Shown: piece by piece, positions 1-39,488 of the stretch
Numbering within the stretch: position 1 is the stretch's first letter
Layout of the letters: each line of letters opens with the position of its first letter
IMG/VR virus record: IMGVR_UViG_3300044535_001754
Span: 1-39,488 of that record
DNA: 39,488 nucleotides
Origin: a virus
Direction: 5' to 3' (one strand)
Made by a program: the position numbers and the translations under genes
The notes under the pieces: generated by a model
Database searches by the model: none
What the model saw: the letters and a program-made list of their open reading frames with translations, nothing else
What the model was told of the DNA's origin: nothing

Positions 1-306
1 ATGGTCAGGTGTGAAGGGGTTGGCTGAAATTTCGCCATTCCCCCCCCACCCTGGCTGACCGCCCCCTAAATATTTGGTGCGGTGCCGCATCGCGTCACAC
101 TTGCGACATAGTGTGCGCAGGTTCGTCAACGCGAGGGCAAGGTCTGGTCGCACGCGACGCTCAATGATGTGATCAACGATCATCGATCCCTTGGTGTGTA
201 CGCGGGCGCTACACTGTACGCACATCCACCTATCACGCTTGAGCGCCAGCTGCCGAACAGAACGCCAGGCAGCAGACGCATAGAACGGATGAGCCTTCTT
301 GTTCAA
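1..306 (-). CDS. HNH endonuclease, 5' part (runs off the window edge)
   Basis: HNH nuclease of the kind found beside terminase genes in HK97-like phages, where it assists DNA packaging. I start it at TTG 304-306, which overlaps the TGA of the upstream gene and has GAGG about 6 bases upstream. The 102 visible codons contain zinc-ribbon pairs C29-x2-C32 and C67-x2-C70, the D45-H46 pair, N62 and H75 near an RHRT stretch. The usual CHN motif after the second Cys pair is here CDAMRH, a variant. The frame is open to base 1 with no stop and continues in frame from 39488 if the window is circular, giving about 132 aa. A short G-tract (rc of 41-48) lies in the coding region. The HNH family call is firm. 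The start codon is less sure because no ATG or GTG is available in a suitable place. Confidence 0.85.
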   Translation of the reverse strand, partial: MNKKAHPFYASAAWRSVRQLALKRDRWMCVQCSARVHTKGSMIVDHIIERRVRPDLALALTNLRTLCRKCDAMRHRTKYLGGGQPGWGGNGEISANPFTPDH

Positions 307-653
307 TCTGACCTCGGCTTGTCTGCCTTGTCTAACCCGATCTGAACTGGATGAACCATAGCTCGGTCAGCTGCGATCCTCATCATCCTGTCATAGGTGA
401 GCACCCTGCCTGTCTCAACCAGCTGACGAGAGCTGGTCTTTCTGTGTGGCTTGTGTATGGGATACACCTGGCACAACAGCGCGAGGATCTGGTCTGGGTC
501 CCCACTGACATAGTCGCCCAGGACATCCTTGGCCACATCTACCACCTTGGATCTAGGCGACACCTTGTTGATCTCATCGGGCCGCAGGTGCATCAGCACC
601 AGGCGAGCGTCTCGATACACCTGATCGAGTGAAAAGGATTTACTCATAATCAT
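303..653 (-). CDS. hypothetical protein in the late-regulator position
   Basis: A 116-aa protein that I do not recognise. The ATG at 653 has GGAG 5 bases upstream; a second ATG at 647 is possible. It overlaps the end of rusA by 14 bases, and its TGA overlaps the TTG of the HNH gene, so it is translationally coupled on both sides. The N-terminal half is mixed helical; the middle has an acidic D-Y-V-x-G-D-P-D segment; the C-terminal third is basic. No transmembrane segment or Cys cluster is seen. In lambdoid maps the slot between a RusA-type resolvase and the packaging genes often holds a Q-like antiterminator. That is positional inference only; no Q motif is visible. Confidence 0.8.
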   Translation of the reverse strand: MIMSKSFSLDQVYRDARLVLMHLRPDEINKVSPRSKVVDVAKDVLGDYVSGDPDQILALLCQVYPIHKPHRKTSSRQLVETGRVLTYDRMMRIAADRAMVHPVQIGLDKADKPRSD

Positions 654-1008
654 TAGTCTCCATATAACCGGATATATAAACTCTACATTTACCGCCTTTC
701 ACGATTGGCCCACGCTCAATGACCAGCCTGTCTATCAGTGAGTCATCCTCGATCAGTCCTGCAAAGGTAAGCGCATCTAGTAGGCTCTTGGCGCCATAGT
801 TGTCAATGTCGCGCTTTCTCTTATCTGGTGGGTAGAGCATCACCCCGACTGCGAGCCGTCCCTCTGGTGCCTTCTGGCCATGCAGCCTGGCACTGACCTC
901 GACCGCCTGTCTGAATGCCAGACCTTTCGGCGAGATGTAGTGACGGCCGCGAGCTGTACGCCAGTGGGTATTGGTCGAGTTCGGGAAAGGCAGATCGATA
1001 ATCAGCAC
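640..1008 (-). CDS. rusA: RusA-family Holliday junction resolvase
   Basis: Dimeric, Mg-dependent endonuclease that cuts Holliday junctions and branched DNA during phage replication and recombination, in the cytoplasm. The 122-aa length is normal for RusA. The N-terminal PFPNSTNTHWR stretch and the central DIDNYGAKSLLDAL block match the family. By comparison with E. coli RusA (D70, D72, K76, D91), the acidic residues are D67, D69 and D88/D89, with K74 as the catalytic lysine. The start is GTG 1006-1008, with GAGGTGG 6 bases upstream, overlapping the TGA of the small gene before it. The following gene overlaps its stop, so the three form one translational unit. Confidence 0.95.
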   Translation of the reverse strand: MLIIDLPFPNSTNTHWRTARGRHYISPKGLAFRQAVEVSARLHGQKAPEGRLAVGVMLYPPDKRKRDIDNYGAKSLLDALTFAGLIEDDSLIDRLVIERGPIVKGGKCRVYISGYMETNDYE

Positions 1009-1181
1009 TTGGCCACCTCGTCTAAGACTTCCTTTCTGTCCCTGTTAAAGTACTTTCTCAAGTACTCCAGATTTCCTTCCTGGATCTGCCGACTCGGTCT
1101 GGCCGACACCACGAACCTCGCACAACACTTGATGCAAGATCGGAAGTTGTAGATCGGTCCAGCGCAGTTGTGATCGTTCAC
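1002..1181 (-). CDS. small Cys-motif protein upstream of RusA
   Basis: A 59-aa reading frame starting at GTG 1179-1181, with AAGGA about 7 bases upstream, and ending in a TGA that overlaps the RusA start (GTGCTGA). It contains an RSCIKCCARFVVSARPS block followed by a helical, charged half. I remember similar small phage proteins with an RSC-x2-C core and a SARPS/STRPS motif next to RusA genes, but no function is assigned to them. Cys 16, 19 and 20 could bind zinc. The overlap arrangement and ribosome-binding site make it a convincing gene despite its size. Confidence 0.8.
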   Translation of the reverse strand: MNDHNCAGPIYNFRSCIKCCARFVVSARPSRQIQEGNLEYLRKYFNRDRKEVLDEVAKC

Positions 1182-1199
1182 TGTATTTTCCTTAGCATT

Positions 1200-1395
1200 C
1201 TTTTTTGTACGCTTGTACAGGTGGACACTAATTTCCCTATTAATACATTTGGATATATATCTACCTATTACTACCTATTATTTCTATCTATTAATTAATA
1301 TATATATAAGGGTACAAAGGGTATACAGTGGACACATCATTGAAAACATTGATCTTTTTTGTGGACACTTGTGGACCCTGTGGACACTTGAATCA
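1200..1395. other. candidate replication origin (AT-rich segment with iterons)
   Basis: Non-coding gap between the primase-helicase stop and the small Cys gene. It holds a strongly AT-rich core (about 1230-1310), in which the 10-mer CTACCTATTA is tandemly repeated at 1261-1280 with a related TTTCTATCTATTA just after. This core is flanked by copies of GTGGACAC. Iterons beside an easily melted segment next to a replicative helicase gene is the usual architecture of iteron-type origins. That is an analogy; no initiator binding is shown. Short plus-strand open frames here have no ribosome-binding sites and are not annotated. Confidence 0.5.
1221..1387 (+). repeat. GTGGACAC iterons (five copies)
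   Basis: GTGGACAC occurs at 1221-1228, 1328-1335, 1361-1368 and 1380-1387, with a one-base variant GTGGACCC at 1371-1378. All are in the same orientation. The last three are 9-10 bases apart, about one helical turn, and are separated from the others by the AT-rich core. The motif resembles a degenerate DnaA box (rc TGTGGATAA) but is not one. The likely role is binding an initiator or the adjacent primase-helicase. Confidence 0.6.
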
Positions 1396-3615
1396 CTAAA
1401 ATGGATTTTCTAACTCCCTTTTTTTGTAAGCCTTTGTGAATTTCCCGTCTTTCTTGACTGTTACCCGGTTGTACCCCTGCCGTCGCAAAGCATCCGCAAT
1501 CCGATGCTGGGACGCCCGACTTACTTCAATATTTGGAAACAATTTGTCTGTGACGTCTTTCAGCTTGAATCCGTCCGCCGTTGCAAACTGAGCCATATTC
1601 AAAACTTCCTCGATGCTGTCCATCGCCCAATCGTCGTGCTGGGTATGCTCTTCCTGGAACGATTCGGACAACCCGGCGGCCAATTCCCACATGACCGAAT
1701 TCTTTCGATACATGGCGGCCGCTTGCGCCCAGATCTGCTCGATGTCGTTTTTGATCTGTGCCGGCTTACACGACGAAATCACCCTCAAAGGCAACCAGCG
1801 CCGATTTCCCGTCACATCGATCAGGAACTCGTCCTCGTTTGTTGTCCCGAGGAATACGCATCGCCTTGGCATATTCTTGGAATGCTCCACGAACTTAGGC
1901 GTCCATTCCTCATGCGTCCTTGTGATCCAAGCCTTGATCCACTCGCTGTCTTTCGTTTTGAGGCCGCGCAGCTCACCCAGCTCGCCGATCAGCTTGCCGC
2001 GCAATTGACGGGCCAGATCCGAATCCTTGCGCCCAGACAGGTCGATTTCGGCAAATGAGTCGTTTATGGGGGCGAGTGCTTTGACGCCGGACGTCTTGCC
2101 GATCCCCTGGCCGCCAAGCAGAACAGGCACCATGTCGGCTTGGATGCCAGGCGTCAACACTCGCCCGGCCATTGCGGTCACAAAGTACTCGCTGACGGCT
2201 TGCTCGTATGGAGACGGCTCAACACCAAAATAAACAGAAAAGAGGCGTGAGCATCGATCTACGCCGTCCCATGTTAGGGATTCCAACCAATCGATCGCAG
2301 AGTCAAACGACTTCTCGGCCATGATGTGTCGGACCACATCTTTGATCATATTGATTGATGGAGTCTTAAATCCGAGCGACTCCATATCTAGGGCAAATCG
2401 GACATAATCGGTATCATCAAATCTGCGCCACTGGCCGGCCTCCTGGATCATAGGAACGTCCAGAAATCGATCATGGCCGACGTCATAGTTGGACAAGACG
2501 ATATGCAAGTTCGTCCAGCTGTTGATGATCTTGCCGTTTTTGTCGACGCTTAGATTCGAGACATCGAACGCGCCAGATCCTGCGACATTGTTTGACGCAC
2601 CGCCAACAATCTGAGACCCGCTTATTGGTGTGTTGTCATTGAAATAAACATCATCTGGAGGCTCTGGCCGATCGTCTGCTGCAAGCTCATCCATTTCCTT
2701 GATCGCATCCTCAACTCGGCCAGCGTGGTTCAGGACAACATGAGCCACCCAGGCATCAAACGTGCCATGCAGCGGATCCGAGGCGTGGTCAGACCGCCAG
2801 AGATCGGTCCTGCCGGGGATTGGTCGAACACCAGGCTCACCCGTCGCCGTACTCGGGAAATACCTCTCGGTTTTCTTGTCGTACCCGTAGCCATGAACCT
2901 CCAGGATCGATGCGACTGAATGGGTGCGATTAAATGCGCCGCGATAGCCAGCCGCCGGGAATGCCAAGACGGTCCCGTTGCGCCCGGTGCTGATGGCCAG
3001 AGCCGGTGCGACAGGCTTGTTCAGATGTTCGGCGATAGCAAAGAAAAAGATCTCTTGTTGCTTGCGATAGAACTCAATGTCGGTCGAGCATTTTTGCCAC
3101 CATGCCAACAAGCCATCGGTCAGCGACGGCAAATCATCAAGCCGCTTGCCGTTTGCGTACTCCTGAGTGCAAACCTCTCCGTCTTTAGTGGTGTAGACAA
3201 GACCTGGGACAACATCTTGTAGGTTCTCACTAGCCGCCCGGCACTCCAACACTGTTCCTGTGGGACCGCTTGAGAATTTAAGCCATGAGAGATCAGGCTC
3301 TTCTGAGAATACTGAGCGGCCACCTGACCCTGATCTGGTTGATTTAGTTCTGACGCCGCTTCGCATGATTTGTTCTAAGTCATGCCCACACGCTCTCATG
3401 CCAATGACAGCAAGATCCCACTTGTCTGGATCAATGCTGCAAGCATTATTCAATGCGAGCGGAAATCCGTATCCTGTGGCGTTAGGATCAATGCTGGTGG
3501 CGCGTCGTTTATTCCACTCCAGACCCTCGGGAGCCTTTGAGTTTGGTTTGAGCTTGACTAACCACACCCCAGCATCTAGCAGCCTTCGTGCTTCTGCGAG
3601 ATCTGGTCTTAGCAT
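1396..3615 (-). CDS. primase-helicase fusion (prim-pol domain plus VirE/D5-like helicase)
   Basis: Replication protein of 739 aa. The N-terminal ~170 residues resemble the bifunctional primase-polymerase fold: a GLEW...AT block near residue 31, an RTKSTRSGSGGRSVF strand near 90-103 and an LECRAASENLQDVVPG block at 123-138. Residues about 430-650 form a virulence-associated E/D5-type SF3 helicase-like ATPase, with Walker A GGQGIGKTSG at 501-510, an acidic GELGEL at 544-549 and TTNEDEFL further on. It probably primes and unwinds phage DNA at the adjacent origin candidate. ATG 3613-3615 overlaps the TAA of the preceding gene (ATGCTAA), with AAGGA upstream. The helicase call is firm; the prim-pol call is by pattern and less certain. 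Confidence 0.92.
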   Translation of the reverse strand: MLRPDLAEARRLLDAGVWLVKLKPNSKAPEGLEWNKRRATSIDPNATGYGFPLALNNACSIDPDKWDLAVIGMRACGHDLEQIMRSGVRTKSTRSGSGGRSVFSEEPDLSWLKFSSGPTGTVLECRAASENLQDVVPGLVYTTKDGEVCTQEYANGKRLDDLPSLTDGLLAWWQKCSTDIEFYRKQQEIFFFAIAEHLNKPVAPALAISTGRNGTVLAFPAAGYRGAFNRTHSVASILEVHGYGYDKKTERYFPSTATGEPGVRPIPGRTDLWRSDHASDPLHGTFDAWVAHVVLNHAGRVEDAIKEMDELAADDRPEPPDDVYFNDNTPISGSQIVGGASNNVAGSGAFDVSNLSVDKNGKIINSWTNLHIVLSNYDVGHDRFLDVPMIQEAGQWRRFDDTDYVRFALDMESLGFKTPSINMIKDVVRHIMAEKSFDSAIDWLESLTWDGVDRCSRLFSVYFGVEPSPYEQAVSEYFVTAMAGRVLTPGIQADMVPVLLGGQGIGKTSGVKALAPINDSFAEIDLSGRKDSDLARQLRGKLIGELGELRGLKTKDSEWIKAWITRTHEEWTPKFVEHSKNMPRRCVFLGTTNEDEFLIDVTGNRRWLPLRVISSCKPAQIKNDIEQIWAQAAAMYRKNSVMWELAAGLSESFQEEHTQHDDWAMDSIEEVLNMAQFATADGFKLKDVTDKLFPNIEVSRASQHRIADALRRQGYNRVTVKKDGKFTKAYKKRELENPF

Positions 3616-3887
3616 TTTGATCCTTTGGAACGCATGATTGCTTTATTCCAATCAATAGGATTCCAGACGTCACTCGCGCACCCCCAGAGGTGAGCTTCGT
3701 CCTTGGGGAAGTCTTTATTGATCCGCCGGTCGTAGAGCTCAAAGCTGCAAGCGAGCAGCGTGTTCAGCACCTGGACGTCGTGCTTTTCAAACAGGACGCC
3801 AGTTGGGTATCGGCGAATGAGTTGGCCGACAATGGCCTTTCTGTCTTTCTTGGTGATCGCCTTGATGGGCGCGTTATTGTTCAGCAT
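3609..3887 (-). CDS. hypothetical protein between cro and the primase gene
   Basis: Soluble 92-aa protein (98 aa if the ATG at 3905 is used) that I do not recognise. I prefer ATG 3885-3887 because it overlaps the TGA of a 13-codon upstream frame that has a much better ribosome-binding site, which suggests coupled translation. The protein has a basic helical N-terminus and a middle with spaced acidic and aromatic residues ending in W-N-P-I-D-W-N-K. Its 3' end overlaps the primase start. The position suggests a replication accessory role, which is inference only. Confidence 0.8.
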   Translation of the reverse strand: MLNNNAPIKAITKKDRKAIVGQLIRRYPTGVLFEKHDVQVLNTLLACSFELYDRRINKDFPKDEAHLWGCASDVWNPIDWNKAIMRSKGSKC

Positions 3888-3922
3888 TCGATCACCGCTT
3901 TGCATATAATGAATCCCGTCAT
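3881..3922 (-). CDS. possible 13-aa leader peptide
   Basis: ATG 3920-3922 follows a strong AAGGAACT Shine-Dalgarno sequence and opens a 13-codon frame (MTGFIICKAVIEC). Its TGA overlaps the ATG of the next gene as ATGCTGA. This arrangement is typical of translational coupling. It could also be a fortuitous frame whose ribosome-binding site serves neither gene. Confidence 0.35.
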   Translation of the reverse strand: MTGFIICKAVIEC

Positions 3923-3958
3923 TTCTTTAGTTCCTTATGATTTGAGTAATGACCAAGG

Positions 3959-3993
3959 CCCAGGCAGTTACAGCTGCGCTGGGTCATTTTTTT
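3959..3993 (+). terminator. possible rho-independent terminator, plus orientation
   Basis: CCCAG-GCAG (3959-3967) can pair with CTGC-G-CTGGG (3974-3983) around a 6-base loop with one bulge, followed closely by seven T at 3987-3993. In the plus direction it would stop antisense transcription entering the cro/cI region. It overlaps the 3' end of cro, and no T-run follows it on the minus strand, so it is not an obvious terminator for cro itself. Confidence 0.35.
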
Positions 3994-4219
3994 GTTCTGA
4001 TGCTCTGATACGAACGAACGGACGCGGCCAAATATCTGGTCTAAGTCTGTGGCGCTTAACGCCGACGGCTTGCTCGATGAGAATTGCTTGCTTGAGTGGG
4101 ACCTGGCCTCTGGTTTCCCACATAGACAGGGCGCTTGATGCGACCCCGATCATTCCTGCTAGTGCTGTCTTGGACCCAGCGATTTGCCAGGCCTCTCTGA
4201 ATGCTTCATGTCCTATCAC
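3968..4219 (-). CDS. Cro-like / YdaS-type HTH repressor
   Basis: Small DNA-binding protein of 83 aa, divergent from the CI gene, probably the Cro equivalent that turns down cI and early transcription in lytic growth. A helix-turn-helix lies at residues ~17-36 (SKTALAGMIGVASSALSMWE). It is followed by the Q-V-P and I-E-Q-A signature and LRPDIW at 59-64, a combination typical of the YdaS/Cro family. The start is GTG 4217-4219, with AAGGAG 6 bases upstream. Its promoter and an operator-like site lie immediately upstream. It is the first gene of the leftward replication operon. Confidence 0.9.
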   Translation of the reverse strand: MIGHEAFREAWQIAGSKTALAGMIGVASSALSMWETRGQVPLKQAILIEQAVGVKRHRLRPDIWPRPFVRIRASEQKNDPAQL

Positions 4220-4236
4220 GCTCGCTCCTTAAAATA

Positions 4237-4249
4237 TGACAAAGCGTGA
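4237..4249. promoter_or_regulatory. operator-like site at the cro promoter start
   Basis: TGAC-AAAGC-GTGA is an imperfect version of the TCAC-n5-GTGA dyad. Read on the minus strand it contains ATGCTCACGCTT, 12 bases identical to the site at 35856-35867. It covers the predicted cro transcription start, where a bound repressor would block initiation. Confidence 0.6.
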
Positions 4250-4251
4250 GC

Positions 4252-4280
4252 ATATTACACATAATGCTAACAATTGACAA
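4252..4280 (-). promoter_or_regulatory. leftward promoter for cro and the replication genes
   Basis: On the minus strand, TTGTCA (rc of 4275-4280) and TAATAT (rc of 4252-4257) are 17 bases apart, a good sigma-70 spacing, with the start point expected near 4245. An operator-like repeat at 4237-4249 covers that start point. The -35 hexamer overlaps a TTGACA (4274-4279) on the other strand that may serve cI, so the two promoters are nearly back to back. Confidence 0.6.
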
Positions 4281-4311
4281 TTATCAAACAAAACTAAAAA
4301 TAATTAAATAT

Positions 4312-4324
4312 TCACTTTTAGTGA
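4312..4324. promoter_or_regulatory. operator-like site upstream of cI
   Basis: TCAC-TTTTA-GTGA is a perfect 4+4 dyad with a 5-base spacer, in the AT-rich segment between a TTGACA at 4274-4279 and the cI start at 4375. It is a natural place for autoregulation of cI. The -10 element of the cI promoter is not clear; several AT-rich hexamers could serve. Confidence 0.5.
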
Positions 4325-4374
4325 GAGTAGAATGGCGTCTTTTAAGTAAGCCAATTAATGTATTGGAATTTAAA

Positions 4375-5013
4375 ATGATTACCATCGGCGAACGCATAAA
4401 GATGATCCGCAAACAGCGAGGCATCAGCCAGATAGAGCTGGCGCGTAGGCTCGGCTGGCAAAACTCGCGCATGACCAATTACGAAAAGGGCCATCGAGCA
4501 CCGAGCCTGGAAGTATTGAAGCTGATTGCAAAAGAGTTCGACTGCACGATCGAAACACTTGTTGGCCAAGACTCTGTTAATAATCTATTGAGCATTGCCA
4601 CAATGCGCCGAGTGCCATTAATCTCCTTTTCCCGCGCCGTTGACTGGGCATCCTCTCAGTCACGGGATACTGATGCGGACAAGGAGAAGCAAGTGGTAAC
4701 CTATTTAAGCAATCCAAGCCTGTCAGCATTTGCGCTGACCGTCACAGGCGATTCAATGACTTCATCAACAGGTACATCTTTCGATGAAGGCTGCACTATT
4801 ATCGTGGATCCAGAACGAACCCCCGCCGAGGGTGATTTCGTCGTGGCCCGAGATCCAGAGACAAACAAGGCGACGTTTAAGCGCCTGGTCAATGATGCTG
4901 GCCGCTGGTACTTAAAGCCACTCAATGGGTCTTATCGCATGACGAGCATTGAGAGCGTGAGCGAGTCGGTCATTGGTGTTGTCATCGAGAGCATTCAGAG
5001 CCAAAAGTTCTGA
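4375..5013 (+). CDS. CI-type repressor with S24 (LexA-like) peptidase domain
   Basis: Lysogeny repressor of 212 aa. Residues ~5-65 form an XRE-type helix-turn-helix (RKQRGISQIELARRLGW...NYEKG). The C-terminal half is an S24 self-cleavage and dimerisation domain, with catalytic S127 in GDSM and K169 in KATFKRL. The cleavage-site pair is usually Ala-Gly; here the matching position, after the conserved VPLISF block (80-85), reads A88-V89. I place the start at ATG 4375-4377; the frame is open further upstream, but the N-terminus then would not fit the family. It is divergent from cro and followed by a clear terminator. It probably binds the TCAC-n5-GTGA sites. Confidence 0.93.
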   Translation: MITIGERIKMIRKQRGISQIELARRLGWQNSRMTNYEKGHRAPSLEVLKLIAKEFDCTIETLVGQDSVNNLLSIATMRRVPLISFSRAVDWASSQSRDTDADKEKQVVTYLSNPSLSAFALTVTGDSMTSSTGTSFDEGCTIIVDPERTPAEGDFVVARDPETNKATFKRLVNDAGRWYLKPLNGSYRMTSIESVSESVIGVVIESIQSQKF

Positions 5014-5039
5014 TTTAGTCGATTCTCACCACAGCAAAA

Positions 5040-5062
5040 GACAGCCTTCGGGCTGTTTTTTT
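5040..5062 (+). terminator. rho-independent terminator after the CI gene
   Basis: ACAGCC-TTCG-GGCTGT (5041-5056), a 6-bp stem with a stable TTCG loop, is followed by a run of seven T (5056-5062). It lies 27 bases after the CI stop codon and separates cI transcription from the early rightward promoter. Confidence 0.9.
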
Positions 5063-5145
5063 ATGCCCATTTCGTGAATTTAAGTAAGTAAAATCCCTAG
5101 ATCCACCAAAAAAACAACAATAAAAAATAAATTATTTTGCAATTC

Positions 5146-5205
5146 GTGAGCAATCCGCTTGCACACCGCTCACATCTCGCATATATTGCCTATCACTTAT
5201 CGTGA
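5146..5205 (+). promoter_or_regulatory. early rightward promoter with repressor sites
   Basis: TTGCAC (5159-5164) and TATATT (5182-5187) are exactly 17 bases apart, with the start point near 5194. Three operator-like elements surround it: GTGAGC at 5146-5151, GCTCAC at 5168-5173 inside the spacer, and a full TCAC-TTATC-GTGA dyad at 5193-5205 over the start point. This is the layout expected of a CI-repressed early promoter. The first gene follows at 5224 with a GGGAG ribosome-binding site. Confidence 0.75.
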
Positions 5206-5223
5206 GTTAAACGGGAGATATCA

Positions 5224-5325
5224 ATGCAAGACGACAAGATTCCACCAATCGCTTACCTGGGCGCCGCAGCCTTTGCCGCCGCTTTTTATCTGGGCTTTGT
5301 CCTATTGGCCAGCCTGGTTCCTTAA
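5224..5325 (+). CDS. small single-pass membrane protein
   Basis: A 33-aa protein and the first gene of the early rightward operon. The ATG has GGGAG 7 bases upstream. After a short charged N-terminus (MQDDK) nearly all the rest is one Ala/Leu/Phe-rich hydrophobic helix (residues ~8-32). It ends TAAATG, directly abutting the next gene. Tiny early membrane proteins in phages can act in host takeover or exclusion; nothing here shows which. Confidence 0.65.
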   Translation: MQDDKIPPIAYLGAAAFAAAFYLGFVLLASLVP

Positions 5326-5550
5326 ATGCGGATTCCTGCACATAGAGAAGAACTCGACATTCTTCACTCAATAGTCAACGGCTATGAATACGACGGGTTG
5401 CTTCCCCAGGACTGGGCAGAAATTCTGTTTCGAGACAGCGACTTGTTTGCCGATGTCCCGCAAGCACTCCAGCTTGAGATGATCCGCTACCTCGCCCAGG
5501 ACGATCGATTCAAAGAGCTGATTCTCGATCAATTAAATGGTTTTCTCTAA
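5326..5550 (+). CDS. hypothetical protein, early operon
   Basis: Acidic, soluble 74-aa protein, largely helical by composition. I do not recognise it. It starts directly on the stop of the small membrane protein (TAAATG) and probably depends on translational coupling, as no good separate Shine-Dalgarno sequence is seen. After it, CCGAC/GTCGG (5559-5577) could form a short hairpin before the next gene's ribosome-binding site. Confidence 0.75.
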   Translation: MRIPAHREELDILHSIVNGYEYDGLLPQDWAEILFRDSDLFADVPQALQLEMIRYLAQDDRFKELILDQLNGFL

Positions 5551-5596
5551 AGGGTAAACCGACACCCATCAAGTCGGAAATTTATAGGAGTTTCAA

Positions 5597-6262
5597 ATGG
5601 GTTTTCTCGCAAAAGACACCGGCGGATCCGGTGATTTCAAAAAAGTGCCTAACGGCGTTTACATCGGCAGATGTTATCAGCTCGTAGATTTTGGTACCCA
5701 GTTATCTGTTGGCCAATTCGGCGAAAAACAAGTCCACAAAATCCGCATCGGATTTGAGTTGTTTGGTGAGGACGAAAACAACGAGCCGCTTATCGTTGAT
5801 ATTGACGGCCAGCAGTTGCCAATGACGATCGGCCTGACAATCAATGTCAGCTTGCACAAGAAGGCAGGGCTTAGAAAGATACTTGAGCAATGGCGCGGAA
5901 AACCCTTCGCCGAAGTTGAAGCCGATGGTTTCGATGTGGCCAAGCTGCTTGGTGCTTACGCAATGGTGAACTGCACACAGAGCGAAGGCAAAGAGGGCAA
6001 GGTTTACACGAACATCGCTGGGCTCTCCCCTATTCCTGGTGCGCTGAAAAACTCAAAGCCGGCCGGCGTCCATGAGATGCAAGTGTTCGATCTCGACAGC
6101 CCAACCGACCAGGCGTTTGAAGCGTTGCCCCAGTGGATGCAGAACACGATCAGCCAGTCGCCGGAATATGCGAAATGGCGTGGACTCAAGACTGCTCCCG
6201 CTCCTGCTGCCAAACAGGGATCAGACGCGTTGGCCGAGATGGCCGATGACAAACCCTTCTGA
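5597..6262 (+). CDS. DUF669-like protein with SSB-like acidic tail
   Basis: A 221-aa protein of the type that phages encode next to exonuclease or recombination genes. I assign it to the DUF669/SSB-like group by pattern: a beta-rich N-terminal half containing GVYIGRCYQLVDFG and LPMTIGLTINVSL, then a KILEQWRGKPF block and a LLGAYAMVNCTQ strand. The last residues, ADDKPF, resemble the DDDIPF tip of bacterial SSB, which recruits replication and repair partners. It therefore probably binds single-stranded DNA. AGGAG lies 6 bases upstream of the ATG. The gene is followed at 11 bases by the exonuclease gene, which fits a joint role. Confidence 0.75.
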   Translation: MGFLAKDTGGSGDFKKVPNGVYIGRCYQLVDFGTQLSVGQFGEKQVHKIRIGFELFGEDENNEPLIVDIDGQQLPMTIGLTINVSLHKKAGLRKILEQWRGKPFAEVEADGFDVAKLLGAYAMVNCTQSEGKEGKVYTNIAGLSPIPGALKNSKPAGVHEMQVFDLDSPTDQAFEALPQWMQNTISQSPEYAKWRGLKTAPAPAAKQGSDALAEMADDKPF

Positions 6263-6273
6263 GGTGACTGGCC

Positions 6274-6978
6274 ATGAGCATATACGTTTTGGACATTGAG
6301 ACCGCGCCAGCCCAGAACATCGAGATCATCGAGCTTCTGGCGGCCGAGTCGGTTGCAGAAAAGGCTGCAATCAAACCCCCGTCAAATTACAAGGACGAGG
6401 TCAAGATTGCGGAGTACATCGCGGCCAAGAAACTTGAGATCGATGCTGATTTCGAGAATCGCTATCGAAAGACTGCCCTCGATGGTGCTTATGGCCAGAT
6501 CGTCTGCCTGGGCGTGGCCGTTGATGATCAAGAGCCGGAGGTCTTTTATCGTGATGATTGGCGAGCCTCTGAGAAAGAGATCCTCACCGATGCCTTTGAA
6601 TACTTGCGCCAATCATTTGATCCATCATGCGATCGTCGTCCCGTGTTCGTAGGTCACAACATAACTGGGTTCGATTTGAGGTTCATCTTTCAGCGATGTG
6701 CCGTCAATTCGATTGCACCACCATCGATGATCCCATTTAACGCGAAGTCCTGGTCCGAGTCGATTGCTGACACGATGACCATGTTTGCCGGGTTCGGCAA
6801 CAGGATCAGCCTGGTCAAGCTCTGCCGAGTCCTGGGCATCGATAGCCCCAAAGACGGCATCGACGGCAGCAAGGTTTATGACTACCTGCTCGATGGCAAA
6901 GTCAATGAGGTAGCCGAGTATTGCAAGCGCGACATTGAGGCCACACGCGAGGCCTACCGTCGTCTTTCTTTTATTTAA
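6274..6978 (+). CDS. DnaQ-like 3'-5' exonuclease (DEDDy type)
   Basis: A 234-aa exonuclease of the RNase H-like DEDD superfamily, closest by pattern to the predicted PolB-like 3'-5' exonucleases. Motif I is D7-I-E9-T; motif II is GHNITGFDLRF with D134; motif III is Y216-CKR-D220, the Y-x3-D spacing of the DEDDy class. No polymerase domain is attached. Together with the preceding SSB-like protein it may act in replication or recombination. The ATG follows GAGGTGACTGGCC. Confidence 0.88.
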   Translation: MSIYVLDIETAPAQNIEIIELLAAESVAEKAAIKPPSNYKDEVKIAEYIAAKKLEIDADFENRYRKTALDGAYGQIVCLGVAVDDQEPEVFYRDDWRASEKEILTDAFEYLRQSFDPSCDRRPVFVGHNITGFDLRFIFQRCAVNSIAPPSMIPFNAKSWSESIADTMTMFAGFGNRISLVKLCRVLGIDSPKDGIDGSKVYDYLLDGKVNEVAEYCKRDIEATREAYRRLSFI

Positions 6979-6987
6979 GGAGTGTTT

Positions 6988-7164
6988 ATGCAGCTCGACA
7001 CATACAAAGACAACCAGCCAGTGTGGACCCCAGCTGGCGTGGATATCACGATTCGATGGCGCGAGACGTATGGCTGGGTGCCCGCCAGCGAGACCCCTGA
7101 TGTCAAGGCCAAGCAAGATTTCTTTCGGCTGCGTCAATACGAAAAAAAAGGATCACAACAATGA
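6988..7164 (+). CDS. small hypothetical protein, early operon
   Basis: A 58-aa protein, not recognised. ATG 6988-6990 with AAGGAG 5 bases upstream is preferred over an in-frame GTG at 6982. It is rich in Trp for its size (VWTPAG, RWRETYGW) and has a charged C-terminus. It overlaps the next gene by four bases (ATGA), so it belongs to a tightly packed run of small early genes. Confidence 0.75.
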   Translation: MQLDTYKDNQPVWTPAGVDITIRWRETYGWVPASETPDVKAKQDFFRLRQYEKKGSQQ

Positions 7165-7373
7165 GCATCAATATCGACGCAGAAACGAGACTCAACGAAT
7201 TGCGAGCAGTCATCCGCGATGAAGTTGTTCAGGAATTGATCCGCCAATTAAGTCAGTGCGAGGAGCAGCTTATCAATTCTCGCGCCATGATTGCTCAACT
7301 AAAAAATGAAGTCGATGCGCTTCGGTTAGATCTGCATTTTTATGACAACTCAAACAAGAGAGCTTATCAGTGA
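7161..7373 (+). CDS. small coiled-coil protein, early operon
   Basis: A 70-aa protein that is almost entirely predicted helix, with heptad-like spacing of Leu, Ile and Val from about residue 10 to 58, so a coiled coil is likely. It overlaps the previous gene as ATGA and the next gene as GTGA. No known family is recognised; small early coiled-coil proteins may bind host or phage partners, which cannot be tested from sequence alone. Confidence 0.75.
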   Translation: MSINIDAETRLNELRAVIRDEVVQELIRQLSQCEEQLINSRAMIAQLKNEVDALRLDLHFYDNSNKRAYQ

Positions 7374-7678
7374 CAAACCCAATTAATGAAATCCTCGGCC
7401 AATTGAAACCGACATCATTCAAGCCTAGCGAGCATGATGAGGCGATTCTTGTGACTTTTTCCGCGCAGATTAGTGTGTCAATGAATGTCGCAGAATCTGT
7501 GGTCATGGAATTTGATGAGCCCGATGTTGTCGAGGCAACCAGGTCGGCTGCTGCTAACCAGTTGATCGGTCTGGTATACGGCCCAGCTGCAGCTCAGTTG
7601 ATTGAGCTGCGCGACAAGATGCCGAAGAAATATCAGCCAAAGATCAATAAGATCCTATCGACGTTCATCACCGGATAG
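7370..7678 (+). CDS. hypothetical protein, early operon
   Basis: A 102-aa soluble protein. The start is GTG 7370-7372, overlapping the preceding TGA. It has an Ala-rich helical centre and a basic MPKKYQPKINK segment near the end. I do not recognise the family. The tandem overlaps (ATGA, GTGA) with its neighbours indicate one transcript. Confidence 0.75.
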   Translation: MTNPINEILGQLKPTSFKPSEHDEAILVTFSAQISVSMNVAESVVMEFDEPDVVEATRSAAANQLIGLVYGPAAAQLIELRDKMPKKYQPKINKILSTFITG

Positions 7679-7687
7679 GGGGACGGG

Positions 7688-7876
7688 ATGAAAACACAGG
7701 CTGACCTGTTTACCTTGGTTGAAGCGCAACCATTACATGATGAGATCAAGCGATTATCAGACCTCAATAGACGCTTGGTGGCCGCCGCCCGAGATCTCGG
7801 CGCAGCCGATGATGTGGCGCAGTGGGACGATGCTTGGAGCAAGATGTTCAAGTTGTTTAAGGAGTATTCAGAATGA
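7688..7876 (+). CDS. small hypothetical protein, early operon
   Basis: A 62-aa, helix-rich protein, not recognised. The ATG is preceded by a GGGGGACGG ribosome-binding region. Charged residues alternate with Leu and Ala over residues ~15-40, which allows a short coiled coil. It overlaps the GIY-YIG gene as ATGA. Confidence 0.7.
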   Translation: MKTQADLFTLVEAQPLHDEIKRLSDLNRRLVAAARDLGAADDVAQWDDAWSKMFKLFKEYSE

Positions 7877-8442
7877 GCGTGGAAAAGACAGAGCTTTACC
7901 GTCATTTTGATAAAAATAAAACGCTTTTATATGTTGGCGTTTCTCTTTCTTGTGCCGCCAGGCTTGCCCAGCACAGAGATCACGCCCATTGGTTTAAAGA
8001 CGTCGATAGCGTAACAATCGAAAGATTTTCTACTCGCCGCGAAGCATTAGAGGCTGAAAAAATAGCTGTTGTATCTGAAAATCCAAAGTGCAATATCCAA
8101 TTAAAAAAGACTATTGCAGAAATAGCTCGCGAGAATAAGCGTTTACAAACAGAGCAATATAAAAGCGATTCCCGCAAAGATCTAACTGGCAGAATTGTCA
8201 ATTTCAATGTCTGCTATCAACTCACAGAGGTAGCCCGTCTTTTTGGAATGAGTTCAATCGAACTAAATCGCCATATAAGCGAGGGAAATCTATCATTTTT
8301 TGAGCTTGACGCTAAGATTTTAAAAGGTAAACCGGCAAAAACGAGAAAGCAATTGGTGACTGGCTGGCAGCTGATTAGCTTTATTGAATACCTTGAGGCC
8401 TCGGGGAAGAAAGAGAAATTAAATGATTCTGTCTGCCACTGA
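7873..8442 (+). CDS. GIY-YIG nuclease-like protein with C-terminal HTH
   Basis: A 189-aa protein. Residues ~7-75 fit the GIY-YIG nuclease fold: LYR...LLYVGVS replaces GIY/YIG, R30 and H34 follow at the usual spacing, E62 in the RREALEAEKIAV helix is the expected metal-binding Glu, and N74 closes the domain. Residues ~115-142 (YQLTEVARLFGMSSIELNRHI) form a helix-turn-helix. Nuclease plus DNA-binding region resembles small homing endonucleases, though the gene sits in an operon and interrupts nothing. It is more AT-rich than its neighbours, which suggests separate acquisition. Whether it is an active nuclease cannot be judged. Confidence 0.78.
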   Translation: MSVEKTELYRHFDKNKTLLYVGVSLSCAARLAQHRDHAHWFKDVDSVTIERFSTRREALEAEKIAVVSENPKCNIQLKKTIAEIARENKRLQTEQYKSDSRKDLTGRIVNFNVCYQLTEVARLFGMSSIELNRHISEGNLSFFELDAKILKGKPAKTRKQLVTGWQLISFIEYLEASGKKEKLNDSVCH

Positions 8443-8632
8443 GCTGAGAGAATTGACGGGTCGCCGCCAAAAGGCTTGCCAGGTTCAGGCCTTGCGATTT
8501 ATGTGCATTGAGCATAAAGTGAGGCCGGATGGTTCTATCGTTGTCCTGAAAGCGCACGTTGAGCAGTCGCTAGGACTGATGAACGACACCAAAGTCAAAA
8601 AAGAAACTGAGCCGAACTGGGGTGCGATCTGA
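8423..8632 (+). CDS. DUF4224 excisionase-like protein
   Basis: A 69-aa protein just before the integrase, with the DUF4224 signature: LSATELRELTGRRQKACQVQAL, then RPDGSIVVLKAHVE. Members of this family commonly sit immediately upstream of phage integrases and are thought to be recombination directionality factors. It starts inside the end of the GIY-YIG gene (20-base overlap), and its TGA overlaps the integrase ATG (TGATG), so it should be made together with the integrase. Confidence 0.82.
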   Translation: MILSATELRELTGRRQKACQVQALRFMCIEHKVRPDGSIVVLKAHVEQSLGLMNDTKVKKETEPNWGAI

Positions 8633-9669
8633 TGGTGCGAGTACGAAACGCCGAGAACAAAGGCTTGCCAGCTCGATGGCAGCTTAAGCATGGCGCTTAT
8701 TATTTCCGAGTCCCACCTGGCCTTGAGTCGCACTGGGACGGAAAAACAATGTTTCGTCTTGGATCAACACTGCCGGAGGCCTATCGCGTGTGGTCATCGC
8801 GAGTCGATGCCCAAGACAAGGCCGGCAACATTGCCCAATTGCTTGAGAGGTATCTCCTTGAAGTCGTTCCTACCAAGGCACCAAAGAGTCAGACAAACAA
8901 TGTCCGCACCATCAAGCTGCTGACTGCGGTCTTTGGGACGCTAGGTTTAAACGACTTTAAGCCTCGGCACGTTTACCAGTATGTAGACAAGCGTGATGCA
9001 AAAATCGCAGCCCATCGAGAAATAGAGGTGCTGAGTCACGCATTCACAAAGGCAGTCGAGTGGGGGTTTATGGATCGCCACCCGTTCAAAGGCCAAGTAA
9101 GGCTTGAGGGTGAGTCGCCTCGCACTCGATACCTAGAGGATTGGGAGGTGCTTGAAATGCTGCACCTAGTGCCAACCCGAAAATCTGGCAGCGTCTTGAT
9201 GATCCAGGCTTATATCCGACTCAAGCTCGTCACCGGTCTCGCCCGTTCAGACTTGCTCAGGCTGCGCCAGAGTGAGCATTTGAGGGGAGATGGCATACAT
9301 GTCACCCGGCACAAAACTGGAACGCGAGCGACCGTCTACGATTACGCGATGGTCCCTGAGCGCCTGGAGGCCGTAACGCTTGCCCTGAGAACTCGCCCAG
9401 CCCTTTCCCCTTTCTTGTTCTGTAATCGCAAGGGTGAGGGCTATATCGACGAAGCGACAGGCGAAAGCCACGGCTGGGATTCGATGTGGAGCCGGTTCGT
9501 AGCTCGGGTAATGGCCGAGACAAAGATTAAGGAACGCTTTACAGAACACGATTTGAGGGCCAAAGTTGGCAGCGATGCGGAGAGTTTGGAGAAGGCGCGA
9601 GCACTCCTTCAACACGCCGATATTCGCACGACTCAGCGTGTCTATCGACGCAAACCAGAGCGGGTTTAG
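8632..9669 (+). CDS. int: tyrosine-type site-specific integrase
   Basis: Integrase/excisionase recombinase of 345 aa. An N-terminal arm-binding region (~1-60) is followed by a core-binding SAM-like domain (~65-150) and the catalytic domain, with R205 (TGLARSDLLRL), K228 (RHKTGTR), H306-x2-R309 (EHDLRAKVG), H328 (LLQHADI) and the nucleophile Y338. It acts on the attP about 95 bases downstream. The gene is last in the early operon and is followed by a perfect inverted repeat that can terminate transcription. The start overlaps the stop of the DUF4224 gene. Confidence 0.96.
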   Translation: MVRVRNAENKGLPARWQLKHGAYYFRVPPGLESHWDGKTMFRLGSTLPEAYRVWSSRVDAQDKAGNIAQLLERYLLEVVPTKAPKSQTNNVRTIKLLTAVFGTLGLNDFKPRHVYQYVDKRDAKIAAHREIEVLSHAFTKAVEWGFMDRHPFKGQVRLEGESPRTRYLEDWEVLEMLHLVPTRKSGSVLMIQAYIRLKLVTGLARSDLLRLRQSEHLRGDGIHVTRHKTGTRATVYDYAMVPERLEAVTLALRTRPALSPFLFCNRKGEGYIDEATGESHGWDSMWSRFVARVMAETKIKERFTEHDLRAKVGSDAESLEKARALLQHADIRTTQRVYRRKPERV

Positions 9670-9724
9670 TCGGTTTCTATGGGACAAATAGCGTTCTATG
9701 GGACAAACGCCATTTTATAAATGA

Positions 9725-9750
9725 ATACGCCACCCCGGAGAGTGGCGTAT
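9725..9750. terminator. hairpin terminator between int and the tRNA segment
   Basis: ATACGCCAC (9725-9733) and GTGGCGTAT (9742-9750) form a perfect 9-bp stem with an 8-base loop. T-rich sequence lies on both sides, so it may work in either direction: stopping int transcripts (plus) and, after integration, terminating the rebuilt tRNA-Arg gene (minus), whose CCA end lies 14 bases away. Confidence 0.6.
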
Positions 9751-9763
9751 TTACTAGCTTTAA

Positions 9764-9812
9764 TGGTGCGCCCGGCAGGATTCGAACCCACGACCCCTTG
9801 GTTCGTAGCCAG
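9764..9812 (-). other. attP: attP core: 3' half of tRNA-Arg(ACG)
   Basis: Read on the minus strand, this 49-base segment is the anticodon stem-loop (CTACGAA loop, anticodon ACG), variable region, T arm with GGTTCGAATCC, acceptor strand and CCA (9764-9766) of a tRNA-Arg. The 5' half is absent upstream, so it is not a working tRNA gene. It is the usual arrangement in which integration rebuilds the host tRNA with phage-supplied sequence. Its place inside the contig shows an unintegrated phage form. The sequence matches what I remember of betaproteobacterial tRNA-Arg(ACG). Confidence 0.88.
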
Positions 9813-9909
9813 CAATTCTCTGCATCATAAATCTCATAAAAATCAGATACTTACGATAGAAAATTTGTCCCATAATTTGAATAAATCAATTTATCTAAGT
9901 GCATGATTT

Positions 9910-9933
9910 CATTGAACTTCAAAATGTTCAATG
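9910..9933. repeat. inverted repeat near the end of the lysis operon
   Basis: CATTGAAC (9910-9917) and GTTCAATG (9926-9933) form a perfect 8-bp stem with an 8-base loop, 36 bases after the endolysin stop in the direction of leftward transcription. No T-run follows on the minus strand, so it is only a possible terminator. It overlaps the outermost arm-site copy and may instead be a protein-binding site in attP. Confidence 0.4.
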
Positions 9934-9969
9934 GGACAGTTTTCAGCATAATATCAGGATTCCAAACGA

Positions 9970-10572
9970 TCAGGCCATTGATGCCAAAACAGCGGCATAT
10001 TTCGCCTGGCGATCATCCAGACCATGCGTCCCGCCATTGATCCTCTTGGTCATCGCGACCACATCCTTGGAGTCGGCCAGGGCGTTCAATCCGTTCGTCG
10101 ACCAGAACCAGCCAGCCGACAATGCAGCCATCTCTGGCTCGGCGACCAGCTCTGGGTTCTCAACCACATCGACGCCGACAGCGTTAGAGAAACGAGTGTA
10201 ATTATCTTTGCCAGTTAATTGGATAAGACCTCGGCCCAAAAATTTGGCACCCTCGCCCGACGCTTCATCCCCGTTGCCCATTCTTGAGCTGTACGCCTTA
10301 TTCGCAATTTTTTCAGGATTGCGGGCATATTCTTGACAATTCTCGGCGTTGAAACGACTTGGCCAGACTCGGCACAGGGCTTCGGCTGAATAATTTAAAT
10401 TTTCGCGGGTCGCTTTGAATCCCGCCGATTCGTGTGCCAGCTGGCTCAAGAAACCAGCAATTCGGTCTGGCGTGTTTATATCGAAACGCTCAGCCGTTGC
10501 GTTGAGTGCGTCAATCCATTTGTCTGCCATCTCTGCTGTTGTGACGGCGAGAAGGTTCTCTTTGGTAATCAT
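9970..10572 (-). CDS. endolysin, GH19 (chitinase-like) muramidase
   Basis: Peptidoglycan-degrading lysis enzyme of 200 aa. It shows the GH19 pattern: FLSQLAHESAGF with catalytic E48, ENLNYS at 57-62 with the second conserved Glu at 57, then Y-A-R-N-P and GAKFLGRGLIQLTGKDNY. There is no signal peptide or transmembrane segment, so it needs a holin to reach the cell wall. ATG overlaps the Rz stop as ATGA. It is the last gene of the long leftward transcript, after the holin candidate and spanins. Confidence 0.93.
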   Translation of the reverse strand: MITKENLLAVTTAEMADKWIDALNATAERFDINTPDRIAGFLSQLAHESAGFKATRENLNYSAEALCRVWPSRFNAENCQEYARNPEKIANKAYSSRMGNGDEASGEGAKFLGRGLIQLTGKDNYTRFSNAVGVDVVENPELVAEPEMAALSAGWFWSTNGLNALADSKDVVAMTKRINGGTHGLDDRQAKYAAVLASMA

Positions 10573-10976
10573 TTTTGATGCTCCATGTTAAGTTTGATCC
10601 ATTTTTGTAACGCAACTAATTTAGCTGTTTCCTCAGCGCAGAGACCAATAATGGCAGGGTCGTCGGCGGTGCCATTAACGCTGGGGGAGGACTTGGGAAT
10701 GGTGGACACTGCACCGCTACCGGAATTACACTGCTGCACCCGACCAGCATACTGACGGCGCAGAGCAGCAATCCTAGTTTCATACTCATCTTTTACCCCT
10801 TCGTTAATAACTTCTGCGAGTTGAATTGCATTTTTGTTTGCCAGCTCCTGCGCCTTGCCTACCGCCGCGACCTCTGCTTGAAACTTCAAGAAGCGTTCAT
10901 GCTCATCGGAATAACCTTTCCAGTAAGCTGCAAGAATGATGGCGACTGCGATACCGATCTTTGCGTAAAGCATCAT
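10569..10976 (-). CDS. Rz-like inner-membrane spanin
   Basis: A 135-aa i-spanin. Residues ~4-20 form an N-terminal membrane anchor (AKIGIAVAIILAAYWKG), followed by a long charged periplasmic helix (~22-85), the usual Rz layout. A second gene, Rz1, is embedded in another frame, which confirms the assignment. Together they fuse inner and outer membranes in the last step of lysis of a Gram-negative host. The ATG at 10976 overlaps the stop of the preceding gene; a second ATG directly follows and either may be used. Confidence 0.85.
   Translation of the reverse strand: MMLYAKIGIAVAIILAAYWKGYSDEHERFLKFQAEVAAVGKAQELANKNAIQLAEVINEGVKDEYETRIAALRRQYAGRVQQCNSGSGAVSTIPKSSPSVNGTADDPAIIGLCAEETAKLVALQKWIKLNMEHQK
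10616..10789 (-). CDS. Rz1-like outer-membrane spanin lipoprotein, embedded in Rz
   Basis: A 57-aa frame nested entirely inside Rz in another reading frame. It starts at ATG 10787-10789 after AGGGGTAAAAG. It has a short signal peptide with lipobox LVGC (Cys 18), then a proline-rich mature part (QCPPFPSPPPALMAPP). Nested frame, lipobox and proline richness are the three marks of lambda-type Rz1. The product would be an outer-membrane lipoprotein that pairs with the Rz periplasmic helix. Confidence 0.9.
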   Translation of the reverse strand: MSMKLGLLLCAVSMLVGCSSVIPVAVQCPPFPSPPPALMAPPTTLPLLVSALRKQLN

Positions 10977-11590
10977 TTCCCCTTGATCAACATATCAGCC
11001 ACGATTGTCAGAATTGCGCGTGAGTGCTCGAGGTCAGGTTCGGCCATCCATCCCGCCGTGATCTGTCCTACGAACTGTTCTTTCGCCGATGGCGAACTCA
11101 CCCGACAGGTGTACTGCACACCCTGGCTGATGTAGAACAAGCCCGCGACCGACTGGGGGCGCGAGTAAGGTCCACAGGGAATCTCACCGGCCATCAGCTT
11201 GACCACATCGCCGTTATTGCCAGCGTTGTTTGTGAATAGCCTCACATCCACACCCTCGAGCGACTTCTGACGTCCCCCGCCCTTGGTATAGGCTCGCACG
11301 AGCACACGCTTATTCAAGATCGGGTCAACAGTAAATATCGACACGACCTCTGCCCCCGTCTCTTTGAATAGCATTGCTGCGGCATCATCGAAACGGGAGT
11401 CATCGAGCTTAGGCAATTCGCGTGACTGCATATACGCGCCAATCATCACGCCTTGGTGGGTGTAGATGAAGTAGCCAACGAAACCAAGCACACCAAGCAA
11501 GAGCACGACGAACAACCGAAAAGGGCTGTTGACGTATTCAAGAACGGCCATCACGCCGTCGCGAGCTTGCGAGGTTTGCTTGTCGTCCAT
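10973..11590 (-). CDS. putative T4-type (class III) holin
   Basis: A 205-aa protein with a short cytoplasmic N-terminus, one transmembrane helix at ~25-44 (RLFVVLLLGVLGFVGYFIY) and a periplasmic domain with two Cys (C139, C162). This is the size and topology of phage T4 holin T (218 aa, one segment, disulfide-bonded periplasmic domain). From memory, the ends also align: here FVGQITAGW and a helical tail ending in K, in T4 an AGTITMYW stretch and a similar tail. The gene lies directly upstream of the spanin pair and endolysin, and no other holin candidate is present. The start overlaps the preceding stop as TAATG. A non-holin membrane protein remains possible. Confidence 0.6.
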   Translation of the reverse strand: MDDKQTSQARDGVMAVLEYVNSPFRLFVVLLLGVLGFVGYFIYTHQGVMIGAYMQSRELPKLDDSRFDDAAAMLFKETGAEVVSIFTVDPILNKRVLVRAYTKGGGRQKSLEGVDVRLFTNNAGNNGDVVKLMAGEIPCGPYSRPQSVAGLFYISQGVQYTCRVSSPSAKEQFVGQITAGWMAEPDLEHSRAILTIVADMLIKGK

Positions 11591-11943
11591 TACTTAGCCG
11601 GCGTGACGGGAAGGATGTTTTCCTTCCAATTGACCGCCGCCTCATCCCATGTGTAGAACGAGCCTTCCTTAGCAGCCGGCATCGGCACTGGTGCTTGCCA
11701 AACGAACTTGGCATCCAACACCCATGACTTAAATGGTGCCGGCGCAATGAACGCCTTGTTCTCTGTGTCGAGCTTGAAGCCAATTCCTGCGTAGTTGTAG
11801 AACTTGGCTGCATCGCCGTTTGCGTCAGCCCATGTTTGCACATAGCTTGATGCGTCTGGGCGTGTGCTGATGAACGCTTGGTCTGCAACGATGACGTTCT
11901 CGACTACGCCGAAGGCGTTTACTTTTGCGAATAGTGTTTCCAT
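11590..11943 (-). CDS. fibre-associated protein of a type known from cyanophages
   Basis: A 117-aa soluble protein. The pattern VENVIVADQAFI, then YAGIGFKLD, FIAPAPFKSWVLD, W-Q-A-P-V-P-M-P and a closing Y-x-WDEA matches proteins I remember from many marine and freshwater phages, encoded with fibre genes. No biochemical function is known to me; a structural or assembly role for the adjacent adhesin is likely. AAGGAG precedes the ATG. Confidence 0.7.
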   Translation of the reverse strand: METLFAKVNAFGVVENVIVADQAFISTRPDASSYVQTWADANGDAAKFYNYAGIGFKLDTENKAFIAPAPFKSWVLDAKFVWQAPVPMPAAKEGSFYTWDEAAVNWKENILPVTPAK

Positions 11944-11955
11944 GTGTATTGCTCC

Positions 11956-13740
11956 TTATGCTGTATAAGTTCCAGATTGATTGAATTGAACGATTGTGTT
12001 CGCCCCCGATGTAGTAACGATTGGAGAGCCTGTCACGTTTCCTGAGTAGCTTGCTGTGGGAATTGACAGATATGCAACACCGGCTGAACCTGCTCCACCG
12101 ATAGGTCCTGGACCAGCTGCCGCTCCACCGCCACCGCCCGACCCCGTATTCGCAGCCGCAGGTGTTCCGTTGCCGTTGTTGGCTCCGTTTCCACCAATGC
12201 CCGAGCCGCCGATTCCAGGACCAGGACCGTTCCACTGCCAAGTCACGCCCCCACCGCCGCCACCTGCTACGAGGATTTGTTTCCCACCAATGTCGAGCGA
12301 TACACCGAGTCCACCATTCCCGCCTGACCTTATGTTGTTTGGGTCGTCGCGAATTCCGGGGGCTCCAGCGCCTCCTGCACCACCACCGCCGCCACCGCCT
12401 GTGCCTTGATAGGAGCTGCCGCCTCGATAGCCCTGCCCGATTTGGTTCCCCCCGCCGGAGTCAGGAGTATTTCCGATGCCGCCACCTCCACTGCCACCGA
12501 CGCCTCCGCCAATCCCAGCAGTCCCACCCACGCCGCCACCGAACACAGTGATGATCGGGAAGTTTGTGAGCTTAAATGTCGAGTCACTGCCTTTGAGAGA
12601 TGCACCACCACCCGCCCCAATAACAAACTCTAGGACAGTCCCCTTCGTGAAATTCAAACTATCTTTGCGAACTCCGCCCGCGCCGCCACCACCGCCGAAA
12701 GATGGGTTTCCATCACCGAAATCACGACAGTCTCCACCGCCCGCACCGCCAGCGACAATTACATATTCTGCCGCTATTAGGCTACCGCCACCACTACCGC
12801 CGCCACCAACTGGAGGCGTGAATTCGCCCGAGGTCGTGAACGTATGCACGTTCCAAATACCGTCTTTTGTGATCGTGCCGCCTACACCGACTTTGTCGCC
12901 TTGGTAGCGAAACACTGCGATGCCTGAACCACCCGCACCACCACCGGCGGGATTGCCGCCTGTGCCACCGCCGCCACCGCCTGTGTTAGGCGTACCAGCA
13001 GTAGAAGCAGCACCGCCTCCTCCTGCCCCAGGGAGTCCATTATTGCCATTCGGAGAAGCACCTGCACCGCCGCCGGAGTACATGACGCTTGTGCCTGTGA
13101 TTGATGATGCCTTGCCCGCACCACCATCGCCAGCTTTGCCATTGTAGACTCCGTCACCGCCCTTAGCTCCTGCACCGCCGCCACCGCCCCCGCAATTTAT
13201 CGCACTCGCATCGCTCAGACCGTAGTAGCCACCATCATTCCCTTGACCCTGAATACTTTGCCCACCACGGTTTGCTCCTGAATCATTTCTAGCACCGCCG
13301 CCGCCAGAGGCTCCCGCTGTGTATCCACCGATTGAGGCTGAGATAGCACCGCCACCGCCGCCATAGGCAGTGTCGTATGAGTAAGTTGAATCTGATATTG
13401 AAGTGGGTGATCCAACACCACCTACAGTGGAGGCTGAACCACTCACTCCGCCCGTACCGCCCGCGCCAACATTAACTGTAAATGGCGCACCTTTTTGCAG
13501 AAAGATTCTGCTTGGCACGAACCCACCCGCACCACCGCCACCCCCTGCGCTGTAATAAGGGTGGTTGTTGTTCTGCCCACCGCCACCGCCGCCACCGCCG
13601 ATGAGTAGGTATTCGACTTCCAAGAAATCGCCTCCGCCCCCACCGACAAACCGCTCACCGATGATCAACTCATCCATCGTGAACACGCCTGATTTCCCCG
13701 TGTTTACCGGTCCGAGGATTCCACCGTTAATGCCCGCCAT
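11956..13740 (-). CDS. glycine-rich distal tail/adhesin protein
   Basis: A 594-aa protein in which Gly is by far the commonest residue, with runs of four to eight Gly broken by Asn, Ala, Ser and Pro. After a short N-terminal region the sequence alternates beta-like modules (EVEYLLIGGGG, IAAEYVIVAGG, ILVAGGGGG) with Gly-rich stretches, ending in SYSGNVTGSP and a hydrophobic C-terminus. A module of the form GIAVFRYQG near residue 280 leads into a repeat of the first unit. Such proteins form polyglycine-II sandwiches in phage receptor-binding tips (S16 gp38 type), so recognition of the host surface is likely. Its start overlaps the preceding stop as TAATG. Confidence 0.75.
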   Translation of the reverse strand: MAGINGGILGPVNTGKSGVFTMDELIIGERFVGGGGGDFLEVEYLLIGGGGGGGGQNNNHPYYSAGGGGGAGGFVPSRIFLQKGAPFTVNVGAGGTGGVSGSASTVGGVGSPTSISDSTYSYDTAYGGGGGAISASIGGYTAGASGGGGARNDSGANRGGQSIQGQGNDGGYYGLSDASAINCGGGGGGAGAKGGDGVYNGKAGDGGAGKASSITGTSVMYSGGGAGASPNGNNGLPGAGGGGAASTAGTPNTGGGGGGTGGNPAGGGAGGSGIAVFRYQGDKVGVGGTITKDGIWNVHTFTTSGEFTPPVGGGGSGGGSLIAAEYVIVAGGAGGGDCRDFGDGNPSFGGGGGAGGVRKDSLNFTKGTVLEFVIGAGGGASLKGSDSTFKLTNFPIITVFGGGVGGTAGIGGGVGGSGGGGIGNTPDSGGGNQIGQGYRGGSSYQGTGGGGGGGAGGAGAPGIRDDPNNIRSGGNGGLGVSLDIGGKQILVAGGGGGGVTWQWNGPGPGIGGSGIGGNGANNGNGTPAAANTGSGGGGGAAAGPGPIGGAGSAGVAYLSIPTASYSGNVTGSPIVTTSGANTIVQFNQSGTYTA

Positions 13741-14087
13741 TACGCCATCTCCTCAAGACCTACCACTGCCTCCATCCCCACTGCTGTGCCTGAAACTTGA
13801 AGGGAGTCGCCTTCCTCAAGGTAGATGTGCTTACGCATCAGATCAAGCGATGCAGCAGCAGGGATCACGATGTCCTTAGCGATGTGAAATGCGTTTGCAC
13901 CGCGCTTGAACTTGACGGTGACCGAAGCGTCCGCTGCTGTCGTGTTCGAAACATAAAAAGAATTGACCTTTGCAACCTTGTTGCTGCCGACTGCGTTTGC
14001 AACGATGTCGGTCGCGGTGGTTGTGACGGCAGCCGCATAGGTCTTGCCGTTGATCGCTGTAAGTGATTTGAAATTTGGATTTGCCAT
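13740..14087 (-). CDS. small virion structural protein (fibre-associated)
   Basis: A 115-aa beta-rich protein, with SNKVAKVNSFYVSNTT and then IPAAASLDLMRKHIYLEEGDSLQVSG. I remember this pattern from small structural proteins next to fibre genes in cyanophages and other phages; function unknown. It overlaps the glycine-rich gene by one base and belongs to the distal tail cassette. Confidence 0.65.
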   Translation of the reverse strand: MANPNFKSLTAINGKTYAAAVTTTATDIVANAVGSNKVAKVNSFYVSNTTAADASVTVKFKRGANAFHIAKDIVIPAAASLDLMRKHIYLEEGDSLQVSGTAVGMEAVVGLEEMA

Positions 14088-14089
14088 GA

Positions 14090-14389
14090 TTAGCTCCCGA
14101 AAATAAGTGCCATTGCGATTGCATCGTCAGAGCCGACGGTGATAGATCCGCCTGGAGCCGACAACGAGGAAATGATGTGATCTTTTGTGCCGTCATACAG
14201 CATCAGGTTCATGCCGCCGCCCGATAGCTGTTGCACCCAAAGACCGCCCGCCGTCAAGTCTAATGGTCGTGTGAGACCGCTTTGCCCTGATTGCAGCGAT
14301 TGATGTGTTCTGTTGAGGATGTCCGCGAGATCCGTTCCGCTTGTCGCGGTCGGGTCGATTGGATAATCCGTGATTAGGTTTTGTGCCAT
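14090..14389 (-). CDS. small putative tail fibre protein
   Basis: A 99-aa protein with an N-terminal segment (TATSGTDLADILNRTHQSLQSG) commonly seen at the start of phage fibre proteins, and a short beta-rich C-terminal half with a Gly-Gly-Gly-Met turn. It lies two bases upstream of the preceding small structural gene and just after the J-like gene. It may be a short fibre or an adapter attaching the distal proteins. Confidence 0.6.
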   Translation of the reverse strand: MAQNLITDYPIDPTATSGTDLADILNRTHQSLQSGQSGLTRPLDLTAGGLWVQQLSGGGMNLMLYDGTKDHIISSLSAPGGSITVGSDDAIAMALIFGS

Positions 14390-14401
14390 TGACTGCTCCT
14401 A

Positions 14402-17400
14402 TTAGATAGATGTTGCACGTTTGCGACCGTACCCCTTGGCTTGCCAGTCGACTTTGCCCTCCACCGGCGTGTTTGTGATCACGTCAATGAGTTGCAGGTC
14501 GAATGAGTCGCGGTCTTTGTTAGTAACTTTTGAAACAACGGGTAATTCATTACCGTCAATCGAGATTGCTAATGCAGGTGCAACCCTAAATGCCGGATCA
14601 AAAAAGATTGTCAAACCACCGACAGGGATCTCAATGTCTGATTGGCTGTCGATCCGATCAGGCATATCAATTTCGATGAGGCCGTCCGTCACAATAGGTC
14701 GCACGAGCTTGTCATAGCTGCGTAACACGATGCGGAATTGGAATAGCAAGCCTGTGAAGTCACCGACCTGGACGCTGCGCCAATCAGACCAAAGCTCGTC
14801 ACCGGCAGACAGCGGATCAACGAGATCAATCTGCTCCCAGTCAGCCATAAAGTTGATGCGGTCAATCGTGCGAACCTCTACCCAAGCATCCCACTTGTCA
14901 GACTGTGCGCGAGCCAAAGCGGGAACGTCTGCGAGGCGTGCCCAATTGACCATAAAGTCATCAAAGTGCTCACCGTAGGCGCGGATCTTGGAACTTATGC
15001 GAGCCTCGTAGACTTCGCCCAGGTCAACCAATTCCTTGCAGACGTAGATAGCCTCAGGAACCACATCGTTTGATGCACCCTGCGACTGCAAGCGGCTGCC
15101 GACCACCATCGTCTGATAGTGCTTGCCGTTCCACCAGGTCTCGGCATCGTTGACAACCTCAACGAAATTCAGGTTCGGCAGGTTCTCAACCGTTGTGCGC
15201 TGAATTGCTTCAGGTGAGTTGTTGCCAGACGTGTCAATCGCTCTGAGCATGTAGGTGCCGGTTCTAGCACCTGCGGATGCGTGAGTGGCTTGCCAATTCT
15301 GACGGGTCAGGAACTGCGAGGCATTCCACTGCGGTTTTATAAGTTCCGGCGTGTAGCGAATAATGTAGTGGTCAATGTCCGGCTCCTGGCCCGCCTTCCA
15401 AAACATCTCAACCAGTTCGTGCTGCACGTTGACGCTAAACCCTTCAGGCCTTGCGGGAGGGAATGTGTCAGGGAAGATATTGACAATCGTCTGCGCTGAA
15501 GTGCCCCACATATTTCGCTCAGAAACAGGGATAACCTCAAAAGTCATGTCGCCCAGCTTGTCGGGTTCGTTCAGCGTGTGAATCAGATGCACGAACTCAT
15601 TGCGGTGAGATGTGCGCCCGATAAACGTATCCTTGTAGCCGTGACGGATCAAATAGACGTCAACATAGGCAAAGGCATAGCCGGTAATGTCGTAGCGCAG
15701 AGTCAGCTCTGACCACGGCTGCCGGTCTGGATAAACTAATTTAGCCGTGCCAAACAGGTTATGAACGACCAGGTCTGAGCGGTTGATGATCGTGTCGGTT
15801 AGACCCGAATCCCAAGGCGGTATCTCGCCCTCGTCTGCCGTATAGATCCCCTCCACATACCGCACAAGAGTGAGGGATGCTGTAAGGTCGTCGGCGGGCT
15901 GGATCTCGTGTACCAGGTAATTCTGCGTCACCCGGTTAGAAGTGCCGAATACGATCAACGAGTCAGGCTCGATGCCCGTAGCATCGTCCACCCGGTAGAT
16001 GTAGTCCTCGACCATCTGTGTGATCTTGCCCGAACGAACCAAGCCGTCCGGCAGACGAATCGTATAGTTGTTTAGCTCGACCTGGACGTACTGATCGACC
16101 TCGATGTCGTTGCCACTTACCGATACAACCCGAGCCGCCACGCCGCCGATCTTGGGTACATCATGCGAAATCGCAACCAAGTCGCCACGCTGCACTGCAA
16201 GGTTCTCGACGTCCACATTGATTGTGAACTGCTCAGAGCGGTGCAACCCCTGGGCGAGCATATAGCGGCCATAGCGCCAGGCGTTGCCACCGTAGGTGAT
16301 GCCAAATGTGGACAAGTCCTCGAACTTCTCTGCGTTATCAGCGTTGAAACCATCGTCATAGACAACGATCTCGTTTAGCTGCCAATTCATGCTCGGCTCA
16401 ACATACTTGACGCGAATTGCGTTCGGTCTGTCAGCGTAGGTGCGATTACCTGAGAAGCCCCATGAGTTAGCAGGGGTAAACAATTGGCGCGGAGTCGTCT
16501 GCTCTTTGTCAATCAGAATCCCATACTTGCCGCTTTGCGACAGGATGAGCGTTGATCGGCAGGTGGAGAGCACCGATTCGATGAGCTGGTAGACGGTCGT
16601 GTCGTAGTCAACCACAAAGTCGCTTGAGTAGCGGGCCGCGACTGTCGTGTTGTTTGATACCGTGGTCTCAACTTGCTCATCGCACATCTGCGCCAAGTTA
16701 TAGAAACTAGCAAGATCAATCTGCTCAGGTTTGAGCGGTGACGGGTTTGCCTCGCCCGTCAGAATGTCGTAGACAATCCAAGCGGGGTTTCGTGTAGGCT
16801 GATTGCTCCATGACGTGCCATCGTATACGGGCAAAATGCTCGTACAAATAGCAGACAGGTTGTCAACGACCTGATTGATCTTGTCAGTCGCAATGATTCG
16901 CATCTCAAGCATCGTGTGTCTCTTCTTGAGTCTAAAGAGTTCACCCGCTTGGAACGACTTAATCAGCGTGAGCTTGGTATCGTCTGCGCGTCTGCTTTCC
17001 TTGCTTGTAGGAGTGCGCCGCACAATCTTGAATTCGTAATCACCCGCTTTGCCGAAGTCGACGTTTGCCACGAGCGTGAATGGCTGAGTCGTTGACATGG
17101 TGACCGTGGAGGTCGCTTGCGGAGAGTAAATCGGCACCTGCACCGAATAGTAGTTCTTGGTGAGTTGGGCACTCTCAACACGAGTCTCTTTGAACGACCC
17201 CTTGACGTAGTCGCCCGTCACGCCTGTGTTCAGGTAGTAGCTGTTATAGACCAGCTGCCCGCCTACGAACACCTGTGTGTATTGACCGGCATAGGTCGGG
17301 CTGCGGTCATCGATGTCAACCCAAAAGGTCTCACCGCTGCCGCCCCCGCCCGCTTGCTGCCTCTCACGGGTTACAGCAAACAGGTACTCCATGCTCGTTG

Positions 17401-18709
17401 GCAGGTAGTCATTGACCCGCTGCTGAGAGCCGATTGTCCACTCACGGTAGCGCCCGTTTAGCCCCGCTGTGGGACCGCCGTACACGAGCTGGCCGCCCCA
17501 GTAGATCGAAGTCTCGTCGTAGATCGATCCGTCAGCCTGGGGGTAGTGGTTGACCGCCCACAGCGTACGGTTTGCAGTCTCGCTGTACTGCTCCGCTTCA
17601 ACTATCGTTGAGCTATTCGTGCCGTACTGCTCAACATAGCCGTCAATGGCTAAGTCAATGCTGACCGCAGCGCCGAAGAATTGATTATTCTGGACCTGGA
17701 TCCAATTGGTCGCGCTTTGCGCCTTCCAGAACACCTCCAGCTGAACCTTACTCGGTCTGCGATTGCCCCTGTCATCCAGGAACACAAGCCCGCGAGGGAA
17801 CAGAATGTCGATTGCGCCGGAAATTGAGTTCGGCTTGGCCGAGACAATCACCTCGTTGTTCTGATCCAGGATGTAGCTCATAGAGTCGTAGGCAACCCGC
17901 TTAGAGTACAAACGGGTCGACTCCATCAGACTGTTTGACTGGAACTCCAGGGTCGGCTGATAGATGTTCGCGTCAGACGCACCGATCCGCAAATCTTCGA
18001 CCTGGACGTTGCCAAGCCCGAAATCGTAGATCATCGTGATCTGCGCCTGGGCGCCTACGTTCTCAACCAAAGGCGTCGCAGCAAGTGACGGAAACATACG
18101 GTGCCGCCCGTACACCTTGACGCTTGGCTGATACTTGCGTGCCGTGTTTGACTGACCGCCAAAGCTGTACGATGCCGCCTCAATGGTGTCGGTGATTTCG
18201 CTTTGAGTCGAGCGTTGCGATTGCTGCGTATTTTGTCCGCCGAACTGTGAGCTGCCGCCACCTGCGATGCTGCTGATATCGAGTGCCGGTGGCTTAATGA
18301 GAGCATTGATCGCCATGCTGCCGACCATCGTGAGTCCGGCGGCAACCATTGACATACCGATTCCGGTAATTCCTGAACCCGCAGCCAGACCGAAAAACAC
18401 CGGAGCCGCATACCAAGCAAGTGCTGCCACCGCAATCATGGCCACAGCACCTAGGATGCTCTTGCCACCACGCCCGCCACCACCGCCATGTGGCACAACA
18501 CAGATCGCCAAGTTGTCCGCATCCTTGGTGATGTACTCCCAATCCCCGACAATGGAGCCGTGATTGAGCACAACGATATTGCCGTGGATTTGCTCAGGGA
18601 TTTCAGACAGAGTGATGATCTCCCTGATCGAAGCCCCTGGCGGTATCGTTAGATGCACCGCATCATCAAAGACGCGATGCTTTACCTTGACGTTCGTTAA
18701 TTGACCCAT
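14402..18709 (-). CDS. tail tip central protein, J-like, with I-like N-terminus
   Basis: At 1435 aa it is the largest protein in the genome: the central tail-tip (host specificity, COG4733/lambda J type) protein, whose mid-region includes the strands TLWAVNHYPQADG and YSSDFVVDYDTTVYQLIE, followed by fibronectin-like beta repeats (~1080-1200). The first ~80 residues look like a small beta-grasp domain ending in HGGGGGRGGKS, followed by a long hydrophobic, Gly/Ala-rich stretch (84-138). In lambda this kind of sequence is the separate tail assembly protein I; no separate I gene exists here, so a fusion is likely. The hydrophobic part could help open the host membrane. It overlaps the NlpC gene by 13 bases. 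Confidence 0.88.
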   Translation of the reverse strand: MGQLTNVKVKHRVFDDAVHLTIPPGASIREIITLSEIPEQIHGNIVVLNHGSIVGDWEYITKDADNLAICVVPHGGGGGRGGKSILGAVAMIAVAALAWYAAPVFFGLAAGSGITGIGMSMVAAGLTMVGSMAINALIKPPALDISSIAGGGSSQFGGQNTQQSQRSTQSEITDTIEAASYSFGGQSNTARKYQPSVKVYGRHRMFPSLAATPLVENVGAQAQITMIYDFGLGNVQVEDLRIGASDANIYQPTLEFQSNSLMESTRLYSKRVAYDSMSYILDQNNEVIVSAKPNSISGAIDILFPRGLVFLDDRGNRRPSKVQLEVFWKAQSATNWIQVQNNQFFGAAVSIDLAIDGYVEQYGTNSSTIVEAEQYSETANRTLWAVNHYPQADGSIYDETSIYWGGQLVYGGPTAGLNGRYREWTIGSQQRVNDYLPTSMEYLFAVTRERQQAGGGGSGETFWVDIDDRSPTYAGQYTQVFVGGQLVYNSYYLNTGVTGDYVKGSFKETRVESAQLTKNYYSVQVPIYSPQATSTVTMSTTQPFTLVANVDFGKAGDYEFKIVRRTPTSKESRRADDTKLTLIKSFQAGELFRLKKRHTMLEMRIIATDKINQVVDNLSAICTSILPVYDGTSWSNQPTRNPAWIVYDILTGEANPSPLKPEQIDLASFYNLAQMCDEQVETTVSNNTTVAARYSSDFVVDYDTTVYQLIESVLSTCRSTLILSQSGKYGILIDKEQTTPRQLFTPANSWGFSGNRTYADRPNAIRVKYVEPSMNWQLNEIVVYDDGFNADNAEKFEDLSTFGITYGGNAWRYGRYMLAQGLHRSEQFTINVDVENLAVQRGDLVAISHDVPKIGGVAARVVSVSGNDIEVDQYVQVELNNYTIRLPDGLVRSGKITQMVEDYIYRVDDATGIEPDSLIVFGTSNRVTQNYLVHEIQPADDLTASLTLVRYVEGIYTADEGEIPPWDSGLTDTIINRSDLVVHNLFGTAKLVYPDRQPWSELTLRYDITGYAFAYVDVYLIRHGYKDTFIGRTSHRNEFVHLIHTLNEPDKLGDMTFEVIPVSERNMWGTSAQTIVNIFPDTFPPARPEGFSVNVQHELVEMFWKAGQEPDIDHYIIRYTPELIKPQWNASQFLTRQNWQATHASAGARTGTYMLRAIDTSGNNSPEAIQRTTVENLPNLNFVEVVNDAETWWNGKHYQTMVVGSRLQSQGASNDVVPEAIYVCKELVDLGEVYEARISSKIRAYGEHFDDFMVNWARLADVPALARAQSDKWDAWVEVRTIDRINFMADWEQIDLVDPLSAGDELWSDWRSVQVGDFTGLLFQFRIVLRSYDKLVRPIVTDGLIEIDMPDRIDSQSDIEIPVGGLTIFFDPAFRVAPALAISIDGNELPVVSKVTNKDRDSFDLQLIDVITNTPVEGKVDWQAKGYGRKRATSI

Positions 18710-19086
18710 CTATACGCACCGTCTAATCTTTTTGTCCACGAGAGGCTGTCTAGTCTCTCAATGCACGAATCTCTATTCGGGAATGAGTGCAAGAACTCAT
18801 TGTCTTTTAAGGCGATGCCAACGTGAGTCGGCAGCCCCTGAACTCTGAAAAGCAATACATCGCCAAGCGTTGGCTGAGTGACCTTCTTCCAAGTAGGCTC
18901 CACTCTGGTCCCTGCAACGACTTCAGCGACATACTTTTGGCCTTCCGGCGTGTCGGTTGTGTACTGTGGCAAGTCAATGCCGAACTCGTTGCGGTAGAAC
19001 AAGCACACAAGTCCCCAGCAGTCGACACAACACTCGCTTCTTGCGCGGTCTTTGTACGGGATGCCGATGTACTTTGCGAGCTGCAT
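18697..19086 (-). CDS. NlpC/P60 peptidase, tail assembly (lambda K-like)
   Basis: A 129-aa peptidase domain with catalytic C23 in the VDCWG motif and H88 in THVGIAL; H100 is a candidate third residue. This family cuts peptidoglycan stems and sits in the tail tip next to J, as here. I place the start at ATG 19084-19086 because it follows the preceding TGA by one base (TGATATG), and the first residues match the family start. An upstream in-frame start at 19161 would overlap the DUF1833 gene by 74 bases and add a sequence without family resemblance. Confidence 0.88.
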   Translation of the reverse strand: MQLAKYIGIPYKDRARSECCVDCWGLVCLFYRNEFGIDLPQYTTDTPEGQKYVAEVVAGTRVEPTWKKVTQPTLGDVLLFRVQGLPTHVGIALKDNEFLHSFPNRDSCIERLDSLSWTKRLDGAYRWVN

Positions 19087-19087
19087 A

Positions 19088-19558
19088 TCAATAGAAAAGC
19101 GCTGGATAGTGAACGGGATCAACTTGCTCAGAGGGAAACTTTCGTGCCCAGACTGAAGCAACCTCTAGGGTCCCAGAGATCGACATTGCGTCATAGGTGA
19201 CATTTCGCAACTTCAGGAAATCCAAGTCCTTCTCAACCAGGTCAGGAAAAACCGAGGTGATCAGCTGCACACGGATTGACGGTGCAACCTCTAGCTCGCG
19301 GATCGCATCGACGAGCATCTGATCGACGTTGTCAATGGTCAAAGTGATTGTCGGGATCTTGTCCCCGGTGTCCAGCGGCAGGGTCAGGTTAAACGGGTAC
19401 GGTATGTAGGTGATCCCGTTGCTGATCACAGGCTCGTTGTTATTAACTAGATGGATCACCTCATCACCGCTCGCCGGAGTGATTGACAGCAGAAAGAACC
19501 AAGCCGCGTTCGTGGCGCTTGCGTTTGCATATCTGACGTTTTGTGGTTGCATCGGCAT
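19088..19558 (-). CDS. DUF1833 tail protein (lambda L-like position)
   Basis: A 156-aa beta-rich tail-tip protein. It shows the DUF1833 pattern: LSITPASGDEVIHLVN, GITYIPYPFNLTLPLD and TLTIDNVDQMLVDAIR. Its position between the tail-tip gene upstream and the NlpC gene corresponds to lambda gpL. It probably forms part of the hub that closes the tail tube. ATG overlaps the previous stop by one base. Confidence 0.85.
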   Translation of the reverse strand: MPMQPQNVRYANASATNAAWFFLLSITPASGDEVIHLVNNNEPVISNGITYIPYPFNLTLPLDTGDKIPTITLTIDNVDQMLVDAIRELEVAPSIRVQLITSVFPDLVEKDLDFLKLRNVTYDAMSISGTLEVASVWARKFPSEQVDPVHYPALFY

Positions 19559-19983
19559 TAGAGAGTCACCCAGATTGGCAATTGCTCGAACTTAAAGCTC
19601 ACAGCCATTGCGCCCTTGTCAATGAAGTTGATGGTCGGCGGCTCACTGAACCGCACCACAACCTCTGCCCCGTCCTGCGGTCTCTTGACTCGAGTGGGGA
19701 TCGTTCCGGCTTGCGACTTCTCAAAGAACCAGAGCTGCAAGTCGTCGTACAGTTTGGCCGCCAGCGTGACGGTGGCCTCAATCTTGGTGCTTCTGCCCGT
19801 TACCCTTCGGCGCACCTTGATGTAGCCAGGCGCCTCCATGTTCGTTCTCAGCACCTGCGACTCATAAGTTTCCACCCAGGTCTGCATGCAGCCATCAATG
19901 CTGGGCGGACGATCGCCAATTTGGATGACTCCGCCTGGCGGCCTATTTGGATCAATCGGTTCTAGCCTGGCAACGATAGTCAC
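19558..19983 (-). CDS. minor tail protein (lambda M-like position)
   Basis: A 141-aa protein. I prefer the GTG at 19981-19983, overlapping the preceding TGA (TCGTGA) with AGGGG upstream; a longer frame to 20097 would run deep into the upstream gene. It is beta-rich, with a basic YIKVRRRVTGRSTK segment and a C-terminal FKFEQLPIW motif seen in some tail-tip proteins. The position before the L- and K-like genes suggests a tail-tip ring protein like lambda M. Confidence 0.7.
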   Translation of the reverse strand: MTIVARLEPIDPNRPPGGVIQIGDRPPSIDGCMQTWVETYESQVLRTNMEAPGYIKVRRRVTGRSTKIEATVTLAAKLYDDLQLWFFEKSQAGTIPTRVKRPQDGAEVVVRFSEPPTINFIDKGAMAVSFKFEQLPIWVTL

Positions 19984-20738
19984 GATATTGCCCCTTTGAT
20001 AACCGTGAATTGAAGTTTCAACGCCTCGCCGAACATGCTTGTGCTGATGTTGCGGATAACGATATTGCAGGAGCCCTTCGCAATTGAGTCGACCCAAATG
20101 TTGTAAACACCAACGGCAGCCGACCCAGATTTCAGATTGATCACGATGTTGTCGTGCTCATCAATCACCAGGTTGTTCATCGTGAATGCCACGCTTGCGC
20201 CTGACGGGACAATCGTGTCGGCCGTAATAATCTCGCCCGTATTCTTGTTTAGCTCCACAGCGGTTGTCTTATCAACTAGCTGCGTAACTGTGCCCCCGTA
20301 GCGTGCATCCATCTCAGCCTTTGTCAAATAGACAGGATGAGGGTCAGCAGAAGCAACGTGCTGCGACATTAGGCTTGCTGTAAATTGAGTCGTTGCAAGC
20401 CGCTGAGAGCCATCAGTGACAGGAGGCGTGGGCGCGGTGGGATTGCCTGTGAATACTGGCGACTCACGCAATGCGTAGATCACATCGTCGACCCAGATGT
20501 CTGTGACTGTCTTTGAAATGATCCCGCCGCCCGTAAGCTCCAGCGAGTATCGACCCTGCTCTGTGTAGAACCAGAAGTGCCCGTTCGCATCAGTTTTCAT
20601 CGGGTTTACTTTTGGAGTTCCCGAGTTGTCTGCGTAGAGTTTGGCAAGATCATTCATACCGAAAATCTTTACCCGGACAGTCACGTCTGCAAGAGCATTG
20701 CCTGACGGATCAATAATTACGTCTTGATACTTTTCCAT
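19980..20738 (-). CDS. fibre- or baseplate-like protein after the tape measure gene
   Basis: A 252-aa protein. The N-terminal ~75 residues look like a small beta sandwich (DPSGNALADVTVRVKIFG ... DANGHFWFYTEQGRYSLEL), as in baseplate or spike attachment domains. Next comes a linker with the VTDGSQRLATTQFTASLM signature common in tail fibres, and a compact beta-rich C-terminus ending in LKLQFTVIKGA. It lies between the tape measure and the tail-tip genes, where lambda-type maps have no fibre. It probably decorates the tail end. Its start abuts the tape measure stop (TAAATG). Confidence 0.65.
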   Translation of the reverse strand: MEKYQDVIIDPSGNALADVTVRVKIFGMNDLAKLYADNSGTPKVNPMKTDANGHFWFYTEQGRYSLELTGGGIISKTVTDIWVDDVIYALRESPVFTGNPTAPTPPVTDGSQRLATTQFTASLMSQHVASADPHPVYLTKAEMDARYGGTVTQLVDKTTAVELNKNTGEIITADTIVPSGASVAFTMNNLVIDEHDNIVINLKSGSAAVGVYNIWVDSIAKGSCNIVIRNISTSMFGEALKLQFTVIKGAIS

Positions 20739-22745
20739 TTATGCCCCAACCCTTGCTAAACCGTAAGAGCCGCGCATCGCTCGATCAAAAGAACCGTTTG
20801 CGATGCCGTCTCTTACTTTGCGTTCAATGAGAATGTCGATCTGTCTAGATCCGTCTGCGTTGTCACTTGTGCGAGTCTCTACATCAACTCCTGCGTTGTT
20901 GTAGACATTCACGTTGACGGGTGATGCCTGTACGCCCAGGTCGCCTGATGCTGTGCGCTTCAAGGGGACAATTGCCTCGGGTCCGGCTTCGCCCATAAGC
21001 CCAGTGCTGCGCCCAAAGGTGCCGCCCTTGGCGAACTTGAATAGTGTGGGCTGTGTGTAGATGCCTTGAGCCAGGCTCGTGCCTGACGAGTAAGCGTTGC
21101 CTTGAGCATTCGCACCCACTGTGCCGAATCCCATGAACCCCTTGATGCTGTCCATCAGCGGTTTCATAATCAACAGCTGCACGACCATCTTAGCGATATC
21201 TTTGATCACCGATGCCGCAAAGTCAGTAAACGACATCTGAGCCTGACCGATGTTGTCGATGAACGAGTTCACAGCGTTGCTCGCGTTTTGCGCGATTGCG
21301 TTCTCGATCCCTTCCGAGAGCTGCTCAAACTGAGTCTGCGTCTTATCAGTCTCGCCTTGCAGGTCTTGCATCATCTTGATCATCAGCTGGGCGCCTTCGG
21401 TGTCACCCTGCTCGAAAGCCACGGCAATGGCGCTGGAAAGATACTCAAATTTCTCGGCGGCCAGTGCTGCTTCGTCTTTCAGCTTTTGCACCTGCAATTC
21501 GATAGTGGCGCCGACGTTACCCTTTGCCATGTCCTCGTTGAGCTTCTTGTAAGCATCCGACATTACCTTGAATGCGTTCGAACCTTCTTCGCCACGCTCC
21601 TTGAGCGTGGTCATTGCCTGAGCGAGAATGTTCATCTTCTCAGGAATTAAATCCATTTCTTCAGCCGACTTCTTCAGACTTTCAGCCCACTTCTCCAGGG
21701 CGCCAGCTTCAAACTTCCCGGCCGTCACGGCAGCCGCATCGCCGGTTCTGATTGTCGCTCCTGTCATCTGGTCGGCAGCCGCGACGTTCTCGAGCAATGT
21801 CGTTCTGAATTTGTCGTTTTGATCAATGAGCTTTTGACGCTCTGTCCAGAATGCCTTCAGAGCATCAAGACTCGCCAAAGAGCGAACTGCGAGCGCCATG
21901 ATCTGTATGTCTGTGATGACCGTGTTGATGTCAAGCGATACCGCAACGAAAATCTCACCTAACTTCTTGCCAACTGTTACCCAAGCATCAGACACATTAC
22001 TTGCATCTGCGATTGTTTGTGCAATACCCGCAAGTGCCGGCGCAAGACCTTCAAGTAGTTTGTTGCGTAGACCCTCAGCAGATTTTCTAATCTCATCAAG
22101 CGAGTCATTAAATAGGGTTAGCTGTGCAATGGTGCTGTCTTTCATAACCAGACCAAGCTCTGCGGCTCGATCTGTCATCTTCTTGACGCCGTCTGCGCCC
22201 TCATTGAGCAGAGGGATCAAGTCTGCGCCTGACTTGCCAAAGATTGCCATCGCAGCGGCTGTCTTTTGAAAGCCGTCAGGCATCTCAGAGAGCTTCTGCG
22301 CGACCTTGGTAAATGCCGTCTCCGCTGTGTCTTTAGTGGTGACGCCAAGCGCCTTGAGCATCGATCCTGACTTGGAGGTGGCATCCTCCAACTCGAGCAG
22401 ACCGACTGACATTTTCTTTAGACCAACCTGAAGCTGGTCAAAGCCCACGCCAGACTGCTCGGCTGCAAACTTTAGAGCAGATAATGTTTCGGCTGCGACG
22501 CCAACCTTCTGGGCAGCTTTGCCCATCTCGTCAAATCGTTCTGCAACTCTGAGGACCTCGTCCGAAACGGCCTTTGCACCGGCAACGATTGCGCCCACAG
22601 CAAAGACCGCCTTAAGCGCAGATCCGACTTGCTGCATCCGCTTGTCGATGGAGGATGCAGAGTCAGAGATCTTCTCTAGTTGCTTGATCGCAGACGCGCC
22701 ATCGACCGATATCTTATAGACACGTTCCGAAACATTAGCTGCCAT
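20739..22745 (-). CDS. tail tape measure protein
   Basis: A 668-aa protein. The N-terminus is a long helical region (IDKRMQQVGSALKAV, ETLSALKFAAEQSGV) of the tape-measure type; hydrophobic stretches lie at ~45-60 and near 540. The C-terminus carries FAKGGTFGRSTGLMGEAGPEAIVPLKR, a motif very common at the end of these proteins. It sets tail length; at about 0.15 nm per residue the tail would be roughly 100 nm, fitting a siphovirus. Unusually, another gene separates it from the chaperone pair. Confidence 0.93.
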   Translation of the reverse strand: MAANVSERVYKISVDGASAIKQLEKISDSASSIDKRMQQVGSALKAVFAVGAIVAGAKAVSDEVLRVAERFDEMGKAAQKVGVAAETLSALKFAAEQSGVGFDQLQVGLKKMSVGLLELEDATSKSGSMLKALGVTTKDTAETAFTKVAQKLSEMPDGFQKTAAAMAIFGKSGADLIPLLNEGADGVKKMTDRAAELGLVMKDSTIAQLTLFNDSLDEIRKSAEGLRNKLLEGLAPALAGIAQTIADASNVSDAWVTVGKKLGEIFVAVSLDINTVITDIQIMALAVRSLASLDALKAFWTERQKLIDQNDKFRTTLLENVAAADQMTGATIRTGDAAAVTAGKFEAGALEKWAESLKKSAEEMDLIPEKMNILAQAMTTLKERGEEGSNAFKVMSDAYKKLNEDMAKGNVGATIELQVQKLKDEAALAAEKFEYLSSAIAVAFEQGDTEGAQLMIKMMQDLQGETDKTQTQFEQLSEGIENAIAQNASNAVNSFIDNIGQAQMSFTDFAASVIKDIAKMVVQLLIMKPLMDSIKGFMGFGTVGANAQGNAYSSGTSLAQGIYTQPTLFKFAKGGTFGRSTGLMGEAGPEAIVPLKRTASGDLGVQASPVNVNVYNNAGVDVETRTSDNADGSRQIDILIERKVRDGIANGSFDRAMRGSYGLARVGA

Positions 22746-22747
22746 GA

Positions 22748-23461
22748 TTAGCGCTTCCTCTTAGGCCAGATGATTAAATACACAACATCTGGCGAATAAT
22801 TACCGGCCATTCGATATCTCTTGGATACGCCGTTGGCCACATTGAAATCTTTGTATAAACCGAGCCTTGAAATCTTTCTGGCAGCGACCTCCATGTATCC
22901 CATCCTGGCGGTCTCCTTGCCCTTCTTTGTCTTGATCTTCATCGTCACTTTGGACGACTTCCAGAGAACCTTTTCAACGACCGTCGCATACGGCACGGAG
23001 GTCGGCAGCAGCATCAAATACTCGCCTGGGCCGAGCAGTGGGGATTCGCTTTCATCAATCGGCGTGATCGCCCCTTTCCTTGCCGAGCCCTTGCGTAGAT
23101 ACCAGGACCAGCTGCCCGAGGTGTCGGAGAGCTTGCCGGTGTTTGCCGTCGTGTACTTGTTGATCGATGCTGCGAGCTCATACTCTGCCGCCCTCATTGC
23201 CATTGCGGTCAGCTGGTTGCCAAAGAGGACAGACGCTCGATACCTGATAGCGTCGAGCTTCTTGCCATCGCGCCCGTCAATCGTGAACCTGACCGGATCA
23301 TTGCCCAGCTTTATCTGCTCGGCGGTATCCTCGGCCAGGATCGACTTCATAAACTCCCGAACATCCGCGATGCTGGTCGTTTCAATATCCTGGGCAATAG
23401 TCTGCCGGGAGAATGTTCCCACTCCCCCAACATTGACCCGGCGGATAGTCGTTTCAGCCAC
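22748..23461 (-). CDS. hypothetical tail-module protein between chaperones and tape measure
   Basis: A 237-aa basic protein that I do not recognise. It starts at GTG 23459-23461, overlapping the chaperone stop, and ends two bases before the tape measure gene. The N-terminal half is acidic-mixed (EFMKSILAEDTAEQ) with a likely helical pair; the middle has SGSWSWYLRKGSARKG; the C-terminus is strongly basic and ends PKRKR. The position suggests a structural or assembly role in the tail. It could resemble minor tail proteins of other phages at the fold level only. Confidence 0.75.
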   Translation of the reverse strand: MAETTIRRVNVGGVGTFSRQTIAQDIETTSIADVREFMKSILAEDTAEQIKLGNDPVRFTIDGRDGKKLDAIRYRASVLFGNQLTAMAMRAAEYELAASINKYTTANTGKLSDTSGSWSWYLRKGSARKGAITPIDESESPLLGPGEYLMLLPTSVPYATVVEKVLWKSSKVTMKIKTKKGKETARMGYMEVAARKISRLGLYKDFNVANGVSKRYRMAGNYSPDVVYLIIWPKRKR

Positions 23462-23651
23462 GATGTCCCATCACTCCCGCGAGCATCTTGTCCGGCGAGG
23501 ACAAGAGGTTATTGGATGACTCTTCCTGTTTGTCATTAAAGAATTCAATCCACTTAAAGAATTCCTCCACAGGCATCTTTGCTTTCAACTCATAGACAGG
23601 AGTCGAAAGCCGTTCGGCCAGTGCGTAGAGGTTCTTTTCGTGGACGTTCAT
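23454..23651 (-). CDS. tail assembly chaperone, frameshift extension (GT-type)
   Basis: A 65-codon frame overlapping the end of the first chaperone gene. It is entered by a -1 shift at 23654-23660, giving a fusion of about 145 aa (79 from the first frame, one Arg at the junction, then this frame). The part is helical (LYALAERLSTPVYELKAKMPVEEFFKWIEFF) with a Lys/Glu-rich end, as expected of the T half of lambda G-T proteins. An ATG at 23651 exists, but no good ribosome-binding site precedes it, so independent translation is less likely. Confidence 0.75.
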   Translation of the reverse strand: MNVHEKNLYALAERLSTPVYELKAKMPVEEFFKWIEFFNDKQEESSNNLLSSPDKMLAGVMGHRG

Positions 23652-23890
23652 TCGTTTCCCGATTCTGAAAGACCATTGAGCTCAATGACTGCTGGAATGA
23701 GCTTCTTCATGTAAACAGTGAATGGGATCTGCTTGACCTCGTCCTCGCTCATCTTTACCCCAGCTCGTGTGACCGAGGCAGCAACTAGCTTGAGCTGGAA
23801 GGTCGGGCTGTCCGTTGAAGCCAGCCCTAGAATTGGCAACATGTCGCCAACACAAACCTGATGCACTTCGTACTCGTCGATCTTGATCAT
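23648..23890 (-). CDS. tail assembly chaperone (G-type)
   Basis: An 80-aa protein between the tail tube gene and the tape measure region, the standard place of tail chaperones. I prefer ATG 23888-23890 (MIKIDEYEVHQV), which has AAGGA 8 bases upstream, over an ATG at 23911 with a poor site. Near its end the codons TCG GGA AAC contain the slippery heptamer GGGAAAC, from which the longer product is made. It probably coats the tape measure protein during tail assembly. Confidence 0.8.
   Translation of the reverse strand: MIKIDEYEVHQVCVGDMLPILGLASTDSPTFQLKLVAASVTRAGVKMSEDEVKQIPFTVYMKKLIPAVIELNGLSESGNE
23654..23660 (-). promoter_or_regulatory. programmed -1 frameshift site GGGAAAC
   Basis: On the minus strand the heptamer G-GGA-AAC, in the zero frame of the first chaperone gene, fits X-XXY-YYZ exactly and differs from the lambda G-T site GGGAAAG only in its last base. 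It is followed within two codons by the zero-frame TGA, and slipping back one base leads into the downstream 65-codon frame. No strong hairpin is obvious just after it. Confidence 0.85.
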
Positions 23891-23989
23891 GTCGTAAGTC
23901 CTTTTAGACATAGTCCCGAATTAAGGTGGAGCGGCTCGTCAAGGGGACTAGACTTGACACCAAGGAGTAAGGCTGCCGCTCCCAAGTCT

Positions 23990-24646
23990 TTAAGCAAAAA
24001 CGTGCTTAGGTGATGCGCCAAAAGTGAACTGGAAGCTGTACTGTTGTGCGCCATCAAGCGGCAACGTGTAGGACATTCCACTCAACACAACAGGCATCAC
24101 CAGGTAACCGTTATCGCCAAGCGAGATTCGCAAGATGTATTCCTTGCCTGTCTCGATTGCCTCGAGGATCGCCAGGTAGCCAGAGTCGTTCGTATCAACG
24201 TAACCAACAGCTGCGGCAGTACCGGCCTCAACTTTTGCGCTGGGGATCGATGCACTTCCGCAATAGGTCGATGTGTCGATCACAGCAGGTGCGGCGGTGC
24301 TGATCGTGAACTCAGACAAGCACATGCAGTCCATTTCCGAATCTGCGTAGTGTTCAATAATTGGATCAGCCGATAGCGTTCCATCGCCCAGGATCACGTT
24401 GCCAATAGAAAAGCCAGCGGCCGTGACACCGGTCACAACGAATGATTTGTTGTTGATCGATGCAAACCCGACATCCTTAAACTTAACAACCTCGCCCACT
24501 TTGGGAGAGACTGAGGATTCGACCATCACGCCCTGGGGCTTGCCATCGATCGATGCGATTGAAGTGATTGCTGTTGGAACTAAAGAGTTTGTCACCACTT
24601 CTGGTGTCAAACACATACGAACTGCTGCGGTATTCTTAGCCGACAT
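23990..24646 (-). CDS. major tail tube protein
   Basis: A 218-aa beta-rich protein in the tail-tube position, after the neck genes and before the chaperones. The pattern fits phage tail tube proteins: short N-terminal arm, strands VMVESSVSPKVGEVVKF and KSFVVTGVTAAGFSIGN, and a C-terminal half with YILRISLGDNGYLVMPVVLSG. GGAG lies about 8 bases upstream of the ATG. It polymerises into the non-contractile tube; no sheath gene is present anywhere in the window. Confidence 0.8.
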   Translation of the reverse strand: MSAKNTAAVRMCLTPEVVTNSLVPTAITSIASIDGKPQGVMVESSVSPKVGEVVKFKDVGFASINNKSFVVTGVTAAGFSIGNVILGDGTLSADPIIEHYADSEMDCMCLSEFTISTAAPAVIDTSTYCGSASIPSAKVEAGTAAAVGYVDTNDSGYLAILEAIETGKEYILRISLGDNGYLVMPVVLSGMSYTLPLDGAQQYSFQFTFGASPKHVFA

Positions 24647-24657
24647 GGTGTCTGCTC

Positions 24658-25047
24658 CTATAAATTAAATGTGTAAGAAATTAAAAAGCTCACGCCGAAC
24701 TTCGGTTCGCCACCAGACGGCGTGAAATCGTCCGGGGCTGCAATCGTTGTAAATGTCATCGACTCAGATTCGGCAGATGACTCGAAAAACCTCCGCGCAG
24801 CCGGCTCTGCCACTTCAAGCAAACCATCATCACCCACGCCGGCCACACCAAAAAAATCCAGCTGGATAGAACCAACCTCCTGCCAGGTATTGCAATAAGA
24901 GAGCTTGTCCATGCCATATGCGGAGAACTCAATCGTGAACCAGATGTCCTCGGTGGGATTAGTTTCAAAATTGATCGTGTCGACGTAGGGGACATCGAGC
25001 TTTGATGCCCACTCTCTAGCCAATCTGCGAACGGCTCTGCTCGACAT
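24658..25047 (-). CDS. tail terminator / tail completion protein
   Basis: A 129-aa protein in the position of lambda U or HK97 gp10 (tail terminator). It has an N-terminal helix, then WFTIEFSAYG and IQLDFFGVAG strands and a C-terminal FGVSFLISYTF strand, the alpha-beta layout expected of this fold. The call rests mainly on gene order; sequence resemblance is general. The ATG follows the preceding TGA by one base. Confidence 0.7.
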   Translation of the reverse strand: MSSRAVRRLAREWASKLDVPYVDTINFETNPTEDIWFTIEFSAYGMDKLSYCNTWQEVGSIQLDFFGVAGVGDDGLLEVAEPAARRFFESSAESESMTFTTIAAPDDFTPSGGEPKFGVSFLISYTFNL

Positions 25048-25048
25048 A

Positions 25049-25372
25049 TCACTTCCCTTTCACAAAACATCTGAAACCGATCACCTTGCCTGTGCCTGGC
25101 TCATGGACGACCGTGACCGCCTCGATGACCATGCGCTCATCGTTTATGACCATCGAATCGAACTTCTCTGGTGTCGTGGCCAAAGAGCTTGCCTTCACAG
25201 TGATGGTCTTGGACCCCACGCCGTAAGCATTGACGAGTGCCTCGTTTGTCGAGTTCGTGCGAATGCCAACCTTTTCAATGGCCACCACGACCCCAGACTT
25301 GATGTGCGTGAAGGTAGCCGACACGCCCAGCACGTCAATCACGGATTCGTATTGCGCCTGGCTCATCAACAT
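25049..25372 (-). CDS. head-tail joining (neck) protein
   Basis: A 107-aa beta-rich protein between the gp6-like adaptor and the tail terminator, the place of head closure proteins in HK97-like phages. Strands such as ATFTHIKSGVVVAIEKVGI and MVIEAVTVVHEPGTGKVIGFRCFV fit a small beta-barrel stopper. Its start overlaps the adaptor stop; a second ATG at 25366 (TGATG) is equally possible. Confidence 0.65.
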   Translation of the reverse strand: MLMSQAQYESVIDVLGVSATFTHIKSGVVVAIEKVGIRTNSTNEALVNAYGVGSKTITVKASSLATTPEKFDSMVINDERMVIEAVTVVHEPGTGKVIGFRCFVKGK

Positions 25373-25944
25373 ACGATCATCCGAAACAAGTCAAGAATCG
25401 ATCGAGCAACGCCAGGGATTGCGCCGCCATCATTTGTGCTGCCAGTCTTTGATGTGTCTGCGTAAGTGATTGAGCCAACATCAGGGACGCTGATCGTCTT
25501 AATGTTGCCCACGCTTGTCATGGTGCTCGACACATCAAGAACTGCCCACATCGAATCGAATATCAACCAAAGGGCTATCTCTAATTCACTCGGCAGCTGG
25601 GCATAACCGCCCTCGTATTTGACGCGCAGAGTGTGAGCCACAATCCGATTGTCAAAGATGATCTTTCCCTCTTGGTTGTGCGTGTGGTATTGCTTGTCGT
25701 CAATAAGGTTGCCGTCTGCATAAACACTTAAAACCTGACGCAATGGGTAGCGACTGATCTGCGCGACATCGGCGGCAAAGTGAATAAACTCAGCCTCTTC
25801 CTGTGTATAGAAAAATGTGCGGTTGCAATACCTCTGTGCCTCGCCGAGTGCTGCATTCATTGCTATTGTCAGCGTCGAGTCCTTGGAGGTATCTGCCGCA
25901 TTCAATCCGATTCGAACTCTTGCAGTCGCTAAGTCGTAGGCCAT
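25366..25944 (-). CDS. gp6-like head-tail connector (adaptor)
   Basis: A 192-aa protein with the helical N-terminal pattern of HK97 gp6-type adaptors (DSTLTIAMNAALGEAQRYCNRTF) and the typical YPLRQVLSVYADGNLID and LRVKYEGGYAQLPSELEIALWLI segments. It binds under the portal ring and starts the neck. The C-terminal ~40 residues are Gly/Ser/Thr-rich and probably flexible. Confidence 0.85.
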   Translation of the reverse strand: MAYDLATARVRIGLNAADTSKDSTLTIAMNAALGEAQRYCNRTFFYTQEEAEFIHFAADVAQISRYPLRQVLSVYADGNLIDDKQYHTHNQEGKIIFDNRIVAHTLRVKYEGGYAQLPSELEIALWLIFDSMWAVLDVSSTMTSVGNIKTISVPDVGSITYADTSKTGSTNDGGAIPGVARSILDLFRMIVC

Positions 25945-25953
25945 CTTCAGTCC

Positions 25954-26400
25954 TTAAAGTTTTGTCCAGGGTAGGAGCTGCGCCATTGACGCCTCGAGAG
26001 CGGCGATGCGGGCTTCTAAAGCGGACAGGTTTGTTTGTGGGACATAAATAAGCCCGTCATTGCCAAGCACCGCAATGTTGTCGGCGTCCAAAGATACGGC
26101 GGTGGGACCAGCTGGACCTGGAACTGTTGAATCTGCTCCGGCCGCGCCTGGCGCACCAACTAGGGAATCAAGCCACTCCGCCTCAGTACCCGGATAACCG
26201 TTAGTCACTGCGACTTCGTATGCGCTTAAGCCCTCTTCACCCTGTGGACCTGCTAGGCCGACAGCGGTTATTTGGAGCGATCCATCGGGGAACTTAATGC
26301 CGCCACCAGGAGCACGCATAACGTCATCGGGAGATGGTTCCCCCAATGCGGTCACGTCGACGCCCGTATATATTGGTTTGATCGGCAAAAACTCTGACAT
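25954..26400 (-). CDS. collagen-like fibre protein, short
   Basis: A 148-aa protein. A short N-terminal region (FPDGSLQITAVG) is followed by two G-x-y blocks (~residues 50-60 and 83-101) separated by the SAYEVAVTNGYPGTEAEWLD unit that is common in phage fibres. Then come a GLIYVPQTN module and a helical coiled-coil end (LSALEARIAALEASM). AAGGAG lies 5 bases before the second of two adjacent ATGs, which I use. The same units recur in the 728-aa and 602-aa neighbours, so these proteins probably work together as one fibre system. Confidence 0.7.
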   Translation of the reverse strand: MSEFLPIKPIYTGVDVTALGEPSPDDVMRAPGGGIKFPDGSLQITAVGLAGPQGEEGLSAYEVAVTNGYPGTEAEWLDSLVGAPGAAGADSTVPGPAGPTAVSLDADNIAVLGNDGLIYVPQTNLSALEARIAALEASMAQLLPWTKL

Positions 26401-26423
26401 CATCGCTCCTTAAATATTCGGTG

Positions 26424-26445
26424 CCTCGCCCATTTCTGAGCGAGG
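26424..26445. repeat. inverted repeat between fibre genes
   Basis: CCTCGC (26424-26429) and GCGAGG (26440-26445) form a 6-bp GC-rich stem with a 10-base loop in the only sizeable gap between the fibre genes. No T-run follows on the minus strand, so it may weaken transcription or stabilise RNA ends; a clear terminator it is not. Confidence 0.35.
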
Positions 26446-26456
26446 ACTTTGTTTAC

Positions 26457-27323
26457 TTAGGCCAATGGGATTGGCTTGCTCACGCCGTCTGTGTCGAAGA
26501 AAGGAATTGCCTTCAACGACAAGGCAGCAATTGCGCCCTGAACTTCAGTAGCAGTGATACCTGGAACTGGAGTAAAGGTTGTCATCGTTGCGGTGTAGTC
26601 GCCTGCAACTGGAACGACCGCACCAGTACGAGTCTTAAAGCTCGACACGCCACCGGGAGCGAGTTCCAGATTGTCGATGCGAGTGTTTGCCGCACCGAGT
26701 GCTACATCGGCTTGGTCAAGGGCTGCTTGAACGTCTGTCGCTGTCAGGTATGTGTTTGCGCGAGCTGCTACGCCTGGATCGTAAGTTGTGCCAGCAGCTG
26801 TCACCTGACGAGCCGAGTAGTCCAAGTGAACCCACTTGCTCGTTGGACGGTGGTATGCAAGCCAATCACCGACTGCGATTACTTTTCCGGTTGCATCGCC
26901 AACAGTACGGGTTCCCGCAGTGTTGAAAATGTAATAATGGCTTGGGCCACCGGCAGCAGGAGCAGTAGGGTCAGCGTCGTCAAAGCCGAGCAAGCCCATA
27001 AACAGCAAGTCTGACGCCGTTTCTTTAACGATCGAGCCAAGTTGCTCGATTGCGGTCTGGACGTTTGTTGCGTCCATACCGGTGACGTTCGTCGGGTCGA
27101 ACGTGATCTTCAGTGCGTCGTAGTCGCCAGCGACAGCCACGACCACACCAGTGCGACCGAATACTGAATCGATTGCGCCAGAGGTTGCGGCTGTTGATTG
27201 AACTGTACCGTCGGCGAATTTAATATCGCCAGTCAGCGCAACGACTTCGTCTGGTGTGAACTCACCAAGTCCGGTCGGGTTGCCCAGTCCATCTTTAATG
27301 ACTTTTAGTAAGAGACTTTCCAT
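26457..27323 (-). CDS. putative virion fibre/decoration protein
   Basis: A 288-aa protein in the fibre cluster. It has the N-terminal pattern ALTGDIKFADGTVQSTA, shared in spirit with the FPDGSLQITA of the 148-aa protein. Two copies of a unit follow: RTGVVVAVAGDYDALKITF with an N-V-Q-T-A-I-E-Q-L helix, and RTGAVVPVAGDYTATMTTF with a V-Q-G-A-I-A-A-L helix. That internal repeat is typical of phage fibres and spikes. It ends in KPIPLA, nearly identical to the end of the next protein. Confidence 0.65.
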   Translation of the reverse strand: MESLLLKVIKDGLGNPTGLGEFTPDEVVALTGDIKFADGTVQSTAATSGAIDSVFGRTGVVVAVAGDYDALKITFDPTNVTGMDATNVQTAIEQLGSIVKETASDLLFMGLLGFDDADPTAPAAGGPSHYYIFNTAGTRTVGDATGKVIAVGDWLAYHRPTSKWVHLDYSARQVTAAGTTYDPGVAARANTYLTATDVQAALDQADVALGAANTRIDNLELAPGGVSSFKTRTGAVVPVAGDYTATMTTFTPVPGITATEVQGAIAALSLKAIPFFDTDGVSKPIPLA

Positions 27324-27332
27324 TTAAAACTC

Positions 27333-27644
27333 CTAGGAGAGAGGGATAGGCTTTTCTTCGCCCGTTGTTAAAACAAAATTCAATGTCGCCGTAGATGAAA
27401 CAGTGACAGCACCGACTCCAGTTTCTGGAGATACTGCAATGCCCTTGCCAGCCAAGATTCTCTCGACTATCGCGTCAGCTGTCCCGTCGCTTCCGTTTGT
27501 CTTGCACCAATCGGGGGCCATGTAGATGTAAAGGTTGCCGTCCTCTGGGTTAAACCAAAGATCACCCTTTAGATTTGGTGGAGGCGGAGGCGCAATGTCG
27601 ATATAGACAAGCCCGTATTGACCGATCACATCAGGGTTAGACAT
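27333..27644 (-). CDS. small virion fibre-associated protein
   Basis: A 103-aa protein. A PPPPPNLKGDLWFNPEDGNLYIY module (GDLWF/NSLWF type) is common where phage fibres carry short sugar-binding-like or attachment repeats; the 602-aa neighbour has related [16 protein letters not shown] and NQLWFNSG units. The end, GEEKPIPLS, matches the neighbouring 288-aa protein. I use the ATG at 27644, with AAGG upstream. Confidence 0.65.
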   Translation of the reverse strand: MSNPDVIGQYGLVYIDIAPPPPPNLKGDLWFNPEDGNLYIYMAPDWCKTNGSDGTADAIVERILAGKGIAVSPETGVGAVTVSSTATLNFVLTTGEEKPIPLS

Positions 27645-27671
27645 CACGCACCTTCGTTAAAAAATGTTTAC

Positions 27672-28073
27672 TCATGGCCAAGTTGTTTTCACGACGATGT
27701 CGGCTGAAACCTTGACACCCTGCTGATTGGCATTGCCAGCCATGTCCATACAAGTCGGATACTTGTACCCTGTGTATTTGTATGTATGGACATGAACCTT
27801 CTCACCGTAGCTGTTCGTTTCCGTTGCGCCACCATCACCGTCAAAGTCGTAGAAGTAAGTGCCTGAGCCGCCCCATGCTGTGAACTCAATCTGCGAGGGG
27901 CCAATCTGTCTCCAGCGCAATTCGGTCAGAACCTCTGGCTCTGCGCCACTAGGCAAGTCTTTCCACACACCGCCCACGTTGACCTTCACCGAGGCGACAT
28001 CTTTCCAGCCGCCAGGTGTGTTGATCTTTTTCGGCGTTGCGTCAGCCCAGCCAGATGGTGTGTTTACTTTCAT
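27672..28073 (-). CDS. small fibre-module protein with repeated N-terminal unit
   Basis: A 133-aa protein. Three near-identical short units open it (VNTPSGWADA, INTPGGWKDV, VNVGGVWKDL), after which a beta-sandwich-like segment follows (IEFTAWGGSGTYFYDFDGDGG), reminiscent of PKD-type domains. It abuts the 728-aa gene (TAAATG). It may bind carbohydrate or attach a fibre; the resemblance is by eye. Confidence 0.6.
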   Translation of the reverse strand: MKVNTPSGWADATPKKINTPGGWKDVASVKVNVGGVWKDLPSGAEPEVLTELRWRQIGPSQIEFTAWGGSGTYFYDFDGDGGATETNSYGEKVHVHTYKYTGYKYPTCMDMAGNANQQGVKVSADIVVKTTWP

Positions 28074-30260
28074 TTACAGATACTCCACCAACAAAGTGTT
28101 GTTCGGGTAGAGTGCTGCATCAGGTGGCGTGCCACCGGTAGGCATGGAAACGATGGTCGGCTTGGCATCCACGTATTGCTTGGGTGCTGCCTCGAGAGCA
28201 TTGACTGGGTCTGCTGGCAATTCGATTGGGACGAGTGACTTGTGCTTAGTGCTGTCAAATAACCAGCGTTGCTGTCCACCGGAATAAACGCCGATGCCAG
28301 TGCCGACCTTGGACATATACGCACCGCTAGAACCAAACTCGACTCCGATACCAGTTCCGGGAGTCGTAATCTTTTGCGTGAATGACGCACCGGTAGCCGT
28401 GAAGTTGACAATGTTTGCATTGCCGTAGCGAACTGCTACGCCGCCGTTCGCACCAAAAATATTGTAGGTAGATGCGCCCCAAGTCAAAGACTGAACGGTC
28501 GTCGGCAGCGTAATGCCACCCGTCATCGTGCCGCCAGTTGTCTTTAGGAAAGCGGTCGAGCTGCTAACCGCTGAGTCAACATAAGCCTTGTTCGTGAGGT
28601 CAGAGACTTCCACAGGGGCAGTGACGCATTTCGGCGCAATGCTAAATGTCACCTTACCCGTAGCAATTTCGATTGTGTATCCAGACTTGCTTCCGGGCAA
28701 TTGGACACGGAAATATGTGCCGTCGTAGTATGTGTAGACATCTTGACCGTTGAAAGAGCTTACGCCTCCTGAGTTAGCGTAGCGCAGCGGTCCGTTCATT
28801 ACGTCGCCAGATTTGTTGACGTAGTTTGTCGATGCCGTTGTCGAGATGGTGCCGTCTGCTGCGACGTTCATCCCTGTGCCAATTTTCACACCGCCGAGAA
28901 CAGTTGCCGAGGCGGTCGGTAACGTGTACGCGACACCACCAGCCGCAACCTTGTCGTCAACATACTTCTTATTTGCAGCCATTGCGTCTGTCGTGGGCGC
29001 AGCAGCTGGCAAAGTAAAAGGAACTTTTGAAGTGATACCCGTGTCAGAAATGTCGAGAAAATCAGTCGTCGCACGACCGTACTGAATACGATCGAGAAAT
29101 GACTTGACCCAGTATGTAGGCGCAACAGAACCAAACCGCTGCACCATTTCACCAGCGGCGGATGCTGGCATCGTAATCATGCCAGTCATCGTGCCGCCAG
29201 CCAGCGGCAGGTAGCCAGTCAAATTGGTGGCTGGTGTAAAGATTTTGCCGTCTGTGCCGAGTTTGGAAATGTTCCCGGCATCGCTTGATGTCTCCGTCGG
29301 GCCAGCAGGACCTATCAATGAATCGAGCCACTCTTGCTCTGTGCCTGTGAAGCCATTGGCCACTGCGACCTGGTAAGCCGACAGGCCAGTTGCTCCAGGT
29401 TGACCGTCGGCTCCAACAACCGGACCCGCATCATCAAACTTTGCAGGATCAACAGTTGTGTTCCAAACGTAAGCGACTCCAGTGTCATCGGCCACATATA
29501 CGTCGCCGTGAATCTGGCCTGTCAATGCGCTCAAGTCGGCGGCCGTTGCTACGCGGCCGACATATCGAAGCCCCAATCCCTGTGGACCCTGCTCGCCCTC
29601 AAGCGATGCAAGCCACTCGGCTTCAGTGCCGACGAACCCGCCTTGGACTGCGACCTGATAGGCGGAGGCGCCGTCAGCGCCGGTTTCTCCGGCCGCGCCA
29701 TCCTGGCCAACCAATCGACCCATAGGTTCCCATGCGGTCACGACGTTCGGGTCATCAATCGCAAGCGCGAAATAACCTTCGCCTGTATCGTTCGTAATGT
29801 AGAACTGACCGCCCTTGGCTCCAGGAGTGAGGGCTTCCAGCTCTGTGTAGTTATTGATGCGGCCCATGTAGCGTGGGCTTACTCCATCCTCTCCGTCGGC
29901 ACCATTCTCTCCGACCAATCGACCCATCGGATAAAAAGATTTACCTTCTGGGGCATTTGAATTTGCCAGGAGTTGATGACCGATGCCAGTGTCATTGGCA
30001 ATGTAAACGTCATAAATGTCTGATATTCCAACAACTCCAGCAAGGTCAGATTCTGTACCTACACGACCTGCATAGTGAAATCCGATAGGGCCTGGGATGC
30101 CTTGAGGCCCACTTGGGCCCGGTTCACCCTGAGGGCCCGGCACGCCAGCAGCGGCAGACACGACATTCCAGCTGATGCCGTCGTATTGATACTGCACACC
30201 ATTCGGTGCGTCGTAGATGTCGCCAGCGGCTGGGGTATCGGGAAACTCTAAGGCTGCCAT
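28074..30260 (-). CDS. collagen-like fibre protein, long
   Basis: A 728-aa protein. The N-terminal module (FPDTPAAGDIYDAPNG) leads to a collagen-like G-x-y block (~40-58), then repeated units ending in PMGRLVG (two copies) and the SAYQVAV-x-GF-G-T-x2-EWL unit (two copies) with further G-x-y stretches. Its C-terminal half has trimer-forming fibre patterns (repeats of LPLAGGTMTGMITMP and FLKTTGGTMTGGITLP). It is probably a trimeric fibre. Its place between portal and neck genes suggests attachment to the head or neck, while sequence alone cannot exclude a tail fibre. Confidence 0.75.
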   Translation of the reverse strand: MAALEFPDTPAAGDIYDAPNGVQYQYDGISWNVVSAAAGVPGPQGEPGPSGPQGIPGPIGFHYAGRVGTESDLAGVVGISDIYDVYIANDTGIGHQLLANSNAPEGKSFYPMGRLVGENGADGEDGVSPRYMGRINNYTELEALTPGAKGGQFYITNDTGEGYFALAIDDPNVVTAWEPMGRLVGQDGAAGETGADGASAYQVAVQGGFVGTEAEWLASLEGEQGPQGLGLRYVGRVATAADLSALTGQIHGDVYVADDTGVAYVWNTTVDPAKFDDAGPVVGADGQPGATGLSAYQVAVANGFTGTEQEWLDSLIGPAGPTETSSDAGNISKLGTDGKIFTPATNLTGYLPLAGGTMTGMITMPASAAGEMVQRFGSVAPTYWVKSFLDRIQYGRATTDFLDISDTGITSKVPFTLPAAAPTTDAMAANKKYVDDKVAAGGVAYTLPTASATVLGGVKIGTGMNVAADGTISTTASTNYVNKSGDVMNGPLRYANSGGVSSFNGQDVYTYYDGTYFRVQLPGSKSGYTIEIATGKVTFSIAPKCVTAPVEVSDLTNKAYVDSAVSSSTAFLKTTGGTMTGGITLPTTVQSLTWGASTYNIFGANGGVAVRYGNANIVNFTATGASFTQKITTPGTGIGVEFGSSGAYMSKVGTGIGVYSGGQQRWLFDSTKHKSLVPIELPADPVNALEAAPKQYVDAKPTIVSMPTGGTPPDAALYPNNTLLVEYL

Positions 30261-30269
30261 GTTCGTTCC

Positions 30270-32078
30270 TTACTTTTGAATGAGTGCAACAAGATCAGCG
30301 ACCTGCTTTTTCAGGGTCGCTATTTCTGTTTGAAGTTGTGTGATTTCTGGAGCTGCGCCGATGCTGACAATCTCGACCCACTGGCCGCCTGTCGAGTCCA
30401 GGTAATAGACGAACATCGACGCTGTACCTGAGTTAAACCAGAGCTGGTTCTTTGTCGGGTCTGCGGGAGGTGTCTCGCTTGCGTACATTGTGGCCGCGCC
30501 AGGTGCGCTTGTGGTTTGCACCCATTGGCTGCTTGTGCCGTCGTTGTACAAAACGTAGAGGCCACCGTTACCAGTATTGAACCAGAGCGAATTCTCTTCC
30601 GCATCAACCGGCGGGACAGCAGAAACTGTCACGCTCGATGAGGTTGACTTTGGAACATAGATCAGCCCATCGTTTGCAGAGATAACCGCAGCGTTGTCTG
30701 CATCAGCTGACACAGCAGTTGGCCCTGGAGCACCATCAGCACCAGGTTGTCCATCTGCCCCTGGTGGCCCTGCTGGACCTGGTGCACCTTCTTTTCCTGG
30801 TGTGCCTGGTTTACCGTCTGCACCCGCAGGACCCTGTGGACCAATAGGGCCTCGAGGTCCTTGAGGTCCAACCGTACCGTCACCTCCACCACCTGCACCG
30901 CCGACACTTCCAGCGATCATCTGCACCCAGGCGGCTGATTTGCCAGACGGGAAATCTGTGGTGCGATCAATGGCCAGCCAGAGCGAATTGTCCATGCGAA
31001 CAATTTCGCCGGACGAATAAGTCTGGGTCGCATCGTAATAGCCACGGAATGACTTGACAGCCGCGCCATCAAAATCATCATTGAGATCAGGTAGAGCAAG
31101 CTCAATCGTGTGAACTCGGCCGTCCGTCATCTCAAACAGAATATTTGATTCGGCTGCGAATATGTCCTTGATGCCTACGCCAGGAGCGCCCTGGGCGCCG
31201 GCAACACCGGACTCGCCCTGGTCACCCTTCTCTGTGAACACAAACATCTGCCACTGCTTGTCGCCTTCGTCGGCAACTTTAATGAGCGTCTTGCGATCCT
31301 TGATCACAATGTCATTGATCAGATAATCGACATCTTTCTTGAACGTGCCGCGAAAAATCGGCGAGTGATTCTCGATTGTGTGATCAATGACTAGGCCATC
31401 AGACAGGGCGACACGCATCGCGGTCTTTCGAAGTTCTGTCTGCTCAAACGAAATGTCGTCGATGCCGTTGACCAGGACGTTGTATCCTGCCGGGTCATCT
31501 GACGGCGATCCGTTCGCCTTGCGGCTAGTCATAAACAAACCGCCACCATGAGCGACGAGCGTGTTCTTGTCTACCTTGTCGCCATCACGAACCAGCATCG
31601 GCTCAATGATTGGGCGATCGCGCCCTGGCTCACCATCGCGGCCGTCCTGGCCGGCGGCGCCGTCTAAACCCTTCTCGCCGTCAATGCCGTCGCGACCATC
31701 TTTGATCTGCGAAAGACGATCGTCAACGATTGACTTCAGTGCGTCGAAGTGCGTCTGGACGTCAGCCTTTACTTGGAGCGAAAGCTCTTCACTTTTTCCT
31801 TGACGCTGTTCCAGATCGCTAATAGTTTTTGCATAATCATTGATTGCCTCGCGAGTAATGGATAAGTTATCTTCATTATTGCTCTGCACAACCCGAAGCA
31901 TCTCAGCGGCGAATTCAGATTCTGACTCCGCTGCGCGAGCCTCGACCTCGATGAGCTTGGCCTGGATGGCCGCGAGCTCGCCGGCGTTCTTTTCGATTGC
32001 TTTGTTTAATGAGTCCCGAGTCTCAGAAAGAACCTCTGCGACTGCCTCAATAACGGGTAATTGTTTGTGGTCAAGCAT
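30270..32078 (-). CDS. collagen-like fibre protein with coiled-coil N-terminus
   Basis: A 602-aa protein. Residues ~10-130 are a long coiled coil (repeated Leu, Ile and Val in heptads); next comes a G-x-y block ([20 protein letters not shown]), a beta-rich middle, a large collagen-like stretch near 400-460, then two NSLWF/NQLWF units and a closing helical heptad segment. I use the ATG at 32078, which overlaps the portal stop as ATGCTTGA; a TTG at 32093 is the alternative. The coiled coil plus collagen design indicates a trimer. It is the first gene after portal, so a head or portal-vertex fibre is plausible. Confidence 0.75.
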
Positions 32079-33393
32079 GGTGCATTTTTCCAATCAGTAT
32101 GGATTTGATCAGCGCCTTTTCTGCTTCGTTGTCCTGAGCCTCTGGATCCTCAGGCTGCTCGACAGCTGGTGTCGGGGGCGCAGGAGGCGCGACAGGCTCG
32201 GGAGTCTCACCGACCTGGATCATCTGTTGCTGTAGGTAAGGCTTTTCACCCCCCTCTACAGGAGGCAGCCCTTCGATGCGTCGCGCCTCATTAGGTGAGT
32301 AAATCCCTCGCTGTACAGCCTGACCAAGCGTGTCGACTCGATCCTTCATGTTGGTGCGAAGGAGAATCTTTTCGTCTAGGTTGATTGACTCGTCAGCATC
32401 CAGCTCAAAAAAATTCTCAAGAGACGTTTCAATCAGTTTGATTGTGTGGCCGAGATCCGTGGCCAGCCAATGGCTGATCAGCTGCTCTGTGTTGTTGTAT
32501 GTCGAATTGCCCATCGAGTTGACCAGGGCGAGAGGCACACCAAAAACACTGGTGATCGCCTCAACCGTCATCTGGTAAGCCTGGATCATCTGAGCGTCCT
32601 GGCTCGACATCGAAATCTGTTGCCACTTCAGGCCGCTTGCCAGAATTGGTGTCTGTCCAGATGAGAACCCGGCAGACTGTTGATTCCAGACTTCTCTTAA
32701 TCTTGAGATCTGCTCTTTCGTCAAATCCTTGTCAGTGCTAATCACGCCAGATGGCCGGCCCTGATTCGTAAAGAAATTAGCCGACCCAGCTGTGATCGCA
32801 TTGTTTGTCGTCACAGTTGCAAAGACTGACTCAATGGGCGACACACCACGCAAAGGGTCGTCAGGTGTTGCGAGTTTGATGTGCAACATATCCCGAGCTG
32901 GGACAAAATACTCAGGATCGAAGTTCTCGTATGTGAAACGAGTGTCACTCAGCGAGTAAACCACTCCACCGTCGTCCGGCAGCCGATAGGCGTGGACCAT
33001 CTCTGGTCGCATCAGCCACATTTCAGCCACTTCGGTTCTGTTGTTGCGCCTGGCCACAGCAAAAGCGTTGCCGTTATAAAACAGGCTGCGAACTAGGTTC
33101 GATAAGAACTCAACCTGGTTCATCAACGGATTGGGCTTGCGTAAGGTTCTCAGAGCCGCGCTGTTTTTGACAGGGACTCGCGCACCATCTTCCTTCGTTC
33201 TGAAATGCTCAATCGGCATCGAGCTGATTGATGCAGCATAGCGACGGACACAGGCCTCCACGACGGCGTTATTGCCGCCCTGCAAAGGCTTGCGTCCCGC
33301 TTGCCACCACTCCTGCCCCCAGGACTGATTTAAGACGCCGACATCCATCGTGTTGACGAGTGACTTGCGCTTAAATAGGTCGAGGAGTTTCAT
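32071..33393 (-). CDS. portal protein (HK97 family)
   Basis: A 440-aa portal protein. It has the HK97 type features: N-terminal [47 protein letters not shown], the DMLHIKL...GVSPI stretch and [19 protein letters not shown]. The C-terminal ~40 residues are Pro/Glu-rich and disordered. It forms the dodecameric DNA channel. The ATG overlaps the stop of the preceding small gene as ATGA. Confidence 0.95.
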
Positions 33394-33632
33394 TCTGCGG
33401 CTGCCTCGGCAGGGATCGTCTCAGCAGGAGACTCAGGAACAACCTGGGCGGGTACATTCACGACTGGTTGCTTGGTCGTTTTTGAAATTGGATAAGGTAC
33501 GGTCCAGACTTGCTGGCCAGTGATGTCGACATATCCTTTGCCGAGCATCTTGGTTCTTTCTGCGGCTGAATTAGCAGCGTGAAATACACCTTCGTTTCGG
33601 TTCTTGAATTGCCACATTAAAAAACTAGGCAT
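33390..33632 (-). CDS. small hypothetical protein between capsid and portal
   Basis: An 80-aa protein with GGAG 7 bases before its ATG and a four-base overlap with the portal gene. The first half is basic and mixed (MWQFKNRNEGVF, AAERTKMLGKGYVDITG); the second half is Pro/Ala/Glu-rich. The KGYVDI...WTVPYPI core looks like a compact beta motif. I know no family; a minor head protein is possible. Confidence 0.7.
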   Translation of the reverse strand: MPSFLMWQFKNRNEGVFHAANSAAERTKMLGKGYVDITGQQVWTVPYPISKTTKQPVVNVPAQVVPESPAETIPAEAAAE

Positions 33633-33689
33633 TTTGATTCTCCATAAAACAAGAGGAGGACGAGCCTCCCCTTGTTTATTTACTTACGA

Positions 33690-35042
33690 TTACCAGGCCA
33701 CGCCGTTGATGCCGGTGACGAAACCGTCACGACGCATCACCCATGACAAGGGCATCGTCATGCGAACAGCGATCAACTCCTGCTGAAATAACGAGACAAC
33801 CTTGCCGGTCGTGACCGCGCCGAAGTTGTTCTTGTCCAACACGCTTGGATCGGGTGCAACATCATCAGCCTGAACGAGCGACGCTGTGTCAGACACGGCG
33901 AACTCAGGAGTGTCAAATGCCGAAGCAAATGACGAGGCATCCATTGCAATCACAGTCCCTTCAGGGATGTTGTTGCTGACGATGACCTTGTATCCGTTCA
34001 AGCGGCCAGCGGAGAGCTGGTCACGGAACACATAAGTGCCGACTGCTGTCGTTGTGAATGACAAGCCCAACTCTTGGAGCGGGTTCATCAACAAAACGAT
34101 CGAAGCACTGTTGCCATTCTGTTGAATGATAGGAGTGACGAGAGTCTTGATATCGGCCAGGATGTCGGCTGCTGTGCTGCCAGCTGATGTGCCGAGCGTC
34201 ACGCCGTTGAGCAAGCCAGCGGGTGACTTGTTTGGCACTGCTGGGTTTGCAGAGATCAAGGCTGCATCGATTGCCCATGCTGTGTCGGCAACGATTTGGC
34301 TTGTGATCAGACCCTGAATCGAGGGAACGCTGACACGGCTCAACTCTTTCGAGAAGTGGCTGATCACGCCCATCTTGTAGCGATTCAGAATCTTGCTTGC
34401 GTAGCTAGTGCGCTTGACAGGAATCAGGTTGCCTTCGCCAACAAACGAGCCGGCCAGGTCACCCATTGCGCCGGCTTGAGCTGGCAAGCTGATGGAGTTG
34501 TTGCCACCGAATTGGATCGATGTACCGGAAGCAGCTAACTGAGCATAAAAGCTGTTTGGACGTAAAGCGTCCATAAAGTCAGCATAGCCTTGACGGGTCA
34601 ATTCAGCAGCCCAACCAGCGGCCTGAGTTGTTGCTGGAGCTGTCTCAGCCTTAACGACTGTTTGAAGTTCACGATCGGACTCAAAGTAAGAACCAACCAC
34701 GGACTCAAGCGACTTGCCCTGAACGTGCGAAACGAAAGCAGCAGTAGCCATCTTGGCGAAAAGCATATCCTCACCTTTGCGGCTCTTAACTGTGCCGAGG
34801 TGTTGAGCTTTAACGATTGCAGGAGCTGCAACAGAGCTGGCCAATGATTGCTCGGCGTCTTTGTAAGCCTGAAGCGATTTTTCTTTCTGCTCAATCAGAG
34901 CCTTAGCAGACGAGATTTCGCTTGCTTCGACTTCTGTCAGATCACGGCTGTCAGCTTCAGCGGCTTTTACCAGACCTGTGATGACGTCTTTGGCGGCGAC
35001 GATTTCGCCTTCGATAGATTTAATTTTTACGGATAAGGTCAT
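33690..35042 (-). CDS. major capsid protein (HK97 fold)
   Basis: A 450-aa capsid protein. Residues ~1-75 are helical and charged, like the HK97 delta domain that scaffolds assembly and is cut off by the protease. The rest shows the HK97 patterns: FVGEGNLIPVKRTSYASKILNRYKMGVISHFSKEL, DTAWAIDAALISANPA, VLLMNP and a C-terminal LIAVRMTMPLSWVMRRDGF. I place the start at ATG 35040-35042, which has GGAG 7 bases upstream and overlaps the protease stop as ATGA, instead of the ATG four codons earlier. Confidence 0.95.
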   Translation of the reverse strand: MTLSVKIKSIEGEIVAAKDVITGLVKAAEADSRDLTEVEASEISSAKALIEQKEKSLQAYKDAEQSLASSVAAPAIVKAQHLGTVKSRKGEDMLFAKMATAAFVSHVQGKSLESVVGSYFESDRELQTVVKAETAPATTQAAGWAAELTRQGYADFMDALRPNSFYAQLAASGTSIQFGGNNSISLPAQAGAMGDLAGSFVGEGNLIPVKRTSYASKILNRYKMGVISHFSKELSRVSVPSIQGLITSQIVADTAWAIDAALISANPAVPNKSPAGLLNGVTLGTSAGSTAADILADIKTLVTPIIQQNGNSASIVLLMNPLQELGLSFTTTAVGTYVFRDQLSAGRLNGYKVIVSNNIPEGTVIAMDASSFASAFDTPEFAVSDTASLVQADDVAPDPSVLDKNNFGAVTTGKVVSLFQQELIAVRMTMPLSWVMRRDGFVTGINGVAW

Positions 35043-35611
35043 TTCTGACTCCATTGATTAATAAATGAACGGGCTGCATCGAGCCTGGGTGTTTCGACCT
35101 CATCGAGCTTGATTTGGCCAATCGATTCGCTGTACTCCGACCCGAACTGGGTCGCCAGAAAATCAAAATGCTTGATCGCGGTGATCGACGCCTCGGCGTT
35201 GCAAGGGATCGTCACGGCTGAAAGTTCGAGCCACTTCCACTCCTTGAAGCGATAGCCGCCGCCCTTGATGGGCTCGGATTTCGTGGCTCGGAATCCAATT
35301 GACAGGCCACGAACAAGGCCCGACTTCATCTGGCGCCAGGCACGTTCCACATAGTCAAGGCCAGAGTCTTTCGCAATCTCAGCCTCGATCTCAATGCCGG
35401 CGTCTGTGACGCGAGCAGTCCTGACCATACCTATCGGAGATCCGTGGTCGTGCTGGGACAAGAGAGGAATCGGGAGAGTGAACCTGGCACCCTTTGGCTC
35501 GACTATGTCGCCGGCGTGGTCTGTGCTTGGTGTGGAGGCGATGCCTCGGATGATCCGTTGCGAATCATCAATTGATTTGATCTCTAGTGTCGACCAGCTT
35601 TTAGTGTGCAT
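35039..35611 (-). CDS. prohead protease (HK97 family, U35)
   Basis: A 190-aa assembly protease. H54 in LLSQHDHGSPIG and S104 in RGLSIGF match the catalytic His and Ser of the HK97 gp4 herpesvirus-protease fold; RIIRGIASTPSTDHAGDIV is the usual N-terminal strand. It removes the capsid delta domain. Its ATG overlaps a small upstream frame. The gene is separated from terL by the accessory cluster, so it needs the promoter at 35760-35788. Confidence 0.93.
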   Translation of the reverse strand: MHTKSWSTLEIKSIDDSQRIIRGIASTPSTDHAGDIVEPKGARFTLPIPLLSQHDHGSPIGMVRTARVTDAGIEIEAEIAKDSGLDYVERAWRQMKSGLVRGLSIGFRATKSEPIKGGGYRFKEWKWLELSAVTIPCNAEASITAIKHFDFLATQFGSEYSESIGQIKLDEVETPRLDAARSFINQWSQK

Positions 35612-35729
35612 ATTCCGGCAGCTCTATAGAGCCAGCCGGATAAACCGTCGCTGATAGTTGATCGTCACGCTCGCCTGGAGGGGCGCTTTTCTGTCGCTCG
35701 GACTTGCCTGGGCGATTTCGGGCCATCAT
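35601..35729 (-). CDS. possible small gene before the prohead protease
   Basis: A 42-aa frame whose TAA overlaps the protease ATG (ATGCACACTAA). The product is basic at the start (MMARNRPGKSERQK) and then Pro/Glu-rich. It is the first frame after the head-operon promoter; no strong Shine-Dalgarno sequence is seen before its double ATG. The overlap is typical for this genome, yet a 42-codon frame can occur by chance. Confidence 0.45.
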   Translation of the reverse strand: MMARNRPGKSERQKSAPPGERDDQLSATVYPAGSIELPEYAH

Positions 35730-35759
35730 TGTTGGCTCTGCGTGAGTTTGGATTGCGTA

Positions 35760-35788
35760 ATTATCACAAATACAACAATTTAAGTCAA
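35760..35788 (-). promoter_or_regulatory. leftward promoter for the head operon
   Basis: Minus strand: TTGACT (rc of 35783-35788) and GATAAT (rc of 35760-35765) with a 17-base spacer and a TGT before the -10, giving an extended -10 promoter. The start point would be near 35753, and an AACTCACG half-operator lies just after it (GTGAGT at 35742-35747 on the plus strand). It would transcribe the protease, capsid, portal and following genes, which the accessory cluster separates from the terminase genes. Confidence 0.6.
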
Positions 35789-35858
35789 TAAATTATCGTT
35801 ATTTATCAATAACTTAACAAAATGTGACAATAAATTTCTCTTTTTATTGCATTAATGC

Positions 35859-35902
35859 TCACGCTTCGTGAATATTTGTATATAATTCGTTTATCAACTC
35901 AC
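35859..35902 (+). promoter_or_regulatory. operator and rightward promoter of the accessory cluster
   Basis: TATAAT at 35881-35886 is a consensus -10 with no good -35 hexamer; the -35 region instead carries a perfect TCAC-GCTTC-GTGA dyad (35859-35871) preceded by ATG, giving the 12-base match to the cro operator. A half-site (AACTCACG) sits at the start of the transcript at 35897-35904. Repressor bound here would block the cluster in a lysogen; activation is the alternative. AT content is high throughout. Confidence 0.65.
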
Positions 35903-35918
35903 GCAACAGGAGAATTAA

Positions 35919-36164
35919 ATGACAAACACTTTCAACCTCTTTCGCAGACTCGCAGCAATCGTCTTTTTCTCAGCCGCTGGCTACGCCACTTGGTTCATCG
36001 TTAGCCGTTGGGTGATGTACCTGTTTATAGAAAAAGCTGAAAGCTCATACGGAATGGTCGTCGCAATCCTCGGCGCGATGAGCTTTGTTTGGATTTTTGT
36101 TTTTGCTGTCCTGGTCTGGCTTGGAAAAACATTCTGGGTCAGCTTAGACAAAGACGTTGCATAA
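35919..36164 (+). CDS. two-pass membrane protein, accessory cluster
   Basis: An 81-aa protein with two hydrophobic helices, ~9-28 (RLAAIVFFSAAGYATWFIV) and ~46-68 (VVAILGAMSFVWIFVFAVLVW), separated by a short charged loop, so an inner-membrane protein is likely. AGGAG precedes the ATG at 7 bases. It is the first gene of a plus-strand cluster inserted between terminase and protease genes. Superinfection exclusion is a possible role for a small phage membrane protein, by inference only. Confidence 0.8.
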   Translation: MTNTFNLFRRLAAIVFFSAAGYATWFIVSRWVMYLFIEKAESSYGMVVAILGAMSFVWIFVFAVLVWLGKTFWVSLDKDVA

Positions 36165-36208
36165 ATTTTATTTATGAATATTTTTTCTAACTAATCGGAG
36201 AACCGAAA

Positions 36209-36640
36209 ATGAAAACGAAATTTTTTAGCTTTGTCTTTTTAGTCCTCAACGCTTGTGTCCCTTTACATGCACAAGATTTGGGCTTCTCTTGCCAGTTTAA
36301 TAAAGGCACCGTCGGTGATTTAAAAAACGGCGTGATGAAACACGCAGACACTAAAAAAGGCGATTTGCCTCCTTTAAGTTTCACACTCAACACATCAACA
36401 AAACAGGCGGCGGTTATTGGCAACTTAGGAAAATCAAAGGTTGAAATGGTAAGCGGAAAAAACATCATCACTTTTGTTGAAGTGACCCCAGCTGGCAACT
36501 TTGTTTCTACCTCGGTTTATTTTCCTGATAACCAAAAAGACAACACCACATTCCACGCAACGCACACCCGAAATATATCTTTCCATGACGGTGGAATGGT
36601 TTCGTCTTATTTCGGTTCTTGCAAAATGTTTGACCTTTAA
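36209..36640 (+). CDS. secreted protein with signal peptide, accessory cluster
   Basis: A 143-aa protein. The first ~21 residues are a signal peptide (basic MKTKFF, hydrophobic core, LHA cleavage motif before Gln). The mature part is beta-rich with a Cys near each end (C28 and C139), suited to a disulfide in the periplasm. A Cys inside the signal (LNAC) does not fit a lipobox well, so an exported soluble protein is preferred. CGGAG precedes the ATG. No family recognised. Confidence 0.78.
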   Translation: MKTKFFSFVFLVLNACVPLHAQDLGFSCQFNKGTVGDLKNGVMKHADTKKGDLPPLSFTLNTSTKQAAVIGNLGKSKVEMVSGKNIITFVEVTPAGNFVSTSVYFPDNQKDNTTFHATHTRNISFHDGGMVSSYFGSCKMFDL

Positions 36641-36683
36641 AAACTATCTGAAACAAACCCATTAATTTAATTAAGGAAAAAAA

Positions 36684-36944
36684 ATGAAAAACGGAAAAAT
36701 GATTGAACTGCGGATCCGCTTCTGGACAAACGACATCGGCGAGGGCGATCAAGTGAAACCAAAATTCGCCTGGGACTCCGGGATCGTTGCAGTACCGATG
36801 AACGAGCGCCACGGCATCAAGGCTCAAGAGCCAGTCATGTTCAAGAGCATGGCGTCGATGCCACTGGCGATCGAGACCGCTTTGATCAATGCCGGCGTGA
36901 CTCTAGTCAATGGCAACCAGTCACTGAAATACTTCAGCAAATAA
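36684..36944 (+). CDS. small conserved-looking hypothetical protein, accessory cluster
   Basis: An 86-aa soluble protein with an AAGGA ribosome-binding site. Pattern: LRIRFWTNDIG near the N-terminus, AWDSGIVAVPMNERHGI in the middle and an IETALINAGVTLV helix-strand. I remember bacterial proteins with a similar LRIRFWTN start and HGI motif, of unknown function. It is the only member of the cluster without an export signal or membrane helix. Confidence 0.7.
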   Translation: MKNGKMIELRIRFWTNDIGEGDQVKPKFAWDSGIVAVPMNERHGIKAQEPVMFKSMASMPLAIETALINAGVTLVNGNQSLKYFSK

Positions 36945-36958
36945 TTGAGAAAAAAGAA

Positions 36959-37270
36959 ATGAAAACTTTAATTGCCATCGCAATTGCAGCAGTAGTCACT
37001 TTGTCTGGTTGTGCATCCTCGGTCACGAAAACCGTTGACGCAACCGGCGACGAAATATTAATCGTCCGGTGTGGTGCAAGGGCTGAAAACTGTTTTGAAC
37101 AAATAAAAGTCGCTTGCAATGGAAATAAATTCAAGACTCTAGATGTCCGCAGCAACAAGTCCACTGGATACAACTATCAATCATCGTGCTACAAGTCCTC
37201 GTGCTCCGGGTCTGGCTACTCATCAACGACTGTAAATTTTGCGGTCAAAGCAAAATGCCTTGCATCGTAG
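36959..37270 (+). CDS. putative lipoprotein, accessory cluster
   Basis: A 103-aa protein with a clear lipoprotein signal: MKTLIAIAIAAVVTLSGC, lipobox LSGC, Cys 18. The residue after the Cys is Ala, followed by Ser, so outer-membrane sorting is expected. The mature part has six further Cys and a Ser/Tyr/Gly-rich segment (SSCYKSSCSGSGYSS), suggesting disulfides. It ends 13 bases before the convergent terL stop. A surface or periplasmic role such as blocking receptors or later phages fits, without direct evidence. Confidence 0.8.
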   Translation: MKTLIAIAIAAVVTLSGCASSVTKTVDATGDEILIVRCGARAENCFEQIKVACNGNKFKTLDVRSNKSTGYNYQSSCYKSSCSGSGYSSTTVNFAVKAKCLAS

Positions 37271-37283
37271 AAATTAGATAAAT

Positions 37284-38957
37284 TCACCCCATCATCGCGG
37301 CCGCATCAAACGTGTTCTCTTCGCCTACCAACTTCACGCCAATGATCGTGGCCACAATGCCGTCGATCTTGGCGTATCCCTGACCACTCAATCCAGCGTC
37401 CCTTTTCCTGAGCTTGCGACCATTGCCGTCGCTTTCAGTAATGCTCAGGTTCTGCACATTCTCATTCAAGAGCGGACAGTGCTGGTGCGCGAGGCGCCCA
37501 TCGGCCAGTAGTGATTCAAGAGCTGTCAGCGCACTGCCCATGATGTAGTCGCGCTGCGGGACGGACTTGAACTCGCACACCTCGTTTGAGAACCTGGATG
37601 AGAACCCGGCAACGCCACCATGCTCGTCGCCCCCGATCACCAGGCTATTAGATAAGCCGCTCATCATTCGCTTGCACTCAGCGAACACGGCCAGCTCAAT
37701 GCCGCCCACTGTTTCGTGGATCTCGAGCGTCTTTTGCTCAATCGCCTCGTCGTATACCGGCTGGTTCTTTGATCCCGCTCGATCGTATCCGTTGCGCGTC
37801 AAAAACTGTTTTATTCGGACCTCATGGACTCCATCATCGCGGCGAGTAACAAAGGCCAGAGCGAACGGGTCGTCCACTCCACCAACATCCAATCCGATGG
37901 CTGTTATCCCGTCCCTGGGCACATCTGGCCCACACTTAGGCGCCCGCCCCCAGTATCCATGCAGGATCGACTCCGCCTCGTCCTGGCGCAAATTACTCTG
38001 GATCCCAAGCCTCTGGCTCAGAATCAAAGATAACTGCAACCTGTCCTCCGTGTTGGCGGCCGCATTGATCTCATCGTTCAGTTCCTCGGCGTCCATCGTG
38101 CCAGGCTGCTTGTCGGTGCGTAATGATGGCGCACCCCTGAACCACTGCCCTCGATCCAGCGGCGACAGGTCTGGCCGCTCCACAACAGGGAACTCAAATA
38201 TCGCAGGAAAGAACTGACTGTCGACAAGCGTTCCATCACGGACCGCACGACCGAGCGAGAGCAACCTCTTGAACTCGCCGACTGGTGCATCGATCGACAT
38301 GGTTGAAATCGTCAAGATCCTTGCGTCGCGTCCGAAGTTTCTCGCCCCCATCCGCAGCTGTGAGCAAATCTTATCGGCGTCGCGGATCTTGGCCAGCTCG
38401 TGCCCCTCATCCCAAATGATCAAACACGGCCGGCGCCCGACCGCCTGGTCAAGCGATGGACTCAGCACCACAATCTCGATCCCGCTCGGAATGTGTTTTA
38501 GCGTTCGGCTTTGCAAGTTCGTCTTGAATTCGCTCTTGATCTCTGGGTCCCCGATCACGGCCTCCAGGATGTGGCCAAAGATGATCCCAGCTGTCGGAAC
38601 CGAACTGGCCATGATCGCCACCATCGCCCGATGGTTGATTCCGCGAATGTGCGAATATTTCGTATAAGCGATTGCGATGGCCGATGCCAGGACGGATTTG
38701 CCGCCCCCTTTGGACAACATCAAGAACGACTCTTTGTGATTCCAGAACCCTCGTAGGAATTTCGTCTGCCAGGGCAGTATCACCTCGGACAACGTGCGAC
38801 CCGCCTCCTTACCCTGCGAGAGCATCAGGTTGCCGGCAAGACGGATAAACAACTCAGAATCTTCGGTCGGCGTGAAGTCCGGCAAGATGTCGGCTGCCGT
38901 CTCCGCATTAAACCAGTCCTGGTTGACGTTCGTGTTGAGCTTGACCTGGTAACTCAT
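37284..38957 (-). CDS. terL: terminase large subunit
   Basis: A 557-aa packaging motor. The ATPase part has the Walker A-like LSKGGGKS at 81-88 and Walker B CLIIWDE at 178-184; the nuclease part begins with the AIGLDVGGVDDPFAL strand, with acidic residues expected to bind metal, and further on has VIGGDEHGG. It belongs to the Terminase_1 type that pairs with P27-like small subunits. I use the ATG at 38957, overlapping the terS stop as ATGA; three codons upstream an alternative start exists. Confidence 0.95.
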   Translation of the reverse strand: MSYQVKLNTNVNQDWFNAETAADILPDFTPTEDSELFIRLAGNLMLSQGKEAGRTLSEVILPWQTKFLRGFWNHKESFLMLSKGGGKSVLASAIAIAYTKYSHIRGINHRAMVAIMASSVPTAGIIFGHILEAVIGDPEIKSEFKTNLQSRTLKHIPSGIEIVVLSPSLDQAVGRRPCLIIWDEGHELAKIRDADKICSQLRMGARNFGRDARILTISTMSIDAPVGEFKRLLSLGRAVRDGTLVDSQFFPAIFEFPVVERPDLSPLDRGQWFRGAPSLRTDKQPGTMDAEELNDEINAAANTEDRLQLSLILSQRLGIQSNLRQDEAESILHGYWGRAPKCGPDVPRDGITAIGLDVGGVDDPFALAFVTRRDDGVHEVRIKQFLTRNGYDRAGSKNQPVYDEAIEQKTLEIHETVGGIELAVFAECKRMMSGLSNSLVIGGDEHGGVAGFSSRFSNEVCEFKSVPQRDYIMGSALTALESLLADGRLAHQHCPLLNENVQNLSITESDGNGRKLRKRDAGLSGQGYAKIDGIVATIIGVKLVGEENTFDAAAMMG

Positions 38958-39394
38958 GCAGACCACTTAGAGGCTGGCTTTGTCGTTTCTGCCACGCTTG
39001 TCTCGGCTGTCTTTGCCATTGCGTCTGCGCTGCCCACATTGATTCCCAGGAGCCTGGTCGCAGAGTTCATGGCCGCAACCGCTTTGCTGATGGCCGATGC
39101 TGCTGGATGCGCTTTTGGCGTCCCATCTGGGCCAACGTAATAGTGTCCCTCGACGTTTAGAACCCTCTGCGCCTCACGCAACATCGAGACAGATGATAAA
39201 TACATCTCCACCGTCGGCATTAAGTTCTCGCGCCAGGTGCCAGCGGCAATCAGACTTCCGATCAGCGTTTTGTAATCCTTGCCCATATCCGCACCGATAG
39301 AATCCGGCATTTTTGGAATTTTTGCCAATTCTGCGGCCGGTTTGCTCTTAATTGCAGATAATCCTGAACTCGTTCTCATCAAATTCGCCGGCAT
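38954..39394 (-). CDS. terS: terminase small subunit (P27 family)
   Basis: A 146-aa DNA-recognition subunit. The central part (WRENLMPTVEMYLSSVSMLREAQRVL, then GHYYVGPDGTPKAHPAASAISKAVAAMNSATRLLGI) is the P27-family signature. I use the ATG at 39392-39394, which has GGAG 8 bases upstream, over the GTG at 39403 that would overlap the HNH stop. It binds the packaging start and hands DNA to TerL. The HNH-terS-terL order is typical of HK97-like phages. Confidence 0.92.
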   Translation of the reverse strand: MPANLMRTSSGLSAIKSKPAAELAKIPKMPDSIGADMGKDYKTLIGSLIAAGTWRENLMPTVEMYLSSVSMLREAQRVLNVEGHYYVGPDGTPKAHPAASAISKAVAAMNSATRLLGINVGSADAMAKTAETSVAETTKPASKWSA

Positions 39395-39395
39395 C

Positions 39396-39488
39396 TTATG
39401 CACTCCGATTTTTAAGTTGATCCAATAATTTTGAAGCTAAAAAATCCCTTTGAGAGGGTTTTCCCTTATTCGATATCTCTTTAGGTGG
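39396..39488 (-). CDS. HNH endonuclease, 3' part (continuation of the gene at positions 1-306)
   Basis: Read from 39488 downward in the frame left open at position 1, this stretch gives 30 codons and a TAA at 39396-39398. It ends one base before the ATG of the terminase small subunit. The residues are polar and basic, a plausible C-terminal tail of an HNH protein. An open frame of 31 codons alone is weak evidence. The exact frame match and the tight stop/start spacing with terS make circular continuity likely. It could also be a chance open stretch if the window is an arbitrary slice of a linear molecule. Confidence 0.65.
   Translation of the reverse strand, partial: PPKEISNKGKPSQRDFLASKLLDQLKNRSA

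Follow-up and report, generated by a model that had tools for sequence, protein, structure and literature searches.

An exchangeable cargo slot between terL and the prohead protease gene of a temperate phage, headed by a putative repressor-controlled promoter

Early in infection, bacteriophage T5 makes the lipoprotein Llp, which has a Cys11-Cys58 bond and shuts the receptor FhuA from the periplasmic side (PMC9586334), and the exclusion lipoprotein Rtp45 acts on LptD (PMC12685063). In T4, Imm and Sp act against superinfecting phages (PMC11436027). Moron genes are often highly expressed in lysogens (PMC7067206). Here we analysed a locus of a temperate phage at which small proteins, most of them predicted to be envelope-directed, are encoded in a segment that close relatives fill with other genes, behind a promoter with an operator of the type found in the phage's own immunity region.

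The window, meaning the whole stretch of DNA that was analysed, comprises the 39,488 bases of a virus record. Its positions 2 and 39488 adjoin in the relative L002, therefore the genome is probably complete and circularly permuted. Judged by its gene content the phage is temperate, because an S24/CI-type repressor, a Cro/YdaS-type regulator and an integrase are all encoded. The integrase shares 57.5% identity with its counterpart in Xanthomonas phage PBR31, which serves as a host hint only; scans of genome contigs with the TerL and integrase alignments gave no match and did not find the host. On the minus strand the genes follow in the order terS, terL, protease, capsid, a small gene and portal. 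As the earlier note had described, the leftward terL-protease-capsid run is interrupted between terL and the prohead protease gene by four plus-strand open reading frames at 35919-37270, all of which are present. The features of the locus, with two genes lying elsewhere, are as follows.

8632-9669: integrase
9970-10572: endolysin (PHROG_181, E 3e-82), away from the cluster
35039..35611, minus strand: prohead protease (Peptidase_S78, E 9.7e-11), one flank of the slot
35760..35788, minus strand: divergent promoter of the head operon, TTGACT-17-GATAAT, invariant in four aligned relatives
35859..35871, plus strand: operator palindrome TCACGCTTCGTGA, overlapping the -35 region and spacer of the cargo promoter
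35881..35886, plus strand: -10 box TATAAT of the cargo promoter, kept in relatives
35888..37283, no strand assigned: exchangeable cargo interval, with unrelated genes in relatives
35919..36164, plus strand: ORF1 (P0001), predicted two-pass membrane protein of 81 aa with two hydrophobic peaks
36209..36640, plus strand: ORF2 (P0002), predicted exported protein of 143 aa with homologues in a Bradyrhizobium plasmid and a prophage
36684..36944, plus strand: ORF3 (P0003), small cytosolic protein of 86 aa for which no homologue was found
36959..37270, plus strand: ORF4 (P0004), predicted Cys-rich lipoprotein of 103 aa with an LSGC lipobox
37284..38966, minus strand: terL (PHROG_9, E 1.6e-39), the left flank of the slot, with its stop codon as the exchange boundary

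Among 1000 dinucleotide shuffles of the interval, none contained four plus-strand ORFs of at least 80 aa and five contained three. Codon-frame scores clearly favoured the called frame for ORF1 and ORF3 and weakly favoured it for ORF2. For ORF4 a reverse-strand frame outscored the called one, and since codon-frame support is absent there, what speaks for this gene is a ribosome-binding site and a lipobox. The minus strand of the cluster yielded nothing, its frame at 36187-36498 having no PHROG match, and an Rfam search of 35000-38000 returned no match. The GC content is 0.42-0.46 around the cluster versus about 0.53 elsewhere in the window. The four genes had been called AT-rich, which applies to ORF1, ORF2 and ORF4 (0.41-0.47 GC) but not to ORF3 (0.519 GC), whose composition is ordinary for the phage, and the cluster itself is therefore mosaic. 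Outside the locus, at 28074-32093, two large tail-region proteins bear collagen-like GPQGP repeats.

Relatives were drawn from IMG/VR by terminase and capsid searches, and their flanking DNA is 82-92% identical to that of the window. The earlier note had proposed comparing the terL-protease interval in related phages, and this comparison revealed unrelated genes at exactly the same site; both flanks are kept and the interior genes differ, which agrees with the suggestion that the cluster is cargo. In L002, L005 and L013 the homology to the window breaks off at 37284, where the stop codon of terL has its last base, and in L003 at 37288. On the other side of the cargo it is picked up again at 35887, a single base beyond TATAAT, in L002, L003, L005, L011, L013, L016 and L017. 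The cargo genes of the relatives are unrelated to those of the window (no convincing homology; best E 0.014, in a signal peptide) and always antiparallel to terL. One further contig, L008, matches the window at 99.2% identity and stops at 35891, which would fit a population that is variable at the slot. The segment thus has the marks of a moron locus: insertion between conserved genes, variability among close relatives, a promoter of its own recognisable from the sequence (TATAAT at 35881-35886 with an upstream element, both kept in relatives) and, ORF3 excepted, a deviating composition. We regard the interval 35888-37283 as almost certainly an exchangeable cargo (moron) slot. What is conserved among the relatives is the slot together with its repressor-type operator-promoter, and not the particular gene set of the window.

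A promoter of the cluster's own and repressor-type sites had both been claimed, and both can be read from the DNA. The -35 element is weak, and a generic consensus scan did not list the promoter. Of the sites, the one at 35859-35871 is a perfect palindrome and a second, at 35815, matches less well; they can be set beside the following elements of the immunity region.

3968..4219, minus strand: Cro/YdaS-type regulator
4237..4249, plus strand: imperfect operator TGACAAAGCGTGA at the cro-side promoter
4312..4324, plus strand: operator TCACTTTTAGTGA upstream of ci
4378..5013, plus strand: CI-type repressor (HTH_3 and Peptidase_S24), the presumed regulator
5193..5205, plus strand: operator TCACTTATCGTGA at the rightward early promoter

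The pattern TCAC-N5-GTGA occurs three times in the window, at 4312 (upstream of ci), 5193 (rightward early promoter) and 35859 (cargo promoter). Its chance expectation is 0.78 and 13 of 300 random sequences had at least three, so the weight rests on the positions of the palindromes and not on their count. The 41.6 kb contig L002 also contains it three times, at corresponding places. A matrix built from four window sites, including 4237, ranks these four first and 12033 next; this ranking is circular for its own sites and shows that few other sites come close. All promoters of the cargo units follow the arrangement TGCTCACG-N4-GTGA-N8/9-TATAAT (TGCTCACGN4GTGA-N8/9-TATAAT) with invariant arms and a variable centre, and L014 carries two such operator-promoter cargo units in tandem. 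When 2.9 million viral contigs were scanned for exact occurrences of this composite motif, it turned up in 10 contigs of the window's phage family and in one unrelated phage, L030, which was dropped because the motif lies inside a phosphoesterase-like gene. Behind the -10 box of each of the two divergent promoters stands the 10-mer AACTCACGCA (35739-35748 and 35896-35905), which is not retained in the cargo leaders of relatives.

Because a ci-like operator overlaps its -35 region, we assign the cargo promoter to the phage's own CI/Cro regulon; the operator is common to the immunity region and is placed on the cargo promoter, and control by the repressor is, on this basis, quite probable. With the -10 box at 35881, the operator covers the -35 region and the spacer, which is the position of a repressor site, and we infer that CI, and perhaps Cro, would turn the cargo off. 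This position predicts expression of the cargo when the repressor is absent, that is upon infection or induction, and not standing expression in the lysogen. The stretch from the cargo to terL showed no terminator, so transcripts of the late genes would cross the cargo in antisense, which would favour early expression. The sequence of events that we prefer would hence be a cargo promoter that is silent under CI in the established lysogen and fires early after infection or upon induction, with small envelope proteins made in a burst before leftward late transcription reaches the cargo from the opposite strand.

A classical lysogenic-conversion moron is the alternative that fares best against this expectation. 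Its single operator would be weak, the genes would be expressed in the prophage state and the surface of the lysogen would be protected or altered. The antisense position, the separate promoter and the foreign composition are all typical of moron loci (PMC7067206), but in every cargo unit the operator lies on the -35 region and spacer with invariant arms and would be expected to block transcription under the repressor, and we consider prophage-state expression unlikely. We therefore retain expression in the repressor-free cell as the preferred reading.

The slots of relatives hold an exported protein of 107-109 aa (PHROG_2315, function unknown) or a lipoprotein of 154 aa, accompanied by a two-pass protein of either of two unrelated kinds (77 or 84-86 aa) and by small soluble proteins. 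Across these few loci, non-homologous proteins seem to fill similar roles, namely an exported protein or lipoprotein together with a small two-pass protein. Cargo pieces are swapped one by one among the relatives, and some cargo is nuclease-like and not of the envelope type (HNH, helicase or homing endonuclease). The second operator-led unit of L014 (2324-6134, minus strand) encodes a 608 aa protein with HNH and ResIII/DEAD helicase domains, as well as two proteins composed of repeats of the type WTLERCQ...CCGHM. In L003 a homing-endonuclease-like gene (2202-3284, minus strand; PHROG_655, E 3e-23) lies at the terL-proximal end of the slot. Several relatives share a short first ORF with a similar start behind the cargo promoter despite otherwise different cargo, namely L002 (9212-9370, MSVLKCGVFERELSLTRR), L014 (2029-2214, MKVLKCGVFEREMSLTRR) and L010 (2053-2196, MKTHKCGIAERELSLNRR), all on minus strands; it is absent from the window and L016, and is possibly a leader peptide. 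In L017 (91-2156), terminase genes unrelated to those of the window adjoin the protease and the same cargo as in L016, so that exchangeable packaging modules and head modules also meet at the slot. The Moraxella phage Mcat5 (L021), with a TerL about 25% identical, has the same gene order and other genes in the slot (5951-7139); these are annotated as hypothetical, and judging by their sequences alone we take them to encode a Com-like zinc-finger protein, as in Mu, and a Dam-like methylase.

Such contents invite the view that the cargo consists of mixed or selfish passengers, i.e., four unrelated captured genes with no joint function, some of them serving intracellular defence or counter-defence. 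The difference in composition between ORF3 and its neighbours, the piecewise exchange and the nuclease-like genes of relatives all speak for it. However, the common regulated promoter and the recurrent pairing of exported with two-pass proteins suggest selection on the products, and a set of passengers alone appears quite unlikely. ORF3 itself we propose to be either a partner that works in the cytosol or a passenger unconnected with the others.

The cluster as a whole had been read as envelope-directed, which sequence features bear out for ORF1, ORF2 and ORF4, whereas ORF3 has no envelope signal. None of the four proteins had a convincing match in Pfam, NCBIfam, PADLOC or PHROGs, with no known defence gene in PADLOC, and PDB sequence searches of ORFs 2-4 were equally unproductive; none of the four has a homologue of known function in these databases. 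ORF1, which we take to resemble T4 Imm in size and two-pass topology, has no PHROG, Pfam or NCBIfam match and so no match to the T4 Imm family; a viral scan gave two partial matches of 24 residues (L006, L007). ORF2 reads as a protein with a signal peptide and a Cys pair (C28 and C138) near both ends of the mature chain. One homologue lies on the Bradyrhizobium plasmid p195_1 (36% over 84 residues, E 9e-5), where the gene is unannotated, and another in virus contig L031, downstream of tail-fibre-like genes; the two terminal Cys are present in both of these exported proteins. The mature parts of the exported Cys-pair proteins of L024 (p195_1, about 2860-3231) and L031 (2974-3363) are nearly identical. 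For ORF4, tblastn gave no phage match, and a match to the collagen-adhesin 1d2p (E 0.023, 27 residues) was judged to be chance. Its match to PHROG_1119 (Cor) spans residues 1-31 only, which are the signal peptide and lipobox, and reflects signal peptides, because the unrelated lipoprotein of L016 yields the same match; membership in the Cor family was accordingly rejected. ORF4 shares with Cor and Llp the lipobox and the small size, and not homology in the mature protein.

Three further readings concern what the proteins do. ORF2 might be a periplasmic protein with an MliC- or T4 Sp-like function that inhibits lysozyme and so protects the wall or delays lysis. Any likeness between ORF2 and MliC is conjectural; the terminal Cys are kept in the homologues of ORF2, and T4 Sp works through lysozyme modulation (PMC11436027). 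The ORF2 model is all-beta, but single-sequence AlphaFold models were too poor to establish a fold (mean pLDDT 47 for ORF2 and 40 for a second model), and ORF2 has no Pfam or PDB sequence match, which leaves this role very unlikely. Lysis systems include exported and lipid-anchored partners. ORF1, as a two-pass membrane protein of 81 aa, could accordingly be a small class II holin or antiholin with lysis accessories beside it, but no holin or spanin family match was found, the endolysin is encoded elsewhere, relatives have an entirely different cargo, and the cargo promoter is of the repressor-controlled and not the late type, all of which make lysis timing highly improbable. Virion proteins, to which the place among head genes might point, can practically be dismissed given the opposite strand, the separate promoter and the unrelated replacements in relatives that share the head genes.

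In the preferred reading, the ORF4 lipoprotein and the ORF2 Cys-pair protein would reach the periplasm or outer membrane and ORF1 the inner membrane, and together the products would impede further phages at adsorption or at the entry of their DNA ('lytic conversion'). We lean towards an action of the products on the cell envelope after infection or induction. Joint action on the envelope that excludes other phages, by analogy with T5 Llp or T4 Imm/Sp, is a tentative proposal whose chances fall short of even: the cluster is not beside a receptor-binding gene, where Llp/Cor-type genes tend to be, and the missing envelope signal of ORF3 and the nuclease-like cargo of some relatives also count against it. 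The whole chain of cargo slot, repressor control, envelope action and exclusion is to be taken as more tentative again. It is rather doubtful, though conceivable, that the cassettes form a modular 'lytic conversion' slot, each led by an operator-promoter copy, stackable in tandem and delivering envelope-acting sets only in the repressor-free state, with non-homologous proteins in the same roles. If right, this would tie exchangeable phage cargo to the prophage's own switch, as opposed to the usual moron genes that serve the lysogen, and TGCTCACGN4GTGA-N8/9-TATAAT beside terL would be a sequence anchor for harvesting small envelope-active proteins.

Compared with known systems, the locus resembles several and coincides with none. 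Moron loci antisense to lytic genes, such as STMMW_20121 in the Salmonella prophage ST64B (PMC7067206), likewise have an independent promoter and are dispensable for the phage backbone; they are recognised by expression in lysogeny, whereas the promoter in the window has the phage's own repressor operator. The anti-phage hotspots of P2/P4-type phages (PMC9122126) are likewise short loci (1-5 kb) with a conserved phage gene on either side and a rapid turnover of content. Unlike them, the slot of the window lies between terL and the protease gene, has a conserved repressor-type promoter and carries no known defence gene according to PADLOC. ORF4 is, like T5 Llp, T1/phi80 Cor and Rtp45 (PMC9586334, PMC12685063), a small phage lipoprotein with cysteines, but it has no homology to them past the signal peptide, adjoins terL and is accompanied by three companion genes. 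T4 Imm and Sp (PMC11436027) are likewise a small membrane protein and a partner, without sequence match to the window proteins; T4 is virulent and has no repressor, whereas the phage of the window is temperate. The C1 operators of P1 are dispersed repressor sites that lie far from the immunity region. The same holds for the stoperators of cluster A mycobacteriophages (PMC6550527, PMC9283540). In contrast to both, the phage of the window and its relative have only one distant site per genome, and this site lies on the promoter in front of the exchangeable cargo.
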